Shown here one piece after another: positions 1 through 64,000 of a stretch of 64,000 nucleotides of DNA. Position 1 is the first letter of the stretch. Each line of letters opens with the position of its first letter. The notes under the pieces are model-generated. The model was not told the origin of the DNA. It saw only the letters and a program-made list of their open reading frames with translations, and ran no database searches. The translations under genes and the position numbers were made by a program. Source of the DNA: Rhizobium oryzihabitans. Its GTDB lineage: Bacteria; Pseudomonadota; Alphaproteobacteria; Rhizobiales; Rhizobiaceae. The stretch covers positions 744,001-808,000 of the forward strand of contig NZ_CP048635.1 in NCBI RefSeq assembly GCF_010669145.1, written 5' to 3'.

Positions 1-14
1 AAAGGAGAAATGAC

Positions 15-629
15 ATGAACAGAAAAATGTGGATCACGCGTCGCTATGTGCTTGGCGCATTTGCGGCAATGTTGGTGGCCGTGATGTCCAGCCCCGCGTT
101 GGCGGCAACGAGAGGCGCGACAGTCTCCAGCGTCAACCTGAGGGCCGGCCCGGGGACATGGTATCCAGTCGTCATGACAATGCCGCCCAGTGCAGCTTTG
201 ACCATCTATGGATGTCTCGACGCGGCCTCCTGGTGCGACGTCTCGTGGGGAGGCGCGCGCGGCTGGGTTTCTTCGAACTATGTCAGTGTTTATTATCAGG
301 GTCAGACAGTAGCTCTTTCGCCGGCGCTCATTCCGATGATCGGATTGACCGTTGTCGCCTTCAATCAGGCTTACTGGAATACCCACTATGCCGCCCAGCC
401 CTGGTACGGAAGCTGGAGCACGTATTATCGTACCGGCCCGGCTTACGGTGGCGCCGCGCGAGGTGGCTGCGTTGGAGCTGCATGCGGTGGTTCCGCTGTT
501 GTTCGCGGCCCTAACGGCGGCGGCGCAGCAGTACGAGGAGTATGCGGCCCGGAACGCTGCGCCGGTGGCGCAGTCGTGCGGCAACCTGGTGGCGGACTCG
601 AGTTCCACAGGGGCGTAATGCAGCGTTAA
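15..629 (+). CDS. Exported protein with bacterial SH3 domain
   Basis: The 204-residue product starts 9 bases after an AAGGAG ribosome binding site. It has a signal peptide (about residues 1-30, cleavage after SSPALA) and then a bacterial SH3 domain (about 35-95) with the typical VNLRAGPGTWYPVV pattern followed by WCDVSWGGARGWV. The C-terminal third is rich in Gly, Ala and Val, with repeated CVGAACGG- and CGPERCAGG-like pieces, and looks disordered. SH3_3 domains of this kind usually bind peptidoglycan or other envelope ligands, so a periplasmic role is likely. The ligand cannot be read from the sequence. It is the first gene of the visible cargo, and its upstream context is cut off. Confidence 0.8.
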   Translation: MNRKMWITRRYVLGAFAAMLVAVMSSPALAATRGATVSSVNLRAGPGTWYPVVMTMPPSAALTIYGCLDAASWCDVSWGGARGWVSSNYVSVYYQGQTVALSPALIPMIGLTVVAFNQAYWNTHYAAQPWYGSWSTYYRTGPAYGGAARGGCVGAACGGSAVVRGPNGGGAAVRGVCGPERCAGGAVVRQPGGGLEFHRGVMQR

Positions 630-807
630 GACGAACCTCGTTCCGGTTCGGAGACGAACACGCGCCGGCCGTTCATATCCGGATCGTTAGCTATGACGCA
701 AGCCAGGCCGAGGCGGATCACCGCCTCGGGATTTTCGTTCAAAAGCTGAGGACCATTCTGCCGGTGAACAAAACACCTGACAGCGGGCCATGCACATGAG
801 GTGAACC

Positions 808-1536
808 TTGGATACTCGTGCAAATAGCCAGGCCCCGATTTCCGGTCCGTCCCAAGCGCCTCGGAGGCGGCCTTGCGATATTTGGGTGCGCGGCCTGGCG
901 GCTTGCGCGATGGCACTCGCCCTCGCCGCCTGTGCTACAACGCCGCCACCGTCTGTAGCGCTGTCTTCGTCGGCGTTTCTGCGCCCGACGTCGGACAAGA
1001 CCAAGCCTTATGCCTACCGTCGGCCGGATGTAAATTTCGCAGCCTATGTAAGCATCATTATCCCACCCACAGCGATCTACGCCGGGCCGGACGCACAATT
1101 CGGCAAGATGTCGGCCACCGACCGGCAGGCACTCGCCAGCTACATGCATCAGGAGTTTTCCAAGGTCCTCGGCCGACGCCTTCAACTCGTTACACAGCCC
1201 GGACCAGGTACATTGCGCGCCAGGCTGACGCTGACCGGTGCAGAAGCAAGCACACCGGTGCTGTCCACCGTTTCGCATGTTCTTCCGGTCGGCCTCGTCG
1301 TCAATGCGGGCGCTCAGGCCACTGGCGGTCGCGGCACATTCTCCGGCTGGGTGTCCTATGCCGTCGAGATCGAGGATGCCCAGACCGGGACCCTACTCTA
1401 CGCACATGTTGCGAGCAGGAGCGCCAACGCACTCGACATCACGGCTAATTTCGGGGGCTCGACGCGGCGAAGGCCGGGGTGCGCTCGGCCGCGGAACACT
1501 TGGATAAGGAGCTGGCCGGCGGCGCCAGATAGCTGA
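808..1536 (+). CDS. DUF3313-type lipoprotein with frame-broken C-terminus
   Basis: A TTG start is chosen because GAGGTGAA lies just upstream and no better ATG precedes the signal sequence. A long basic N-terminus leads to a hydrophobic stretch with lipobox LAAC (about residue 43). The central part, with YVSIIIPPTAIYAG and a YAVEIEDAQTGTLLYA strand, fits the DUF3313 lipoprotein family. After ALDITANFGG the frame turns into Arg/Pro-rich nonsense ending at 1536. The next frame reads LDAAKAGVRSAAEHLDKELA and stops at 1532, a far more natural ending. Adding one G to the run of five at 1453-1457 would join them. It is either a mutated gene or a sequencing error. Family assignment is moderately sure and function is unknown. 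Confidence 0.65.
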   Translation: MDTRANSQAPISGPSQAPRRRPCDIWVRGLAACAMALALAACATTPPPSVALSSSAFLRPTSDKTKPYAYRRPDVNFAAYVSIIIPPTAIYAGPDAQFGKMSATDRQALASYMHQEFSKVLGRRLQLVTQPGPGTLRARLTLTGAEASTPVLSTVSHVLPVGLVVNAGAQATGGRGTFSGWVSYAVEIEDAQTGTLLYAHVASRSANALDITANFGGSTRRRPGCARPRNTWIRSWPAAPDS

Positions 1537-1751
1537 GGGCGCCAACTGTGCCAACCGCTTCACTCAAAGCGGCTGGAAGCGTCCTGACGTCAAAACCGAA
1601 TAGACGCGGCGGGCCAGAAGTTTACCGGTTCAAAGCTGCGCAGACGATCGCAGGAGATCATACTCTGACTGGTAGTTATTCAAAGAAGCACGAACGACAT
1701 GATGCCGGCAGGCATACGCATCGGAGTCGCCTTTCCACTATTCAATTCCGC

Positions 1752-2804
1752 ATGATTGGTCTCGGTTTGATCGGCCTGTTGCTTGCCGCATGCGACGACA
1801 ATGCCAAGACAACAGCCGCGCCACCGCAATCGGTCCGCGTAGTTCACGCTGCAATGATCGAGCATCAGCGCAGCACTGGCGTCACAGGCGAGATACGAGC
1901 GCGCATACAGACCGACCTCGCTTTCCGCTCTGCCGGCAAGGTCATAGAGCGGCGGGTGGATGTCGGTTCACATGTGCACGCCGGAGATGTTCTGGCACGG
2001 ATCGACGACACCGAGCAGCGCGCGGACGTGGAATCCGCTGAGGCTGGTCTTCTGGCGGCGCAAGCGACACTCAATCAAAAGAACCTCGCGTTTCAGCGCT
2101 ACCAGACATTGGTGGAGACACGCGCCATCGCGCAGTCGACCTACGACCAGGCGAAGGAGGAACTGGCAACGGCAGAAGGGTCGCTGGAATCCGCCAAGGC
2201 GTCCCTGGCGATCGCTCGCGATGCACTCTCTCACACTGAACTCAAAGCCAATGCCGACGGCATCATCACTGCCCGAAGCGTCGAGGTGAGCCAAGTCGTA
2301 TCAGCGGCACAACCTGCCTTCACGCTCGCACATGACGGTCCGCGTGATGCGGTCTTCGATGTCTTCGAGGCATTTTTCCTGGCGGGGCCACCGGGCGACG
2401 AAGCGACCGTGGCGCCGGTCTCGAATCCTGGCGGCGGTATCCCTGCAAAGGTGAGAGAGATCGCGCCGGTCATCGATACGACGACTGGAACGATCCGCGT
2501 GAAACTGGCGCTTCCCGATAATGTCCAGTGGTCCCTTGGAACTCCCGTAATAGGCACTTTTCATACGCCTCCGGACACTGCAATCACACTGCCATGGAGT
2601 GCGATGGCGTCAGACGACGGGAAGCCCGCGGTGTGGATCGTGGATGCAACAACACGAACCGTCGCGCTTCGCCCCATCACTGTCGCAAGTTACCGGGCAG
2701 GCGAGTTCACTGCTGCAAAAGGGATTTCCGCACAGGAACTTGTCGTTACGGAAGGCGGCAAGTTCCTGCGCCCCGAGCAGGTCGTGAATTGGGAGGGCGA
2801 CTGA
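1752..2804 (+). CDS. RND efflux periplasmic adaptor (lipoprotein), first of two
   Basis: This is a membrane fusion protein of the HlyD/AcrA family, linking an inner-membrane RND pump to an outer-membrane channel. The start at ATG 1752 puts the lipobox LLAAC within the first 17 residues. The frame stays open back to a GTG at 1548, but that extension is low-complexity and has no signal. Following domains are a biotinyl-lipoyl half motif (GEIRARIQTDLAFRSAGKV), a coiled-coil hairpin rich in Ala/Glu/Gln (about 90-160), the second lipoyl half (ADGIITARSVEVSQVV) and a beta-barrel. It stops one base before the second adaptor gene, so the two are probably co-translated. No strong Shine-Dalgarno precedes 1752, so the exact start is uncertain. 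Confidence 0.82.
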   Translation: MIGLGLIGLLLAACDDNAKTTAAPPQSVRVVHAAMIEHQRSTGVTGEIRARIQTDLAFRSAGKVIERRVDVGSHVHAGDVLARIDDTEQRADVESAEAGLLAAQATLNQKNLAFQRYQTLVETRAIAQSTYDQAKEELATAEGSLESAKASLAIARDALSHTELKANADGIITARSVEVSQVVSAAQPAFTLAHDGPRDAVFDVFEAFFLAGPPGDEATVAPVSNPGGGIPAKVREIAPVIDTTTGTIRVKLALPDNVQWSLGTPVIGTFHTPPDTAITLPWSAMASDDGKPAVWIVDATTRTVALRPITVASYRAGEFTAAKGISAQELVVTEGGKFLRPEQVVNWEGD

Positions 2805-2805
2805 C

Positions 2806-3897
2806 ATGAAGCGTCCCTCCCCGGCCATGCTGCTCTTCATTGCGACGGTCTGCGCCTCCTCCTTGTCCTATCATTCCGCTACTGCGGAAAACGCACCGCC
2901 ACGACCGGTAGTCTGGATGAACGTCGCTGCCGATCGTTCCGAAGCCATGGGTTTCGCCGGTGTGGTTCAGCCGCGCGTGGAGACTGAACTCGCCTTCCGG
3001 GTTCTTGGCCGTGTCATCGCACGGCGGGTCGAGACAGGCGACGTCGTCAGGAAGGGTGACATTCTCGCGGAGATCGACCCGCTCACGCTGCAACTCACCG
3101 TGATCAGCGCCCGGGCCGATCTCAGAAATGCGAATGCCCAGCTGGAGAATGCCGCGATCAACGAGCGACGCAAGCGCATGCTCACTGCTACCAATACGGC
3201 CAGCGCCGCCGATCTCGAACTGGCCGAGCAGGGCCTCAAATCGGCAGAGGCGAATGTCACGCAAGCGCAAGCCAATCTGGCAAAAGCCAACGAGCAGCTC
3301 GGCTATGCACGATTGGAGGCTGACTTCGACGGCGTGATCACCTCGACCTCCGTTGAAGTGGGCCAGACCGTTACAGCCGGACAGTCCGTCCTGAAACTTG
3401 CACGCCTCGATCAGCGCGATGTCGTCATCGACGTTCCTGAGGCGCAGGTTTCGTTTATCCGTTCGTCCACCCATATCGACGTAACGCTGCAACTCGACGA
3501 CCGCTTGCGGACATCCGGGCAGGTACGCGAAATCGCTCCGCAGGCCGATGCAGACACCCGAACCTACAGGGTGAAGATCGCCCTGGACAAGGCGCCCGAC
3601 GTCTTTCGCTTCGGTGCGGTCGTAACCGCCACATTCACAGACGGCGGGCAGGCTCACGACGTCGTGCTGCCCCGCTCGGCTATCGTCGAGAAGGACGGCG
3701 CCCCCGCCGTCTGGGTCATCGATCCGCATGCCCTGACCGTGTCGTCCCGCGCCGTTCTCCTGGATCATACCGGGCCGGAAGACCCGATGGTGCGGGTCGA
3801 TTCAGGCTTGAATGCGAATGAGGGAGTTGTGGTTGCGGGCGTCAGCGAACTTCAGGAGGGACAAAAGATCAGGCTTGGACAGGAGTTGCACCCATGA
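2806..3897 (+). CDS. RND efflux periplasmic adaptor, second of two
   Basis: The 363-residue membrane fusion protein has a cleavable signal peptide (about residues 1-27, ending SATA). It then has a lipoyl half domain (VETELAFRVLGRVIARRVETG), an alpha-helical hairpin (about 100-165), the second lipoyl half (ADFDGVITSTSVEVGQTV) and beta-barrel/membrane-proximal domains. It is clearly related to the preceding adaptor but is not a lipoprotein. Its stop overlaps the pump start (ATGA at 3894-3897), indicating translational coupling. Pumps with two different adaptors in one operon are known, and the pair may form a mixed adaptor ring. Substrate is unknown. No outer-membrane channel gene is present nearby. 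Confidence 0.87.
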   Translation: MKRPSPAMLLFIATVCASSLSYHSATAENAPPRPVVWMNVAADRSEAMGFAGVVQPRVETELAFRVLGRVIARRVETGDVVRKGDILAEIDPLTLQLTVISARADLRNANAQLENAAINERRKRMLTATNTASAADLELAEQGLKSAEANVTQAQANLAKANEQLGYARLEADFDGVITSTSVEVGQTVTAGQSVLKLARLDQRDVVIDVPEAQVSFIRSSTHIDVTLQLDDRLRTSGQVREIAPQADADTRTYRVKIALDKAPDVFRFGAVVTATFTDGGQAHDVVLPRSAIVEKDGAPAVWVIDPHALTVSSRAVLLDHTGPEDPMVRVDSGLNANEGVVVAGVSELQEGQKIRLGQELHP

Positions 3898-6800
3898 AGA
3901 ATTTCAACCTTTCGGACTGGGCGCTCGAACATCGTTCCTTCGTCTGGTATTTCATGATCGCCTTCGCGGTCGCCGGTATGTACGCTTATCTCAACCTCGG
4001 ACGGGAGGAGGATCCGTCCTTTACCATCAAGACGATGGTGATCCAGGCCCAATGGCCGGGCGCTTCTGCCGAAGAGGTCACCCAGCAGGTCACCGATCGT
4101 ATCGAGAAAAAGCTCCAGGAGCTCGACAGCCTCGATCGGACGCGGAGCCTCACGACCGCCGGCAAGACCACGATCTTCGTCGATCTTCTTCCGACGACCA
4201 AGGCACGCAATGTCCCGGCGACATGGCAGCGCATCCGCAACATGATCGGCGATATCCAGCAACAGTTTCCGTCCGGCGTCGTCGGGCCGTTTTTCAACGA
4301 TCAATTCGGCGATGTTTACGGAAATATCTTTGCCTTCACCACGGAAGGCTTGAACCAGAGGCAGTTGCGCGATCTCGTCGAGGATGCCCGCACCAAGGTC
4401 CTGACAGTGCCGAATGTCGGCAAGGTCGACATCATTGGCGCTCAGGACGAGGTGATCTATCTGGAGTTCTCCACCCGCAAGATCGCAGCGCTCGGCATCA
4501 ATCAATCCGACATCGTCGAAACCCTGCAAAAGCAGAATGCCGTCACCCAGTCGGGCTTCGTCGACGCCGGGCCGGAGCGCATCGCGCTACGCGTCGGTGG
4601 CCGCTTCATCTCCGAAGATAGCCTCCGGGCGATCAACCTGCGCGTCAACGATCGCTTTTTTCCGCTGACGGATGTTGCAACCGTCAAACGTGGTTACGTC
4701 GATCCTCCCTCGTCGCTGTTCCGGTTCAACGGCAAGCCGGCGATCGGGCTTGCAATCGGAATGAAGGCCGGTGGCAATCTGCTTGAGTTTGGTCACGCTC
4801 TTGACGAGATGATGGAGCGCATCGTCCAGGATCTGCCGCTCGGCGTGTCCGTCGATCATGTCTCCGATCAACCAGCCGTGGTCGATGAAGCCGTTTCCGG
4901 CTTTACCAGAGCCCTGTTCGAGGCGGTCGCCATCGTGCTTGCCATCAGCTTCATCAGCCTTGGCCTGCGCGCCGGGCTGGTTGTGGCGATCTCCATCCCG
5001 CTGGTGCTCGCCATCACCTTCATGGTGATGCAATATTCCGGTATTTCCCTGCAGCGCATCTCGCTCGGTGCTCTCATCATCGCGCTCGGTCTTCTGGTCG
5101 ACGACGCGATGATCGCCGTCGAAATGATGGTGGCCCGCCTGGAGGTCGGTGACACTCTGCGCAAGGCTGCGACCCATGTCTACATATCGACTGCCTTTCC
5201 GATGCTGACCGGCACGCTGGTCACCGTCGCAGGCTTCCTGCCGATCGGTTTCAACAACAGCAACGCCGGCGAATTCACCTTCACGCTATTCGTCGTACTC
5301 GCGGTTTCGCTGACCGTGTCCTGGATTGTCGCCGTCCTGTTCACCCCGCTGCTGGGCGTGACGATCCTGCCGAAGACGATGAAAAAGCACGAGGAGCACA
5401 AGAGCCGTATGGGCGCCGCCTTCTCATGGCTGCTTCAGCTCTGCCTTCGCTTTCGCTGGGTGACCATCATCGTAACAATTGCCGCGTTTGGTCTGTCCGT
5501 TGCCGGCATGTCGCTGGTTCAGCAGCAATTCTTTCCCGCGTCCGACCGTCCGGAGCTTATCGTCGACTGGAACCTGCCGCAAAACAGTTCTATGGCCGAG
5601 ACGAGCCGGCAGATAGCGCAATTCGAGCGGGAAAAGCTCACCGGCAATCCCGACATCGATCACTGGTCGAGCTATGTCGGCAGGGGCGCCCCGCGCTTCA
5701 TCCTGTCCTTCGACGTCCAGCCCGACGATCCCACCTTCGGCCAGATCGTCATCGTCTCGAAGGGTATTGAGGTCCGCGACCGGCTCAAGGCCGACCTGCA
5801 GGCCTATTTGCTGAAAACCTTCCCGGGCACCGACGCCTTCGTCAGGACACTGGACATCGGCCCGCCGGTGGGCAAGCCAATCCAGTATCGCATCTCCGGT
5901 CCCGACATTCAAAAGGTCCGCGACCTGGCGCAGAAGACGGCTGGTATCGTGATGTCGCACCCTTCCCTGACCGGCCTCGTCTTCGACTGGAACGAGCCGG
6001 CGCGCGTCGTCAAGGTCGACGTTCTTCAGGACAAGGCCCGGCAGCTCGGCGTCTCGTCCGAAGATATCGCGACCGCCCTCAACGGCATCGTCCAGGGCGC
6101 GACCGTGACGCAGGTCCGCGATGCGATCTACCTGATCAACGTTGTCGGACGGGCAGAAGCAAAGGAACGCGCCTCCATCGACAGCCTGCTCGACCTCCAA
6201 CTGCCGAGCAGCAGCGGGAAATCCATCCCGCTCTCTTCCGTGGCCAGATTCGATTACGACCTGGAACAACCGACGATCTGGCGGCGCAACAGGATACCGA
6301 CGATCACGATCAAGGCCGGTATCAGGGACACTATGCAACCTGCCACGATTGTCCGACAGCTCGATCCGAAGATAGAAGAACTGAAGGCTTCATTGGAGCC
6401 GGGATACGATATTGCCGTCGGCGGTACGGTCGAGGAGAGCGCCAAATCCCAAGCGCCGATCATAAATGTGGTGCCGGTCATGATTTTCGTCATGACAACG
6501 CTTCTGATGACGCAGCTTCAAAGCTTCCACAGGTTGTTCCTTGTCTTCTCGGTCGCTCCACTTGCGCTGATCGGCGTCGTTGGCGCGCTGGTCTTGAGCC
6601 AGGCGCCATTGGGTTTCGTCGCAATCCTCGGCGTGCTCGCCCTGATCGGTATCCTCATCCGGAACTCGGTGATCCTGATCGTCCAAATCGAAGACCTGCG
6701 CACAACAGGAATCCCGCCGTGGCAGGCCGTCGTCGAGGCGACGGAGCATCGGATGCGACCGATCATGCTGACGGCCGCCGCTGCGACCCTGGCGTTGATC

Positions 6801-6944
6801 CCCATCTCAAGAGAGGTGTTCTGGGGACCGATGGCCTACGCCATGATGGGCGGCATCGTCGTCGGAACCGTCCTGACCCTGCTGTTCCTTCCCGCTCTCT
6901 ATGTGACCTGGTTCAGGATTCCCCGCGATGTCGAACACAATTGA
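3894..6944 (+). CDS. RND-family efflux pump inner-membrane permease
   Basis: At 1016 residues it has the usual size of AcrB/HAE1-type proton-driven pumps. An N-terminal membrane helix (about 12-32) is followed by a large periplasmic porter domain, six helices (about 335-500), a second periplasmic domain, and six more helices (about 840-1000). The proton-relay aspartates are visible in the fourth helix as LVDDAMIAVEMM (Asp403-Asp404). The internal repeat typical of RND pumps is clear. It acts with the two adaptors upstream, and an outer-membrane partner must come from elsewhere. The start overlaps the preceding stop by four bases. The closest family appears to be the one often paired with two adaptors, but substrate (drug, solvent or other) cannot be told. 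Confidence 0.92.
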   Translation: MKNFNLSDWALEHRSFVWYFMIAFAVAGMYAYLNLGREEDPSFTIKTMVIQAQWPGASAEEVTQQVTDRIEKKLQELDSLDRTRSLTTAGKTTIFVDLLPTTKARNVPATWQRIRNMIGDIQQQFPSGVVGPFFNDQFGDVYGNIFAFTTEGLNQRQLRDLVEDARTKVLTVPNVGKVDIIGAQDEVIYLEFSTRKIAALGINQSDIVETLQKQNAVTQSGFVDAGPERIALRVGGRFISEDSLRAINLRVNDRFFPLTDVATVKRGYVDPPSSLFRFNGKPAIGLAIGMKAGGNLLEFGHALDEMMERIVQDLPLGVSVDHVSDQPAVVDEAVSGFTRALFEAVAIVLAISFISLGLRAGLVVAISIPLVLAITFMVMQYSGISLQRISLGALIIALGLLVDDAMIAVEMMVARLEVGDTLRKAATHVYISTAFPMLTGTLVTVAGFLPIGFNNSNAGEFTFTLFVVLAVSLTVSWIVAVLFTPLLGVTILPKTMKKHEEHKSRMGAAFSWLLQLCLRFRWVTIIVTIAAFGLSVAGMSLVQQQFFPASDRPELIVDWNLPQNSSMAETSRQIAQFEREKLTGNPDIDHWSSYVGRGAPRFILSFDVQPDDPTFGQIVIVSKGIEVRDRLKADLQAYLLKTFPGTDAFVRTLDIGPPVGKPIQYRISGPDIQKVRDLAQKTAGIVMSHPSLTGLVFDWNEPARVVKVDVLQDKARQLGVSSEDIATALNGIVQGATVTQVRDAIYLINVVGRAEAKERASIDSLLDLQLPSSSGKSIPLSSVARFDYDLEQPTIWRRNRIPTITIKAGIRDTMQPATIVRQLDPKIEELKASLEPGYDIAVGGTVEESAKSQAPIINVVPVMIFVMTTLLMTQLQSFHRLFLVFSVAPLALIGVVGALVLSQAPLGFVAILGVLALIGILIRNSVILIVQIEDLRTTGIPPWQAVVEATEHRMRPIMLTAAAATLALIPISREVFWGPMAYAMMGGIVVGTVLTLLFLPALYVTWFRIPRDVEHN

Positions 6945-8235
6945 TTCCACGGCATCGCTGCGACGGCTTTCGTCACTGGATGCCGTTGCCGCCCGAAAAG
7001 CCTGCTTACGCAATTCACGCGCGTGGCGAAGGCGCATCATATTGTTTCCGCTCCTTCTTTCCATGCTCGGCGGCTGCGCTGGCCGGCCGGAAAATGTCCT
7101 TCAGCCCGTGGCTTTGACGACGAACGACACAAGCCGCGTCGACATGCTGGTCGCGACCACCCGAAAACCCGCCGCAGATCCCGGCGAGCTTTATTCCGGA
7201 GAGCGCGGAACGGCGATCTCGCTCAACAACCTCACCGTTTCCATCCCGCCGGATGATGGGCGGAAGATCGGGGAGGTCCAGTGGCCGAAGCGCGTGCCCC
7301 CCAACCCTGCGAAAGAGTTCGCCGTGCTCAAGGACGAGAAGGTGATCTCAGAGCAGCAGGCGCTCAACTGGTTTCGCAAGAACCGGAATGCAAAGCGGCA
7401 GGTGATCATCTTCGTGCATGGCTTCAACAACACCTATGCGGATGCCGTCTTTCGTTTTGCCCAGATCACTCATGACGCCGGAACCGATGCCGCTCCGATC
7501 CTGTTCACCTGGCCCTCCCGCGCCAGCGTTCTCGGCTATCTCTACGACAAGGAAAGCACGAACTATTCACGCCGTGCCCTGGAGGATTTGATCATCCAGG
7601 CTGCCCGCAGCCCTGACGTCGGCGATATCACCATCCTTGCCCATTCCATGGGAACATGGCTGACGGCTGAGGCTCTGCGCGGGATCGCGATGCGCGAAAA
7701 GACGATCCCGGCGAAGGTCCGCAACGTCGTGCTGGCGTCGCCCGATATCGATGTCGACGTCTTCCGCCGCCAACTCATAGAGATGGGACCGAAGCGGCCG
7801 CAGTTCACCATTTTTGCCTCGACACGCGACCGGGCGCTTGAGGTATCGAGATGGATCTCCGGCGGAGTCAACCGTGTCGGCGGTGTCGATACCACCGCTT
7901 ATACCGGCGTGCTGAAGCAGCTTGGGATCACGGTGATCGATACCAGCACCGTGCGTTCCAAGGACGCCCTCGGCCACAACGCCTTTGCCGATAGCCCGGA
8001 AATCATCGGGCTCCTGGGGAAACGCCTGGCTGGTCAATCCCTCGAGGGCGGTCAGGTGACATTGGCCGATCACGTCGGGATGGCGGCAATCGGTACGGTC
8101 AATCTGGCCGGCTCCGCGGCGAGAACTGTCGTTGCAGCCCCGATGTCGGTGGTCAGCCCCGAAGCACGGAAGATCTTGCAACAGGAACTATCCGGGACAT
8201 CAGGGGGCCTCGTCAATGGACAGATCGCTTACTGA
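6928..8235 (+). CDS. Lipoprotein alpha/beta hydrolase (DUF900 type)
   Basis: The 435-residue protein has a long basic N-terminus, a hydrophobic segment and lipobox LGGC (about residue 50), so it is probably anchored in a membrane on the periplasmic side. The hydrolase domain shows the oxyanion strand VIIFVHGFNN (about 158-167) and the nucleophile elbow LAHSMGTWL (Ser240). The later DIDVDVF segment could supply the acidic residue and GHNAFADS the histidine. This is the DUF900 family of predicted lipases/esterases; natural substrates are unknown. The start overlaps the end of the pump gene by 17 bases, so it is part of the same operon. An upstream start would lose the fit with the signal, so this start is reasonable. 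Confidence 0.82.
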   Translation: MSNTIDSTASLRRLSSLDAVAARKACLRNSRAWRRRIILFPLLLSMLGGCAGRPENVLQPVALTTNDTSRVDMLVATTRKPAADPGELYSGERGTAISLNNLTVSIPPDDGRKIGEVQWPKRVPPNPAKEFAVLKDEKVISEQQALNWFRKNRNAKRQVIIFVHGFNNTYADAVFRFAQITHDAGTDAAPILFTWPSRASVLGYLYDKESTNYSRRALEDLIIQAARSPDVGDITILAHSMGTWLTAEALRGIAMREKTIPAKVRNVVLASPDIDVDVFRRQLIEMGPKRPQFTIFASTRDRALEVSRWISGGVNRVGGVDTTAYTGVLKQLGITVIDTSTVRSKDALGHNAFADSPEIIGLLGKRLAGQSLEGGQVTLADHVGMAAIGTVNLAGSAARTVVAAPMSVVSPEARKILQQELSGTSGGLVNGQIAY

Positions 8236-8520
8236 ACGTCAGCGAGGCTGTATCATTCGCTTTACTATGAAGGGAAATCGGCAATGAACACCATTCAGGC
8301 AACACCGGCGGCTGTTACTGTTGTTGGCAATAATCTTCTGTATTTAATGAAACACAATCGCGTCTGCATTTTCACTTGCCATCATCCAGCATGAATGGAT
8401 ATATGGTCTCCGGCAGTCATCGCATGATGACATGAAATTAACCTGTCGGTTCAGGGGATGCTGGCCTTTCCCATGTCAGCCAAACTGCTGACGTATTTGG
8501 GGCGAGCTGAGGGCGGGAAT

Positions 8521-10914
8521 ATGCAGCAAGAAAAATTCATCACGACAGCCTCATTGGACGCCGGGGAAATCAATCTCATCCATCGCTACTGGTGCGCCGC
8601 CAACTATCTGTCGGTCGGCCAGATCTATCTTCTCGACAATCCGCTCCTGCGCGAACCGCTCCAGGCCCAGCATATCAAGCCGCGCCTGCTCGGCCACTGG
8701 GGCACGACGCCGGGGCTGAACTTCATCTATGCGCACCTGAACCGGGTGATCAAAGCCCGTGATCTCGACGTCATCTATATCTGTGGCCCCGGCCATGGCG
8801 GGCCGGGCATGGTGGCCAATACCTATCTGGAAGGCATCTATAGCGAGATCTATCCGGAGATCGCCGAAACGACCGACGGGATGCGAAAACTGTTCCGCCA
8901 GTTCTCCTTCCCGGGCGGCATTCCGAGCCATGCGGCGCCGGAGACGCCCGGATCGATCCACGAAGGCGGCGAGCTCGGTTATGCGCTGGTTCATGCCTAT
9001 GGCGCGGCCTTCGACAACCCGGACCTGATCGTCGCCTGCGTGGTGGGTGACGGCGAGGCGGAAACCGGTCCGCTGGCAGCAAGCTGGCATTCCAACAAGT
9101 TCATCAATCCGGCCCGCGACGGTGCGGTTCTGCCGATCTTGCACCTGAACGGCTACAAGATCGCCAATCCGACTCTGCTTTCGCGCATCGGCGACGAGGA
9201 CCTGAAGAAGCTGTTCGAGGGCTACGGCTACGAGCCGCTCTTCGTCGAAGGCCATGAGCCCGAGGTGATGCACCGGCTGATGGCCGGCGCGATGGACAGA
9301 GCGATGGAGCGTATCCGGGCGATCCAGGATAGGGCGCACGGCGGTGCCTCCCCTGCCGAACTGCCGCGCTGGCCGATGATCGTGCTGCGCAGCCCGAAAG
9401 GCTGGACCGGTCCGAAGGAAGTGGACGGCAAGAAGGTCGAAGGCTTCTGGCGCGCCCATCAAGTGCCGGTTTCCGGCTGCCGGGAAAATCCGGATCACCT
9501 GAAGATACTCGAAGACTGGATGCGGAGCTACGATCCGGAAGATCTGTTCACTGCCGATGGCGGGCTGAAGCCGGAACTGAAGGCGCTCGCGCCAGAAGGC
9601 GACCGCCGCATGGGCGCCAACCCGCATGCCAATGGCGGCCTCTTGCGCAAGGAACTGAAATGCCCGCCGCTTTCCGACTACGCGGTCGACGTGCCGGAGC
9701 CCGGCAAGACCGTGGTGCAGACGACGGAAATCCTCGGGCGTTATTTGCGCGACATCCTGACCCTCAACGACGCGGAGAAGAATTTTCGCATCTTCGGCCC
9801 GGACGAGACGGAATCGAACCGGCTGGGTGCCGTGTTCGAAGTGACCGACCGCGTCTGGATGGAGAAGATCGAACCATACGACGTACATCTGTCGCCCGAC
9901 GGGCGGGTGATGGAAGTGCTGTCGGAGCATCTGTGCCAGGGATGGCTGGAGGGTTATCTGCTGACCGGGAGGCACGGCCTCTTCTCCTGCTACGAGGCCT
10001 TCATCCACATCATCGACAGCATGTTCAACCAGCATGCCAAGTGGGTGAAGGTGACTCGCGAGCTGGAATGGAGAAAGCCGATCTCGTCGCTCAACTATCT
10101 GCTCACCTCGCATGTGTGGCGGCAGGACCATAACGGCTTCTCGCATCAGGATCCCGGCTTCGTCGATCTCGTCGCCAACAAGAAGGCGGACATCGTCCGC
10201 ATCTACCTGCCGCCGGATGCCAATACGCTGCTCTGGGTCGCCGACCATTGCCTGAAGACCTGGGACCGGATCAACGTGATCGTTGCCGGCAAGCAGCCGG
10301 AACCGCAATGGCTGGCTATCGAGGACGCCGCCAAGCATTGCGAGGCGGGCATCGGCATCTGGGACTGGGCGGGCAACGAGGAGGATACGGTTTCACCCGA
10401 CGTGGTGATGGCCTGCGCCGGCGACGTGCCGACGATGGAAACATTGGCGGCGGTGACCATCCTGAGGGAAGCGATCCCGGACCTGAAGATTCGCGTCGTC
10501 AACGTCGTCGACCTGATGACGCTGCAGTCGAAGGACCAGCATCCGCACGGGATTTCCGACGAGGACTTCGACCGGCTGTTCACCACCGAGCGGCCGGTGA
10601 TCTTCGCCTATCACGGCTATCCCTATCTCATCCATCGGCTGACCTACAAACGCACCAACCATCAGAACATCCATGTCCGAGGTTTCGTTGAGGAAGGCAC
10701 GACCACGACGCCCTTCGACATGACGGTGCTGAACCAGCTCGACCGCTACCACCTCGCCATCGAGGCGATCGAGCGCGTGCCGGGGCTGAAGGAAAAGGCC
10801 GGTCATGTGGTCGAAAGCCTGCGCGGCAAGCTGCAGGAGCATTTCGCCTATGTCCGTGAACATGGCGAGGATATGCCGGAAATCAGGGACTGGGCATGGC
10901 GATCCGGTTCTTAG
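8521..10914 (+). CDS. xfp: Xylulose-5-phosphate/fructose-6-phosphate phosphoketolase
   Basis: This thiamine-diphosphate enzyme cleaves xylulose 5-phosphate (and often fructose 6-phosphate) with phosphate to acetyl phosphate plus a triose or tetrose phosphate. The hallmark N-terminal [20 protein letters not shown], the GPGHGGP segment and the diphosphate-binding [11 protein letters not shown] are present. Length from this start is 797 residues, normal for the family. ATG 8521 is preferred because GAGGGCGGG lies about 8 bases upstream. An in-frame ATG at 8458 would add 21 residues but has a badly placed binding site. It sits alone between the efflux operon and a small membrane-protein gene. As ICE cargo it would add a carbon-saving bypass. 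About 285 bases before it hold no recognisable gene. Confidence 0.95.
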
Positions 10915-10987
10915 CTTGCGACAGTAGAACAACATCCAGTCTGTCCCCGCCCCAGAGCGTTTGTGACAGGAATTCGAGACGGTTCCC

Positions 10988-11182
10988 ATGGTTCGTATCC
11001 TAGCCCAAGCAATTCTGTCTGCTGCAGGCGTTGTGGTGGCCCTCTTCGTTTCGAGAGACGCGGTGGGTTTTCCCGTCTACGAAATGGTCGGCGCGCTGTT
11101 GTTGATCGCAGCTTTGGCCGTCATCGTCTGGTACGGCCCGCGTGTTGTTAAAGCGCTCTTCGGCCCCCGCTCGAAAGAATGA
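10988..11182 (+). CDS. Small two-helix membrane protein
   Basis: A 64-residue product with two predicted membrane helices (about residues 5-22 and 32-50) and a short basic C-terminal tail (GPRSKE). It follows the phosphoketolase by 73 bases, and no strong ribosome binding site was identified upstream. It has no recognised domain. Similar tiny membrane proteins are common next to stress and cargo genes, so the coding call rests on the hydrophobic pattern and position only. It could be an accessory of the neighbouring cargo. Function is unknown. Confidence 0.6.
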   Translation: MVRILAQAILSAAGVVVALFVSRDAVGFPVYEMVGALLLIAALAVIVWYGPRVVKALFGPRSKE

Positions 11183-11242
11183 TCGAGCAGGGCAAGGAAG
11201 GTGCGCGTGATACGGAACAGCAATCCTTCCTGAAGCCATGAA

Positions 11243-12337
11243 ATGCTCGAAAACGGAAAAATTGCGAAGGTAAACGATGCGGAGTTGCAACAGGAGATAG
11301 CGTTGGAAGAGTTTCTTGAGCGAGTAAAACATACCGGGCTCTCGCTTCGGGACATGCACATCATTCTTGATGCTCTGCCAATTCCAATCTCGTGGGCGGC
11401 AATACCAGCGGGTAAGATTCAGTTCATGAATCGTGCTTTCAAGGAGACCTTCGGTTATGACGAAAGTCATTTCGAAACCATGGATGCGTGGATTGAACAA
11501 AGCTATCCAAAAATGGAACAGCAACTCTTAGCTCGTGAGTACTGGCACCGTCTGCGGAGAGCCGATTCCACCGGAATATCCAAAGTAGAACCATTGGAAC
11601 TGGACGTGGTGTCGGCGGATGGCGGTATCGTTACCGTCAACCAGCGTGGCATCCTTCTACATGACATAGGGGTCGGGATTGCTACATTCGAGGATGTCTC
11701 CGAGCGAAAGCGGGTGGAGGAGACGCTAAGACGCGTCGCCTTCGAAGACCCATTGACGAGCCTTGGTAATCGGCGGCGGTTGTCAGCAAAATGGAACAGT
11801 ATCGCAACGTCTTATGAAAACGACGTGCGGCCGATGATCGCTCTTATTCTGATCGATCTCGATGAATTCAAGCCAATCAATGATCTACTGGGACATGATG
11901 CCGGTGACGAAGCGCTGTTCTTGATAGCCAACAGGCTTCGCGCATGTGTTCGCAGCGACGATGCTGTGTTCCGATTGGGTGGGGATGAGTTTGCCATTCT
12001 CGTAGAGAACATGGGATCGCCATACCAGGCAGAACAAGTCTGCCGACGTGTCGAAAGAGCGCTCAAGCAGCCCATCCAGATTGGCGGGACGAGGACTGTG
12101 CTTGGTGCAAGCGTTGGCGTGAGCCTCTATCCTGACGACGCGACTGGTCTGGCGCAACTCATGAAACATGCCGATGAGGCACTCTATCGAATTAAGCGGG
12201 CCAGCAAGGGTGGGTGGGCATGGTTCTCGCCGCCGGAAGCCACGAGATATCCGAAGAGCTCACCGCAACGCAACGTGCATGACCGCGAGCGGCCGAGGAA
12301 CAACCGGCCGAACAAGTCAAGTTGGCAGCATAGATGA
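11243..12337 (+). CDS. PAS-GGDEF diguanylate cyclase
   Basis: This 364-residue protein should make cyclic di-GMP from two GTP. The N-terminal half contains a PAS-like sensor (about 37-160) with the closing GVGIATFEDVSERKRVEE linker. The C-terminal GGDEF domain (about 170-330) has the intact active-site loop RLGGDEFAIL (GGDEF at 246-250). An RSDD allosteric inhibition site (237-240) lies five residues before it, so product feedback is expected. There is no EAL domain and no membrane helix, so it is probably cytoplasmic with an unknown ligand at the PAS domain. A basic, Pro/Arg/Asn-rich C-terminal tail follows. As ICE cargo it could shift the host between motile and attached states. Confidence 0.9.
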   Translation: MLENGKIAKVNDAELQQEIALEEFLERVKHTGLSLRDMHIILDALPIPISWAAIPAGKIQFMNRAFKETFGYDESHFETMDAWIEQSYPKMEQQLLAREYWHRLRRADSTGISKVEPLELDVVSADGGIVTVNQRGILLHDIGVGIATFEDVSERKRVEETLRRVAFEDPLTSLGNRRRLSAKWNSIATSYENDVRPMIALILIDLDEFKPINDLLGHDAGDEALFLIANRLRACVRSDDAVFRLGGDEFAILVENMGSPYQAEQVCRRVERALKQPIQIGGTRTVLGASVGVSLYPDDATGLAQLMKHADEALYRIKRASKGGWAWFSPPEATRYPKSSPQRNVHDRERPRNNRPNKSSWQHR

Positions 12338-12437
12338 ATGGCGAAGTGAGCAGGCGAAAGCAAGGGACTGGATCCGGTCTTCAAGAGCCGAATAGTCGCT
12401 TAGCGATTACCTCTAAGACAGCATAAAAGACTGTTGG

Positions 12438-13370
12438 ATGCCGGATCTCGCGCTTGACCTGCGATATTTACGATATGCATTGTTGGTCGCCGAACACGGA
12501 AGTTTTCGCCGTGCGGCGGATGCGGTTGGCATGTCCCAATCTACTGTAAGCCGCCGGGTCCAACTGCTTGAACGACGTCTTGGTGTACCCCTCTTTACTC
12601 GTAGTCGCACCGGAGCAAAGCTAACCGTTGCAGGAGCGCGGTTTCTGCAAAACGCCGCATTCGGTGCATCCCATTTGCATCAAGCTGTGAAGGACATGCA
12701 AACGGCGCATCACGGCGACACAGGTGAGATACGAATCGGGCTGATGACGTCCCTGGCAAGCGGATTTCTTTCAGATCTCGTAGGCGAATATCATTCCCGC
12801 TTCCGCGGTGTAGAGGTAAAAATAGAGGAATCGACGTCCGAAGTGGCAGCCGCCAATCTTCTCAGCGGCCGTATCGATGTGGCCTTTCTTCCGGGAGAGC
12901 CTCAGTTAGCCGGTTGCAAAACGGTTCAACTGTGGACCGAGCGACTTTTCCTTGCGCTGCCAAAACGGCATCCTCTTGCAACGGCAGAGAGCGTTTCCTG
13001 GGCAGATGTGCGCAACGAGACATTCCTGATCCCGGCCGGTATCGCTGGTGCGGAATTGGATCAATATCTACTGCGGCAGCTTTCCAAATCCGATTCCGAA
13101 CCGAGAATATCCATTCAGGGAGTCGGACGAGACAATCTTTTGAACATGGTCGGAGAAGGGTTCGGCATTTCGCTCATATTGTCGTCAACGTCCGGCGGTG
13201 CACACAAGGAAGTCGTGTTCGTTCCCATCTTGGATGGCCTGGAAGACATTCATTTTAGTGCTGTCTGGTCGCCAAGGAATCATAATCCAGCACTGAAGCA
13301 ATTTCTGGACTTGGCCACTGGAAAAGTTCGATGGAATGCAATTGCCAATCAGACCGATAGCGCTCGGTGA
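12438..13370 (+). CDS. LysR-family transcriptional regulator
   Basis: The 310-residue protein has an N-terminal winged helix-turn-helix (about residues 8-66, with HGSFRRAADAVGMSQSTVSRRV) and a LysR substrate-binding domain (about 95-300). It lies convergent to the trb operon, 23 bases from the DUF2274 gene. A LysR gene in this place recurs in related trb-bearing ICEs, from memory of the family, so it is probably part of the element backbone and may control transfer or the adjacent cargo. The co-inducer is unknown. The upstream 100 bases between the cyclase and this gene may carry its promoter, but no clear LysR box was identified. Confidence 0.88.
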   Translation: MPDLALDLRYLRYALLVAEHGSFRRAADAVGMSQSTVSRRVQLLERRLGVPLFTRSRTGAKLTVAGARFLQNAAFGASHLHQAVKDMQTAHHGDTGEIRIGLMTSLASGFLSDLVGEYHSRFRGVEVKIEESTSEVAAANLLSGRIDVAFLPGEPQLAGCKTVQLWTERLFLALPKRHPLATAESVSWADVRNETFLIPAGIAGAELDQYLLRQLSKSDSEPRISIQGVGRDNLLNMVGEGFGISLILSSTSGGAHKEVVFVPILDGLEDIHFSAVWSPRNHNPALKQFLDLATGKVRWNAIANQTDSAR

Positions 13371-13393
13371 GCGGTGCCGGCGGCTCCGGTACT

Positions 13394-13666
13394 TTAGCGC
13401 GATTCGTCAATCTTTGGTGTTTGAGACGATGCGCCGGAAAAACCCAGAACAGCGCGCTTTTGCTTTGCGAAGCCGCGATCGGTCGTAATGAATCGCTGAA
13501 GCATAGGCACGATCAGCTTGGCGGGATCGGCCGACGATTGGCCTTGTTGCTGACGGTGGAGCAGCTCCGCATAGGCAACAAGATCCCGATATAGCGGTCC
13601 GGGAAGTTCAATACTCACCTTGACGGGCTTGTCGTCGACGAGCGGCCCGAGTTTCAATTTTGTCAT
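13394..13666 (-). CDS. DUF2274 protein, last gene of the trb operon
   Basis: A 90-residue cytoplasmic protein starting MTKLKLGPLVDDKPVKVSIEL, with a ribbon-helix-helix-like beginning (VKVSIELPGPLYRDLVAYAELLH) as in the DUF2274 family. The family is regularly found just downstream of trbI in alphaproteobacterial conjugation clusters. Here it begins 4 bases after the trbI stop, so it is co-transcribed. It may bind DNA and adjust trb expression, but that is inference from the fold-like pattern. It ends 23 bases from the convergent LysR gene. Confidence 0.8.
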   Translation of the reverse strand: MTKLKLGPLVDDKPVKVSIELPGPLYRDLVAYAELLHRQQQGQSSADPAKLIVPMLQRFITTDRGFAKQKRAVLGFSGASSQTPKIDESR

Positions 13667-13670
13667 CGGG

Positions 13671-14834
13671 CTAACCTCTATAGGGCTCCATCACAAGGTC
13701 TCGGGTGACGATGATCCGCACCGGGAAACCTGGCCTGATGGTGAGCGTGGGCGCGATCTGCAACTGGCGGCGGATGATCTGCTGACCAGCATCGTTGATG
13801 GTATCTTGCGCACCATTGCGGATAGCCTGAACCAGCCGGTCTTCGTCATCCATGGCAAGCTCTGCGCCGACCGCGAGCAATGTCGAGAGGCCAGCAGCTT
13901 TCGCCAGATCCCACCAGTGGTAGTCGACGCCGTCCTCGAGACCGGCATAGCCCTGCGTGTCGGCGCCGGGCTGTCGTTCAAGGACGATGGATCGGCCATT
14001 CGGGAATATCAGCCGGTTCCAGACCAGCAGGACACGCCTCTGCCCGAAACCGACATTGTTGTCGTATTGGCCGATGATGCGGGTTCCTTGCGGTACGAGC
14101 AGGATGCGGCCGGTCGGGCTGTCGTAGATGTTCTCGGTGACCTGGGCGGTAATCTGGCCGGGGAGATCGGAGCGAATGCCGGTGATCAGCGCTCCGGAGA
14201 TTACCGAACCGGCCTGCAGCACATAGGGCGACACCGGCGGCATCACGCGATCGGCCGCCACAGTGCGTCGGTCGACGGCGGCGTTGAGGAAGGCGACCTG
14301 TCGGTCCTGCGCAGTAGGAGTGCCAGCCTGATCGAGACCGGCAAGATTTGTGGTCGTATTCGCGTCAGGCGCTATTGCGCTTGCCGTCGTGCGTGTTTCC
14401 GTCTGGAAGAACACGCGGCTGGTTCGGGCGGATTCCGCTTCGGCGAGGCGGCGTTGTTCGGCCGGATCGACACCCGGCGCTGTCGGCACAACAACAGGCT
14501 GGCCACGATCCTGCGCACTGAGGATCGGACGGCCGAGATCGCCGGGCAAAGCTGGCCCCAGGATCGGGCCGGTATAGTCCCGCGGCAGGCCTGCCAGACC
14601 GTCGGCCGTGGTCCGGTTCTCGGTGGAATAGAGTTCTTCGCCACCATTGCCACGATCTCGGGTCTGAAGAGCATAGATCAACGCGCCACCGATGCCGAGC
14701 GATGCGACCAGGCCAAGGCCGAGGAGCACCCTGCGCGACAGCCTGGTGACGCGTGGTGGTTCTGCCCGCAAGCGCATGGGTGTGACAGGATTGAGCGCCG
14801 GAGTTGCTTCTTGACTGTTGCCGGCCTCGCTCAT
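13671..14834 (-). CDS. trbI: Conjugal transfer protein TrbI (VirB10-like)
   Basis: TrbI is the VirB10-type protein that spans both membranes and links the type IV secretion core to the inner membrane. The 387-residue product has a short cytoplasmic N-terminus, one membrane helix (about 32-54) and a Pro/Gln-rich periplasmic linker. The conserved C-terminal domain carries YVLQAGSVISGALITGI, LLVPQGTRIIGQYD and a GRSIVLERQPGAD strand. The order directly after trbG, with a 4-base ATGA overlap, is the canonical one. Length fits the family. No defect is visible. Confidence 0.95.
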   Translation of the reverse strand: MSEAGNSQEATPALNPVTPMRLRAEPPRVTRLSRRVLLGLGLVASLGIGGALIYALQTRDRGNGGEELYSTENRTTADGLAGLPRDYTGPILGPALPGDLGRPILSAQDRGQPVVVPTAPGVDPAEQRRLAEAESARTSRVFFQTETRTTASAIAPDANTTTNLAGLDQAGTPTAQDRQVAFLNAAVDRRTVAADRVMPPVSPYVLQAGSVISGALITGIRSDLPGQITAQVTENIYDSPTGRILLVPQGTRIIGQYDNNVGFGQRRVLLVWNRLIFPNGRSIVLERQPGADTQGYAGLEDGVDYHWWDLAKAAGLSTLLAVGAELAMDDEDRLVQAIRNGAQDTINDAGQQIIRRQLQIAPTLTIRPGFPVRIIVTRDLVMEPYRG

Positions 14835-15871
14835 GACGACCGTCCTCCTTCTTTGTCTCGGACAACCGGCGCCTGTACTACGCCGTTTGTCCGGACGATC
14901 CTCACGGTCTGCAGATGCTTGCCGCTGCCAAGGCGCAGCTCGGCCGCACCGAAGAGACGGTCCACGATCAGGATGTTCCGATAGATACGGGTATTGGCGA
15001 TTTGCGCTTCACCCTCTGGGCCGACGACGAACAGGGGCGGAAACTCCCCTTGCACTATGCCGCGCGGGAATTCGACATAGACCTTGCGGCCATCGTCATA
15101 GACGGAGACGGGCCGCCACGGCGGCGTGTCTCCGGTGAGACCGTAGCGGTAGTTTCGTGCCACGACAGCCGGAATAGCCGGCGTGTCCGGAATGGACTGC
15201 TGCGAGCCCGGCACCTGCGGGTAAGACCAGGCGACCGACGGCATGTAGGGCGTTTCGCCGGATCGCAGTTCGAGCATGTAGGTGCGTCGATCGGTGGAAA
15301 TCACCAGATTGGTGGTGATGTCGGGGCGCGAGGGTTTCACAAGGACATGGACGCGCCGGGTGGTGCCGCTGCCGCTCTCGGTGTCGCCGATAATCCAGCG
15401 TGTGGTGTCGCCGGCAGCGATCGGCCCGGCTCCGGTCAGGCTTTCGCCGGGTTCAAGCGTGATGTCGGTGATCTGGCCGGGTGCGGCATAGACCTGATAG
15501 AGGGCGCCTTCGCTCCAGGGATAGATCTGGATTGCATTGTAGTAACCATCCCGGCGTGGCTCGACACGGGCCGCCGCATTGGCATTCTGAACCCGGCCGG
15601 TCGGCGTGGTTGCGGTGGCACCCCCACGCGCCGGCGTCCAGCCCGGCGGAATGTGCAGCGGCTTCGGGCGCTCATCCCTCAGCACGGTGGGAACGACCGG
15701 CAATGCCGGCACATCGGAATCGTAGCGGATCTGCGGCGGCTTCTGCGGCGTGGCGCATCCGGCCAGCGCAGCGGTGGAAAGGAGCACGGCGACAATGGCG
15801 GGTTTGCGGAAAGAAGGGGTTCCGGTTGTACGGATCGGCGACTTCTTCATTCGCCCATCTCCCGCGACCAC
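14831..15871 (-). CDS. trbG: Conjugal transfer protein TrbG (VirB9-like)
   Basis: TrbG is the VirB9-like periplasmic/outer-membrane core protein of the mating channel. The 346-residue product begins with a basic segment and a lipobox-like AALAGC (cysteine at about residue 39), so it is probably lipid-anchored. The VirB9/CagX domain follows, with SEGALYQVYAAPGQITDITL and the C-terminal strand YRNILIVDRLFGAAELRLG. It overlaps trbF by 25 bases at its start and trbI by 4 bases at its end, as expected in a tightly coupled operon. Confidence 0.95.
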   Translation of the reverse strand: MVAGDGRMKKSPIRTTGTPSFRKPAIVAVLLSTAALAGCATPQKPPQIRYDSDVPALPVVPTVLRDERPKPLHIPPGWTPARGGATATTPTGRVQNANAAARVEPRRDGYYNAIQIYPWSEGALYQVYAAPGQITDITLEPGESLTGAGPIAAGDTTRWIIGDTESGSGTTRRVHVLVKPSRPDITTNLVISTDRRTYMLELRSGETPYMPSVAWSYPQVPGSQQSIPDTPAIPAVVARNYRYGLTGDTPPWRPVSVYDDGRKVYVEFPRGIVQGEFPPLFVVGPEGEAQIANTRIYRNILIVDRLFGAAELRLGSGKHLQTVRIVRTNGVVQAPVVRDKEGGRSS

Positions 15872-16536
15872 GATATTGCATTGACATAGATGCCGAGGGG
15901 ATTGGCCTTGAGTCGATCAGCATCGCGGGGCGTCTGGATCACTATGGTCAGGATCGCGGTCCAGCGCTCGGTGGTGGAAAGCTGTCCGTTCTCGTATCGG
16001 CGCTCGATCCAGGCGACGCGGAAGCTGTCGGGAGATGCGCGAATGACGCTGGAAACCTCGACGGCAACCTGCTGCTTGCCGACCTTGGTGAACGGGTCAT
16101 TGCTGCGCGCATAGTCGTTCAGCGCCGTCGCGCCCCGATCCGTCGTCCAGTCATAGGCGCGGAACCAGTTCTGGCGCACGATGATGGGATCGGCGGGAAT
16201 GCTCCTGACCTGTTCGATGAAGCGCGCCAGATGCCACGCGACCTGCGGATCTGTTGGACGATAGTCGGCCGTGGCGGCGGCGACGGTCTGTGCCTGACCG
16301 AGCTTGTCGACCTCCACGACCCAGGGCACGACGGTCCCTCGCGTGGACTGCCAGACGAGTGCTGCGGCAAAGCCTGCCGACAGGATCAGGCTTCCAAAGG
16401 CCATGAACCTCCAGTTCTTCGCCTGCACGCGGGCCGAGCCGATGCGCTCATCCCAGACCTGTGCGGCCTTCTGATAGGGTGTCTCGGGTTGCGGCGTCTT
16501 GCCGTAGTGGGTTGCCGGTCGTTTGAACAAGCTCAT
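15847..16536 (-). CDS. trbF: Conjugal transfer protein TrbF (VirB8-like)
   Basis: TrbF is the VirB8-type scaffold of the type IV secretion inner-membrane complex. The 229-residue protein has a short cytoplasmic N-terminus, one membrane helix (about 43-62) and a periplasmic domain with the family pattern QVAWHLARFIEQVRSIPADP and the later ERWTAILTIVIQTP strand. It starts 4 bases inside the end of trbL and overlaps trbG. Length and order are normal. Confidence 0.95.
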   Translation of the reverse strand: MSLFKRPATHYGKTPQPETPYQKAAQVWDERIGSARVQAKNWRFMAFGSLILSAGFAAALVWQSTRGTVVPWVVEVDKLGQAQTVAAATADYRPTDPQVAWHLARFIEQVRSIPADPIIVRQNWFRAYDWTTDRGATALNDYARSNDPFTKVGKQQVAVEVSSVIRASPDSFRVAWIERRYENGQLSTTERWTAILTIVIQTPRDADRLKANPLGIYVNAISWSREMGE

Positions 16537-17906
16537 GAGCGGTCACTTTCGGAGAGATTAACGGAAGAGCCGCCGCCATGACTGTCGCCGGAACGAACGG
16601 CATGGGCGGCCGCGGAAACGCCGTGGCTGAAGTGCTGGCTGCGTTTCATGCGCCTGGCCCAATCGGGGGCGCCATTGCCCGAAGCTGCGGGGGTGGCGGC
16701 AAAGGAATCATCATTGGCGGCTTCGGCACCGCCGACCGTGCCGAGGGTGGAAAAGCCGCCGGTGGCGCTGAAGCCGCCTTTCACGCCTCCGGAGAAATCC
16801 GATTTAACGCTTTCGGACGCACGACCGATCGCGCGCTTCAGAGGCGAGACGGTGGCGGAGCCTGCTCCTCGCGCGACACCGCCGAGACCGGACGCCACAC
16901 CGGCAGCGCCGGTCTGCCCCATCGATCCGAGATTGTAGGCGGTCGAGGCGGCACCTGCCGCCGCTGCGCCACCACGAACGGCAGCAGCGCCGCCGGACAG
17001 TGCCGCAGCCCCACCGCGCAAGGCCAGGCCAGCCGCACCGCCTGCGGCAAGTGCAGCACCTCCGACGGCGAGGCCGGTGCCAACGGCAGCACCAGCACCA
17101 AGTTGCGGGCCTCCGGAAACCAGACCGTTGGCAATGCCCGGTCCGAAGATGCCGAGGCCGAGCAGGGAAAGTGCTGCGAGCACGATCGCCATCGCGTCGT
17201 CGATCGTCGGCGTGACCCCGCCGAAGCCGGAGGTGAACTCGCTGAACAGCGTCGAGCCGATGCCGATGATGACAGCGAGCACCAGCACCTTGATGCCGGA
17301 AGAGACGACACTGCCGAGGACCCTTTCGGCCATGAAGGCCGTCTTTCCGAACAGTCCGAACGGGATGAGGACAAATCCGGCGAGAACGGTCAGCTTGAAT
17401 TCGATCAGCGTGACGAACAACTGGATCGCCAAAATAAAGAAAGCCAAGAGGACGAGCGCCCAGGCGAACAGCAGGCATGCGATCTGGATGAAATTCTCGA
17501 AGAACGCGACCCAGCCCATGAGGTCGGAAATGGATTCCAGGAGCGGCCGGGCCGCGTCGAGACCGACTTGCGCCACCCGGCCGGGACGAAGGAGGTCCGC
17601 CGTCGAAAAGCCGGTGCCGGAGCCTTTGAGGCCGAGGCCGGCGAAGCTCTCGAAGATGATCCTCGCCAGATTGTTCCAATTGTCGATGATGTAGGCGAAA
17701 GCCCCGACGAACAGGGTCTTCTTCACCAGTCGAGCGATGATGTCGTCGTCGGCGCCCCAGCTCCAGAACAGGGCGGCGAGCGTCACGTCGATGACGATCA
17801 GCGTGGTGGCGATGAAGGCGACCTCGCCGCCGAGAAGACCGAACCCGCTGTCGATATAAGAGGTGAAGACCCCGAGGAAATTGTCGATGACGCCGCTGCC
17901 GCCCAT
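16533..17906 (-). CDS. trbL: Conjugal transfer protein TrbL (VirB6-like)
   Basis: TrbL is the polytopic VirB6-like channel component. At 457 residues it has several membrane helices between about 25 and 270 (for example LLFAWALVLLAFFILAIQLF). A long Gly/Ala-rich tail follows (about 270-450), typical of TrbL. The tail is low complexity and probably periplasmic or cytoplasmic filler. It lies 3 bases after trbK and overlaps trbF by 4 bases. The start MGGSGVIDNFL agrees with the family. Confidence 0.94.
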   Translation of the reverse strand: MGGSGVIDNFLGVFTSYIDSGFGLLGGEVAFIATTLIVIDVTLAALFWSWGADDDIIARLVKKTLFVGAFAYIIDNWNNLARIIFESFAGLGLKGSGTGFSTADLLRPGRVAQVGLDAARPLLESISDLMGWVAFFENFIQIACLLFAWALVLLAFFILAIQLFVTLIEFKLTVLAGFVLIPFGLFGKTAFMAERVLGSVVSSGIKVLVLAVIIGIGSTLFSEFTSGFGGVTPTIDDAMAIVLAALSLLGLGIFGPGIANGLVSGGPQLGAGAAVGTGLAVGGAALAAGGAAGLALRGGAAALSGGAAAVRGGAAAAGAASTAYNLGSMGQTGAAGVASGLGGVARGAGSATVSPLKRAIGRASESVKSDFSGGVKGGFSATGGFSTLGTVGGAEAANDDSFAATPAASGNGAPDWARRMKRSQHFSHGVSAAAHAVRSGDSHGGGSSVNLSESDRS

Positions 17907-17909
17907 GGA

Positions 17910-18203
17910 TCACTGTCCTTCGATGGTCTGTGGGGCGGCCGGTACGGACGTCCTGCCGAGGAAGCGGTCTCGCGTTTGCGACCAGATGCGCAGGCATTCG
18001 GCGTCGTTCGTTGCGGCCTGCCCGAGCTGCTGGCACCGGCGCTGTCCAACGCGAAGTGGATCTGCCGGCGATCCGACGGCGGCCGTGGGGCGTGTCCATG
18101 GTGCGGGCGCCTCTCTCCTTCTGAGCATTTCGGTCGCCGTCGCGGTGATCGCGACGGCGACAAAGACGACGGCGCCCAAGCGGGCCAGCATCTTGCCGTC
18201 CAT
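17910..18203 (-). CDS. trbK: TrbK-like small protein (entry exclusion position)
   Basis: A 97-residue product with a single N-terminal membrane helix or signal (about 7-24, RLGAVVFVAVAITATAT) and a short soluble domain with two cysteines (CQQL, CLRIW). It occupies the trbK place between trbJ and trbL. In this operon type the gene is often called trbK-alt. The RP4 TrbK lipoprotein mediates entry exclusion, but this alternative form has little sequence similarity, so that role is inferred from position. The same reading frame is entered from trbE because of the frame break described for trbE. Confidence 0.8.
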   Translation of the reverse strand: MDGKMLARLGAVVFVAVAITATATEMLRRREAPAPWTRPTAAVGSPADPLRVGQRRCQQLGQAATNDAECLRIWSQTRDRFLGRTSVPAAPQTIEGQ

Positions 18204-18214
18204 GGCCCACGCCC

Positions 18215-18967
18215 TCAGTTGAACATCTTGGCGCTGCCGGCCTGATAGCCGGAGCCCGGCGTCAGGAAGCGCTCGCGCTGCACGCGACCCTGTTCGGCCG
18301 CGGCGGCGCGTTCTGCCTCGGTGAGCGCGGTGGACCGGCCATTGGCGGCAAGCAATGCCGTGAGGTCGGAGAGCTGCTGCGACTGGAGGGCGAGAAGCTG
18401 ATTGCCTGCCTGTGCAGCCTGAAGCGCGCCGGTCGCGCTCTGGCTCTGACCAACCAGTTGCGACATCTCGGTGCGGTTGGTATCGATATTGCCAACGACG
18501 GTGGCCTGCACGCGCATGGCGTCCTGAAGTCCGCCGACGCTGTTCCTCCAGCGCTCCTTGGCATCGGCAACAAGCTGCGCATCGGTGGCCGACAGCGACA
18601 CGTTGGCGTATTTCGACTGAAACGCCTGATCGATCTGGCCGACATCGAAGGCGATGTTCTGCGCCCGGCTGAGAAGCTGCTGCGTGCGCTGAACGGATTG
18701 CTGTATCTGCTGGAGCGACGAATACGGCAGGCTCGCCAGATTGCGGGCCTGGTTGATGAGCATCTGCGCTTCGTTCTGAAGCGAGGTGATCTGGTTGTTG
18801 ACCTGCTCCAGCGCCCGCGCGGCAGACAGCAGATTTTGCGAGTAGTTCGTCGGGTCGTAGACGATCCAGGCGGCGGAAGCCGGCGGCGCCAGAACCAGCG
18901 AAGCCGGGCCTGAGACGGCAAGAAAGGATGCGGCAAGCAGCGCCGTGCGGGAATAACGGGTGTTCAT
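18215..18967 (-). CDS. trbJ: Conjugal transfer protein TrbJ (VirB5-like)
   Basis: TrbJ is the VirB5-like minor pilus component. It has a signal peptide (about 1-33, ending ASA before AWIVYDPTNY) and then a long helical, Gln/Ala-rich domain. The family opening WIVYDPTNYSQNLLSAARAL is followed by LEQVNNQITSLQNEAQMLIN. At 250 residues it is of normal size. A good AAGGAG ribosome binding site lies 10 bases upstream. The start codon overlaps a possible trbE stop (TCATGA) if one base is added to the trbE C run. Confidence 0.94.
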   Translation of the reverse strand: MNTRYSRTALLAASFLAVSGPASLVLAPPASAAWIVYDPTNYSQNLLSAARALEQVNNQITSLQNEAQMLINQARNLASLPYSSLQQIQQSVQRTQQLLSRAQNIAFDVGQIDQAFQSKYANVSLSATDAQLVADAKERWRNSVGGLQDAMRVQATVVGNIDTNRTEMSQLVGQSQSATGALQAAQAGNQLLALQSQQLSDLTALLAANGRSTALTEAERAAAAEQGRVQRERFLTPGSGYQAGSAKMFN

Positions 18968-21419
18968 GAGGAAGTCTCCTTATCGGGCTGGGGATGAGAT
19001 TGGCGAGGGCGGGAATGAGGTCGGCGGCCCAATCGACGCCGCGCAGGCGCAGCCAGGCGGCAAGGAAGCCGTCCCGGCCGTGCTCGGCGAAGATGCGGGC
19101 GATGGCGGACTGATCGGTTTTCGAGGAGGCGGCCGTCAGTGCCAGGCCGACTTCGGACAGGCCGAGATCGAACAGGCGGTTCCCCCGGCGGCTCTGGCAG
19201 TAGTAGTCTTTTTTCGGGGTGGCCCTCGCGAGGATCTCGATCTGGCGCGCATTCAGTCCGAAGCGCTGATAGATGGCGGTGATCTGCGGTTCGACGGCGC
19301 GTTCGTTCGGGAGAAGAAGACGCGTCGGGCAACTTTCGATGATCGCCGGTGCAATCGCCGAATTGTCGATGTCGGAGAGCGACTGCGTGGCGAAGATGAC
19401 CGAAGCGTTCTTTTTCCTGAGTGTCTTCAGCCACTCCCGCAACTGCCCGGAAAAGGCTTCGTCATCGAGCGCCAGCCAACCTTCGTCGATGATGAGCATG
19501 GTGGGCGAGCCGTCGAGCCGGTCGCCGATACGATGGAACAGATAGGACAGGACGGCCGGAGCAGCACCCGTGCCGACCAGGCCTTCGATTTCAAAAGCCT
19601 GCACCGACGCGCTGCCGAGATGTTCGGTTTCAGCATCGAGCAGCCGACCGTAGGGACCACCGATGCAATAGGGCCTGAGCGCCTGCTTCAGGTCGGTTGA
19701 TTGCAACAGTACTGTCAGGCCGGTGATGGTGCGTTCCTCGACCGGCGCCGAGGCGAGCGAGGTCAGCGCCGCCCAGATGTGCTCCTTGACATCCGGCGTG
19801 ATCGCGATGCTCTCGCGCGTCAGGATGGCGACGATCCAGTCGGCCGCCCAGGCGCGTTCCGGCATGTCATGGATGCGCGCAAGCGGCTGGAGCGAGACAG
19901 AAAACGCATTCCCCTCGGTGAGGTCGCCGCCGAGATCATGCCAGTCGCCGCCCATGGCAAGGGCCGCGGCCCGGATCGAGCCGCCGAAATCGAACGCGAA
20001 CACCTGGGATTGAGCGTAGCGCCGGAACTGGAGCGCCATGCAGGCGAGTAGCACGCTCTTGCCGGAGCCGGTCGGCCCGACGACCAGCGTGTGCCCGACG
20101 TCGCCGACATGAATGGAAAGCCGGAACGGGGTGCTTCCCTCGGTCTTGCCGAAGAGCAAGGGGGCGCTACCGAGATGGTCATCCCGTTCCGGTCCCGCCC
20201 ACACGGCGGAGAGGGGGATCATGTGGGCAAGATTGAGCGTCGAGATCGGCGGCTGGCGGACGTTGGCATAGACATGCCCCGGCAGCGAGCCGAGCCAGGC
20301 ATCGACGGCATTGATGGTTTCGGACATCGCTGTGAAGTCCCGGCCCTGCACGACCTTCTCGACAAGCCGGAGCTTTTCGTCGGCAAGGCGGGGATCGGTG
20401 TCCCACACGGCAATGGTCGCCGTGACATAGGCCATGCCGGCATAGTCGGCGCCGAGCTCCTGAAGCGCGATGTCCGCGTCGGCCGCCTTGTTCGCCGCGT
20501 CGGTGTCCACGAGAACCGACGCCTCGTTGGTCATGACTTCTTTCAGGATCGCAGCGATCGACTTGCGCTTCGCAAACCACTGACGGCGAATTCGTGTGAG
20601 CAGCCGGATGGCGTCGGTCTTGTCGAGCAGGATGGCGCGCGTCGACCAGCGATAGGGAAAGGCAAGCTTGTTCAGTTCATCGAGAACTCCGGGCGTGGTC
20701 GCGGTCGGAAAGCCGACGATGGTGAGGATGCGCAGATGGGTGTTGCCAAGGCGCGGTTCCAGCCCGCCGGTCAGGGGCTGATCGGCCAGCAACGCGTCCA
20801 GATACATCGGCGTCTCGGGAACCCGGACGCGATGCCGGTTGGTCGAGACAGTGGAATGCAGGTAGGTCAGCGTCTCGCTGTCGTCGAGCCAGTCGCATTC
20901 CGGCATGAAGCCGTCGAGCAGCGCCAGCACGCGATCGGTGCGATCGATGAAGCCGCGCAAGATCTCGTTCGGATCGACGCCGGAGCGTTCACGGCCCTCA
21001 TAGAGCCAGGTCTCGGCGCGGGCTGCGTCCTCGGCATGCGTGAGATAGGTGAAGGTGAGGAAGTAGCCGGAAATGAAATGGCTGCCCTGTTCCTCGAAAT
21101 CGGCCTTGCGCTCGGCATCGAGCAATGCCGAGGCCGGATCTGGAAAACGGCTGTCGGGATAGGTTGCGGCCTCCTGGCGCTGCGCTTCCACGAAGATCGC
21201 CCAGCCAGAGCCGAGACGCCGGAAGGCATTGTTGAGGCGCGCGGCGACGGCGACCAGTTCGGCAGCGACGGCGGATTCGAGGTCTGGACCGCGAAATTGC
21301 GCGGTCCTTTGCAGCGATCCGTCCTTGTTCAGAACGACGCCCTCGCCGACGAGCGCGGCCCAGGGCAGGAAATCCGCGAGGCGGCTGGCGGTGCGGCGAT
21401 ATTCGGCAAGGTTCAGCAT
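18964..21419 (-). CDS. trbE: Conjugal transfer ATPase TrbE (VirB4-like), frame break at the very end
   Basis: TrbE is the VirB4-type ATPase powering pilus assembly and DNA transfer. ATG 21419 is the family start (MLNLAEYR). Walker A is VVGPTGSGKSVLLA (about 445-458) and Walker B is MLIIDEGWLALDD. After GVDWAADLIPALANLIPSP the frame as given does not stop: it runs through trbJ and trbK to 17910, giving an implausible 1169-residue product. A run of four C (+ strand GGGG, 18990-18993) sits at the break. One extra base gives an ending PDKETSS with a stop overlapping the trbJ start (818 residues). One base fewer gives a TAA at 18980-18982. The coordinates given assume the extra base. Confidence 0.85.
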
Positions 21420-21430
21420 GGTCGCGCTCC

Positions 21431-21712
21431 TCAGACCGCAAGGTGACCAGGGATGCGCAGATGACGGCGACCGACTTCCACGAACAGCGGATCGCGTTTC
21501 GCCGCCCAGACGGCGGCGAAATGGCCGACTGCCCAGATGGCGAGACCTACCAGCCAAAGGCGCAGGCCGAGGCCCACGGCTCCGGCGAGCGTTCCGTTCA
21601 TGATGGCGATGGCGCGCGGAGCGCCGCCGAGCAGGATGTGTTCGGTCAGCGCCCGATGGACCGGGACATTGAGCCCCGGCACATCGTCGATCCGTAAGAG
21701 CGCCCCGGCCAT
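21431..21712 (-). CDS. trbD: Conjugal transfer protein TrbD (VirB3-like)
   Basis: TrbD is the small VirB3-like inner-membrane partner of the pilin and the TrbE ATPase. The 93-residue protein has the family opening DDVPGLNVPVHRALTEHILL, one or two membrane helices (about 45-75) and a C-terminal AKRDPLFVEVGRRHL. It overlaps trbC by one base and is followed by trbE 11 bases on. Order and size are canonical. Confidence 0.92.
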   Translation of the reverse strand: MAGALLRIDDVPGLNVPVHRALTEHILLGGAPRAIAIMNGTLAGAVGLGLRLWLVGLAIWAVGHFAAVWAAKRDPLFVEVGRRHLRIPGHLAV

Positions 21713-22095
21713 CAGACCAGTACCCCGCCGCCGAAGGAGAAGAAGCTCAGGAAGAAGGAGCTGGCGGCGAAGGCAATCGACAGGCCGAAAACGATCTGGA
21801 TCAGCCTGCGAAAACCGCCGCTTGTGTCGCCGAAGGCCAGCGCCAGGCCGGTGGCGATAATGATGATGACGGCGACGATCTTGGCCACCGGCCCCTCGAT
21901 GGATTCGAGGATCGACTGAAGCGGCGCCTCCCACGGCATGGAGGATCCGGAAGCATGAGCCGGCACGGCCGCCATCATCATAACGACGGCGAGCGTAGTC
22001 GGTCCCATGAGGTGCCGACGGATGCCGCGCAGAACGGACGGTGCGCACGCCTGATCCGGCGCCGTGGGCAGGATGGGCGGAACATGGGAGGTCAT
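21712..22095 (-). CDS. trbC: Conjugal pilin TrbC (VirB2-like)
   Basis: TrbC is the VirB2-type prepilin forming the mating pilus. The 127-residue precursor has a long signal region (cleavage expected near PAHA|SGSS, about residue 48) and two membrane helices (about 70-90 and 98-120) separated by a short loop, as in cyclised TrbC pilins. TrbC of RP4 is processed and cyclised by TraF, and a TraF gene lies at 28869-29414, so the same processing is likely. The start overlaps the trbB stop by ATGA. Confidence 0.93.
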   Translation of the reverse strand: MTSHVPPILPTAPDQACAPSVLRGIRRHLMGPTTLAVVMMMAAVPAHASGSSMPWEAPLQSILESIEGPVAKIVAVIIIIATGLALAFGDTSGGFRRLIQIVFGLSIAFAASSFFLSFFSFGGGVLV

Positions 22096-23093
22096 GACTG
22101 TTCTCCTTTCGGGAGTGGTTGGCGATCAGGGGAAAGGTGAGCGGAAGCGACCCGGTAATCGCCGTCGGGGTCGAGCCCTTCGACGCGGGCGAGTTCGGAG
22201 AGCCGGCGCACGGAACCGCGACCGGAGAGAACCGCCACAATGTCGATGGTCTCGGCGATCAGTGCCTTGGGGACGGTGACGACAGCTTCCTGGATGAGCT
22301 GCTCGAGACGGCGGAGCGCGCCGATGCTGGTACCGGCGTGGATGGTGCCGATGCCGCCGGGATGTCCCGTTCCCCACAATTTGAGCAGGTCGAGAGCTTC
22401 GGGACCGCGCACCTCGCCGACGATGATGCGGTCAGGCCGGAAGCGCATGGCGGAGCGTGCCAGATCGGTCAGATTGGCGATGAAATCCTTGGTGCGCATC
22501 GGCACCTTGTTCTCGGACTGGCTTTGAAGCTCGCGGGTATCCTCGATGATGAGAAGCCGATCCTGCCCCTTCGCCACTTCGGCCAGCAGAGCATTGGTGA
22601 GTGTCGTCTTGCCGGTGCCCGTGCCGCCGGCGACGAGGACATTGGCGTGCGATGCGACGGCCTCGCGCAGCAATGCCGCCTGATTGGCGGTCATCGTTCC
22701 TGCCGCAACATAGTCGTCGAGTGTGAACACCGAGATCGCCGGCTTGCGGATGGCGAAGGCCGGACCGGTGACGATCGGAGGCAGGAGACCTTCGAAGCGT
22801 TCGCCGCTGTCGGGCAGTTCGGCCGAAACACGTGGAGCGCCGGCATGAACTTCTGCGCCGACGTGGTGAGCAACCAGGCGGATGATGCGTTCGCCATCCG
22901 CGGGCAAGATGCGCTCGCCGGTGTCGGACATGCCTTCGGAGAGCCGGTCGATCCACAATCGCCCATCCGGATTGAGCATTACCTCGACGACACCGGGATC
23001 TTCCAGAAAGCGGGCGATGGATGCACCTAGCGCGGTGCGCAGCATCCGGGCGCCACGCGCAAAGCCTTCTGAATTTCGATGCGAGACTGCCAT
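22092..23093 (-). CDS. trbB: Conjugal transfer ATPase TrbB (VirB11-like)
   Basis: TrbB is the hexameric VirB11-type ATPase of the secretion channel. The 333-residue protein has an N-terminal domain with [20 protein letters not shown]. Its RecA-like domain has Walker A GGTGTGKT (156-163), an Asp box region (IIEDTRELQ), Walker B region [19 protein letters not shown] and the His box GGIGTIHAG. It leads the trb operon. About 170 bases upstream separate it from the RHH gene and presumably carry a promoter, though no clear motif was identified. Confidence 0.96.
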
Positions 23094-23260
23094 CCGATCC
23101 CCGTTTCTCGCCGAGGAAAATCAGACGGTCCCCGGATGGGGATGATTAAAGGAGCCAGAAATTATGCTGATTCAACAAGGAATTGGCGTCGTAGTAGCGT
23201 AGCGTGCAAATACAGGGAAACGGCGGTGCCGCGATCTGCTTGATCTCGCGAAAGCCGTCA

Positions 23261-23725
23261 CTACTCGCCATGTGCGCCCATGCGCGGGGAGCCCTGACTG
23301 TCAGATGAGTCGGCGACATCCTCGGAAATTTCCTGCCGCAGTTTTGGCCCCTGAGCGAGCCGGCGGCCGAGTGCCGAGACGAATGCCTCATAGCGCTCGC
23401 CGGCCTTGGCTCGCGCCGCCTGTACGGCCGGTTCGGGCAGTGCTGGCGTGGTGGTGAGCCAGAAGCGAACGAACACGGCAAGCGTCTCGACCGAAATGCC
23501 GACATCACGTTCCAGCCGCGTCATGCGGCGATCGATCTGGTCGAGACGCTTGGTGATCAACCCCTCGCGCCGTTCGGCGTCGTCCGGCGACAGGAAGGAG
23601 GCGACGGCCGCCTCCACGATCAAGGACATCGGCTGCTCCCGGCGCGCCGAATAGTCCGAGAGCATCGTCATGACGTCGGGTTCGAGATAAACGGAGATCT
23701 GCGTCTTCTTTTTCCTGCCGGTCAT
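23261..23725 (-). CDS. Ribbon-helix-helix (CopG-like) regulator between traG and trbB
   Basis: A 154-residue protein starting MTGRKKKTQISVYLEPDVM, a classic ribbon-helix-helix strand and helix (about 7-45). A coiled segment and a helical C-terminal domain (about 85-125) follow. In Tn4371-like clusters a small regulator in this place, between traG and trbB, is often called TraR-like or CopG-like. It may repress the traG/trb promoters or form part of the relaxosome. The start at 23725 is chosen because the upstream extension is unrelated Cys/Arg-rich sequence. Confidence 0.82.
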   Translation of the reverse strand: MTGRKKKTQISVYLEPDVMTMLSDYSARREQPMSLIVEAAVASFLSPDDAERREGLITKRLDQIDRRMTRLERDVGISVETLAVFVRFWLTTTPALPEPAVQAARAKAGERYEAFVSALGRRLAQGPKLRQEISEDVADSSDSQGSPRMGAHGE

Positions 23726-23794
23726 GCGTTCACAGCTCCATCCCGTCATTCGGATCAAGCGACACCTGCCGCGCCACACCCTGCATGAGCCGGG

Positions 23795-25714
23795 TCATAC
23801 GACGGTTCCGGGTGGCTTCCTCCTCCATCTCATCGGGGGATCGATCTCGAACTCGTTCTCGATCGGCTCCTTTTTCTCGACGGGTTTCACCCGGCTCAGC
23901 TCCGGCTGACGCCGGCGTTCGGATTCGGTCGGGTCCTCATCCTCTTCGGTGGCGCCCGCCACGACGTCATCGAACGGAGGGCGGGTCGGGATCGGCAGGC
24001 GGCTCCAGTCATCCGGATGCGGTTCGCCGGCACGGACCAGTTTCGGCGGAGGTAATATCCGCTCCTGAAACCGCGCATCCTCGAAATACCGCGCCTTCTT
24101 CGCCCGGATCGGCGGCGTTCCAGCGACCATGACGATCTCGTCGGCCGGAGGAAGCTGCATGATCTCGCCAGGGGTGAGCAGCGGCCGCGCGGTTTCCGAG
24201 CGCGAGACCATCAAATGCCCGAGCCAGGGCGACAACCGGTGCCCGGCATAGTTCTTCATCGCCTTCATCTCTGTGGCGGTGCCGAGTGCATCGCTCACCC
24301 TCTTCGCGGTTCTCTCGTCATTCGTCGCGAAGGAGACTCTCACATGGCAATTGTCGAGGATCGAATTGTTTGGCCCGTATGCCTTCTCGATCTGGTTTAG
24401 CGACTGCGCGATCAGGAATGATTTGAGACCATAGCCTGCCATGAAGGCCAAAGCCGACTCGAAGAAATCCAACCTTCCCAGAGCCGGAAACTCATCCAGC
24501 ATGAGCAGCAATCTTTGTCGTCCCGCCTTCGCCTGCAGATCCTCGGTCAGGCGCCGGCCAATCTGGTTGAGGATCAGGCGAATGAGCGGCTTCGTCCGAT
24601 TGATGTCTGACGGCGGTACGACGAGGTAGAGCGTCGTCGGCTTCTTGCGGCCGACGATGTCGGTAATGCGCCAGTCGCAACGGCGCGTCACCTCTGCAAC
24701 GACAGGATCGCGGTACAAGCCCAGAAACGACATGGCGGTCGACAACACGCCGGATCTCTCGTTGTCGCTCTTGTTCAGCAGTTCGCGTGCAGCACTGGCA
24801 ATGACCGGATGCGGACCGGCTTCACCCAGATGCGCCGTCTTCATCATCGCGGCGAGAGTCGACTCGATCGGCCGCTTCGGATCGGACAGGAATGCCGCGA
24901 CGCCGGCCAGCGTCTTGTCTTTCTCAGCATAAAGAACGTGCAGGATGGCGCCGACGAGAAGCGCATGCGACGTCTTCTCCCAATGGTTCCGCTTGTCGAG
25001 CGAGCCTTCGGGATCGACCAGGATGTCGGCGATGTTCTGGACGTCGCGGACCTCCCATTCACCCCGCCGCACCTCGAGCAGCGGATTGTAGGCGGCGGAC
25101 TTTGCATTGGTCGGATCGAATAGCAGCACGCGACCGTGCTGGGATCGGAAGCCGGCGGTGAGTGTCCAGTTTTCGCCCTTGATGTCGTGGACGATGGCCG
25201 AACCGGGCCAAGTGAGCAGCGAAGGCACGACCAGGCCGACGCCCTTGCCCGATCTGGTCGGCGCGAAACACAGGACATGCTCCGGACCGTCATGCCGCAG
25301 ATAGGCCCGATCGAGCCTGCCGAGAACAACGCCGTCCTGGTCGAGCAGACCGGCGGCCTTCACTTCCTCAGGCTCGGCCCAGCGCGCCGATCCGTAGGTC
25401 GCGACATTCTTGGCTTCGCGTGCCCGCCAGACCGACATGCCGATGGCAACCGCTATGGCGATGAAACCACCGGACGCGGCGATCATACCGCCTTCCACGA
25501 AGATCGGCGGCGCATAGGCGTCGTAGAAATACCACCACCAGAAAAAGGCCGGTGGGTAATAGACCGGCCAACCGGCAATCACGAACCAGGGATGGCCGAG
25601 CTGGGGCTGGAAGCCGAGTTGCCAGGCCGTCCACTGTGTCGCTCCCCAGGTCGTCATTAGCACGATCAGAAGGACGGTGAGGATCTGGCCCCAGAGGATT
25701 TTCGTCGCGGACAT
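23795..25714 (-). CDS. traG: Type IV coupling protein TraG (VirD4-like)
   Basis: TraG couples the relaxosome to the secretion channel. The 639-residue protein has two or three N-terminal membrane helices (about 8-28, 45-62, 75-95). The nucleotide-binding domain has Walker A APTRSGKGVGLVVPSL (lysine about 157) and Walker B LLMLDEFPALG. The all-alpha region and the conserved SLNQIEKAYG and NCHVRVSFATND segments follow. The acidic C-terminal tail is typical. It lies 30 bases after the relaxase gene and 70 bases before the RHH gene. Confidence 0.95.
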   Translation of the reverse strand: MSATKILWGQILTVLLIVLMTTWGATQWTAWQLGFQPQLGHPWFVIAGWPVYYPPAFFWWWYFYDAYAPPIFVEGGMIAASGGFIAIAVAIGMSVWRAREAKNVATYGSARWAEPEEVKAAGLLDQDGVVLGRLDRAYLRHDGPEHVLCFAPTRSGKGVGLVVPSLLTWPGSAIVHDIKGENWTLTAGFRSQHGRVLLFDPTNAKSAAYNPLLEVRRGEWEVRDVQNIADILVDPEGSLDKRNHWEKTSHALLVGAILHVLYAEKDKTLAGVAAFLSDPKRPIESTLAAMMKTAHLGEAGPHPVIASAARELLNKSDNERSGVLSTAMSFLGLYRDPVVAEVTRRCDWRITDIVGRKKPTTLYLVVPPSDINRTKPLIRLILNQIGRRLTEDLQAKAGRQRLLLMLDEFPALGRLDFFESALAFMAGYGLKSFLIAQSLNQIEKAYGPNNSILDNCHVRVSFATNDERTAKRVSDALGTATEMKAMKNYAGHRLSPWLGHLMVSRSETARPLLTPGEIMQLPPADEIVMVAGTPPIRAKKARYFEDARFQERILPPPKLVRAGEPHPDDWSRLPIPTRPPFDDVVAGATEEDEDPTESERRRQPELSRVKPVEKKEPIENEFEIDPPMRWRRKPPGTVV

Positions 25715-25743
25715 GGCGTTGGTCCTTTCTCCGATGTTGAAGG

Positions 25744-27483
25744 TTAAAGGCCGAGCCCTCTCTTGCGGCCAAAGCTCCAGTCGATGCCGCCGTCGTTACG
25801 GGCGATGCCGGAGACGTGCCGGCCGAGCTGCTTTTCCAGCGATGGAGACCACGGTACGAGCTGGAAGCCGAGACCGTCGTCGATCATCGCGTAGCGGCCG
25901 GAGGCAAGCGCGAAGCGTTGACGATAGGTGCCAGCGACATATTCGCCACTGCCAGCGCGGTTGAATGGCTGGCCCGTCTCGGTGGCGAGTTTCTCGCCAA
26001 GCGCATCGAGCTCGCGGCGGCGCAAGGTGTCGACCAGCCTGCGGGCGAACACCACGCTGAGTCCCTGCCGCTCGGCCAACCCCTCTTCGACAAGATGGTC
26101 AGCACGCCGCTCCATGGCCTGCTGCACCTCGGCGCCGAAGCCACCATCGGATAAGGAGAGCGGCTCCTTCGCGACTGCCTGTCGGTCGAGCCAGGTCGCG
26201 CCCGACGCCGAGATCTGTCGCTCGATGTCGAGATCGGAGCGAACGGCGAGTGCGACGCGGCGCTCACCGCGCGCATCATCGAATTTGCGCAGCTCGACGA
26301 TCGAGCCGGGAACGCTGTCGCCGGCAGCATCGAGGTCGGGCAGCTTGATGTGATGGGTGCGTCCATCCACGCTGTCGACGACGGCATAGGCCGAGCCTCT
26401 CAGCTCGTCGTCGAGACCGCGATCGACCAGGCGACCGATGATCGGCTCATCGAGGCTTTCGCCTGCCAACACATAGTTGGCGGAGCCGCGCTCGATGCCG
26501 CGGTCCGTCAGCGCCTTGTGCATCCGTTTGATGATGTCGCCGCGTTCGCCGAGTTCGCGCAGCACCGCCTCGGCCTCGGGCTTGATGAACCATTGCGAAT
26601 GGCCGACCTGTCCGGCCAGCCCAAGGACTTCCAGCTTGCGCAGCCGTCCGACCTTCAGGGCATGAAACTCGTCGGGCTGCCGATCGGCTCGCGGTGCGAG
26701 ATCGACGATGCCGGTTTCTCGTGCATCCCGGACAAGCTGGCGGTCGAGCTGGGTCCAGCGCTCCGATTCAATCTGGCGCTCCAAAGTGCGGCGGATGTCG
26801 AGGTCGGTGCGCGGCCCCAGTTCCTGGGTGATGAGATCGCGCGCCCGGTCACGGATCCCTTCCTTGATGTAGTCACGCGAGATCACAAGATCCCGGCCGT
26901 CGTCGCGGACGCCGCGCACGATCAGGTGGACATGGGGATGCTCGGTGTTCCAGTGATCCACCGCCACCCAGTCGAGCCGAGTACCGAGATCCTTCTCCAT
27001 CTGCCCGACGAGATCGCGGGTGAAGGATTTGAGGTCGGCCATTTCCACGGCGTCGTCCGGCGATACGATGAACCGGAAATGATGCCGGTCATCCTCGCAG
27101 CGTTCGGCGAAGGCGCCTGCATCGGCGTTCTCGGTTCCCGGCCCGAACAGGCGGGCCTTTTCCCCGTCACGGGTCACGCCCTCGCGACGCAGATAATTGA
27201 GATGGGTGCCGAGCGGCGCAGTCCGGGCGGAATGGCGCACGACACGCGCCTTGACGACGGCGCCGCGCGAGCGGGACGAGATCAGGCGATTGGCCTGAAT
27301 GCTGGCGCGCTGGCCGTGACCGAAGCGCGAGCGGTTGCCGGAGACGACGCGGCCGGAGCGAGACACGCCGCCGCCGGCCTTCTTCGCCGCGGCGAGCGCC
27401 TGCGAAATGAAGGACCGCGCCGACTGCGCCCGGCTGGACCGGATGCACCCCGGTCGGACGCGGAACTCGCGCTCATCGGCCAT
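25744..27483 (-). CDS. rlxS: Relaxase (VirD2/RlxS type with DUF3363 domain)
   Basis: This enzyme should nick oriT and stay bound to the 5' end of the transferred strand. ATG 27483 is chosen (MADEREFRVRPG). The basic N-terminus leads to the relaxase domain, with LGTHLNYLRREG near the candidate catalytic tyrosine, HHFRFIVSP and the metal-binding HPHVHLIVRG. The C-terminal half (about 250-579) is the DUF3363 domain found in RlxS-type relaxases. Total length is 579 residues. The region directly upstream contains repeats suited to an oriT. Order relaxase-traG-trb matches Tn4371-like elements. Confidence 0.92.
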   Translation of the reverse strand: MADEREFRVRPGCIRSSRAQSARSFISQALAAAKKAGGGVSRSGRVVSGNRSRFGHGQRASIQANRLISSRSRGAVVKARVVRHSARTAPLGTHLNYLRREGVTRDGEKARLFGPGTENADAGAFAERCEDDRHHFRFIVSPDDAVEMADLKSFTRDLVGQMEKDLGTRLDWVAVDHWNTEHPHVHLIVRGVRDDGRDLVISRDYIKEGIRDRARDLITQELGPRTDLDIRRTLERQIESERWTQLDRQLVRDARETGIVDLAPRADRQPDEFHALKVGRLRKLEVLGLAGQVGHSQWFIKPEAEAVLRELGERGDIIKRMHKALTDRGIERGSANYVLAGESLDEPIIGRLVDRGLDDELRGSAYAVVDSVDGRTHHIKLPDLDAAGDSVPGSIVELRKFDDARGERRVALAVRSDLDIERQISASGATWLDRQAVAKEPLSLSDGGFGAEVQQAMERRADHLVEEGLAERQGLSVVFARRLVDTLRRRELDALGEKLATETGQPFNRAGSGEYVAGTYRQRFALASGRYAMIDDGLGFQLVPWSPSLEKQLGRHVSGIARNDGGIDWSFGRKRGLGL

Positions 27484-27630
27484 GGCGCAACTCCGCAATG
27501 TGCAAAAGATCGCGCAGAAACAGGGTGTTGGACTGCTTGCGAACATTGCGGCAAAGCCGGACAATGTGCAAAAGGGGCCAGAAACCTAAACAAAAACAAC
27601 CGCCCAACCGCCGCGCAATGTGCGCCCTTT
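27484..27630. other. Candidate oriT / relaxase operator region
   Basis: The gap upstream of the relaxase holds three + strand copies of CAATGTGC at 27496, 27562 and 27616. The first two extend to CAATGTGCAAAAG followed 5-7 bases later by AGAAAC. A perfect 9-base inverted repeat CCGCAATGT / ACATTGCGG lies at 27493-27501 and 27543-27551. The third copy forms a small palindrome, GCGCA-ATG-TGCGC. Direct and inverted repeats next to a relaxase gene are typical of oriT, but no nick site can be assigned from the sequence. Confidence 0.5.
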
Positions 27631-27726
27631 TATCCTGCCATCCTTCGGTCGCTGCTCCTGCCTCCACCCCCGGCACACTCCATGATGCGCCAGAGCCCGA
27701 CAGGATGCGAAAGAGCCGGTTGACTG

Positions 27727-28482
27727 TCATTGCGCACCGTCTCCCTCTCGCCTGGCGAGGAAAATGGGTGCCGTCTGCAATCCGGCAGCATTGTCGTCCT
27801 GCGCCGGAACGGAAGGTTGCAGACCGTTCGGCTGACGATTGGCAACAGGTCGGCGGTTATCGTCGCGCGCCACGAAGAGCGATGCTTCGCGCCAATCGGC
27901 CGGCGGCTGGAGCACGATGTGCGTTCCGTCCGACGGCGCGGCGGCACCAAGCGCGGGCGCGAGCAAAGCGACATAGGCGCGCGTCTCTGCCGGCAGAGCG
28001 CGGCCGGTGGCGAGATGCTGGTCGTAGCGCGCCGGGCCAGCATTATAGGCAGCAAGCATCGCCGGGACCGTGCCGTAGCGATCAAGCATCTCGCGCAGAT
28101 AGGCGGTGCCGGCGATGATGTTGTCGCGAGGATCGAACGGATCACGACCGAGCCGGTAACGAGCGCGCAGTTCGGCCCAGGTTTCGGGCATGATCTGCAT
28201 GAGGCCAAGCGCACCGGCGGGCGATACCGCACGCACGTCGTCACGGCTTTCGGTGTGCTTCACCGCGACGATCCATGCCTGCGGGATAGCGAAGCGCTGC
28301 GACGCCTCGGCGATGTGCGCGGCATGGGGATCGGCGATCGCGGCGCGGGTCGGCGGCAGCGATTGCGCAACAGCCGGACACGCCGCGGAGGCGGCAAAGG
28401 TCAGGCTGGAAAGAAGAAGGGAGAGTGCCGAGCGTCGGACGGTAGCAGAACGTCCGACGCAGGCACGTTGCCGAATTGCCAC
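27727..28482 (-). CDS. Lytic transglycosylase (VirB1-like)
   Basis: The 251-residue exported protein probably opens peptidoglycan for assembly of the mating channel. A signal peptide (about 1-39, ending PAVA) is followed by a soluble lytic transglycosylase domain. The catalytic-glutamate pattern is AVKHTESRDDVRAVSPAGALG, with LMQIMPETW and the AAYNAGPARYDQHL motif (about 155-170). The C-terminal 60 residues are low complexity. The start overlaps a basic N-region that could be shorter. It lies 3 bases after the DUF736 gene, so the two are co-transcribed. Confidence 0.92.
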   Translation of the reverse strand: MAIRQRACVGRSATVRRSALSLLLSSLTFAASAACPAVAQSLPPTRAAIADPHAAHIAEASQRFAIPQAWIVAVKHTESRDDVRAVSPAGALGLMQIMPETWAELRARYRLGRDPFDPRDNIIAGTAYLREMLDRYGTVPAMLAAYNAGPARYDQHLATGRALPAETRAYVALLAPALGAAAPSDGTHIVLQPPADWREASLFVARDDNRRPVANRQPNGLQPSVPAQDDNAAGLQTAPIFLARREGDGAQ

Positions 28483-28485
28483 CGT

Positions 28486-28821
28486 TCAGTCCTCCTTCCG
28501 CTTCTTCGACGGCGGGTTGGTGTGCAGGCCCCAGGCGGAGCCGTCGTCACCGGCACGGAAGAGGTTTGCGCGAAGCGTGCCGCCGAACAGCGGGCTGTAG
28601 ATCTCGACGGAGACGAATTCGCCGGCGCGGTCGCCGACATGCGACCAGCCAGCGCCGATATCGAGACCTTCCTCGTCGCCGAGCAGAACGCGGTAAGCAG
28701 GGGCATTCTTTGCTTCCGAAGGCTCGGCCGGAACGAAGGTGATTTCCTCGTCGATGCCGAGCGCCCTGAAACGCCCTTTGAAGCCGGATTGCGTGCGGGT
28801 GAAATGTCCAATCTGAGCCAT
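28486..28821 (-). CDS. DUF736 domain protein
   Basis: A 111-residue cytoplasmic protein with the family opening MAQIGHFTRTQSGFKGRF and an all-beta pattern ending in a Lys/Arg-rich tail. DUF736 proteins are common in ICEs and conjugative plasmids of Alphaproteobacteria, near traF and single-strand DNA functions, and their role is not known. ATG 28821 is preferred to ATG 28827 because AGGAG then lies 9 bases upstream rather than 3. No defect is seen. Confidence 0.9.
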   Translation of the reverse strand: MAQIGHFTRTQSGFKGRFRALGIDEEITFVPAEPSEAKNAPAYRVLLGDEEGLDIGAGWSHVGDRAGEFVSVEIYSPLFGGTLRANLFRAGDDGSAWGLHTNPPSKKRKED

Positions 28822-28868
28822 GCTCATGGTCTCCTGTGTTGTGCGGCAAGGTTGCGAAACTTGCGCCG

Positions 28869-29414
28869 TCACCGCGTCGGCGCGCGCCAGACGAAGCGGC
28901 CTTCGCCGTCCTCGTCGGTGTAGAGAGGGATTGCCCGGCCGATCACGGTGGAGGCCGGAAGCGGCCCGAAATAGCGGCCGTCGAGACTGTCGCGGACTTC
29001 CCAGTTCATCAGGAAAAGCTCGTCATCCGCGACGACGCGGCAGCCCTGCCAGATGGGCAGCGCGCGGCCGAGGCGATCGCGGTCGAGCGCTTCGCCCATC
29101 TCGATCCCATCGACCGTGATCAGGTCGCGGCTGCGGCACACGCGCTGACCGGGCAAGCCAAGGACGCGCTTCAGCAGCGGCACGCCGCGGCCGACATAGC
29201 CGCGCTCCACCATGAAGTCGGCGAGCGGTTCGGGCGGCATGACGGCGACCAGTTCGGGCACCTCCAGCCGATCGGCTGGCGCGATGGTGTAGAAGCCGAT
29301 CGGCGCGCTTTCGGTGGCGTTCCAGATCAGCTTGGTGGATGTCGGGATGAACGCAGCGATGGCGACGCCCATCGCCGCGAAATACGTCACCATGACGTAG
29401 CCGAAGCGGGTCAT
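28869..29414 (-). CDS. traF: TraF, conjugal S26-type peptidase
   Basis: TraF is a signal-peptidase-like protease that matures and cyclises the TrbC pilin in RP4-type systems. The 181-residue protein has an N-terminal membrane helix (about 5-24). The catalytic-serine region is NATESAPIGFYTI (Ser37) and the lysine region is GVPLLKRVLGLPGQ (Lys82). The S26 box GYFG-like DGRYFGPLPASTVIGRAIPL is near the C-terminus. It overlaps DUF2840 by 4 bases (ATGA). Order DUF2840-traF is typical for this ICE family. Confidence 0.94.
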   Translation of the reverse strand: MTRFGYVMVTYFAAMGVAIAAFIPTSTKLIWNATESAPIGFYTIAPADRLEVPELVAVMPPEPLADFMVERGYVGRGVPLLKRVLGLPGQRVCRSRDLITVDGIEMGEALDRDRLGRALPIWQGCRVVADDELFLMNWEVRDSLDGRYFGPLPASTVIGRAIPLYTDEDGEGRFVWRAPTR

Positions 29415-29932
29415 CGGCCGATCTCCCGCCGCTTGAGCCACGCCTGATGACGCTCCATCGTGTAGGAGCGTGGAGTCTCGCCGGACTGCATTCGGTGAGC
29501 GATGTGGCGCCAGTGATCGGGGGCGACGTCGCAGGCGTCGATGCCGACACGCTCGATCGCATCGATGTGGCGCAGCACGTCCTCGACCTTGGGCCAGCCC
29601 TCGATCTTGAGCAGAATCTCGCCACCGGGACGCACGAAGGGCAGCGTCTGATAGGTTTCGCCCGGCTCGACGGCGCGCACGATGTCGATGCGTGATATGA
29701 TCGTGCCGAAATCGTTGCCGGCCCAGCGGGCGAAGGCGAAGATGCTGTTTGGGCGGAAAGAAATGACGCGACGGCGGCGATCGAGGATCAGTTCGCCGGA
29801 TTCCCGGCCGAACCTGATCCAGTATTCGACCTTCTTCTCGATCCATGTCAGCTCGACATGGGTCATATCGTCGGTAGAGCCTGCGGACGGCAACGGGCCG
29901 CCGCGCAAGCGGGGAGCCGCATTGCCGGTCAT
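29411..29932 (-). CDS. DUF2840 domain protein
   Basis: The 173-residue cytoplasmic protein has the family core VELTWIEKKVEYWIRFGRES, FAFARWAGNDFGTIISRIDI and a closing RSYTMERHQAWLKRREI. The 22-residue N-terminal extension before MTHVEL is kept because its start codon overlaps the preceding stop by ATGA. DUF2840 genes lie next to traF in many ICEs. Function is unknown, and a DNA-binding or transfer accessory role is only inferred. Confidence 0.9.
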   Translation of the reverse strand: MTGNAAPRLRGGPLPSAGSTDDMTHVELTWIEKKVEYWIRFGRESGELILDRRRRVISFRPNSIFAFARWAGNDFGTIISRIDIVRAVEPGETYQTLPFVRPGGEILLKIEGWPKVEDVLRHIDAIERVGIDACDVAPDHWRHIAHRMQSGETPRSYTMERHQAWLKRREIGR

Positions 29933-30180
29933 GAGGGGTCTCCTTGGGTTGGCGGGAATTCACGAGCGAAGAGATCGCGCAGCATGTCGGCGACGGTGAC
30001 GCCGCGCCGGAAGGCAGCGATCTTGATCCTGCCGCGCAGCTCGGGCGTCACGTCGATGGTCAGCCGGGCGGTGAAACCGCCGGCGTCACCATTGCGGAGC
30101 GGCGCGTCGGCAGCCCTGATCCAATGGTCGGGATCGGCAGGCCGGGAGGCGAAGCCTTTGCGGGCGGGACGCTTGCTCAT
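29929..30180 (-). CDS. Small ribbon-helix-helix protein
   Basis: An 83-residue basic protein whose C-terminal half (TARLTIDVTPELRGRIKIAA, then FRRGVTVADMLRDLFAREF) fits a ribbon-helix-helix DNA-binding fold, as in small partition or CopG-type proteins. It overlaps both the methyltransferase upstream and DUF2840 downstream by 4 bases. With parA 750 bases upstream in the same operon it could act as the centromere-binding or regulatory partner of ParA. A direct test is needed to tell this from a simple repressor. Confidence 0.78.
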   Translation of the reverse strand: MSKRPARKGFASRPADPDHWIRAADAPLRNGDAGGFTARLTIDVTPELRGRIKIAAFRRGVTVADMLRDLFAREFPPTQGDPS

Positions 30181-30935
30181 GGCGCGGCCCTCCCGTCGAA
30201 CGGCAGCACCGATGCGATCCGGGCGCGCGCCTTCTCCGCCATGTCGGGTCTGATCTCGCAGCCGAGATAGCGTCGGCCGGTAAGCCGGCAGGCTTCACCG
30301 GCCGCGCCCGATCCGGCGAACCAGTCGCCGACAAGCCCGCCCTCCGGGCAGCTTGTTCGGATCAGGATTTCCATGAGCGCCGACGGTTTCTCGGTCGGAT
30401 GGATGGCACGGCCGTGGCAGTTTCGCAGGTAGATGACCGAGCGCATGAGGCGCGGCCCGCCGTCATGGCTGACATAGTGACCGGCATCGATATGGCCGGT
30501 GTGCGGCGGGCGCATCTTGCGCCGCACGGTGCGCGCCGTCGCATCCGGCGTGGTCTGGACGTCGTTGTAGATGTCGCGCCAGGCGGTCTCGGCCGGGTAG
30601 AACTGGACGGCCAGTTCATGCACGCGCTTGAAGCGGTCCGCGTGGAACGACGATCCGTTCTGCTTCTCCCAGACGATCTCCTGGGCGATCTGCAAACCGG
30701 CATCGGCGAACTGGTCGGCGGTCGCCATGAAATGGCGCAGCGAGCCGAATACCCAGAGCGAGCCGGTGGGTGTGAGCGCCACGCGAGCGAGCGTGATCCA
30801 GTCGGCGACGCGACGATCCCAGGCAAGCGATGTGTCGCCGTAAGGGGGATCGGCCAGGATCAAGTCGAACGGGCCGCGTGCCGGCATGAGATCGCGGCAA
30901 TCGCCGGTTAGCACGGTTTCGGTGAGGACTGTCAT
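30177..30935 (-). CDS. Orphan DNA methyltransferase (N4/N6, beta-class order)
   Basis: The 252-residue protein has the catalytic DPPY motif near the N-terminus (LILADPPYGD, about 27-36) and the AdoMet-binding FAGSG motif near the C-terminus (VGDWFAGSGAAGEAC, about 214). This motif order is seen in beta-class N6-adenine and N4-cytosine methyltransferases. No restriction endonuclease gene is adjacent, so it is an orphan. It sits inside the parA operon with 4-base overlaps on both sides. Modifying element DNA against host restriction is a likely but inferred role. Confidence 0.9.
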   Translation of the reverse strand: MTVLTETVLTGDCRDLMPARGPFDLILADPPYGDTSLAWDRRVADWITLARVALTPTGSLWVFGSLRHFMATADQFADAGLQIAQEIVWEKQNGSSFHADRFKRVHELAVQFYPAETAWRDIYNDVQTTPDATARTVRRKMRPPHTGHIDAGHYVSHDGGPRLMRSVIYLRNCHGRAIHPTEKPSALMEILIRTSCPEGGLVGDWFAGSGAAGEACRLTGRRYLGCEIRPDMAEKARARIASVLPFDGRAAP

Positions 30936-31585
30936 GATGCGGCCCTCCCGATTTCGAGATGCTCGATCTCGGCGGCCAGCGCCGCGATCTCGCGCGTGGC
31001 CGGCGTGTCGTCGTCAAGTTCGGATGCGAGGCGACCGGATTGCGCGGCAACGGCAAAAGCGATGCGCTGGCCGATAGTGGTGGTCAGCACCGGCGGATCG
31101 TGATCGGCGAGTGTCTCGGCTGTCTCGCGTGCGAGCACGGTGCGGGCGCCGCAGCGGTTCAGCACGAAACGTGCGGCCAGTTCCGGCCGGTAGATGAGCG
31201 CCTCGGAGAGCAGCGCCAGCATCTCGGCCGAGGCCCAGCCGTCGAGCGGCGACGGCTGTACGGGGATCAGCACGAGGTCGGCGGCGAGCAGCGCCGAGCG
31301 CATGAGGCCGGCGACCCTCGGTGGCCCGTCGATGACGATATGATCGACGTTGCGGGCAAGTTCAGGCGCCTCGCGATGCAGCGTATCGCGCGCCAGGCCG
31401 ACGACGCCGAACAGGCGCGGAAGGCCCTCACGGCTGCGCTGCTGCGACCAGTCGAGCGCCGAACCCTGCGGATCGGCGTCGATCAGGGTGACGCGCTTGC
31501 CGCGTGCCGCCCATTCCCCGGCGAGGTTCAGCGCCAGCGTTGTCTTGCCGACGCCGCCCTTCTGATTGAGGAGCGCGACGATCAT
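30932..31585 (-). CDS. parA: ParA-family ATPase
   Basis: ParA-type Walker ATPase of partition or element maintenance, 217 residues. Deviant Walker A is LLNQKGGVGKTTLALNLAGE (about 5-24), the A' motif is VTLIDADPQGSALDW and Walker B is HIVIDGPPRV. The N-terminal helix-turn-helix of large ParA proteins is absent, so this is a small ParA. Its ATG (31583-31585) overlaps the TGA stop expected for repA by one base if the repA frame break is repaired. It has a GGGAGG-type ribosome binding site. Confidence 0.93.
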   Translation of the reverse strand: MIVALLNQKGGVGKTTLALNLAGEWAARGKRVTLIDADPQGSALDWSQQRSREGLPRLFGVVGLARDTLHREAPELARNVDHIVIDGPPRVAGLMRSALLAADLVLIPVQPSPLDGWASAEMLALLSEALIYRPELAARFVLNRCGARTVLARETAETLADHDPPVLTTTIGQRIAFAVAAQSGRLASELDDDTPATREIAALAAEIEHLEIGRAAS

Positions 31586-32753
31586 CAGCGTCCTCCCGGT
31601 GGATCGAGAGGAAGCCGAGGTATTTCGGGATCGGATGCAGGAGTCTCGGGGAGATCGGGGGCCGGTCGGGGGCGGACGGCCTGGCCGAAACGCTCTTTTT
31701 CGCGGCTATGCTGAGGCTTCTGGCAGCGTCGCGGATGAGGTTTTCCACATCGCGCCCGCGCTCTTTAAGGTTAGATTCTTGGTTAGACTCTAAGTTAAGG
31801 GCGCGATTTCGTGTTTGATTTCCGCGCGTTACCCCCTGTTTGGGTTCCTGATAGCACGAGCCTCCGGTTCCCGATAGCACGATAGTCCGGGTTCCCGATA
31901 GCACGAGTCTATCCACAGGTTTTCCACAGGTCGGAGTGGGCTCGAAAGCGAGCAGCGTGCGCCCGCCGATCTCGGTCTCAAGGGAGAGCCTGTAGCCCGG
32001 CAGTGGCTGGCGCCGGATGATGTCGCGCAGTTCGAAGGCGAAGCGCTTGAACGGCGACAGGCTGCCGGATTTCTGATGGAGATGGCGGAAGTCGAAACGC
32101 CAGCCGTCTCGCTGGCGGCCGCCGTGCTTGCGCACCAGGCGGTAGAGCCAGCGGTCGAGGCCGCCCGTCAGATCGAAATAGGCGCGGTCGATGGTCAGCA
32201 CGAGGGCATCGTCGATAACGGCCTGGTAGAACCAGTCCGGGACGATCATCTCGATGCCCTCGGGACGGCCGTTGCGGTCGGTGCGCTCCTGCCATTCGTT
32301 GATCCACGAGAAACGATGGCGACGGCCCTCGGCCGGCTGTCGGATCGAGGTGGACACCGTGGTCGATTGCAGCCGGTCGAGTGCTGCCTTCAGGCGCTGA
32401 TAGTCGCGCACGCTGGTGCCACGCCCGACATAGGAAAGGATTTCGTATGGCGTGGCAGCCATCAGCCGGGAAGTGCGAAGCCCGGCATCGCGGGCTTCGA
32501 CGATCTGGCTTGCCGCCCAGATCAGGATATCGGCGTCCCAGATGGTCGCCATGCCGTGATCGGGGACGGCCTCGACCCGGATCGTCACATTGCCGGCGAC
32601 GAAATCGATCGGCGCGACGCGATGGGTCTTGGAAAGGGAGAAGAAGGGATAGGCCATGAGATCCTGCGCGTCTCGTGGCGCGAAGTCGCCGGGGAGCGCC
32701 CGGAACAGATCGAGTTGTCCACGCTCCGAGAGGGACCGATGCCGCGCCGCCAT
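31585..32753 (-). CDS. repA: RepA-like replication initiator, C-terminal frame break
   Basis: A replication-initiator-A family protein with the conserved opening GQLDLFRALPGDFAPRDAQD, MAYPFFSLSK and HRFSWINEW segments. Tn4371-like ICEs carry such a gene before parA. As given, the frame runs past the parA start into out-of-frame parA sequence to 31428. One extra base in either of two G runs on the + strand (31657-31661 or 31668-31672) gives a natural ending, PEIPRLPLDPPGGR, and a TGA at 31585-31587 overlapping parA. Coordinates assume that repair. Whether the element replicates as a circle is inferred from the family. Confidence 0.82.
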
Positions 32754-32771
32754 TCGAAAAACCGGCCGCGA

Positions 32772-33053
32772 TCAGCGTGCGTAGCGGCCAGGCTGCGGAA
32801 CGGCGGGCAGCGCATGGCGCTTCGCCGGCAGCACCTGGCCACGCGGATCGGAGGTCGAGGTGACAGCGCCAAGTGCGGCCCAGGCTTCAAGATCGTCCAC
32901 GGCGTAGACGACGCGCCCACCCAGCTTGCGATACGAAGGACCAGTCCCGTAGGTCCGATGCTTTTCAAGGGTTCGAGCGGAGAGGCTGAGGAATTCAGCG
33001 GCCTCCTTGGTGCGAAGGAAGCGCGGCGGCAAAATGACGGGATCGGGTCGCAT
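32772..33053 (-). CDS. rdfS: AlpA-like helix-turn-helix protein, probable excisionase (RdfS-like)
   Basis: A 93-residue protein with an AlpA/MerR-type winged helix: LRTKEAAEFLSLSARTLEKH, then GPSYRKLGGRVVYAVDDLEAW. It lies 18 bases upstream of repA in the maintenance operon. In the ICEMlSymR7A family the AlpA-like gene in this neighbourhood encodes the recombination directionality factor RdfS. That assignment here is inferred from fold, size and context. Possible binding sites lie beside the integrase (57143-57190). Confidence 0.75.
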   Translation of the reverse strand: MRPDPVILPPRFLRTKEAAEFLSLSARTLEKHRTYGTGPSYRKLGGRVVYAVDDLEAWAALGAVTSTSDPRGQVLPAKRHALPAVPQPGRYAR

Positions 33054-33191
33054 GGGGCGGGCCTCCGTGGGGTTGCGGGCGGCGGCCGCGGATTAGCGGC
33101 GGACGGCGACCACGGTGGCGGAGGGAAGCCTTCAGGGGGGATGGGGAACTAAGGGGGACGAAAATCCCCACCCCCGGCTCACCAAAAACAG

Positions 33192-33954
33192 TTAGGATCG
33201 ATGACGGTGACGCAGCAATTGGAGATAACCGCCGCTGGTCATGGCGAAACTACCTTCGACGAGCCCTATGACGGCATCGCGCAGAGAAGATGTTTTCCAT
33301 GGTTCGGCGGCGATACGCGCATCACCATAGATGGCGATCGCGATTTCGCGGTAAGTCGCCCCGTCCAGGCGCGCGTCGAATGCGCGCAGCATCTGGCGGA
33401 TACGCCGCCGGCGCTGCGACGTCAGCCGCATGTCTGTGGGGACACGACGGCGAAACAGCATCGCGCAAAAGCGGCTCAGCGCATGAAGCCGATCCAACGC
33501 GGCGGCATCGAGGATCAGAACAGCGACAAGGATGCCGCCGGATGGGGCATCGATACGGGTGACTTCGAGGCGTTCACCGGCAACGTCGATCCGCAGATGG
33601 AGAGCATCGATTCGGTCAAAGGAGTGCGCGCGGATGAAATCCTCAGCAGCGGCGGAATCGCCTGAAGCGAGGGACATCCTGTGGAGTAGAATTGCCCCAG
33701 GGTCGGCATTCGGGGTCCAGAAGATAGGATGATCGAGTGCTGTGTGCCGGGGATCGGCGGCGAAAGCACAACCCCCATTGTTCGGCGACGGCACGAGCCT
33801 GATCGCTATCAAGTTGCCCGCGCGCAGCGAGGCTCTCGTAGGCTTTCCGGTAATCCAAGTTTCGCCGAAGGAATTCCCAAGCAAGCTCGGACGTCGTCAA
33901 TCGATCAATAAAGTCATAGTCGGCGTCGGACCGCCAGTCATGTTGTTCAGGCAT
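33192..33954 (-). CDS. fseA: FseA-like activator, DUF6499 + DUF2285 joined by a +1 frame change
   Basis: Two overlapping frames make one natural protein. The first (from 33954) encodes MPEQHDWRSDADYDFIDRL to AVAEQWGLCF, a DUF6499-type domain. The second, entered one base forward at TTTC (33765-33762), continues AADPRHTALDHPIFW and a DUF2285 domain (RRRRIRQMLRAFDARLDGAT) to a stop at 33192. The joint product is about 253 residues. At UUU-C the Phe tRNA can slip to UUC, a plausible +1 site. In ICEMlSymR7A the activator FseA is made by programmed +1 frameshifting of exactly this domain pair and turns on rdfS. Without frameshifting a short variant ending at 33643 is made. Confidence 0.8.
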
Positions 33955-34081
33955 CCCCTGACCTCCACATACGCTTTACGACTGTGGGCAATGCAAGGGC
34001 TACGATCTCAAGTTGCTTTGGTTTTGGGAACAACGAAGGTGGCGTAACGTGATGCGGGTTCTGCACCACCTGGATCGAAGG

Positions 34082-34345
34082 TCAGTGAAGGGCGGCGCGC
34101 ATCAGGCTGGAATAGCCCTGCTCGGCCATCCACTTCGCCCGAGCCAGATGCGAGGCGTAGATTCGATGGGCGCGTTCTGCGTCTTTCCTGGGATCAAGGC
34201 GCAAGACCAACTCGGCAACCTCCTGCCAATCCGCGCCATCGGCCTCCGCATCGAGAAGACGCAGATACAGCTTTAGATGCGCCCGGTCGTAGGCGGTGAG
34301 CTCCGCGTCAGCCGGCGGATGGTCCATGAGCAAGTTTTTGATCAC
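34082..34345 (-). CDS. qseM: Small DUF2285-like protein, QseM-like antiactivator
   Basis: An 87-residue acidic, helical protein (ELTAYDRAHLKLYLRLLDAE, DWQEVAELVLRLDP, HLARAKWMAEQGY). Similar small proteins are annotated DUF2285, and in ICEMlSymR7A the DUF2285 protein QseM is the antiactivator of FseA. Location 128 bases upstream of the FseA-like gene supports this. The start may be GTG 34345 (GGGGA nearby) or ATG 34327. Role is inferred from family and context. Confidence 0.7.
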   Translation of the reverse strand: MIKNLLMDHPPADAELTAYDRAHLKLYLRLLDAEADGADWQEVAELVLRLDPRKDAERAHRIYASHLARAKWMAEQGYSSLMRAALH

Positions 34346-34369
34346 ACGATCCCCACTACTGAACCCTAT

Positions 34370-34381
34370 CCAATGTATTGG
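34370..34381. promoter_or_regulatory. Palindrome upstream of the QseM-like gene
   Basis: CCAATGTATTGG, a perfect inverted repeat with a 2-base centre, lies about 25 bases before the QseM-like start. It is a candidate operator for the neighbouring Xre repressor. No binding data are available, and 12 bases could occur by chance. Confidence 0.4.
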
Positions 34382-34458
34382 TGCTTGTTAACGGATTTGT
34401 GATGGCAAAACAGAGGTGGAAGCCGCGAATACGACGCCTCCCTACAGTCGGGACAGGA

Positions 34459-34695
34459 TTAGAGAATTTCGCGAACAAGCATAACTCCCACACCACGATC
34501 GGAATTGAGGAAGACGATGCCGTTGTCTTCGAAAGACCGACGAACCTGATCGCGTGTGGTCTCGTATACCTCGAAGCCGCTTTCGGATTCGAGGCGTTTG
34601 AGGGCGGTCAATGATACACGGGCCTTGTCGGCGAGCGTCTCCTGCGTCCAACCAAGCAACGCGCGCGCGGCCCGAGATTGTCGGGCGGTGATCAT
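34459..34695 (-). CDS. Xre-type helix-turn-helix repressor, QseC-like
   Basis: A 78-residue protein with a helix-turn-helix at about 5-40: QSRAARALLGWTQETLADKA, then VSLTALKRLESE. The second half resembles the short beta/helix tail of small Xre proteins. Start ATG 34695 has GGGAGG 9 bases upstream. It sits one gene from the FseA-like activator and next to the QseM-like gene, the setting of QseC in ICEMlSymR7A, which represses qseM. Unlike R7A as I recall it, both genes here point the same way. Confidence 0.78.
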   Translation of the reverse strand: MITARQSRAARALLGWTQETLADKARVSLTALKRLESESGFEVYETTRDQVRRSFEDNGIVFLNSDRGVGVMLVREIL

Positions 34696-34705
34696 GCATG
34701 ATCAC
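34688..34705. promoter_or_regulatory. 18-bp perfect palindrome over the Xre start codon
   Basis: GTGATCATGCATGATCAC is a perfect palindrome covering the ATG (34693-34695) and abutting the GGGAGG ribosome binding site of the Xre gene. It is an obvious autoregulatory operator candidate. As RNA it could also fold over the start codon. Confidence 0.6.
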
Positions 34706-34895
34706 CTCCCACATGGACCTACGCACATTCCAAAACTACGGCTATTTTAGTCGCTCTTGCCGTGAAAATCCAGAAAAACCCTATTTGACTCAGCGAATCC
34801 GGCGAACGGCCACGAACTGATTCGGTTTCGGTAAACGCCGGCCTGGTGGCCCATGCGGGGCCACCGCCCGCAGGCGGTGGCCAACGCCGCCCGGC

Positions 34896-35060
34896 TCAAG
34901 CGAACGGGTCTATCTCGTTGATGACGGTATCGTCTTCTCCGTCGTATTCGGCGGCGGGCATCACGCTGAGCGTACCGTCGCCGGCGCGGAAGACGACGAT
35001 AGTGACCATCAGGGTGGCGGCGAGGCTGAAGGCGAAGGCGTGGGCATCTGCAAGGGACAT
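34896..35060 (-). CDS. 54-residue conserved-type small protein
   Basis: A 54-residue ORF from ATG 35060 with an AGGAG binding site 7 bases upstream. The product begins MSLADAHAFAFSLAATLMV, has one hydrophobic helix-like segment (about 8-24) and ends in an acidic tail (EYDGEDDTVINEIDPFA). Codon pattern and the strong ribosome binding site support coding. It recurs, from memory, as a small hypothetical protein in related ICEs. It is preceded by a strong hairpin like the one before ssb. Function is unknown. Confidence 0.7.
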   Translation of the reverse strand: MSLADAHAFAFSLAATLMVTIVVFRAGDGTLSVMPAAEYDGEDDTVINEIDPFA

Positions 35061-35080
35061 TTTCCGGCTCCTGTTTGGAG

Positions 35081-35098
35081 GCGGGGACCATTCCCCGC
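35081..35098 (-). promoter_or_regulatory. Leader hairpin of the 54-residue gene
   Basis: On the + strand GCGGGGA-CCAT-TCCCCGC is a perfect 7-bp hairpin. On the mRNA strand it reads GCGGGGAATGGTCCCCGC. It lies 20 bases before the start codon, just before the ribosome binding site. The ssb leader carries a matching stem-loop with the same TGGTCC centre. Confidence 0.6.
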
Positions 35099-35123
35099 TC
35101 GACAGGCGCCCGATGTGTTTTGG

Positions 35124-35215
35124 TCCCGGCCGCGATCACCGCCGAGGCGAAGCCTCGCGCGGCGGCATGCTTCGCATAGTCCGACCCTTCATGGGTTGAT
35201 CGCGGAAGGCCGGGA
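35124..35215. other. Cloverleaf-like structured element
   Basis: A closing stem pairs 35124-35138 with 35197-35215 (a GCGATCA/TGATCGC inner part and a CCCGGCC/GGCCGGG outer part with a bulge). Inside are three further stems: CCGCCG/CGGCGG (35139-35144, 35160-35165) holding CGAGGC-GAA-GCCTCG; ATGC-TTC-GCAT (35167-35177); and ACCC-TTCAT-GGGT (35184-35196). It lies upstream of the 54-residue gene in the direction of transcription. It could be a folded leader RNA, a single-strand DNA structure, or a small RNA. Confidence 0.5.
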
Positions 35216-35498
35216 TTGAAACCAAGGTTGCGTCTCAAAGAGCGGGGTGGTCTTTGCCGCCGTAGTCGGAAAATGATTTGCCGATGCCTTTCGCTGTGCC
35301 TTGGTTTGTTGGCCCCGTTCCGGTGTCGTTCGTCATTTCGACGGCCGCCGCCAGCACTGTCGGATCTGGGCAGGATAAGATGGCGAGTTCCTTTGCCATC
35401 CGTGGATCAGGCCGCGAAGCAGGAATACGGCACGATCCATAGCGTAGTCAGCGTTCGAGTCAGACCTGGCCGGGAGAAGAGGATGGGTTTGGGAAGGA

Positions 35499-35637
35499 GA
35501 AGGAGGGAACCGTCTCTCCTTCCCATGGGAGGGAGTTTGAGGGAGGGGCTTGCCTTTCCCTCATGGGGTGAGCGACGAGAGGGGTCGGCGCAGCCCCCCT
35601 TTCGTCAGTGCTGGCGGCCGGTCGATCCGGCTGTCAG
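35499..35637. repeat. Hairpin-rich segment, copy 1
   Basis: This stretch shares its order of short blocks with 36470-36605, including an 18-base block (35616-35633) that differs by one base from 36581-36598. It contains several CCTTCCCATGGGAGG-like and CCCTCATGGGG-like stems. The two copies flank the 181-residue gene. No coding potential is apparent in the wider gap 35216-35654. Confidence 0.5.
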
Positions 35638-35654
35638 CGCTCCCGCAGAGGCAA

Positions 35655-35686
35655 AGACCAGAGGCGGCGAATGCCGCCTCTGGTCT
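35655..35686 (-). terminator. Strong hairpin after the 181-residue gene
   Basis: AGACCAGAGGCGGC-GAAT-GCCGCCTCTGGTCT forms a perfect 14-bp stem just after the stop at 35692. On the - strand it is followed only by a short TTT, so it is a terminator-like or mRNA-end hairpin rather than a textbook intrinsic terminator. Confidence 0.6.
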
Positions 35687-35691
35687 GCGTC

Positions 35692-36237
35692 TCACGGCTT
35701 GCTGTCGCAGTCGTCACCGTTGACGAAGACATAGATTGCGGAAAATTCCTCGCCTTCATCGTAACCATGCAGGTCTTCGTAGCATTCCTCGTCAATGTCG
35801 TCAGGATCGTGTTCAACGGACGACGGAGCCGATGTAGGGTATTCCTGCTGCGGTAGTTCCAAGCCGATGGCATCGATAGGAATGCCGAGCTTTCTTTCGA
35901 TCCTACCAAGCAGAAGGCGAAACTCCTTCATCTCGCAGGGAACATGATCCCAAAGGTCCGAGCCTTTCGGCTCGCGCCAGTAATATTCATAGTTTTCGCG
36001 ATGATTGCCGAAATCCTCGTCCAGTTCCGCGACCTTGGCCGGATCGGTATTGAGGATGAAGCGGCGTTCCGCTGCCAAAGCCTCGCGGGTGTAGGTGATG
36101 AATTGTGCGAGGAAATTTTCGAGGTAGTCATGCAGCGCCCGTTCGAGAGCCGTGTTGCAATCGAGACGATTGACCAGAACGTCGATCCGAAGCGCGGCAG
36201 CATCGGCATACATCTTGAGAAAATTTAATTCAGACAT
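35692..36237 (-). CDS. Hypothetical 181-residue acidic protein
   Basis: Starts MSELNFLKMYADAAALRIDV with an AAAGGAGG binding site 7 bases upstream. It is helical for about 130 residues (ERALHDYLENFLAQFITYTR, ELDEDFGNHRENYEYYWRE), then has an acidic C-terminal tail rich in Asp and Glu (EHDPDDIDEECYEDLHGYDE). It has no membrane helix and no known domain. It lies between ssb and the small-protein gene in the leading-region-like block, flanked on both sides by hairpin repeats. An acidic, possibly DNA-mimic tail is noted, but function is unknown. Confidence 0.78.
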   Translation of the reverse strand: MSELNFLKMYADAAALRIDVLVNRLDCNTALERALHDYLENFLAQFITYTREALAAERRFILNTDPAKVAELDEDFGNHRENYEYYWREPKGSDLWDHVPCEMKEFRLLLGRIERKLGIPIDAIGLELPQQEYPTSAPSSVEHDPDDIDEECYEDLHGYDEGEEFSAIYVFVNGDDCDSKP

Positions 36238-36242
36238 GGAAG

Positions 36243-36268
36243 CCTCCTTTGCGTTATCTGACGCAAAG
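36243..36268 (-). promoter_or_regulatory. Hairpin covering the ribosome binding site of the 181-residue gene
   Basis: CTTTGCGT-TATCTG-ACGCAAAG (36247-36268) is a perfect 8-bp stem. Its proximal arm overlaps the AAAGGAGG ribosome binding site (36243-36250 on the + strand) of the gene starting at 36237. Folding would hide part of the site, so translation may be switched by temperature, a protein or an RNA. Confidence 0.55.
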
Positions 36269-36469
36269 GTGTCTGCATTGGCGACCCAAGGGGTCAAGGA
36301 TCGCAACGCGACCGGCGGAGCCGGCGAGTGGGGAGCCGAAATGCGTTAGCATTTTGAGGGGACCACGAAGTCCTTTACGCCGCAGGGGCGAATGCGACAA
36401 TCGGAAGTCAGATAGAGAAGCCCCGCGGCGCCGACCAGGCGCCGCGTCCGTATGGGCTGGGGAGGTTTG

Positions 36470-36605
36470 GAGGGGGTGGACCACCCCTTCATGGGTGGGG
36501 GTTCAAGGGGCGGGGCTCGCCCTGCCCCTTTCGGGGAGAGTCATGAGAGGGGCGGCTTTCCCCTTCTCATGAGGAGATCCGGCCGGTAGATCCGGCTGGA
36601 GGGCC
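36470..36605. repeat. Hairpin-rich segment, copy 2
   Basis: Diverged copy of 35499-35637. It contains stems CCACCC-CTTCAT-GGGTGG and TCATGAGAGGGG...CCCCTTCTCATGA and the shared block at 36581-36598. The wider gap 36269-36748 shows no convincing gene on either strand. Confidence 0.5.
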
Positions 36606-36748
36606 TATCCATACAGTCCGAGGTCACGATCACCGACAAGCGGAGGGAGCATAGGCACCCCTCTCTTCGCGGCGTCTGCGCTCAGCTTCCCCGAGCAGAG
36701 GCGGCATTATTTGGCGCGGAAGCGGTGGTGTTCTGCCGCGAACATGGG

Positions 36749-36774
36749 AAAACCCGGCGGCTTGCGCCGCCGGG
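36749..36774 (-). terminator. Intrinsic terminator of ssb
   Basis: On the - strand CCCGGCGGC-GCAA-GCCGCCGGG is followed by TTTT. It lies 16 bases after the ssb stop and is a classic rho-independent terminator. Confidence 0.85.
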
Positions 36775-36789
36775 CCTTTGGCACCCCGC

Positions 36790-37191
36790 TCAGAACGGGA
36801 TGTCATCGTCGAAATCGCGCTGTCCTTCACCGTTCTCGGTCTGCTTCGCTCGCGTCAGGAACGTGACCGACTCGGCGATGATCTCGGTGCCGTAGCGGTC
36901 ATTGCCCTGCTGGTCGGTCCATTTCGTGTAATGGATGCGGCCCTCCACCAGTACCTTCATGCCCTTACTGCAATGCTCCTGGACCGTCTTGCCAACGCCG
37001 TTGAAGGCGATGACGCGATGCCATTCGGTATCCTGGACCCGGTAGCCGTTCTCGTCTCGGACAACCCGGCCTTCCGAATAGCGTGGGCGCGAGGTTGCGA
37101 GCGTGAAGTGGGTGATGCCGGTGCCGCCCTGGGTAGTGCGGGTTTCGGGGTCCTGGCCGATGTTGCCGGCAAGAATGGCGATGTTTGTCAT
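36790..37191 (-). CDS. ssb: Single-stranded DNA-binding protein
   Basis: The 133-residue protein starts MTNIAILAGNIGQDPETR and has a normal OB-fold with WHRVIAFNGVGKTVQEHCSKG and VLVEGRIHYTKW. It ends in the acidic tip DFDDDIPF that recruits partner proteins. It would protect the incoming single strand after transfer. A moderate GGAG lies upstream, and a strong hairpin precedes it at 37213-37231. An intrinsic terminator follows. Confidence 0.96.
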   Translation of the reverse strand: MTNIAILAGNIGQDPETRTTQGGTGITHFTLATSRPRYSEGRVVRDENGYRVQDTEWHRVIAFNGVGKTVQEHCSKGMKVLVEGRIHYTKWTDQQGNDRYGTEIIAESVTFLTRAKQTENGEGQRDFDDDIPF

Positions 37192-37212
37192 TTTCGTATC
37201 TCCGTTGCGCCT

Positions 37213-37231
37213 CGGAGGGACCATCCCTCCG
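37213..37231 (-). promoter_or_regulatory. Leader hairpin of ssb
   Basis: CGGAGGGA-CCA-TCCCTCCG is a perfect 8-bp stem about 22 bases before the ssb start. The transcript reads CGGAGGGATGGTCCCTCCG. Its loop and position match the leader hairpin at 35081-35098. Confidence 0.6.
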
Positions 37232-37899
37232 ACGAGACCCGGCCAAGGCCGTCGGGAGATGCTTGCACTGGCGCTTTCAAGCGGCAGCCTGACCCGTAAG
37301 GCCCGGAGTGGGGCGGGCAGGCGCTTGCGCCAACTCGGTCCGGAGCCGCGCGGGTTGCGGTCAGAAACCGAACGGTCTTAGGGGATCAGTCAGTCGGAGG
37401 GATTGGTGCCTTTGAGAGCACAAACGGAGATATGCGGCGCAAACAATCGTCCTTGCCGGTAACAGCGTGGTGCCAGGCTCCGTGCTGAAACCCTTATCAG
37501 ATCGGTGCGCCTGCAAGAGCCTCTTCACCCGTGACCTCATGCCGCCAGCCGGAAGGCCGGCAGTCCGGACGTAGCCTTAACGGCTATCGGGTTTCAGGCA
37601 CATGGCGCCGTTCCCGGCTCGCCGGCTGAAGGAACGATCCAGTAGTATTGAGAGACGGAAACATGAAGGTGTTCGCGGTTGCCCCCGCTATACGGATACC
37701 GGACCGATGCGGAAGGTGCTGACCGTAACATCGCGCGGGATTGTCGTTCGGTGACTGCCTTCCCCTGCCGGGCGAAGCAGGCCGCGAATGAGGATGACGA
37801 ACACCGCGCTGATCTGCCATCTCTCATCTGGGCGGGTGACAAAGAAACGGCGGCGCAAGCCGCAGGTTTTTTCCATGGAAGCAGCAGGTCGCGCCCGCT
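37232..37899. other. Gap without a convincing gene
   Basis: About 670 bases. Only short or Ser/Arg-rich frames are open here and none has a good binding site plus natural protein sequence. Visible features are inverted repeats such as GCCGGAAGGCCGGC near 37550 and a short + strand hairpin GCGGC-GCAA-GCCGC followed by TTTTTT at 37850-37872. The last could end a transcript on the + strand, but no gene was found for it. Confidence 0.5.
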
Positions 37900-38316
37900 T
37901 CAGCGCGAGAGGATCGCCGTACCGAGGGCGTTGAGATTGAGCAGCGCCGCAACGCCAATGAACAGGCCACCGGCTCCGCCGAGCAGGTTCAGCGCAACCG
38001 TGGAATCGATGAAGTTCTTCGTGACCCCGTGGACGAGCGCGTAGCCGGCGATGGTCGCGGGGATCGCGAAGACAGCAAGCGCGATCAGCCGCAAGGCCGG
38101 GTTCTTCGCAAAGCCCACAACGGCGATGACCAGCGCCACGGAAAGCAGCGCCGCGCCAATGGCAGCAAGCCCCGACATCAGGAAACCGGCCTCCATTCCA
38201 TGAACATATTGGAAGGCGGAAAGCCCGACCATGAAGGGCAAGGCATAGATGGCGAAGTTATAGGCGATCACGCACATGGCGATCGTCAGGGAGATGACGA
38301 GCAGGATCAGGGTCAT
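37900..38316 (-). CDS. Four-helix membrane protein of unknown function
   Basis: The 138-residue protein has four predicted membrane helices (about 3-22, 27-45 with the following segment, 52-70, 78-96, and a C-terminal hydrophobic stretch 105-130). The opening MTLILLVISLTIAMCVIAYN is strongly hydrophobic. There are no charged catalytic motifs and no known domain. It is isolated between long gaps in the leading-region-like block. It might act in surface or entry exclusion, but nothing in the sequence shows it. Confidence 0.72.
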   Translation of the reverse strand: MTLILLVISLTIAMCVIAYNFAIYALPFMVGLSAFQYVHGMEAGFLMSGLAAIGAALLSVALVIAVVGFAKNPALRLIALAVFAIPATIAGYALVHGVTKNFIDSTVALNLLGGAGGLFIGVAALLNLNALGTAILSR

Positions 38317-38481
38317 GACAGCCTCCAGATGAACGGTTGAGGATCACGTCAGGCTGCCAGGAGATACGCTCCGCCTGCGACTATGCCAGTTCACCGTTGC
38401 TGCAAGGATGCTCCATTTGAGCCAGATCAATGGGATTTCGTCAAGTATTGGCGGTTGAAACAGCCGCCGAGCGGCGGCGCT

Positions 38482-39420
38482 TTACGCGCCGCCGTCGAAC
38501 TTCATGACGGGAATGCCGAGATTGCGGGCCTTGTCCTCGAGATTGCCCTGGATGCCGCCACCGCCGAAGATGAGAACGCCGACCGGAATGACTTCGAGCA
38601 TGGTATCGTTGCGCTTGAAGGGCGCCTGTTTCGACGAATACTTCTTGAAGTCCGGTTCGAAGGCGATCTGCGTCACCTTGCGGATGCCTGCCCAGTCGGA
38701 AGCGATCTTTTCGGCGCCTGTCTTGGCGCCGCCGTGGATGAGCACCATATCAGCATGCTTTGCATGGACCTGATCGAGCTTCGCCCAGATCAGGTGATGG
38801 TCGTTGAAGTTCGTGCCGCCGGAGACGGCAACCTTCGGTCCGGCGGGCAGCAGCACCTCTTTCTCCGCTTGGCGCTTCGCAGCAAGGAAGTCGCGGCTGT
38901 CGATCATCGCGGCGGTCAAGTTGCGGTGGCTGATTTTCGAGCCGTTGCGCGGCCGCCAAGCGCTGCCGGTGTGGTGCTCGAAGGCTTCTGTGGCGACTTC
39001 ACGGAAGAGTTCCATGATGTTGCGCCGCTCGATCATGGTCTGCCCCTCCGCCGTCAGGCGTTCGAGTTCGACCGACTTCACCTCGCTGCCATCCTGTTCT
39101 CTCTGAAGGCGGCGCTGTGCCTGCTCGTTGTCGTCAAGCTCGCGTTCGACCCGGCTGGCGGCGCGATGGAAGAGATTGACGGTTCCCCAGAGCAGCTCTT
39201 CGAGATCGGGTTCGAGGCGAGTGTCGCCGAGTGTGGCGATGAGGGCGTCGAAGATGTCTGCGACCGCGGCGGCGACGGTATTGCCCTCCGGCAGCGGTCG
39301 AGGATCGGGTTCGTCCTGAAACGGACGCCAGCCGTAGAGCTGGAGTTCCGTGAGGACATGATCGGTGGGAGATGAGGCGTGGACCGGCTCGAAACCTGCA
39401 TCATCGTCTTCGTTCGTCAT
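38482..39420 (-). CDS. DUF2493 (SLOG-like) protein
   Basis: 312 residues from ATG 39420 (MTNEDDDAGFEPVHASSPTD). The N-terminal half is helical. The C-terminal DUF2493 domain (about 195-312) has KVAVSGGTNFNDHHLIWAKL, MVLIHGGAKTGAEKIASDWA and GVLIFGGGGIQGNLEDKA, a Rossmann-like nucleotide-binding pattern of the SLOG superfamily. Such proteins are common in ICEs and phages. Their ligand is unknown, with nucleotide derivatives suspected. A 328-base gap with a very long inverted repeat lies upstream. Confidence 0.88.
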   Translation of the reverse strand: MTNEDDDAGFEPVHASSPTDHVLTELQLYGWRPFQDEPDPRPLPEGNTVAAAVADIFDALIATLGDTRLEPDLEELLWGTVNLFHRAASRVERELDDNEQAQRRLQREQDGSEVKSVELERLTAEGQTMIERRNIMELFREVATEAFEHHTGSAWRPRNGSKISHRNLTAAMIDSRDFLAAKRQAEKEVLLPAGPKVAVSGGTNFNDHHLIWAKLDQVHAKHADMVLIHGGAKTGAEKIASDWAGIRKVTQIAFEPDFKKYSSKQAPFKRNDTMLEVIPVGVLIFGGGGIQGNLEDKARNLGIPVMKFDGGA

Positions 39421-39525
39421 CGGGAGCGTCCTTTGTCTGGAGACCGCGCCCATCGCGGCCTTCGCAGGCGTCGAAGCTCACGGGCAGGACGGACTGGCAG
39501 CCCTCGCACTCCCGCGAGGGCCTTG

Positions 39526-39604
39526 ATGGCCGGGTTCCGGCTATTTTGTTTCGCGCTGCAAAGGCGGCATCGCCGCCGGCGGAAAATAGCCGGGACACGG
39601 CCAT
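39526..39604. repeat. Long inverted repeat before the DUF2493 gene
   Basis: A 22-base arm at 39526-39547 pairs with 39583-39604 with 20 of 22 matches. The central 11 bases CCGGCTATTTT/AAAATAGCCGG are perfect. A GGCGGC...GCCGCC hairpin lies inside. It occupies the 328-base gap 39421-39748, which has no gene. Confidence 0.65.
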
Positions 39605-39748
39605 TGCTTGGCCGGCCAGCTTGTGAGCCGATCGTCCTCTCAGAAGGCCGTGGGCGCCGCTCTCTCCGACACGAGAAGGATGCTTCCGATGATGAATGGA
39701 GGCGGCAGGTGGAGATGCCCTTCCGCACCTCATCCCCCGCCGATGTCC

Positions 39749-40786
39749 TCATCCCTCCATGAATCGGCTAACGTCTTCGGGATGAAGCTGGTCCTTCAGA
39801 GCCGCCCGAAGGGCGTCGACGCCGCGCCAGCGCAGATCGTCGTTGAAGTCCTCGCCGACCGGCGACACCGGGATCGCCTGGATGCCGACGCTCGCTGCTC
39901 TGTCGATCAGGCTGTCTCTCGCGCTATCGCCTGCCGGATCGCGATCTCTGAGGACATAGAGCCTGCGCAGTGTCGCCGGGAACAGGATGGCAGCGAGATG
40001 TGCCGCCGAAAGCGCCGCCAGCATCGGCATGTGGGGCAAGACCTGACGGGGCGACAGCACGGTTTCGATGCCCTCGCCGGCCGCGAGCACCTCACCGGCA
40101 ACGCCGAAGCGGACGCCGTGCCCGAGAAGGTCACCCATCGCCCGCCTCGGTGTCTCGACAGGCGCCTTGCCCGAACCGTCCGGGGAAAGCCAGGTGCGGT
40201 GAGCGCCGGTCTGCTTGCCGTCGAGATCGGTCACGGACGCGACAATCGCCGGCCAGATCTCCGTGGGCGAATGCTCATCGGGCCTGTAATAGCACCGCGA
40301 ATGGTAGCGCAGCGCGGAGCCACCGACGAGCGACGTGATCGCCCTGCTTCTGAGGTAGATTTCCGCAAGGGTGCCGCCGATCGGCTGCGACATGGCGAAG
40401 AGCCGCCGGGACGCTTCAGGCGAACCGATGACAATGTTTGAAGTCATTCCGGTCGGCGTTCTCGGCCTCGAAGGTTCGGGATGGGGCAGCGAGAGGAACC
40501 GGCGCGCTTCCTCGGCTACGTCCTTGAAGTCGATGAGGCCGAGCGCCTCGCGGATGACGTCGAGGAGATCGCCATGCTCGCCCGTCGCGCCGTCGGTCCA
40601 TTTGCCGGCCGGGCCTTTGGCTGTGTCCTTCAGACGGACATAGAGGGAGCGGCCGGGGCTGTTCTGGACGTCCCCGACCAGCCAGTAATTGCCGGAGCGA
40701 CGGCCGGAGGACAGATATTCGCGGCAGACCGCCTCGGCCTGCCTGCCGAGACGGATTGCCAGATCGGAAGCACCGTGACGGGCCAT
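39749..40786 (-). CDS. Toprim-domain primase/helicase-like protein
   Basis: 345 residues from ATG 40786 (MARHGASDLAIRLGRQ). The N-terminal part (GNYWLVGDVQNSPGRSLYVR, GKWTDGATGEHGDLLDVIRE) resembles the substrate region of plasmid primases. The C-terminal Toprim domain has EVLAAGEGIETVLSPRQVLP and RRLYVLRDRDPAGDSARDSL, with the conserved Glu and the D-x-D pair. The role may be priming on the transferred strand, an inference from domain and setting. It overlaps the large methylase/helicase gene by one base (TGATG), so the two are coupled. Confidence 0.88.
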   Translation of the reverse strand: MARHGASDLAIRLGRQAEAVCREYLSSGRRSGNYWLVGDVQNSPGRSLYVRLKDTAKGPAGKWTDGATGEHGDLLDVIREALGLIDFKDVAEEARRFLSLPHPEPSRPRTPTGMTSNIVIGSPEASRRLFAMSQPIGGTLAEIYLRSRAITSLVGGSALRYHSRCYYRPDEHSPTEIWPAIVASVTDLDGKQTGAHRTWLSPDGSGKAPVETPRRAMGDLLGHGVRFGVAGEVLAAGEGIETVLSPRQVLPHMPMLAALSAAHLAAILFPATLRRLYVLRDRDPAGDSARDSLIDRAASVGIQAIPVSPVGEDFNDDLRWRGVDALRAALKDQLHPEDVSRFMEG

Positions 40787-43700
40787 CACGCAGCCTCCCG
40801 CTCGCCGATGCGCTCGACCGGCCAGCGGTCGAGGAGCTTGGCGAGAACGACCGGCCCGTTGGCATCGACAGGCACGAACATCCTGAGCTTCCACGAGATA
40901 ATCTCGTGGAACAAGCCGTAGGCCGTCAGGCGCTCGCGCATGGTGTCGTCGAAGCCGGAAAGCTCGATGCGGTTGGCGCCCATGACACGGACACGGCGAA
41001 GCTGGAGACCCTCGGCGAGATCGAGGATGGTGCGTGCGTCCATCAGCGCCGTGAAGGCTTCGTCGGGCGTTAGCGACGTCGTGCCGGTCGTGGTCGCTGT
41101 TGCGGCCCAGGCCGGCGAGACACGGCGACCGATGATGCGCTCACCTTCGTCGGTCTGAAGACGATAGACGCGGGTGGATTCCTGTGGCAGCCGCTTCCAG
41201 ATCGGTAGCAACAGGCCGGCGACGACATGGATGGTGCCGTCGGTGAACTCCGGCACCTCGGCCAGCTCGGCGTTCCAGGCCGCGGCAAAGGCATCATGGT
41301 CGGCTTCGAGCCAATAGGTCTCGGCCATCAGCTTCACCGGGATGTTATGCCCTTCCATCGGCCGGATCAGGCGGACACGCCGTTCGATCTCGCCATCGTC
41401 GAGCATGACGCTCGTGGTTGGGATCTGCACGGCGGCGCGGCCCGACCGTTCGTTGATCAGCAGTCTGGCGCGCGGATCGTCCAGATGGCCGAGGGCTTCG
41501 GCCAGCGTGACCGGCCGGTTGCGCTTGCGCTCGGTGATGGTCACCAGGCGAGTTTCGGCGCCGGTGCCCGGATGGACATAGATGGTCTTGCGGTCGATGA
41601 CGACGAAGCTCTCGGCCGTCAGCGTCTCCAGCCCGACATCATAGGTGCCGCTGGCGATCGCCCCTTCGATCTTAGCCGTGAGAAGCTGCTCGAAGGCGGC
41701 GAAGAGGATGCCCTGAAGCTCGATCGTCAGCGCCAGCAGACGATTGAGGAAGGTGGTGATGGGCGGAAGATCGTCCTTTATACCCGTCGAGTCCATCAGC
41801 TTCAGGCCGGTGGCGTCTTCGAAACGGTCGAGGCTGCATCCTTCGACCTTGCCACGGACCAGCAGGAGATAGAGCTGGCGCAGCGCATCGCGGGCATAGA
41901 CGCTCTCCAGATTGTCCTCGGGGCGGAACAGGCCCTGGCCGCCGGTCTGGCGCTGGCCGCGGGTGATCGCGCCCAGCGTGTCGAGACGGCGAGCAATGGT
42001 CGAGCGGAAGCGCTTCTCGGCCTTGACGTTGGTGGCGATCGGCCGGAAGAGCGGCGGCTGTGCCTGGTTGGTGCGGTGAGTACGGCCGAGCCCCTGGATC
42101 GCCTTGTCCGCCTTCCAGCCGGGTTCGAGCAGGTAGTGGACGCGCAGCCGCGTGTTCTTCGCCGAAAGCTCGGCGTGATAGGACCTGCCCGTGCCGCCGG
42201 CGTCGGAGAAGACGAGTACGCGCTTATCATCGTCCATAAAGGCTTGCGTCTCGGAGAGGTTGGCGGAAGCCGCACGGCTCTCAACCACGAGACGGTCGAT
42301 ATCACCGGAGCTGCGTTTCCGGACGATGCGGCGAGAGCGGCCCGTCACCTCGGCAACCATGTCAGTCCCGAAATGCTGGACAAGTTGGTCGAGGGCGCCG
42401 GGAACCGGCGGCAGGCTGGCGAGGTTCTCGATCAGGGCATCGCGGCGGGCGACCGCCTCGCGGCTCTCGACCGGCTGGCCGTCCCGATAGACCGGCCGTG
42501 ACGACATGTTGCCTTCCGAATCCGTGAAGGGCTCGTAGAGCTGCACCGGGAAGGAATGGGAAAGGTAATCAAGGACATACTCGCGAGGAGTGATGTCCAC
42601 GCGGACGTCGTTCCATTCCTCTGTCGGCAGGTCTCCCAGCCTGCGCTCCATCAGCGCCTCACCGGTCGAGACGATCTGGACGACGGCCGAATGGCCTTCT
42701 TCGAGATCGCGGGTGATCGACCGGATCAGTGTCGGGGATTTCATCGACGTCAGCAGATGCCCGAAAAACCTCTGCTTGGCCGACTCGAAAGCGCTGCGGG
42801 CGGCGGATTTCGCCTGCTTGTTCAGCGTGCCCGTGTCGCCGGTGATATTGGCGGCCTGCATCGCGGCGTCCAGATTATTATGAATGATCTGGAACGCGCC
42901 AGCATAGGCATCATAGATGCGACGCTGCTCGGGCGCCAGCTCATGCTCGACCAGCTCATATTCCACGCCATCGAAGGAGAGCGAGCGGGCGGTGTAGAGG
43001 CCGAGCGCGCGAAGGTCGCGGGCGAGAACCTCCATGGCCGCAACGCCGCCGTCCTCGATCGCCGTGACGAACTCAGCCCGGTTGGAGAAGGGAAAGTCCT
43101 TGCCACCCCAGAGGCCAAGCCGCTGGGCATAGGCGAGATTGTGGACCGTGGTGGCGCCGGTCGCGGAAACATAGGTGACGCGGGCGTTCGGAAGCGCATG
43201 CTGGAGACGCAGGCCGGCGCGGCCCTGCTGCGATGCGGCAACCTCGCCGCGTTCTCCCTTGCCGCCACCGGCGTTCTGCATCTCGTGCGCCTCGTCGAAA
43301 ATAATGGCTCCGTCAAAGTCCTTTCCCAACCATTCGACGATCTGTTTGACGCGCGAAACCCTTGTCCCACGGTCGTCGGAGCGTAGCGTGGCATAGGTCG
43401 TAAATAGGACGCCTTCCGGCAGCGTGATCGGCTTGCCCTGCGGGAAGCGCGATAGCGGCGTCACCAGCAGGCGCTCCATACCGAGCGCGCTCCAGTCCCT
43501 TTGCGCGTCTTCGATCAACTTGTCGGATTTGGAGATCCACACCGCCTTGCGGCGGCCCTGCATCCAGTTGTCGAGGATGATGCTCGCGGATTCACGGCCC
43601 TTGCCGACGCCAGTGCCATCACCGATCATGAAGCCACGCCGGAAACGCACGGCATTCTTCGCGTCTTCGGGTGCCGCGCTGACGAGATCGAAGGTCTCGT

Positions 43701-45135
43701 CCACCGTCCACGAACCGGCGAGATAGTCGGAATGGGCCTCGCCGGCATAGATCAGGGTTTCGAGTTGTGCGTCGGAGAGCAGGCCGTGAATGTTGGTCGG
43801 TAAGTGTGGCCGGTAGCTTGGCTTCGGCGGCGCAACACTCGCCATCGCCACCGATTGCACGAGCTTGGTCGGATGCGCCGTAGAGCCGGGAATACGGATA
43901 ACCTGAAGTCCGTATTCCTCGTAGATGGCGTCGGAGATACGGCCATCCTCGGCCGCCTGCCAGTCGACGGTCTCGTATTCGAGCGCCACGGCTTCGGGCT
44001 CGGCCAGCGGCGCGGAAGGAGCCGGCCTTGCGGCAGCGGCACGGTTCAGATAGCCGCGCACGGTGCGGGGCGCGGGCGCGGTGACCACAGGGACCGCGAC
44101 GGACGGATCGACAGGCAGGCGCACAGGCAGATGCGTGTCGAGCCAGCCCATCAGCGTAGCAACATCCGGCGCGACACCGGGAGCGGCCGGAAAGAGAGCC
44201 GGATCATCGGCGGGCAGCTTGTCGATGACGGTGATCCGTGTCGGGATCGTCGTGCCGTGCTTGGCATAGACCGAGCCGTCGATCGCGGCGGAGAAGACGA
44301 CGCGACCCCGCTCCTGCAGCCGGGTAAAGGCAGGAGTCCAGGCAACATTGTCAGGCGCGAAGTTCGCGCCGGTGATCGTCACCAGTCGTCCGCCGGGTGC
44401 AAGACGCGCCAGCGCCGAGGCGACGTGGCGATAGGCGGCGTCGGCCATGCGACCCTCAACATTGGCCATGGCAGAAAATGGTGGGTTCATCAGCACGATG
44501 GAAGGAACCAGACCGGGATCGAGATGATCGTCGATCTGGGCAGCATCGAAGCGGGTGACGGAAACGGCCGGAAACAGGGAAGAAAGCAGGCCGGCGCGCA
44601 GCTCGGCCAGCTCGTTGAGCACAAGCGCGCCTCCGGCGATCTCGGCGAGAATGGCGAGCAGCCCGGTGCCGGCCGAAGGTTCCAGCACACGATCGGCGGG
44701 CGTGATCGCCGCTGCCGTCGCGGCCACCAGGCCGAGCGGAACCGGCGTCGAGAATTGCTGGAAGGTCTGTGCCTCTTCGGATCGCCGTGTGTGGGTCGGC
44801 AGGAGGCTGGCGATTTTCGACAGGGCGGAAAGTCGTGCAGCCGGAGAACCGGCTTTACGGAAAAGCGCCTTTCCGTATTTGCGCAGGAAGAGGACGGTTG
44901 CGGCCTCGCAGGCGTCATAGCCGGTTTTCCAGTCCCAGGCGCCGGCCGCATCGGAAGCTCCGAAAGCGGTTTCCATTGCGGCGCGCAGCGTAACGGCATC
45001 GACACGCTGGCCGCGCTCGAGATGGGGAAGAAGAAGATCGGCGGCCGCGAAGACGGAAGCGGCCGTGTCGGTGTCGGAAGCAAGCGGGAGTGACGCGGAA
45101 GCAGGAGCCGCCGCAGATGCGGAAATCATGTTCAT
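40786..45135 (-). CDS. Very large methyltransferase-helicase, strawberry notch/DarB-like
   Basis: 1449 residues from ATG 45135. An N-terminal helical part is followed by a class I methyltransferase domain (AdoMet motif RVLEPSAGTGLLAIL; catalytic VLMNPPFSAM). A superfamily 2 helicase/ATPase of the strawberry notch type comes next (MIGDGTGVGKGRESASIIL; Walker B GAIIFDEAHEMQNAG; C-terminal QGLGRTHRTNQAQPP). Phage P1 DarB, which protects DNA from type I restriction, has the same combination. An antirestriction role in the recipient is likely but inferred. ATG 45129 is an alternative start. The longer frame back to 45459 lacks coding character. It is the largest gene of the element in this window. 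Confidence 0.9.
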   Translation of the reverse strand: MNMISASAAAPASASLPLASDTDTAASVFAAADLLLPHLERGQRVDAVTLRAAMETAFGASDAAGAWDWKTGYDACEAATVLFLRKYGKALFRKAGSPAARLSALSKIASLLPTHTRRSEEAQTFQQFSTPVPLGLVAATAAAITPADRVLEPSAGTGLLAILAEIAGGALVLNELAELRAGLLSSLFPAVSVTRFDAAQIDDHLDPGLVPSIVLMNPPFSAMANVEGRMADAAYRHVASALARLAPGGRLVTITGANFAPDNVAWTPAFTRLQERGRVVFSAAIDGSVYAKHGTTIPTRITVIDKLPADDPALFPAAPGVAPDVATLMGWLDTHLPVRLPVDPSVAVPVVTAPAPRTVRGYLNRAAAARPAPSAPLAEPEAVALEYETVDWQAAEDGRISDAIYEEYGLQVIRIPGSTAHPTKLVQSVAMASVAPPKPSYRPHLPTNIHGLLSDAQLETLIYAGEAHSDYLAGSWTVDETFDLVSAAPEDAKNAVRFRRGFMIGDGTGVGKGRESASIILDNWMQGRRKAVWISKSDKLIEDAQRDWSALGMERLLVTPLSRFPQGKPITLPEGVLFTTYATLRSDDRGTRVSRVKQIVEWLGKDFDGAIIFDEAHEMQNAGGGKGERGEVAASQQGRAGLRLQHALPNARVTYVSATGATTVHNLAYAQRLGLWGGKDFPFSNRAEFVTAIEDGGVAAMEVLARDLRALGLYTARSLSFDGVEYELVEHELAPEQRRIYDAYAGAFQIIHNNLDAAMQAANITGDTGTLNKQAKSAARSAFESAKQRFFGHLLTSMKSPTLIRSITRDLEEGHSAVVQIVSTGEALMERRLGDLPTEEWNDVRVDITPREYVLDYLSHSFPVQLYEPFTDSEGNMSSRPVYRDGQPVESREAVARRDALIENLASLPPVPGALDQLVQHFGTDMVAEVTGRSRRIVRKRSSGDIDRLVVESRAASANLSETQAFMDDDKRVLVFSDAGGTGRSYHAELSAKNTRLRVHYLLEPGWKADKAIQGLGRTHRTNQAQPPLFRPIATNVKAEKRFRSTIARRLDTLGAITRGQRQTGGQGLFRPEDNLESVYARDALRQLYLLLVRGKVEGCSLDRFEDATGLKLMDSTGIKDDLPPITTFLNRLLALTIELQGILFAAFEQLLTAKIEGAIASGTYDVGLETLTAESFVVIDRKTIYVHPGTGAETRLVTITERKRNRPVTLAEALGHLDDPRARLLINERSGRAAVQIPTTSVMLDDGEIERRVRLIRPMEGHNIPVKLMAETYWLEADHDAFAAAWNAELAEVPEFTDGTIHVVAGLLLPIWKRLPQESTRVYRLQTDEGERIIGRRVSPAWAATATTTGTTSLTPDEAFTALMDARTILDLAEGLQLRRVRVMGANRIELSGFDDTMRERLTAYGLFHEIISWKLRMFVPVDANGPVVLAKLLDRWPVERIGEREAA

Positions 45136-45143
45136 GGGAACGA

Positions 45144-45241
45144 CCTCGGGAGAGCAGAACAGGATTGAGCCGCGCAGCGCTCTCTCTCGACCGCACAGGC
45201 TCAAACCCGTCCCGGCAACCCTCTCCCTCTCCGTCCCGAGG
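45144..45241 (-). promoter_or_regulatory. Inverted-repeat leader of the methylase-helicase gene (family B)
   Basis: Outer arms CCTCGGGA (45144-45151) and TCCCGAGG (45234-45241) are perfect, and inner arms TTGAGCC (45165-45171) and GGCTCAA (45198-45204) are perfect. The loop holds CTCTCTC. The proximal outer arm contains the GAGG ribosome binding site, so folding would hide it. Confidence 0.65.
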
Positions 45242-45343
45242 AAAGACGCCCGACTACGAGGTGGAAATAGCCGTGGCTGCCATGACAAGAGCACCCGACC
45301 GTTGGGTGGGACGCTCAGCCGATAGACGTGGGTTTCGATGATC

Positions 45344-45760
45344 TCAGGCATCAGGATCACCTTCATCGAGAACCTGGGCGAGCCAACCATCGGTATAGGT
45401 CCATGCGACGGTCTCGCCGGTGGCGAGATCAAGGACGTGCGCCCCGCCGCCGAAACCATCGATCCGCGGGCGTGAGCAGGTGTTGGCGTACTGGAAACCC
45501 CAACGACCTGTCAGGCCGAACTCGGCCGCGCAGATCTTCACGAACTGGATCAGACGCTCGGGATCGCCGGTGACGTCATCGTGCATCCAGAGCTGAGTGC
45601 CACCATGTTCGGGCTGGATCGAGAGAAGGAAGCCCTCGGAAGGCGGTTCCTCCGAGGCGCCTTCCTCGGAGAGCTTGTTGTAAAGGTCGAGCGCGCGGGC
45701 GGCATTGTCGGGCGTGCCGACGTCGAGCAGGCAGGAGAAATGAGTGAAGTAGTTGGCCAT
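45344..45760 (-). CDS. Hypothetical 138-residue protein
   Basis: Starts MANYFTHFSCLLDVGTPDNA with an AGGAG site. An alpha/beta pattern follows (DLYNKLSEEGASEEPPSEGF, FVKICAAEFGLTGRWGFQYA) with acidic patches. It has no membrane segment and no known catalytic motif. Similar small soluble proteins recur in the leading regions of related ICEs. It follows a family A hairpin at 45783-45802 that leaves about 22 bases to its start. Function is unknown. Confidence 0.75.
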   Translation of the reverse strand: MANYFTHFSCLLDVGTPDNAARALDLYNKLSEEGASEEPPSEGFLLSIQPEHGGTQLWMHDDVTGDPERLIQFVKICAAEFGLTGRWGFQYANTCSRPRIDGFGGGAHVLDLATGETVAWTYTDGWLAQVLDEGDPDA

Positions 45761-45782
45761 ATCAGGCTCCTGAAACGCAAAT

Positions 45783-45802
45783 GCCCGGCGCGATGGCCGG
45801 GC
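45783..45802 (-). terminator. Family A hairpin between two small genes
   Basis: GCCCGGC-CATCGC-GCCGGGC on the - strand, then ATTTGCGTTTC and directly the AGGAG site of the gene at 45760. It may end the upstream transcript or act in the leader of the next gene. Confidence 0.6.
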
Positions 45803-45829
45803 GAGGTTGAGGGGATGCTTGCGGCTATG

Positions 45830-46024
45830 TCAGAGGCGGAAGTGGGCCACGAGCCGCTGCGCGTCGGCGTGATGCCGGAGCATTTCGCGATAGAAGCGCT
45901 TGCGGGCTTCCCGCTTCGCCGGATCGCGGCGGGCGCTGCGCGCGAGCCTGCGGCGCGCGGCGCGGATGACGGCCCGGTTGCTGTCCCAGACCATGATGTC
46001 GAGCCTCAGATAGGTGGCGTACAT
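45830..46024 (-). CDS. Small basic Arg-rich protein
   Basis: A 64-residue, strongly basic protein (RAARRRLARSARRDPAKREA) of predicted helical structure starting MYATYLRLDIMVWDSNR. It overlaps the next gene upstream by 19 bases and is followed 27 bases later by a family A hairpin. It may bind nucleic acid, judged by charge only. Confidence 0.6.
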   Translation of the reverse strand: MYATYLRLDIMVWDSNRAVIRAARRRLARSARRDPAKREARKRFYREMLRHHADAQRLVAHFRL

Positions 46025-46434
46025 TTGAGCCCCCTACAGTTGATGCGTTCGCACAGGGCGTCGATCCGGGTCAGATCAAGGCCGGCGTGAGCGCCGTCAT
46101 TGGTGAGGATGCTCCCGAGCGGCGGATCGATGTCGCCCCGCGCAAGGGCGATCTGAAGCAGCCGGAGACCAGCCAGTACGGCATCGCGCTCCTGGGCCGT
46201 GACCGCGACGGTCAGGAACGCTTCGATGGTCTCGTCATCTTCGAGCAGGCGAACGCCGTCGTCCGCGTCGATTTCGAAGTCGTCATATTCCGACACAGAG
46301 CCGGTAGCGAACCATTCGCCTTCATACATGAAGCTGTTGGCGAGGCTTCGCGCCTGCTCCGGCGTCGCAGCCTCGACGACGGTTTCGTAATAGACCAGGG
46401 CATCATGGCGTGCGGTGACAACAAATTTCGGCAT
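46006..46434 (-). CDS. Hypothetical 142-residue protein
   Basis: Starts MPKFVVTARHDALVYYETVV with GAGGAG upstream. The N-terminal part is a beta-alpha-beta pattern (VEAATPEQARSLANSFMYEG), followed by an acidic segment (DDFEIDADDGVRLLEDDETI) and a helical C-terminus. There is no known domain. It lies between a family A hairpin (46457-46476) and the small basic gene, which it overlaps by 19 bases. Function is unknown. Confidence 0.75.
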   Translation of the reverse strand: MPKFVVTARHDALVYYETVVEAATPEQARSLANSFMYEGEWFATGSVSEYDDFEIDADDGVRLLEDDETIEAFLTVAVTAQERDAVLAGLRLLQIALARGDIDPPLGSILTNDGAHAGLDLTRIDALCERINCRGLKCTPPI

Positions 46435-46456
46435 GGGGGACTCCTCAAATGAAAGC

Positions 46457-46476
46457 GCCCGGCGCGGGGGCCGGGC
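46457..46476 (-). terminator. Family A hairpin between two genes
   Basis: GCCCGGC-CCCCGC-GCCGGGC on the - strand, followed by GCTTTCATTTGAGGAG and the start at 46434. It lies about 30 bases after the stop of the upstream gene and leaves no room for a normal promoter downstream. Confidence 0.6.
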
Positions 46477-46506
46477 TGGATCGGGGAATGTGGTGGGGCA
46501 TCGGGG

Positions 46507-47055
46507 TCAGGCAGCCTGGAACAGCGCTGCCCGGACGGTCTGCCGCCAATCAGGATGAACCAGGCGGCCTTCGAGGACGCTGGCGCGGAAACGAAGCACG
46601 CGGGCGGTGCTGTGATTGTCCCATCCGGCCTCCAGGGAGGCTTCGCCGCGCAGCTTGCTCGCCTTTGCCACGACAAGGCGGGCCTCGCCGTCGGAGGCGA
46701 CGGGATCGCACCATCGGATGCCGCGCTGCCACGGCTCGCCGGCAAGCACTTGCCGGTGCTCACCGTCAACGACAACAAACAGCCGGGGCTGGAAACCGAT
46801 GGCATCGTCGTCGCCGGTGACGATACGGCTCTGTCGGGCAATCCCTTCGACGAAGGCGATCGCCTCATCGAGCGAGCCGCATTGCGCCAGTTCGATCGTG
46901 GTAACCGTGGAATAGGAACCGTAGATTGGATCGTCTTCCGGATACTCAATTTCTCCGAGGCAGGTGACGCGCAGGGGAAATTTCCGGGAGGCCAACAGAG
47001 CGGCAACGGCGCGCGAAACTGGAACGCCGGCATTCGCAAAGGTGAAACTGTTCAT
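46507..47055 (-). CDS. Hypothetical 182-residue protein
   Basis: Starts MNSFTFANAGVPVSRAVAAL, chosen because a CGGAGATATCGTG site precedes it and the frame upstream lies in the shared leader. A soluble alpha/beta protein with KFPLRVTCLGEIEYPEDDPI, LDEAIAFVEGIARQSR and ARVLRFRASVLEGRL. It has no known domain and no membrane segment. The leader is a family B inverted repeat. It sits between the ardB-containing pair and other small genes. Function is unknown. Confidence 0.75.
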   Translation of the reverse strand: MNSFTFANAGVPVSRAVAALLASRKFPLRVTCLGEIEYPEDDPIYGSYSTVTTIELAQCGSLDEAIAFVEGIARQSRIVTGDDDAIGFQPRLFVVVDGEHRQVLAGEPWQRGIRWCDPVASDGEARLVVAKASKLRGEASLEAGWDNHSTARVLRFRASVLEGRLVHPDWRQTVRAALFQAA

Positions 47056-47065
47056 CACGATATCT

Positions 47066-47113
47066 CCGCGACGGGCGGCGGAAGCCTCTCTCCCGACCCT
47101 CATCCCGCCACGG
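47066..47113 (-). promoter_or_regulatory. Inverted-repeat leader (family B)
   Basis: CCGCGACGGG (47066-47075) faces CCCGCCACGG (47104-47113), 8 of 10 pairs, with CTCTCTC in the loop. The CGGAG ribosome binding site of the gene at 47055 overlaps the proximal arm. Confidence 0.5.
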
Positions 47114-47170
47114 CCAAACCGGCCCTACTCTCCCTCTCATCGCTCTCGCATTGCGGCCGTGGCCGGCATG

Positions 47171-47205
47171 AAAAAAGCGCCCCACCGATCGGCAGGACGC
47201 TTTTT
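47171..47205 (-). terminator. Intrinsic terminator of the ardB gene
   Basis: On the - strand AAAAAGCGTCC, an inner CTGCC-GATC-GGTGG, and GGCGCTTTTTT form a hairpin with a T run 6 bases after the ardB stop. Confidence 0.8.
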
Positions 47206-47210
47206 GAGAT

Positions 47211-47633
47211 TCAATCGATGGCCTGGAATATCTCGGACGCCTCGGGATGGCCGTCCAGATTGTCGCGAAGGCGGTGGAAGCTTTCCACCAGTAGGTCGGA
47301 TTCGTATTGGAAGGTGAGATGCGAAAGCGTGAACATCGTGGCGATGATGCCGGCGGCCTCCGCCGAGACCTCGCCACGAAACTCCGTGAGGCCGCTTTCG
47401 ATCCGGTAACGTGGCCTGGACGTCGGTGCGAGGAACAGCGGCTGATCATGATGCTCGTAGAAATTCCAGAAGCCGCCGCGATAGTCGTCGGGGCTGAGCC
47501 GCTCCATGATCGTATAGACCGCGGCCTCGGCGACGATGAAGAGCCGATGCCCGAACAGCGTCGGCAGGAACTTCCCGCGGCGATGATCCGGAACGAGGGT
47601 TGCAAAATGAGAAGTAGCGACTTGCGTAGACAT
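47211..47633 (-). CDS. ardB: Antirestriction protein, ArdB/KlcA family
   Basis: The 140-residue protein (MSTQVATSHFATLVPDHRRG) has the family pattern LFIVAEAAVYTIMERLSPDD, YRGGFWNFYE and SAEAAGIIATMFTLSHLTFQ. ArdB/KlcA proteins block type I restriction without mimicking DNA, so this likely protects the element on entry. The same frame is open upstream into the preceding gene because of a frame break there (see 47729-48026), giving a misleading fused frame of 271 residues. ATG 47633 after a CTCCGGAG site is the family start. Confidence 0.92.
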   Translation of the reverse strand: MSTQVATSHFATLVPDHRRGKFLPTLFGHRLFIVAEAAVYTIMERLSPDDYRGGFWNFYEHHDQPLFLAPTSRPRYRIESGLTEFRGEVSAEAAGIIATMFTLSHLTFQYESDLLVESFHRLRDNLDGHPEASEIFQAID

Positions 47634-47669
47634 GGAACTGGTTCTCCGGAGAGCGGAAAAGGACAGGAC

Positions 47670-47697
47670 CGGACGGCGCTCTCTCTTTGCCCGTCCG
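47670..47697 (-). promoter_or_regulatory. Inverted-repeat leader of ardB (family B)
   Basis: CGGACGG (47670-47676) and CCGTCCG (47691-47697) are perfect 7-bp arms with CTCTCTC in the loop. A purine-rich tract lies farther upstream in the transcript as in the other family B leaders. Confidence 0.6.
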
Positions 47698-47728
47698 AAC
47701 CCATCCCGGCCCCGCAGCACTCTTCCTC

Positions 47729-48026
47729 TCAGTCCCAAAGTTCGTCCGCGATCTCGCGCGTGAGCATGGTCCGTGCCTTCATCATCACGTCCGTCACCGG
47801 ACGTGTCGATATGCCCATAGAACCGCGCGCGTCGACCATTCTCGGTCCAGTCGGCATAATAGCAGTAGGTCTGTTCCGTGCGCCGGAAGGCCCTCATGTC
47901 GGATGCCCAGTGCGGCTTCGGCTCGACGACAACGGTGACGGTGCCATGCGTCTCCTCCCACGGAAGCGAACGCTCCGCGGGAGGATTGCTGCGATCGTCG
48001 GCGAAGATCTCGTCGATCGTCGTCAT
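47729..48026 (-). CDS. Hypothetical ICE protein with an internal frame break
   Basis: The first frame starts MTTIDEIFADDRSNPPAERS and reads to RRARFYG. From there one base must be skipped in a GGG (47814-47816) to enter a natural ending, ISTRPVTDVMMKARTM then LTREIADELWD, with a stop at 47729-47731. Without the skip the frame runs into ardB. The repaired product is about 98 residues. It overlaps the gene upstream by 4 bases. It may be mutated, mis-sequenced or frameshifted. The soluble protein has no known domain. Confidence 0.65.
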
Positions 48027-48292
48027 GATGCACCTCCGTCTTCGGGGTTCTCGATGAAACCGGCCGGATCGTCGGGATCGGGCGGCAGATAGAGATCGTA
48101 AGGATTGCCGTCGGCGAGATGGCCGAACGGCGTCATGACGATATCGCCGTCATCCGCGCGGCCTACGGCGCAGACGACATAGCGACGCTCGCGGGTGACG
48201 GCATCCAGGCACTCCATGAGTGCGAGATTGCCGTCGCCGGCGGCGCGAAGCAGGGTGTTGAAGTTCGTGCGGGCATGGTCGGGGATGGCCAT
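48023..48292 (-). CDS. DUF6117-type small protein
   Basis: An 89-residue protein with the family pattern MAIPDHARTNFNTLLRAAGD, GNLALMECLDAVTRERRYVV and FGHLADGNPYDLYLPPDPDD. Such proteins recur in ICEs and plasmids. Function is unknown. A GGAG site lies 7 bases upstream of ATG 48292, directly after a family A hairpin. It overlaps the next gene by 4 bases. Confidence 0.82.
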   Translation of the reverse strand: MAIPDHARTNFNTLLRAAGDGNLALMECLDAVTRERRYVVCAVGRADDGDIVMTPFGHLADGNPYDLYLPPDPDDPAGFIENPEDGGAS

Positions 48293-48315
48293 GAGGTTTC
48301 TCCAGAAACGAAAAA

Positions 48316-48335
48316 GCCCGGCGCGATGGCCGGGC
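48316..48335 (-). terminator. Family A hairpin before the DUF6117 gene
   Basis: GCCCGGC-CATCGC-GCCGGGC on the - strand, followed by TTTTTCGTTTC and TGGAG of the next gene. It looks like an intrinsic terminator but leaves only about 23 bases to the start codon. Confidence 0.65.
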
Positions 48336-48376
48336 CGGGTTGATCGGGAAGGTATGTGCTCAAAGCGCCGCGCGGT

Positions 48377-48796
48377 TTATGGATTTATCGGAATGTACTG
48401 ACCGAGAACCGGCGTCAGCGCGTCGTTGATCGCGTGCAGAAGTGCCGTGCGCTCGCCGTCCGACAGACGGGAGAGCGCATGGTCGGGGATGAGATTGTTG
48501 ACCGCGTGGGTGGCATCGTCGATCAGGCCGTCGAATTCCTCGGAGGCGAGAGCGGCACTATCCGGGACCGCCTCCTGACCGGCCTCCGTGCCGTCATCGA
48601 CGAAGCCGTCGATGACGACGACATCGAGCGTATAGCTGCCGATCATCGTGTCGTCGGACAGGAATCCGGCGCCCATCAGCCGCGAACGAATGGCATCGTC
48701 GGTGGCCTCTGCGGCCCAGACATATTCCTTTCGCTCGTCAATCAGGACGCCGCTTTCGTCCTCCAGGTCGAATTCGAGAGTGGCATGAATTTTCAT
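48377..48796 (-). CDS. Hypothetical 139-residue acidic protein
   Basis: Starts MKIHATLEFDLEDESGVLID with a GGAG site 10 bases upstream. A beta-rich start is followed by an Asp/Glu-rich middle (VVIDGFVDDGTEAGQEAVPD) and a helical end (DHALSRLSDGERTALLHAIN). It has no known domain. A strongly acidic surface could mean DNA mimicry, as in other antirestriction proteins, but this is only a suggestion. It lies between parB-like and DUF6117 genes. Confidence 0.75.
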   Translation of the reverse strand: MKIHATLEFDLEDESGVLIDERKEYVWAAEATDDAIRSRLMGAGFLSDDTMIGSYTLDVVVIDGFVDDGTEAGQEAVPDSAALASEEFDGLIDDATHAVNNLIPDHALSRLSDGERTALLHAINDALTPVLGQYIPINP

Positions 48797-48818
48797 CGTT
48801 ATTCTCCAAAACAAAAAA

Positions 48819-48837
48819 GCCCGGCATGGGACCGGGC
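48819..48837 (-). terminator. Family A hairpin after the ParB-like gene
   Basis: GCCCGG-TCCCATG-CCGGGC on the - strand with TTTTTTGTTTT and then GGAG of the gene at 48796. It looks like an intrinsic terminator placed directly before a ribosome binding site. Confidence 0.7.
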
Positions 48838-48893
48838 TGTGAAACAAGGGAGGGAAGACAGCGGGGCGACCTGAGTCACCCCGCCGATGCGAC

Positions 48894-51068
48894 CTATTCG
48901 GCAGCCACCAGATGTTCGGGTTCCTCACTGCTGGCGCCGTCGTCCGCGGCATCCTCGTCGTCATCGCCTGCGAGGAAATCGGGCAGCGCCGCTTCGTCAC
49001 CGCCATCGCCGTCTGCCGATGGTTCCACGGCCTGATCGGCATCGGAACCGGCAAGACGCAGCGGCTCCGGCAGCCAGCCGGTATCCGCCAGCAGGCGCTC
49101 GGCCTCCTCGACCATTTTGGCCTTTTTCATGTCGGCAATCAGGTCGGCCATCCGATCACCGGCACCTTCGCGCACGGCTTCGAGAATGCGGATTTTGGGG
49201 ACGCGGCCGAGATAGTTGACGGCCGTCGGCCGGAAACCTGCCTCCGCCATGTCTAGGCCGGTGACGCGGGCAAGGCGGTCGGCTTCCGCCATGCGGGTCT
49301 GAAGACCCTGTTCCGTTATGCCGGTCCCGCTGAAGGGGTTCGGCCGCTCATAGAGCGCGTTGATGCCGAACGAGACGCAATGCGCCAGCAGCGCCATGCG
49401 GCTGGTATCATCGAGCGCATGGAGCCAATCCCACAGCGCATCGGCGTCCGTCGGAAGATCCGCCTTCCATCCCGCGTGCCGCTCGGCGACCGACTTCGCA
49501 TAGGGGCTGTCCTTGAGGTCGATGCCCTGCTCGCGGAAGTACACTTCCTGGACCGAGACTCGCACGGTCGATCCGGTGGTAGACTGCTTGAAGCGGTCGC
49601 GCACCAGCCGATGCAGCAGCGCCGTCATGGCGACATGCGGATTGGCGGCCACGGCGTCGCTCAGTGCCACGGTGCGATGCGCCGTCAACTCGATCACCAG
49701 CTTTTCGGGAAGAGGCTTGATCGTGTCCTCTTCTTCCTCGGGCTCGGCCGACTGCCCATCGATGGTGATGGTGGCGCGCTGAACATCAGGCGCCGCCGCA
49801 CCATCCGTATCGCTGCCAGCTTCAGCCTCCGGCGTTCCGCCTTCGGCGCTCTCGACCGGCTCGTCCTCCGGACGGACCCAGCCGCGATCGACCGCAAGCG
49901 TTCCATCCTCGTCGATGCTGACGAAAACGCCGGCGATGGCGATGTCGGCGGGATCGTAGATCGCCGGACGACGCTCGAAAGCTTCGAGCTGCTTTTCGAT
50001 CTCGCCGAGGCGCTGGTCGATGTCGGCGGGCAGTTCGTCAGCGCCTTCATGCTCGGCCTCGATCCGTTCATATTCGTCGCGAAGCGCCTGGCGGGCAGCC
50101 CGCTCCTCCTCGGTGAGATCGGCGAAGGTGAAGCCGAGCGAGCGCAGGCCGTGATCGTGGCCGTAGGGAAGATTGATATCGACCGTGATCCACTTCCAGC
50201 CCTCGGCCGAGATCTCGTCAGCGATGGTCTTCAGCTTCTCGGCAACCAGCCGGTCGAGAAGCGGCACGTCGTCGAGCCAGCCGTTTTCCTCATCGTCGAA
50301 GAGGTAGCGCGGCAGCACCGGGCCACCCGCTGCCATATAGGCGTCGATGCCGACGAAGGCCGCACGCCTGTCGGAAACCGGAACGCTGGTTTCGGTCAGT
50401 ATGTTGCGGATGCGCCAGGGCTCGCGGTAGTGGGACTGCTGGAGGGCCTCCCAGACCTGCTCCTGGCGCTCGTGATGCGGATTCGCGGTGAACGCCTCCA
50501 GTTGCGCCAGCGTCATGCTGTTCTGGGCATAGGCTTCGTGCAGCACCGGCGAGACCTTGGCGAGCGCCATGCGCTGGTCGACATAGCGCTCGGTGGTGAA
50601 GTAGGCGCTGGCGACTTCTGCCTTGGTCATGCCGCCATCGACCATGCGCTTGAACGCCTTGAACTGGTCGAGCGGATGGAGCGCGCGCCGGAAGGTGTTC
50701 TCGGCGAGCGAGTCGTCGACAGCGCTGGTCTTCGCATCGGCCTTCTTGACGATGCAGGGAACGAGGCCATCGGCCGGGAAGCGCCCGGTCTCGACCAACC
50801 GCGCGACGGACCTGTAGCGGCGACCGCCGGCCGGGGTCTCGAAATCGCCGGTTTCGTTGCCGTCAGCATCAAGGATGGCGCGGACATTGAGACCCTGCAC
50901 GAGGTCCTCGCGGCGGTCGATGTCCTGGGTGAGTTCGTCAAGGCCGGCTTCGACGTCGACTTCCCGCACGTTGTCGGCCGAGAGGTGGATGCGATTGAAC
51001 GGAATGTCGCGCGACCGCGAGAAGACAATGATTGCAGGTGCGGACTTTTTCTTGGCAGCTCTTGCCAT
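48894..51068 (-). CDS. Large ParB-like partition protein
   Basis: 724 residues. The N-terminal ParB/Srx domain (about 20-140) has RIHLSADNVREVDVEAGLDE, ETPAGGRRYRSVARLVETGR and SLAENTFRRALHPLDQFKAF. A helix-turn-helix region (TKAEVASAYFTTERYVDQRM) follows. The long C-terminal part is acidic and helical, with no known domain, much larger than ordinary ParB (about 300). It lies 17 kb from parA. ParB-like proteins of this size in ICEs and plasmids may act in partition or as nucleases; no nuclease motif is obvious here. Confidence 0.88.
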   Translation of the reverse strand: MARAAKKKSAPAIIVFSRSRDIPFNRIHLSADNVREVDVEAGLDELTQDIDRREDLVQGLNVRAILDADGNETGDFETPAGGRRYRSVARLVETGRFPADGLVPCIVKKADAKTSAVDDSLAENTFRRALHPLDQFKAFKRMVDGGMTKAEVASAYFTTERYVDQRMALAKVSPVLHEAYAQNSMTLAQLEAFTANPHHERQEQVWEALQQSHYREPWRIRNILTETSVPVSDRRAAFVGIDAYMAAGGPVLPRYLFDDEENGWLDDVPLLDRLVAEKLKTIADEISAEGWKWITVDINLPYGHDHGLRSLGFTFADLTEEERAARQALRDEYERIEAEHEGADELPADIDQRLGEIEKQLEAFERRPAIYDPADIAIAGVFVSIDEDGTLAVDRGWVRPEDEPVESAEGGTPEAEAGSDTDGAAAPDVQRATITIDGQSAEPEEEEDTIKPLPEKLVIELTAHRTVALSDAVAANPHVAMTALLHRLVRDRFKQSTTGSTVRVSVQEVYFREQGIDLKDSPYAKSVAERHAGWKADLPTDADALWDWLHALDDTSRMALLAHCVSFGINALYERPNPFSGTGITEQGLQTRMAEADRLARVTGLDMAEAGFRPTAVNYLGRVPKIRILEAVREGAGDRMADLIADMKKAKMVEEAERLLADTGWLPEPLRLAGSDADQAVEPSADGDGGDEAALPDFLAGDDDEDAADDGASSEEPEHLVAAE

Positions 51069-51080
51069 GGTGGGTTACTC

Positions 51081-51128
51081 CATGACGGGCAGCCGAGAGA
51101 CTCTCTCTCGACCTACCAACCCGTCATG
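51081..51128 (-). promoter_or_regulatory. Nested inverted-repeat leader of the ParB-like gene (family B)
   Basis: CATGACGGG (51081-51089) and CCCGTCATG (51120-51128) are perfect 9-bp arms. Inside, CGAGAGA-CTC-TCTCTCG (51094-51110) is a perfect 7-bp stem. The GGAG ribosome binding site directly joins the proximal arm. Confidence 0.7.
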
Positions 51129-51177
51129 AAATCCCCAGCCTCTCTCTCCCTCTACAGCGCGGGAGGCAGGCTCGGCG

Positions 51178-51519
51178 TCACCAGTCGAAGCACCCAGGCC
51201 GCTGCGCGTTGACACCGTATTTCCGGCGCAGCGCCTCGATCGCCGCCTCCTGCCGCTCGATCCTGAGCCGTAGCCGGTCCATATCTGGACCTGACACCAG
51301 CAGAAAGCCGTCGAGAACGCGCCGGTATTCTACCTCGTCGGCGCCGGTCCACCGGCTCATCCGGCGATGATAGTATCGCGCCTTCGGACGCCGGCCGATC
51401 GTCTCGGCTTCGGCCCGGTCGCTGAGCGCACGCTCGGCAAGGGCGAGGTTGCGGCGGGTTTCCGCAAGACTGGTTTCCATGCGCGCCAGGGCCGCGCGCA
51501 ACTGCTCACGGTCGATCAT
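51178..51519 (-). CDS. Hypothetical 113-residue coiled-coil protein
   Basis: Starts MIDREQLRAALARMETSLAE. A helical, Arg/Glu-rich protein with two coiled stretches (about 3-40 and 85-105) around a short WTGADEVEYRRVLDGFLLVS segment. It overlaps the upstream gene by 14 bases and is co-transcribed with the block down from ardC. It has no known domain and the function is unknown. Confidence 0.72.
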   Translation of the reverse strand: MIDREQLRAALARMETSLAETRRNLALAERALSDRAEAETIGRRPKARYYHRRMSRWTGADEVEYRRVLDGFLLVSGPDMDRLRLRIERQEAAIEALRRKYGVNAQRPGCFDW

Positions 51520-51949
51520 GGCCGCCGCCTTGCCCCGAAGTTTCATCGGGATCGTCAAGATCGAGATCCTGCTGCTGGAAGCGCGGCGGGATTTTCTCCT
51601 CCGGTCCCTGCCAGACGATCCGGCCGTTCTTCCAGATCGTGACGAAACCGCCACCTGAAGGCCGTGGCATCGGCGGCTTCGCCTCGAAATTCCGGCAACA
51701 GAAATCCGCCGTCGTCGCGGAGAAGACGGTCGAAGTCCGGCCGACGAGCAACACGCGGTCGCACGTTCCGGAAGGCCGTTTGACGCGCCGGCGCGAAAGG
51801 CCGAGCCGAAAATTTTCGTAGTCCCGCTGCTCGCGTTCGGGCGGGGCGTGCCAGTGGATGCAGTTTTTGCATCGGCCATCCTGCCGGGCATCAGGCCCAT
51901 CGAGCGGAGGCCCGCCATTATGGCCGGACGGAAGGGAGCGTTCGGTCAT
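51506..51949 (-). CDS. Hypothetical protein with four-cysteine region
   Basis: 147 residues. The sequence contains CKNCIHW (about 27-33) and later SGTCDR and DFCCRNFE, a set of cysteines that could hold zinc. The rest is polar. It overlaps both neighbours by a few bases (14 downstream, 4 upstream). The family opening SGHNGGPPLDGPD is seen in several ICE and phage proteins, from memory. A zinc-binding role is an inference. Confidence 0.72.
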   Translation of the reverse strand: MTERSLPSGHNGGPPLDGPDARQDGRCKNCIHWHAPPEREQRDYENFRLGLSRRRVKRPSGTCDRVLLVGRTSTVFSATTADFCCRNFEAKPPMPRPSGGGFVTIWKNGRIVWQGPEEKIPPRFQQQDLDLDDPDETSGQGGGHDRP

Positions 51950-52725
51950 ACCGCGCCTCCCGTCCTGACCTCGGGCGTGACGCGAACCATGCGCCGGACG
52001 ACGACGGGCCGCGTGTCGCTGGCCTGGGCGAGCCGCTCGATCAGCGCGAAATCCGCATCGGAGCATTTGCCGCACACCTCGATATCGACCCAATGACTGG
52101 CCCGGCCGAGATTGGAACCGCCAAGGCTGTGACCGTCGAGGATGTGGAGGCTTTCGTCCGGATCGATCGGACGGGCTTGTGAGGCGAGAAAAAGGATGCC
52201 GGAGCCGAGATTGCCGCAGAACAGCAGTTGGTCGGCTTCGGTCGCGTTCTGCCCAAGAGCGGCCTTGCGCCTGCCGATCTGCCGGAAGGCGTCGGCGAAG
52301 GTTGCCGGGTTGCGGGTGATCCGCACTGCGAGCTGCTGATGGAAGACCCACGGTGGCCTGTAGGGATCGAGCTTGCCGACCGCGATCTGATGGAGAAAAT
52401 CGGTAAAGCTCGCCGGGTCCGCCGGATAAGGGCAAGTCCGCCAGATCTCGCGGACGCGGTGGCGCAACGGATCGGGGAACGCGAACAGCCGGGCACGGCC
52501 TTTGCGCCACCAGGCCGCCCGCTGGCTGCGGCGCTCGCGTTCGGCCTCGTCCCACCAGACGGCGCGGCGGGCCATTTCCTCGTCTACGCTGTGCTGACCG
52601 GCAGCGATGTCGTCGGCGAAAAGCGGCAGGGCCTCGCGTTCGAGGCGCTGCTTGCGCAGGAACGCCGCGCGTTTGCGCGACGTGTCTCCATAGGGTTCGG
52701 GTCTGTGCCAGCGACGGAAGCGCAT
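51946..52725 (-). CDS. Hypothetical 259-residue protein
   Basis: Starts MRFRRWHRPEPYGDTSRKRA. The N-terminal 90 residues are basic and helical. The rest is a mixed fold with REIWRTCPYPADPASFTDFL and LDGHSLGGSNLGRASHWVDI, and a CGKC pair near the C-terminus. It overlaps ardC by one base and the next gene by 4 bases. It matches no domain I recognise. It is part of the ardC operon. Confidence 0.72.
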   Translation of the reverse strand: MRFRRWHRPEPYGDTSRKRAAFLRKQRLEREALPLFADDIAAGQHSVDEEMARRAVWWDEAERERRSQRAAWWRKGRARLFAFPDPLRHRVREIWRTCPYPADPASFTDFLHQIAVGKLDPYRPPWVFHQQLAVRITRNPATFADAFRQIGRRKAALGQNATEADQLLFCGNLGSGILFLASQARPIDPDESLHILDGHSLGGSNLGRASHWVDIEVCGKCSDADFALIERLAQASDTRPVVVRRMVRVTPEVRTGGAV

Positions 52726-53678
52726 CACGCGGCCCTCCTGTCGATGGCGGTTTCCGGTTCGGCGACGGGCCGCTCGTCCTCCGGCAGGAAGGACAAGATC
52801 CAGTCGGCCGCCTTGCTGGCTTGCGAGGCTGCGCGGACGATGACGCGATTGTCTGCGCGCATCGTATCGATCCACGCGCCAATGTAGTCGCTATGCCTCA
52901 CGGTCGGGACGATCCCCATCGCCGCGCAGCAAAAGGCGCTCGAAATTTCGGCCACACATTCCTCGAAAAAATAAGGCTTTGAGCCAAAGGAACCGGACAA
53001 ATCCCGATTGAGCCGGCTGTGATGGCCGCTCGCGTGACCGACTTCGTGGAGCGCAGTTCTGTGCCAGTTGATCGGCTCGAAATAGGCGGCGGGCGGAGGT
53101 ACGTGCACCACATCGAGCGACGGAATGTAGAAAGCCTTATTGCCGCCGATGTGGAAGTCGATGCCTGTCGCCTTGATGAGCGCCTCAACGCGCGGCTCGA
53201 TCATGCCGGGCGGCGGAGGTGGCGCGATGGTCTCGATCTCCTCGGGCAATCCTTCGCATTGCGCCGTGTTGAACACGGTGAAGCGTTTCAGGAAGGGGAT
53301 AGCGTGGGCTTCCTCGCCGGCGTCGCGCGCACGCTTTTTCTCGTCGTCGGGGACGAAGCGGTCGGCATAGACGACAGTCGTGCCGCGTTCGCCCTTGCGG
53401 ACATTTCCGCCAAGGGAAAGGGCCTGGCGGAAAGTGAGCCAGCCCTGAGCGGGAAAGCCGTGCTCGATGACGGCACCCCAGAGGATGAGAACATTGATGC
53501 CGCTGTAGCTGCGGCCGGTGCTGGCGTTTCTCGACAGTCCGAGCGGTGCTTTCGCTGCCGACGTGCCCCAGGGCTGCACCCAGGGAATACGTCCGGCCTC
53601 CAGCTCGGCGATGATCTTGTTGGTAATTTCGTCGTAAAGGTTTGCCCGATCCGATCCGGTACGGTCATATCTGGACAT
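52725..53678 (-). CDS. ardC: ArdC-like antirestriction protein with zincin domain
   Basis: 317 residues. The N-terminal ssDNA-binding ArdC domain (about 10-130) has LYDEITNKIIAELEAGRIPW and GRSYSGINVLILWG. The metallopeptidase-like C-terminal domain has HEVGHASGHHSRL and FEECVAEISSAF. ArdC of plasmid pSa protects incoming single strands from nucleases and restriction. It heads the operon 53678-51178 behind a family B leader. A small N-terminal extension would conflict with the leader, so this start is sound. Confidence 0.93.
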   Translation of the reverse strand: MSRYDRTGSDRANLYDEITNKIIAELEAGRIPWVQPWGTSAAKAPLGLSRNASTGRSYSGINVLILWGAVIEHGFPAQGWLTFRQALSLGGNVRKGERGTTVVYADRFVPDDEKKRARDAGEEAHAIPFLKRFTVFNTAQCEGLPEEIETIAPPPPPGMIEPRVEALIKATGIDFHIGGNKAFYIPSLDVVHVPPPAAYFEPINWHRTALHEVGHASGHHSRLNRDLSGSFGSKPYFFEECVAEISSAFCCAAMGIVPTVRHSDYIGAWIDTMRADNRVIVRAASQASKAADWILSFLPEDERPVAEPETAIDRRAA

Positions 53679-53687
53679 CGCGGTTCT

Positions 53688-53735
53688 CCGCGACGGGCGC
53701 CGGAAGCCTCTCTCCCAGCCCTCAACCCGTCGCGG
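53688..53735 (-). promoter_or_regulatory. Inverted-repeat leader of ardC (family B)
   Basis: CCGCGACGGG (53688-53697) and CCCGTCGCGG (53726-53735) are perfect 10-bp arms enclosing CTCTCTC. The CGGAG ribosome binding site partly overlaps the proximal arm. Confidence 0.7.
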
Positions 53736-53948
53736 AAAACCCGGCCCGCACTCTCACTCTAAGGGGGCGTTGCGGGGTCTCCCCGCTGAAGAGGGTGCGC
53801 CGGCAACGCAGTGCCGGCCAGGGGGAAAGCTTTCCCCCACCCAAGATACGGAAACTCGTGGAAACGACAGTCCGGAATTCAGCCTTGGAACCTCGACCAG
53901 CAATTCCGAATCAAAGCCCATGCCGCCGATAGCATCGAGGCGATGCCG

Positions 53949-54558
53949 TCATGCGTCATATTGCGCGAAGTTAAGATCGGAGACGAGACTGTCGATGGCG
54001 ATGCCGGTCCTGTCGCAGAATTCCAGCATTTCAATCCAGGGATTGCTGCCGGGATCGCGGTCCCACAGACGCACGATATATTGCTGGTAACCATGGCCCG
54101 CGGTGATATCGCCAAGCAAATGATGCTCAAGCAGGTTCATACGCTGACGTAGCTTGGTCTTACCCAGGCTGAATGCGCCCGCCACATCTTCAGCCGGCAG
54201 ATTGTCGACGTCTCGTGCCTCATGCGCTCCGTCAGCTTGATGGCGAAGGCGCGCTCTTCAAGGGGAAGCTCCTTCAGTCGGTCGATGAAGGTAGCCAGCC
54301 CTTCGACCTCTTCATCGAGTCGGTAACGTCGAACACCTCTGTCGAAGCTGCGGCGGTCTTCGTTGCTCATCTTGGAATCGAAGCGCGGCCCGCCTTTTTC
54401 GGCGGCGTAGATATGGCGATCTTGCCCAGCATGGCGCCGCTTGCGTCGACAAGCCGCTCCTGGCAATCGGGGATCGCGCATTGGTTTCCGCTATAGGCGA
54501 AGAGTTTCTTTATCGTGGATTGTGTCGGATCAAGTCGTTCGACCGGCTTCTTGGCCAT
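53949..54558 (-). pseudogene. Broken HNH-type gene
   Basis: Three frames make one protein. The first starts MAKKPVERLDPTQSTIKKLF with CAIPDC, then MLGKIA. A missing base at a GG (54415-54416) leads to HIYAAEKGGPRFDSKMS. A second missing base near 54224 leads to a tail with VDNLPAEDVAGAFSLGK ending at 53949. The part that should carry the final HH of the HNH core seems missing after RRSFD, suggesting an internal deletion. It is probably a decayed nuclease gene. The frames are too short to stand alone. Confidence 0.7.
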
Positions 54559-54696
54559 ATGTGCGGAACCATCACTCTGAAATCGGACTGGCTGTGCACC
54601 GGGATATTGCAACGAGCCGGGGAATGTCGTCTTCGGCGTAAAGCCGGAAACACGTAAAACCGTGGATCAGGGTTTCAGGGAACGGAGAAAACCGCC

Positions 54697-55272
54697 CTAG
54701 AGATCGCCGACGTGTTTCTCGATCTGCGCCGCCAGCCTGATGAGCTTCTGGTCGCGCAGGATGCCGATGAAGTCTGTGGCCGAAACACGCGACCGGCTGA
54801 GATTGCTCCGCGCATTCGCCAGCGAGCTGACAAGCTGCTCCGGAACGTGCTCGTAGAGAGCGGCAAGGAAAACATCCGGCGACTGACGCATGAGGCCATG
54901 CTTGCGCAGCTCGCCGACCGGAAAATCGCGCAGGTTCCAGGTGATGATTGTCGATGCACCGGCCTCGATGGCGGCCGCTGCGACATGACGATCATCCGGG
55001 TCGGGGAGACTGACGGCCTGAACATGCCTTTCGTATCCGGCGACCATCGCGCTCGGCAGGGCGACGTCCATGAGGCGCTTGGTGGCTTCCAGCCGGTCGA
55101 TCGAGAGGCCCGGCGTTTTGGCCACGAGGTTGCGCATCCATTCGTCATGGATCGTGTCGGTCCAGCGCGCATGGAACAGGCGATCGACGCTGGCCTGGAC
55201 GATGATATTTCTCAAATGGAACGGATAGAGGATGCAGGCATCGCAGACTGCGACGGAGAGACTAAATGCCAT
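54697..55272 (-). CDS. PIN-domain toxin (VapC-like)
   Basis: 191 residues with PIN-domain acidic positions: AVCDACILYPFHLR near the N-terminus, the central DTIHDEWMRNL, and DPDDRHVAAAAIEAGASTII with WNLRDFP. PIN toxins are ribonucleases cleaving tRNA or mRNA. It overlaps the upstream HTH gene by 11 bases, the normal layout of a toxin-antitoxin pair. Length is somewhat larger than classical VapC (about 130), with a helical C-terminal extension. Confidence 0.87.
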   Translation of the reverse strand: MAFSLSVAVCDACILYPFHLRNIIVQASVDRLFHARWTDTIHDEWMRNLVAKTPGLSIDRLEATKRLMDVALPSAMVAGYERHVQAVSLPDPDDRHVAAAAIEAGASTIITWNLRDFPVGELRKHGLMRQSPDVFLAALYEHVPEQLVSSLANARSNLSRSRVSATDFIGILRDQKLIRLAAQIEKHVGDL

Positions 55273-55708
55273 AGCGCAGATGGAGGTCCTCGGCGTCAGC
55301 CGCCAGATCCTGCATGGCCTTGCGCTGGACGTCGAGCTGCGCCTTCAGCGCCAGCACGTCCTTGAGCGAGGCGCGGCGATGCTTTCCGACGTAGCGGAAC
55401 GGCAGGTCGCCGATGTCCATGCGATGGACGACAAGCGGACGAGAGATGCCGAGAATGGTCGAGGCTTCGGTCGGGCTCAGTTCCTGATTCTCGGCAATGA
55501 CCGCCACCCGTTCGCCGCTGAGCAGCCGCGAAAGCAGGGTTTCTATGGCATTGGCGGCGGCCGGCGGCAGTGAAACCGTCTGCTCCGCACCGTCCCGGCG
55601 GCGGACATGCAGTTCGACATGATCGCCCTCGCCGAGTTTCGGCAGGTGCGTTACATTCTTGCGATCCCGGTCCGAAAGGCCGGCAAACTGGACGACTTGG
55701 CTGGCCAT
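55262..55708 (-). CDS. Helix-turn-helix antitoxin partner of the PIN toxin
   Basis: 148 residues from ATG 55708 (MASQVVQFAGLSDRDRKNVT). A beta-rich beginning (DHVELHVRRRDGAEQTVSLP) is followed by a helix-turn-helix (ELSPTEASTILGISRPLVVH) typical of excisionase-family antitoxins. It overlaps the toxin by 11 bases. The pair probably stabilises the element and lies next to the integrase. Confidence 0.85.
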   Translation of the reverse strand: MASQVVQFAGLSDRDRKNVTHLPKLGEGDHVELHVRRRDGAEQTVSLPPAAANAIETLLSRLLSGERVAVIAENQELSPTEASTILGISRPLVVHRMDIGDLPFRYVGKHRRASLKDVLALKAQLDVQRKAMQDLAADAEDLHLRYGI

Positions 55709-55836
55709 GGCATGTTCTCCTTGCCTGCCAATATAGGGATATACGTCATCAACTGCAATAACTGAAATCGAACACACCTTGCGGGACCGGCGACGGGAGC
55801 CGTCGCCGGCAAGGTGCGGGTCCGTGCTCTGCGCCA

Positions 55837-57111
55837 TCACGCCGCCTGCCTTTCTACCTGTTCGGGAAACACGGCTTTGTCCTCTTCATCCAGGAGGGAG
55901 GCGATTTCCTCGCAGGTGCGGGTGACGGCGAGCTTCAGGGCCTCATCGATATGGACATAGCCCTGTGTCACGCTTTGAGCAGCATGGCCAAGCAGTGCCC
56001 TGATCGTCAGCTCGGAGAAGCCGAGATCGCCGGCGACGCTGCCGAAGGTGTGGCGCAGCGTGTGCGGCGTGACACCCTCAATACCGACGCTGGCGCAGAG
56101 CCTGAAGAGGCAGGCCTTGGCCGACGTGAAATGGCCGTCGGTAATATCGGACGGGAAGACATACGGATTATTGCCGCGAGCCGGCTGGCTGGCAGCGATC
56201 TTCGCGGCGGAAGGGCCGATCGCACGGATCTGCGCATCGCTCTTGGTGTCGGGGAAAGCCACGTAGCCGACCCCGGCGTTGAGCCAATGGCGTTGCACGC
56301 CTTGTCCCTCTGAGATGCGGAAGCCTGTGAGCGCCAGGAAGCGGACGATGGCGAGGGCCACAGGGCTTTCGCCGTTGCGTTCCGCGTGCCGCATCGCGGC
56401 GCCGAGTTTCTTGATCTCGGCCACGCTCAACCGCCGCTGTTTCTTCTTGCCCGCGAGCTTTCGCGCGCCGCGGCTCGGATGGCTTTCGATTTTGTCGAGG
56501 CGGGCGGCGTGACCAAGGATACTCTGGAGCGTTCCGACGGCGCGGGAGGCAACGCCGGGGCCGCCGGTCGTGACGCCGCCTCGACCTCCGCCTCGCGGCT
56601 TCGCCGTCTTGCCGGCCACGATATCCGACTGCATCCCCTCGATATCGGCCACCTTCAGCGTATGCGCGAGGCGACTGCCGAGGAGCGGCTTGATGTGCGT
56701 TTCGATGCGGCTCTTGTCCATGGCGAGCGTCGATTTCTTGATCGGCCGATTGCGGCGGCCGAGGATGCGGCCAGCCTCGGCCTCGGCGAGATACCAGTCA
56801 CACAAGGCAGAGACTGTCTGCTGGTGATGCGGGTCCTTGTCGGCATCGGCAGGATCGTCTCCGTCCGCGATCATGCCGAGCTTGACCTTGGCCTTTTCGC
56901 GAGCCTGCTCAACGGTCATCACTCCGAAACGGCCGAGATTAATGCGCCGTTCCTTGTTGGCCGCGTTTCGATAATTCAGCACGAACGTCTGGAGACCGGA
57001 GGGGAGCATGCGGACTCCGAAACCCCGGAGTTCGCCGTCCCACAAGAATGCCTGCTTGCCCTTCTCGGGCGGGGTCATGGCTTCGAGTGCCCGCTTGGTG
57101 AGTTTGGCCAT
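55837..57111 (-). CDS. int: Tyrosine-type integrase of the element
   Basis: 424 residues of the P4-like tyrosine recombinase type. The N-terminal DUF4102-like domain (RGFGVRMLPSGLQTFVLNYR) is followed by a core-binding domain (about 98-205) and the catalytic domain. Active-site residues are Arg265 (TGFRISEG), His350 and Arg353 (TPHTLRHTFGS), His376 (LLGH) and Tyr385 (VTQGYVHI). It catalyses integration and, with an excisionase, excision. It reads away from the junction, 200 bases from the tRNA-Gly piece. Confidence 0.95.
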   Translation of the reverse strand: MAKLTKRALEAMTPPEKGKQAFLWDGELRGFGVRMLPSGLQTFVLNYRNAANKERRINLGRFGVMTVEQAREKAKVKLGMIADGDDPADADKDPHHQQTVSALCDWYLAEAEAGRILGRRNRPIKKSTLAMDKSRIETHIKPLLGSRLAHTLKVADIEGMQSDIVAGKTAKPRGGGRGGVTTGGPGVASRAVGTLQSILGHAARLDKIESHPSRGARKLAGKKKQRRLSVAEIKKLGAAMRHAERNGESPVALAIVRFLALTGFRISEGQGVQRHWLNAGVGYVAFPDTKSDAQIRAIGPSAAKIAASQPARGNNPYVFPSDITDGHFTSAKACLFRLCASVGIEGVTPHTLRHTFGSVAGDLGFSELTIRALLGHAAQSVTQGYVHIDEALKLAVTRTCEEIASLLDEEDKAVFPEQVERQAA

Positions 57112-57142
57112 GTTGCTTCCTCTCTGACTGCGGTTGACGATT

Positions 57143-57190
57143 TTGCTGACAATAGCATAACTGCTTGGCCTTTGTCAGCAAGTTGTCAGC
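57143..57190. repeat. TTGTCAGC repeats upstream of the integrase
   Basis: GCTGACAA at 57145-57152 and TTGTCAGC at 57172-57179 and 57183-57190. The first and second extend to a perfect 10-bp inverted repeat TTGCTGACAA/TTGTCAGCAA. They lie between the integrase start and the junction, where arm-type integrase sites or excisionase sites are expected. Confidence 0.6.
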
Positions 57191-57309
57191 GGAAAAAGAG
57201 AAATGGAAGCGTATTTGACGGATACAGACGGCGATGCAAAAATGAAATTATATAATTATTTTAGTATGATAGAGAGAATTCGGATAGTGTAGCGTAGGGT
57301 CTCGTCAAT

Positions 57310-57355
57310 CTTGCCAAGGTTGGGGTCGAGGGTTCAAATCCCTTCGCCCGCTCCA
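57310..57355 (+). other. Attachment site: 3' part of tRNA-Gly(GCC)
   Basis: The piece begins CTTGCCAAGGTTGGGGTCG (anticodon loop with GCC), has the T arm GGTTCAAATC and ends in the acceptor CGCCCGCTCCA. The 5' half of the tRNA is missing: the bases before it do not pair in the anticodon stem. This is the duplicated core left by integration into the 3' end of tRNA-Gly(GCC); the complete tRNA should be at the other end. The piece itself is not a working tRNA. Confidence 0.9.
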
Positions 57356-57550
57356 AACTTCCCAAAGACAGATTTTGCAGTGAAACCGCGTTGCCTCAGG
57401 CAGCCGAAGTCTCGACATATTATTCTGCGCTCACCGCCTTCACGATGTTCAATCAGCGAGTACGCCATAAAATTACCGGCGCGCTGGGAACCTATGACAG
57501 GAACGAGCGTTTCTGACGCGAGGCTCCTAACCTCAGTTCCCCTCTGAATT

Positions 57551-57575
57551 GCCCGCCGCGAGCGGGCATTTTTTT
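57551..57575 (+). terminator. Intrinsic terminator right of the junction
   Basis: GCCCGC-CGCGA-GCGGGC followed by ATTTTTTT on the + strand. It probably served the original tRNA-Gly transcript. The 315 bases between junction and next gene (57356-57670) show no gene. Confidence 0.8.
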
Positions 57576-57670
57576 GGGGCAAGTGTCGCCGGCGAAAAAT
57601 GAATGACGCCGCGGAACAGCTTCCCGTGAAAGGCGTTCTCCTGCGTTGATCAACGCCGGGGAAACAACCC

Positions 57671-57970
57671 ATGTCCGCAAATCTCAAAAGCACCGCCCTC
57701 TTTGCCGCACTCACCGTCTTCCTAGCGCCAGCCGCATCTTTTGCCGCCGACATGATCGTCTATGGCCAGGATCAGGCTCCGCGGCACAAGACGCATTATC
57801 ACCAACGCGTCGCGCAAAACGTCTATTCGAATCAGGCTGAAATGCGCTGCAGTGAGAATGTCGTGTCCTACCAATCGCCCTATGAGCGGCATAAGGAGGT
57901 GGTCACACTCTGCCATCCGCCACTAAACTGGCGCACCGGGCCATCCACCGCAACAATATGGTCGCCATGA
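57671..57970 (+). CDS. Small exported protein of unknown function
   Basis: A 99-residue protein with a signal peptide (about 1-25, ending ASFA before ADMIVYG). The mature part has two cysteines (MRCSEN, VTLCHPP) that could form a disulphide, and otherwise no known domain. It lies on the chromosome just past the junction, with a terminator-like hairpin following at 58036. Periplasmic location is inferred. Confidence 0.75.
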   Translation: MSANLKSTALFAALTVFLAPAASFAADMIVYGQDQAPRHKTHYHQRVAQNVYSNQAEMRCSENVVSYQSPYERHKEVVTLCHPPLNWRTGPSTATIWSP

Positions 57971-58035
57971 TCTTGCCATAATTCATTTGATGTGCTTTTG
58001 TTCACCCGCCCTTGTGGGAGGGGGTAAAGGTTGAG

Positions 58036-58078
58036 ACCCGTCGGCTGCATTTGACAGCGGGCGGGTTTCCCTTTTTTT
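58036..58078 (+). terminator. Intrinsic terminator of the small exported gene
   Basis: A 12-bp stem with one mismatch (58036-58047 with 58055-58066) is followed by TTCCCTTTTTTT on the + strand. Confidence 0.7.
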
Positions 58079-58185
58079 GGCGACCATTAGCGGCCGACAC
58101 AAAGCGCGAGACCACTTGCGGCCTTTTGGCAGACGACAAGAAGCGCTCGGAACACGCCAGCGAATATTTGATTTTAGATGAAAAA

Positions 58186-58262
58186 TGGTAGCGGGAGAGG
58201 GACTTGAACCCCCGACACGCGGATTATGATTCCGCTGCTCTAACCACCTGAGCTACCCCGCC
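58186..58262 (-). tRNA. tRNA-Met(CAT), elongator type
   Basis: A 77-base tRNA on the - strand beginning GGCGGGGTAGCTCAGGTGG and ending in CCGCTACCA with CCA encoded. The anticodon arm is GCGGA-ATCATAA-TCCGC, giving CAT. D and T arms (GGTTCAAGTC) are intact. Initiator tRNA lacks a G1-type pair, so elongator Met fits better; a tRNA-Ile2 with modified C34 cannot be ruled out. Confidence 0.92.
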
Positions 58263-58397
58263 ACAGTGGAACCGTGACAGTCATGTGACCGTCCGCTCCA
58301 TCAGGATGAGCGGCTTATAAGGTGCCGCTCCCCAAAGTGTCAAGCGCATGACGCGCAAAAAATTCGCTTTCCACACGGCGGTGAAAACCGAATTGTT

Positions 58398-59606
58398 TCA
58401 GGCGGCAACCGGCTTTTCCAAAAGCGCCTTCAGCGAAGCCTCGGCGTCCACCGAGCGTTCCGAACGTTCGATGAAGCCGCCACCGTAAACGCGGGCATCC
58501 GCGCCGGGTGCGGAATAGAGCACGCAGGCCTGACCGGGAGCGACACCGGCCTCACCGGTCATCAGATCCACATAGATACCGTTTTCGTCGGCATGCAGGA
58601 TCGCTTCGGTTGGCGGGCGGGTGGAGCGCACCTTGGCGAAACAGGCAAAGCCCTGCCCGGCATCCGCTGCAAGCTCGCCATCGCCAAGCCAGTTCATGTC
58701 GCGCAGGTAGACACGGCGGGTTTCCAGCGCTTCGCGCGGCCCGACGATAACCCGGCGCCCACGTGCATCGAGATGCACCACATAGAGCGGCTCTCCGGTT
58801 GCAACACCGATGCCCCGGCGCTGGCCGATGGTGTAATGCACGATGCCGTCATGACGGCCGAGCACGCGGCCGTCCAGATGGACGATATCGCCCGCCAATG
58901 CCGCATTCGGCTTCAGCTTGTTGATGATATCGGTATATTTGCCCTGCGGCACGAAACAGATGTCCTGACTGTCGGCCTTCTTGGCCACGACCAGACCCAT
59001 ATCTTCTGCCAAAGCGCGCGTCTCGGCCTTGGAGAGGCCGCCGAGCGGAAAGCGCAGATAGTCGATCTGCTCCTGCGTCGTCGCAAACAGGAACCAGCTC
59101 TGGTCACGGTCGCTGTCGATCGGGCGATAAAGCGCGCGGCGGCCGGGCTGACCGGCAACGGGGTTGGGACGCGAGCGGATATAATGGCCGGTCGCCAGCG
59201 CATCGGCACCGAGTTCCTTTGCCGTCGCGAGCAGATCGGCGAATTTTACCGTCTGGTTGCAGGCGACGCAGGGGATCGGCGTTTCACCCATCGCATAGGC
59301 TTCGGCGAAGGGATTGATGACAGTTTCACGGAACCGCGCTTCATAATCCAGCACATAGTGGGGAATGCCGAGCGTTTCGCAGACCCTGCGCGCATCGTCA
59401 ATGTCCTGCCCGGCGCAACAGGAGCCGGCGCGGTGCACGGCCGCACCGTGATCATAAAGCTGGAGGGTTATGCCGAGGACATCGTAGCCCTCGCGCTTAA
59501 GGATACCGGCCACAACCGAGGAATCGACGCCACCGGACATGGCGACAACGATCCGGGTGTCTTCCGGCCTCTTGTCAAAATCGAGCGTATTCACGTTTTT
59601 TCCCAT
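58398..59606 (-). CDS. mnmA: tRNA 2-thiouridylase MnmA
   Basis: MnmA activates U34 of tRNA-Lys, -Glu and -Gln with ATP and inserts sulphur. The 402-residue protein has the ATP-binding P-loop [17 protein letters not shown] (about 21-37), the catalytic-cysteine motif IPCVACN (about 112) and the second cysteine in [13 protein letters not shown]. Chromosomal housekeeping gene, 136 bases from the tRNA-Met gene. Confidence 0.96.
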
Positions 59607-59801
59607 CGTCAGTCATAACGGGGGTAAAGGCCCCGCCGCCTGTCGGTCATCCGCCGCGTGAGCATCAGCCGGAAAACCGGACTGTTCTGCCTCGCCATCA
59701 TGCGGATTTAAGGGCTGCATATAGAAAGGAATGGCCGCGCACGCAAGTACGGGGCGGAAAACCGCCCCGTATAGCCATCAGATTGAGGTTGTGACAGGCT
59801 G

Positions 59802-60992
59802 TTAAGCGCCGGCCGTCTTCTGGCCACTGCTGCCAATCCACTTGTCGCGCTCCCGCCACAGGGCCGGCAGAGCCAGCAAGCCGATTGCAGTGAAGGCGAT
59901 CAGTGTCTTGCTGACCTGCGACAGTTCGGCCGTACGGCCGTCCAGATAATAGACGCCATAGACAATGGCCACGTGCCAGACATAGACCTGAAGCGAATGG
60001 CGGCCGAGGAGCTGCAGGAACTTCAGCGACAGCACCCAGATCACACCCTCGGCAATCGAGCGCACGATCGGGCGGTGATGCTTCGGACCGGCGATCACCA
60101 GCCAGGTCAAACCGACGCCGACAGCAAGGAAGTTGATGAGGTAGACCGGTCCGAAATCGGCGCGGATTTCCATGGTGGAAAACTTGCCCATCACGAATTC
60201 CGGCATCAGGCCCCAGGCGGTTGCGATGCGCAGCGGCATGAAAAACAGGCAGATGAGAAGTGCCGCCTTCGGAAGCCATGTTTGCTGCGGCGAGAAGATC
60301 GCCTTCCACGGAATGCGGTTCTGCGCCGTCATCGCGCCCAGCACGAGCGCAGAATAGAACACCAGCTGCCAGCCCAGCAGGTTGAAGCTGACACGGATGC
60401 CCTGCTCGTCCGCACCCTTGACGAGTTCGTTGAGCGGCGTCGTCACGATCTGCTGGAGACCGAGCTGGCCGGCCATCCAGACCAGCAGCGAGCCAGCCAT
60501 GACATAGGCCCATTTACCGTCAAGGCACAGCTTAACGAGGATCGGTGCAAACAGCATGTAGACGATGTACTGCGGCAGAATATCCATGAAGGTCGGCTGG
60601 AAGAGGAATGTCGCAATCGCCGCCAGACGCAGCGGATCGTCAAACGAGGTCATCCCCAGCCAGTTGTACCAGATATAGGGCGCATGCGGGATAACCATGC
60701 GGAAGAACAACACGGCGATGACGAGACCCATCGCATAGCGATAGAGCTCCATCGCGCGGTTCCAGATCATCTGTTTGCCGGCGTCATAACCGTATTTCAT
60801 CATCTTGCGGGCATAGACCATGCCGATCAGCAGACCGGACAAAAAGACGAAACCCTGCGCATCTTCCACGAAGGCAAACTGGCGGTGATTGATTTCCACC
60901 AGCCAGAAGCCGCCGGCAAACACCAGATGGTTGATCAGCATGAAGACGAGGAAGTAACCACGCATCCCGTCGATCAGGTCAAAGCGTTTCAT
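59802..60992 (-). CDS. opgC: OpgC-type membrane acyltransferase
   Basis: 396 residues starting MKRFDLIDGMRGYFLVFMLI, a polytopic membrane protein with about ten helices, matching the OpgC family that adds succinyl groups to periplasmic cyclic/osmoregulated glucans. In Agrobacterium-like bacteria it acts on cyclic beta-glucan. The region 60993-61447 upstream holds no convincing gene on either strand. Confidence 0.9.
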   Translation of the reverse strand: MKRFDLIDGMRGYFLVFMLINHLVFAGGFWLVEINHRQFAFVEDAQGFVFLSGLLIGMVYARKMMKYGYDAGKQMIWNRAMELYRYAMGLVIAVLFFRMVIPHAPYIWYNWLGMTSFDDPLRLAAIATFLFQPTFMDILPQYIVYMLFAPILVKLCLDGKWAYVMAGSLLVWMAGQLGLQQIVTTPLNELVKGADEQGIRVSFNLLGWQLVFYSALVLGAMTAQNRIPWKAIFSPQQTWLPKAALLICLFFMPLRIATAWGLMPEFVMGKFSTMEIRADFGPVYLINFLAVGVGLTWLVIAGPKHHRPIVRSIAEGVIWVLSLKFLQLLGRHSLQVYVWHVAIVYGVYYLDGRTAELSQVSKTLIAFTAIGLLALPALWRERDKWIGSSGQKTAGA

Positions 60993-61443
60993 CTCGATAG
61001 CTCTCCGTTCTCACAGGGCCTGCGTTACCCAGCCACCCAGCCCGGCTTGCGGGAGGCGGGCCGGGAATTGGATTGTCAACGCTGATTTGCGCCTGAGGTT
61101 CCCTTTCCAAAGCGGTTTAGAACCGGCGCGAAAAGTAACATTGACGTGTAGGCGTTCTGGTTAGGATGTGGGGACTGAATGGCGGATGAATGAAAAAGGG
61201 CGATTCCGTGGAGCAAATGAGCTATGCGCCGGCGCCACACCTCGACGGAGAGGGCGCAAACCCTTGCATGGCAGGGGGAAGCGGATATCGCGATCAAAAA
61301 GGCAATGTAGATATCACCCGTTAGATTTATCAGTCGTTTTTTTGAAAAGCTTTGCCCTTTCGCCGGCGTCGCTGAAGTACCGGCGGAATCAAAAAGAAGG
61401 CACGGCGAAAGATAGCGTCGCGTCATCGTAGATCACGACACGC
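60993..61443. other. Gap without a convincing gene
   Basis: About 450 bases between opgC and the Tim44 gene. It probably carries the opgC promoter. A 116-residue frame on the - strand lacks a binding site and natural composition. Confidence 0.5.
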
Positions 61444-61475
61444 AAAAGCCCGGAGGTTCGTAAAAACCTCCGGGC
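61444..61475 (-). terminator. Intrinsic terminator of the Tim44-domain gene
   Basis: GCCCGGAGGTT-TTTACG-AACCTCCGGGC on the - strand followed by TTTT, 29 bases after the stop. Confidence 0.85.
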
Positions 61476-61504
61476 CATTTATTCACAGAAGGCTATGTTT
61501 CGCC

Positions 61505-62581
61505 TCAGGCAGCGGCCTGAATTGCGGCGACCTGCCAGTTGTCGTTGCCGCCACGGCGGACGAAGGTCCACATCTCAACCGCTTCGGCAGGATGCTGGTC
61601 GTCACCTTCGATAACCTTGCCCGAGGTGCGGTCGCGCATAATGTCGATCGCGGAGTAGCGCATCGCAACCGTCGCGTAATCCTGGCCCTCTTCGTGCCAG
61701 GCTTCGGCGACATCGCCCTGCAGCAGCGTTATGTCACGCACTTCGTTTTTCACGCCGCTCGTGGCGTTGTCACTCAATTCCTCGGCGAGGTAGGACATGG
61801 CTTCCGGCGTCGTCAGCTTGCGCAACGTGCCGTAGTCTTCGGCCCCATAAGCCGACTGAACGTCTTCCAGCATTTTCTGGAAGGTTTCGAGATCTCCCTG
61901 GGTGATGCCGATCTCGTCACCTTCGGAAATGGCGTTCTCGTGCGCCACCGGCTTCGCCGTTGCGGCAGTGGCCGCGGCAGCCCCGCCCGCAGCACCGGCA
62001 AGCGCGCCGATCTTCGGAATCTTGAACGAAGACGCGGAAGGACCTGCCTGTGAGCCGCCATTAAAGGAAGAACCGGAATGATCCGTTCGCTGAGAGCCAC
62101 CGGCTGCACCATAAGCGGGCTGGCCCTGACGGCGCGATGCGAAGAAACGCATGGCGAGCATGACCAGACCACCGATAAGCAGTACCTGCAGCAGCATGCC
62201 GAAGAAACCGGCCATGCCGCCAAAACCGCCGCCCATCAGCATGCCGAACAGACCACCCATCAACAGGCCGCCCATCAGACCACCCATCATGCCGCCAAAC
62301 AGGCCACGATTTTGCTGTGGCGCCTGCGCGCCGGGGCGGGCCGGCTGAGCGGCGCTCGGTGCTGCCTGATTGGTATTGGGCGTCATGCTGCGGTTGATCG
62401 GCGCGGTCTGTCCGGGGGCCGTATTGGTTGCCGGCGGCGTGGAAAACGTCCTCGTGCCACGGCTGCCGAAACCGCCGCTTGCACGGCGTGCTTCCGCCAT
62501 GTCGACCGCTACGAAAGACACCGCGATACCAAGCGCGGCGACTGCGAACAAACCCTTGAAGCGCCGAAAGGCAGCAAACAT
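61505..62581 (-). CDS. Tim44-like domain membrane protein
   Basis: 358 residues. An N-terminal signal or anchor (about 8-26) is followed by a Thr/Pro/Ala/Gln-rich linker, a Gly/Met-rich membrane segment (FGGMMGGLMGGLLMGGLFGM) and a second helix (about 155-172). A C-terminal Tim44-like domain (about 235-358) has DLETFQKMLEDVQSAYGAED and AVEMWTFVRRGGNDNWQVAA. Such proteins are thought to bind or chaperone membrane proteins. AGGAG lies 6 bases upstream of ATG 62581. Confidence 0.88.
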   Translation of the reverse strand: MFAAFRRFKGLFAVAALGIAVSFVAVDMAEARRASGGFGSRGTRTFSTPPATNTAPGQTAPINRSMTPNTNQAAPSAAQPARPGAQAPQQNRGLFGGMMGGLMGGLLMGGLFGMLMGGGFGGMAGFFGMLLQVLLIGGLVMLAMRFFASRRQGQPAYGAAGGSQRTDHSGSSFNGGSQAGPSASSFKIPKIGALAGAAGGAAAATAATAKPVAHENAISEGDEIGITQGDLETFQKMLEDVQSAYGAEDYGTLRKLTTPEAMSYLAEELSDNATSGVKNEVRDITLLQGDVAEAWHEEGQDYATVAMRYSAIDIMRDRTSGKVIEGDDQHPAEAVEMWTFVRRGGNDNWQVAAIQAAA

Positions 62582-62741
62582 CACTATCTCCTGTTGGCCG
62601 CCCTCCCATGAGCGGCATGTCAGCAGGCGATATAGCAACTCATGATCATCATTTTTAGACCACACGGCTTAAATTTTTCGTGATATACAACCGAAGCGCG
62701 AGTACGGCGCAAATTGCGGTAAAATCGACAACTGGAAAAAC

Positions 62742-62775
62742 AAAAACCCGGCACAGGGTCTCCCCTGCACCGGGC
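62742..62775 (-). terminator. Intrinsic terminator of serA
   Basis: On the - strand CCCGGTGCAGGG-GAGA-CCCTGTGCCGGG is followed by TTTTTG. It lies about 30 bases after the stop. Confidence 0.85.
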
Positions 62776-62805
62776 CTTATTGTCCCCTTGGGAGGAACGA
62801 TAAGA

Positions 62806-64000
62806 TCAGTCGACGTTGAAAGTCAGCGGCTTGACCTGGCGGATCGCCGGGTTGGCGCGCAGCTTGTCCAGCACGGTTTCGGAAACCGGGCCATCGACAT
62901 AAAGAAGTGCGATGGCGTCGCCGCCTTCCTTTTCGCGGCCAAGCTGGAAGTTGGCGATGTTGACGCCAGCCTCGCCGAGCGTGGTGCCCATGAAGCCGAT
63001 CATGCCGGGAACGTCGGTGTTGGTGATGTAGATCATGTGCGATCCGACATCCGCATCCATGTTGATGTTCTTGATCTGGATGAAGCGCGGCTTGCCATCC
63101 GAGAACACCGTGCCGGCAACCGAGCGGATCTGGTTTTCCGTCTTGACCGTCAGCTTGATGTAACCGTCGTAAACGCCGGTCTTATCGCGCTTGACCTCGG
63201 AGAGGATGATGCCCTTTTCCTTGATCATCACAGGTGCGGAAACCATGTTCACATCCGCAACCTGGCTGCGGATCAGGCCGGCCAGCAACGCGCTGGTCAG
63301 CGCCTTGGTATTCATGTTGGCGGTTGCGCCATCATAAAGGATTTCGATTTCCTTGGTGGCGCTTTCCTGCACCTGGCCGACGAAGGAACCGAGAACATCC
63401 GCGAGACGAATGAACGGCTTCAGGCGCGGCGCTTCCTCGGCCGTGATCGACGGCATATTGATGGCGTTGGAGACGGCACCCTTGACGAGATAATCCGACA
63501 TCTGCTCGGCAACCTGAAGGGCGACGTTTTCCTGCGCTTCCGTGGTCGATGCGCCAAGATGCGGCGTGCAGACGACGTTCGGCAGGCCGAAAAGCGGGCT
63601 TTCGGTGGCGGGCTCGACTTCGAACACGTCAAAACCGGCGCCGGCGACATGGCCGGACTTGATAGCGTCGGCAAGGGCCGCTTCATCCACCAGACCGCCA
63701 CGGGCGCAGTTGACGATACGCACGCCCTTCTTGGTCTTCGCAAGGTTCTCTGCATTGAGAATGCCGCGCGTCTTGTCGGTCATCGGCACATGCAGGGTGA
63801 TGAAATCGGCCTGGGCTAGCAACTCGTCCAGCTCAACCTTGGTGACGCCCATTTCCTGCGCACGCTCGGGCGACAGGAAGGGGTCATAGGCCAGAACATG
63901 CATCTTGAGGCCGAGTGCACGCGAGCAGACGATGGAGCCGATATTGCCGGCACCGATGACGCCGAGCGTCTTGCCGGTGATTTCGACACCCATGAATTTC
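62806..64000 (-). CDS. serA: D-3-phosphoglycerate dehydrogenase SerA (partial, start outside window)
   Basis: First step of serine synthesis from 3-phosphoglycerate with NAD. The visible 398 residues include the Rossmann motif VIGAGNIGSIVCSRAL, the catalytic Arg in VNCARGGLVDE, and the His region CTPHLGASTTEAQ. The SerA intervening domain follows, then a C-terminal ACT domain (TDVPGMIGFMGTTLGEAGVN). The frame continues past the window edge, so about 135 N-terminal residues are missing. Confidence 0.95.
   Translation of the reverse strand, partial: KFMGVEITGKTLGVIGAGNIGSIVCSRALGLKMHVLAYDPFLSPERAQEMGVTKVELDELLAQADFITLHVPMTDKTRGILNAENLAKTKKGVRIVNCARGGLVDEAALADAIKSGHVAGAGFDVFEVEPATESPLFGLPNVVCTPHLGASTTEAQENVALQVAEQMSDYLVKGAVSNAINMPSITAEEAPRLKPFIRLADVLGSFVGQVQESATKEIEILYDGATANMNTKALTSALLAGLIRSQVADVNMVSAPVMIKEKGIILSEVKRDKTGVYDGYIKLTVKTENQIRSVAGTVFSDGKPRFIQIKNINMDADVGSHMIYITNTDVPGMIGFMGTTLGEAGVNIANFQLGREKEGGDAIALLYVDGPVSETVLDKLRANPAIRQVKPLTFNVD

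Follow-up and report, generated by a model that had tools for sequence, protein, structure and literature searches.

Introduction

FseA, the excision activator of ICEMlSymR7A, is produced by programmed +1 ribosomal frameshifting, and such shifting is reported for about 61% of 4709 homologues spread through the proteobacteria (PMC10359603). The occurrence of the WGL codons as UGGGGG and the binding of QseM to DUF6499 have also been published (PMC10359603), and further precedent for the FseA frameshift circuit is given in PMC5009743. The Rhizobium oryzihabitans gene described here resembles FseA (msi172-msi171) of the Mesorhizobium japonicum ICEMlSymR7A in that DUF6499 and DUF2285 lie in overlapping frames with a +1 relation (PMC10359603). 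It would represent a known way of keeping transfer rare, and is therefore a well-supported new example and not a new kind of system. What is added here is codon-level evidence, a control provided by single-frame relatives, a description of the cassette and of the limits of the ICE, and a negative result on the link between split genes and qseM.

Organization of the split fseA gene

The gene occupies positions 33192–33954 of the minus strand of the window, i.e. the whole 64,000-nucleotide stretch of DNA that was analysed. It starts with the ATG at 33954, which is preceded by GGAGG. Its N-terminal half (33763–33954, minus strand) matches DUF6499 (PF20109, E 3.7e-21) and is translated in frame 0 as MPEQHDWRSDADYDF...AWEFLRRN...AEQWGLCF, ending at the TTT codon at 33765–33763. 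Skipping C33762 leads to the next frame, AADPRHTALDHPIFW..., which is open to the stop at 33192. This +1-frame C-terminal half (33192–33761, minus strand) consists of a middle part and a DUF2285 domain (PF10074, E 8.9e-32). The putative slippery site TTT-C thus spans 33762–33765 on the minus strand, with TTT as the final frame-0 codon and C as the skipped base. The initial annotation had described the two halves in overlapping frames and a TTTC at 33765–33762; the Pfam matches, the +1 relation on the minus strand and the exact positions agree with both statements. The Shine-Dalgarno-like stretch TGGGGGTT (33770–33777, minus strand), with GGGGGU upstream of the TTT, was absent from that annotation. 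It lies within the WGL codons, and six bases separate its G run from the TTT.

Without a shift, frame 0 continues for 39 more codons (the tail at 33643–33762, minus strand) to a stop that ends at 33643. The resulting product of 103 residues holds the entire DUF6499 domain (Pfam match to residues 6–65). Among 215 split genes, the length of this frame-0 tail varies from 1 to 236 codons, with a median of 21. The codon that precedes the TTT is TGC in this gene, and the commonest one among split genes is CGA. The gene carries the features of the FseA family: a DUF6499 domain with AWEFLRRN, an adjoining DUF2285 domain and a +1 relation beside WGL written as UGGGGG.

Conservation of the frame break

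DUF6499 loci were gathered from the family, class and phylum of the window and from named genomes, and duplicates were removed. Of 176 judged pairs of N- and C-terminal halves, a set skewed toward relatives of the window and PF20109 hits, 141 show the +1 relation and 33 a single frame, with two in +2 (this gene counted). The addition of a second class and two families gave a wider set, enriched for long open frames, in which 222 of 315 distinct paired genes are in +1, 90 in one frame and three in +2 (this gene again counted). The additions comprise 57 new loci and 80 fetched places (54 with open frames of at least 230 and 26 others), the latter 80 taken from a longer list that was itself capped. 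Twenty-one N-terminal halves of the wider set have no detected DUF2285 partner, five of them with fewer than 700 bases downstream. Seven split genes without the WG motif were excluded from the slip-site count, which leaves 215. Random one-base errors are expected to give +1 and +2 breaks equally, so that 222 versus three speaks against error.

Substitutions between this gene and its relatives peak at third codon positions, in frame 0 before the TTT and in the +1 frame after it. This holds for all nine usable relatives (ten had been chosen, one of which, L036, is a duplicate). In comparison with L035, substitutions before the TTT affect 9/58, 5/58 and 26/58 of codon positions 1, 2 and 3, and after it 37/190, 32/190 and 97/190, respectively. 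Furthermore, the region of about 10 kb at 28764–38950 recurs in Rhizobium subbaraonis with 99.95% and in Camelimonas lactis with 99.45% identity, and both contain the same slip site. The presence of a near-identical segment with the same site in two other named genomes makes a sequencing error very unlikely. By its similarity, the segment also suggests recent transfer of the ICE among different hosts.

With the read-through product as query, 280 protein matches were obtained at E up to 1e-10, and 120 of these were listed. Among those listed, eight of the best nine by E-value (P0002–P0010) are a DUF2285 domain alone. The ninth, P0002, comes from a single contig of 3,752 bases (source ena). The initial annotation had held that close relatives with an uninterrupted frame at this place would speak against the shift. 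P0002 is such a relative, with both domains in one frame at 90% identity, but it arrived at this state by the loss of 16 residues that removed the entire slip site. P0011–P0033, also among the matches listed, are single-frame proteins with both domains, 38–44% identical and mostly 252 residues long (sources ena, jgi and lgn, one also ncbi). A tree of the C-terminal halves (n = 303, nine of 312 genes being left out as gappy or duplicate) requires at least 19 changes between the split and single-frame states. The arrangement has therefore switched repeatedly, yet it is kept across large groups. Two single-frame fseA relatives, L266 and L281, have retained an upstream qseM-like gene. As read by eye, their length change falls inside the slip element, which suggests that they lost the shift recently.

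The slip site as a nucleotide element

The consensus of split genes at the slip is TGG-GGG-TTG-NNN-TTT-Y. A comparison with FseA homologues, proposed in the initial annotation, places the frame break at the same codon: of 215 split genes, 210 have the TTT at its usual position, three have it one codon away and two lack it. TTT-Y is found in all 137 split genes with a WG motif, at the usual codon in 134 and one codon later in three. The codons of the site are far more frequent there than elsewhere in the same genes: TTT at the slip in 137/137 vs 310/1007 Phe codons, GGG in 96/137 vs 270/2115 Gly codons, TTG or TTA in 93/124 vs 482/3812 Leu codons, and CGA in 69/75 vs 442/4214 Arg codons.

Kinship inflates the p-values of such comparisons (to about 1e-58), and the gene set was therefore thinned. 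Below 50% mutual identity, 76 split genes remain, with TTTC in 66, TTTT in six, a displaced site in two and AGTC in two. Below 70%, split and single-frame genes can be compared directly: GGG occurs in 85/127 vs 11/49, CGA in 61/66 vs 2/14, TTG or TTA in 79/116 vs 7/39, and TTT among Phe codons in 122/122 vs 6/19. The slip element is mostly missing from the single-frame relatives, which form a natural control. The duplex energy with the anti-Shine-Dalgarno sequence is −9.6 at the site of this gene, and at the WGL codons of 127 thinned split genes it averages −8.04 against a background of −1.61. Single-frame genes still average −5.97 at the same codons; the WG codons themselves thus supply part of the anti-Shine-Dalgarno strength. 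No downstream RNA stimulator is seen in the fold energies of segments of split genes. The 60 bases that start six bases after the site have a mean fold energy of −16.99, and later segments are more stable (−17.89 to −19.62). The segment just 5' of the site, which includes the G run, has a mean of −22.54, and the one preceding it −15.57.

Two +1 split genes, L236 and L352, have AGT in place of TTT and retain TGG GGG TTG CGA. They may have decayed, or their shift may take place while CGA occupies the P site. Ribosomes read CGA poorly, and there are Ty3-like shifts that involve no slippage. A scan of viral contigs for the TTT-less site gave no match. For the common site, such contigs yielded 18 stretches, which may well be no more than chance provides (an estimate, not a computed value). 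A blastn search of plasmids with L236 found seven records with 66–76% DNA identity, and a tblastn search of plasmids with the N-terminal half found 42 records. The stability of the E-site codon is reported to affect +1 shifting, and the limited tests described in the same paper did not identify it as the main cause of a switch between shift directions (PMC6321510). E-site stability could be the reason for the selection of CGA; the fseA of the window has TGC at this place.

Neighbourhood of fseA

Six genes follow each other on one strand in the order HTH_3 (qseC-like), qseM-like, fseA, rdfS-like, repA and parA. The qseM-like gene (34082–34345, minus strand) encodes a lone DUF2285 domain (PF10074, E 2.4e-8) that matches R7A QseM (PDB id: 7UQT, E 1.3e-18), and its product is likely an antiactivator, as judged from sequence similarity. 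This product has a net charge of −2, whereas the C-terminal 80 residues of FseA carry +7. These two genes are the only DUF2285 loci in the whole genome. The HTH_3 gene (34459–34695, minus strand; PF01381, E 2e-5) is called qseC-like by position only, a weak assignment. Downstream of fseA, the rdfS-like gene (32772–33053, minus strand) encodes an HTH_17 protein (PF12728, E 1.6e-9; RdfS, PDB id: 8DGL, E 1.5e-9) and, by analogy with R7A, is likely the target of FseA. It is followed by a gene of the replication initiator protein A family (31428–32753, minus strand; PF10134, E 8.5e-91). The final 158 bases of the repA-like open frame (31428–31585) also belong to the parA-like gene, and a gene of the DNA methylase family (PF01555, 30177–30935) lies after parA.

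The inverted repeat TGGGGA-N17-TCCCCA is located between fseA and rdfS (33142–33170, minus strand). It occurs once in the window, against zero copies expected from shuffles, although the pattern was drawn from the sequence itself. Its spacer is 17 bases long, and published FseA boxes have 15–16 (PMC10359603). An alignment of the region (15 relatives chosen, 13 aligned) separates two clades. In the clade of the window, both arms are exact in four of five aligned sequences, and L034 has one mismatch. The second clade has TGTCGA-N15/16-TCGACA at the same place in eight of nine relatives, L080 being the exception. The two arms have changed together between the clades, as expected of a bound inverted repeat. 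This repeat is a probable FseA box. The FseA-like identity given in the initial annotation holds: the break in frame coincides with the +1 site conserved in the FseA family, and the qseM- and rdfS-like neighbours and the box-like repeat fit the ICEMlSymR7A circuit.

Limits and content of the ICE

A tyrosine integrase gene (55837–57111, minus strand; PF13356, PF00589) marks the right end of the element. Beside it, at 57311–57355 on the plus strand, is the right attachment repeat, a 3' remnant of tRNA-Gly(GCC). Apart from one mismatch, this remnant is the same as the 3'-terminal part of an intact tRNA-Gly gene (C4:722161–722235; 18161–18235 of L359). The tRNA-Gly(GCC) repeats delimit an element of about 79.1 kb that extends 21.8 kb beyond the left edge of the window. 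A tRNA-Met near the integrase was considered as attachment site and rejected, as it has no repeat of at least 15 bases within the window; there are two 78–82% matches elsewhere in the genome.

The conjugation genes are found on the minus strand. They include an RlxS-like relaxase (25744–27564), which scores 583.5 bits with NF041267, below the cut-off of 850, and above cut-off with PF11843 and PF03432, and the TraG coupling protein (23795–25714; NF010450, 1225 bits). A block at 14831–23093 contains VirB8, TrbL, TrbE/TrbK, TrbC, T2SSE and CagX families, as assigned by Pfam to all six open frames searched. One open frame of 1215 codons (17910–21557) matches TrbE/TraG P-loop families and, over its last part, TrbK; these are usually separate genes. 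By its integrase, conjugation genes and flanking attachment repeats, the element is an ICE. Among its cargo are an RND-type efflux system (scoring below cut-off with the named pump models) and a phosphoketolase at 1548–10914 of the window, and, outside the window, an acetate kinase (7512–8690 of L358, PF00871). No LuxI-type synthase was found on the ICE. The only one in the genome search is on another contig, C6, and an R7A-like autoinducer synthase is thus not seen on the ICE.

Split genes and qseM

In the first set, a lone DUF2285 gene lies within 1 kb of 108/135 split genes and 2/39 single-frame genes. An earlier count with 6-kb flanks, in which duplicates were still included, gave 64/71 vs 0/22. 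The first tree-controlled test, with six pairs, gave 4.2 in the same direction, 0.1 in the opposite one and 1.7 without difference. In the wider set, which was partly chosen for long open frames, a qseM-like gene lies within 1 kb of 175/215 split and 22/88 single-frame genes (nine of 312 genes with short flanks are omitted from these counts). The corresponding tree-controlled test has 12 pairs, with 2.1 vs 1.0 and no difference in 8.9, which means that the raw link mostly reflects lineage. The proposal that the split gene and qseM form a functional pair was rejected, since the link is lost in this wider controlled test. DUF2285 was also searched genome-wide in 28 genomes with single-frame genes and 28 with mostly split ones. 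Among the former, G472 has a lone DUF2285 that adjoins the gene, and G265 has a short fragment.

Proposed mechanism and alternatives

The DNA itself shows the two halves and the relation of their frames, the conservation of the nucleotide element, the neighbouring genes, the inverted repeat and both ends of the ICE. With a probability of about 0.93, fseA is a gene in which a +1 frameshift yields a minority of full-length activator that would switch on rdfS and be blocked by QseM. Most ribosomes would translate DUF6499 and then terminate in frame 0. A minority would pause with UUU in the P site, and base-pairing between the GGGGGU just upstream and the anti-Shine-Dalgarno sequence of the 16S rRNA would favour this pause. 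Re-pairing of the Phe-tRNA with UUC, one base on, would then extend the product by DUF2285. The complete FseA would attach to the inverted repeat in front of rdfS and thus turn on excision and transfer, a step that QseM would block by binding DUF6499. The rate of the shift may limit transfer, as proposed in the initial annotation. The occurrence and the minority character of the shift, the slip step, the binding of FseA, the action of QseM and the effect on transfer are modelled largely on R7A. Several points stand against this reading: the close single-frame relative P0002; L236 and L352, which have no TTT; TGC as the codon before the TTT; a G-run spacer of six bases and not three; the box spacer of 17; and the 21 unpaired N-terminal halves.

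One-base frame breaks are a common sequencing error, and P0002 shows that single-frame relatives occur. That the break results from a sequencing or assembly error, or that the gene has decayed, is nonetheless extremely improbable. The identical site is found in independently assembled genomes, 222 distinct genes share the same +1 relation, both frames show constraint, and the neighbouring genes are open and match their families. It is also very unlikely that the halves are separate proteins, acting independently or assembling without a frameshift, and that their overlap is a matter of gene packing. Such an arrangement would suit the complete DUF6499 of the unshifted product and the existence of lone DUF2285 proteins such as QseM, and the C-terminal frame offers candidate starts at 33884 (TTG), 33812 (TTG), 33794 (GTG) and 33677 (ATG). 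None of these starts, however, has a clear ribosome-binding site at the usual distance (by reading), the codons of the junction are fixed as nucleotides, and 90 relatives fuse the same domains in one frame. In PMC10359603, no genuine DUF6499 was found to lack a neighbouring DUF2285, yet 21 N-terminal halves are unpaired here.

A different course of the shift itself would lead to the same protein: the +1 step could occur one codon earlier, with the peptidyl-tRNA staying in place, the first U being skipped and Phe-tRNA entering at UUC. Split genes, unlike single-frame ones, strongly conserve CGA at that codon, GGG is commoner with CGA (48/61 vs 37/66, thinned set), and L236 and L352 retain TGG GGG TTG CGA without the TTT. 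Moreover, the G run ends three bases from this codon, which is the spacing of prfB (PMC12421855). Against this, the codon is a different one in 95 of 213 split genes (TGC in this gene), nearly all of which keep the TTT; only two genes lack the TTT, and these may be decayed. A step at the earlier codon is improbable, and slippage on UUU remains the preferred course. The preferred reading can be extended by a doubtful further role, in which the unshifted product serves as a QseM sponge that shields the few full-length activators, the slip site setting the ratio of sponge to activator. If this were true and the product stable, many unshifted copies would soak up QseM. The location of the slip at the very end of DUF6499 and the unconserved tail fit such a role; the proximity of split genes to qseM gives it no support once relatedness is allowed for.

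Comparison with known systems

The slip site is kept as nucleotides: a Shine-Dalgarno-like run, Leu and often Arg codons that are rarely used in the rest of these genes, and then UUU. The synonymous changes suggested by the survey are concrete tests of the bases that drive bacterial +1 shifting outside prfB. Annotation splits or mis-starts such genes, and the main activator of many mobile elements may therefore be overlooked.

In prfB (release factor 2), too, a Shine-Dalgarno-like G run precedes the slippery codon in the P site, and the shift is +1 (PMC12421855). Unlike in prfB, there is no stop codon at the fseA shift, the slip codon is UUU and not CUU, and no feedback of the product on the shift is known. 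The spacing from the G run to the slip codon is six bases in fseA and three in prfB (PMC12421855). The UUU CGC of this gene also resembles the UUU_CGN +1 motif of plant amalgaviruses (PMC5052127). These viruses have eukaryotic hosts, and, unlike in their motif, CGN follows UUU in only 62 of 134 FseA-type sites. RovC (PDB id: 6XZ5) shares PF10074, the family being named after it, and its match to the protein of the window is not significant (E 0.23).

The similarity to R7A FseA extends to AWEFLRRN, to WGL as UGGGGG, to the QseM and RdfS partners and to an inverted repeat upstream of rdfS (PMC10359603). The arms of the box differ from those of relatives, and its spacer differs from both relatives and the published spacing. 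The insertion site is tRNA-Gly here and tRNA-Phe in ICEMlSymR7A (PMC10359603). Unlike in R7A, no LuxI-type synthase was found on this ICE, and qseM, fseA and rdfS are together on one strand. On an ICE without a detected autoinducer synthase, the FseA switch is thus present as a compact qseM–fseA–rdfS cassette.
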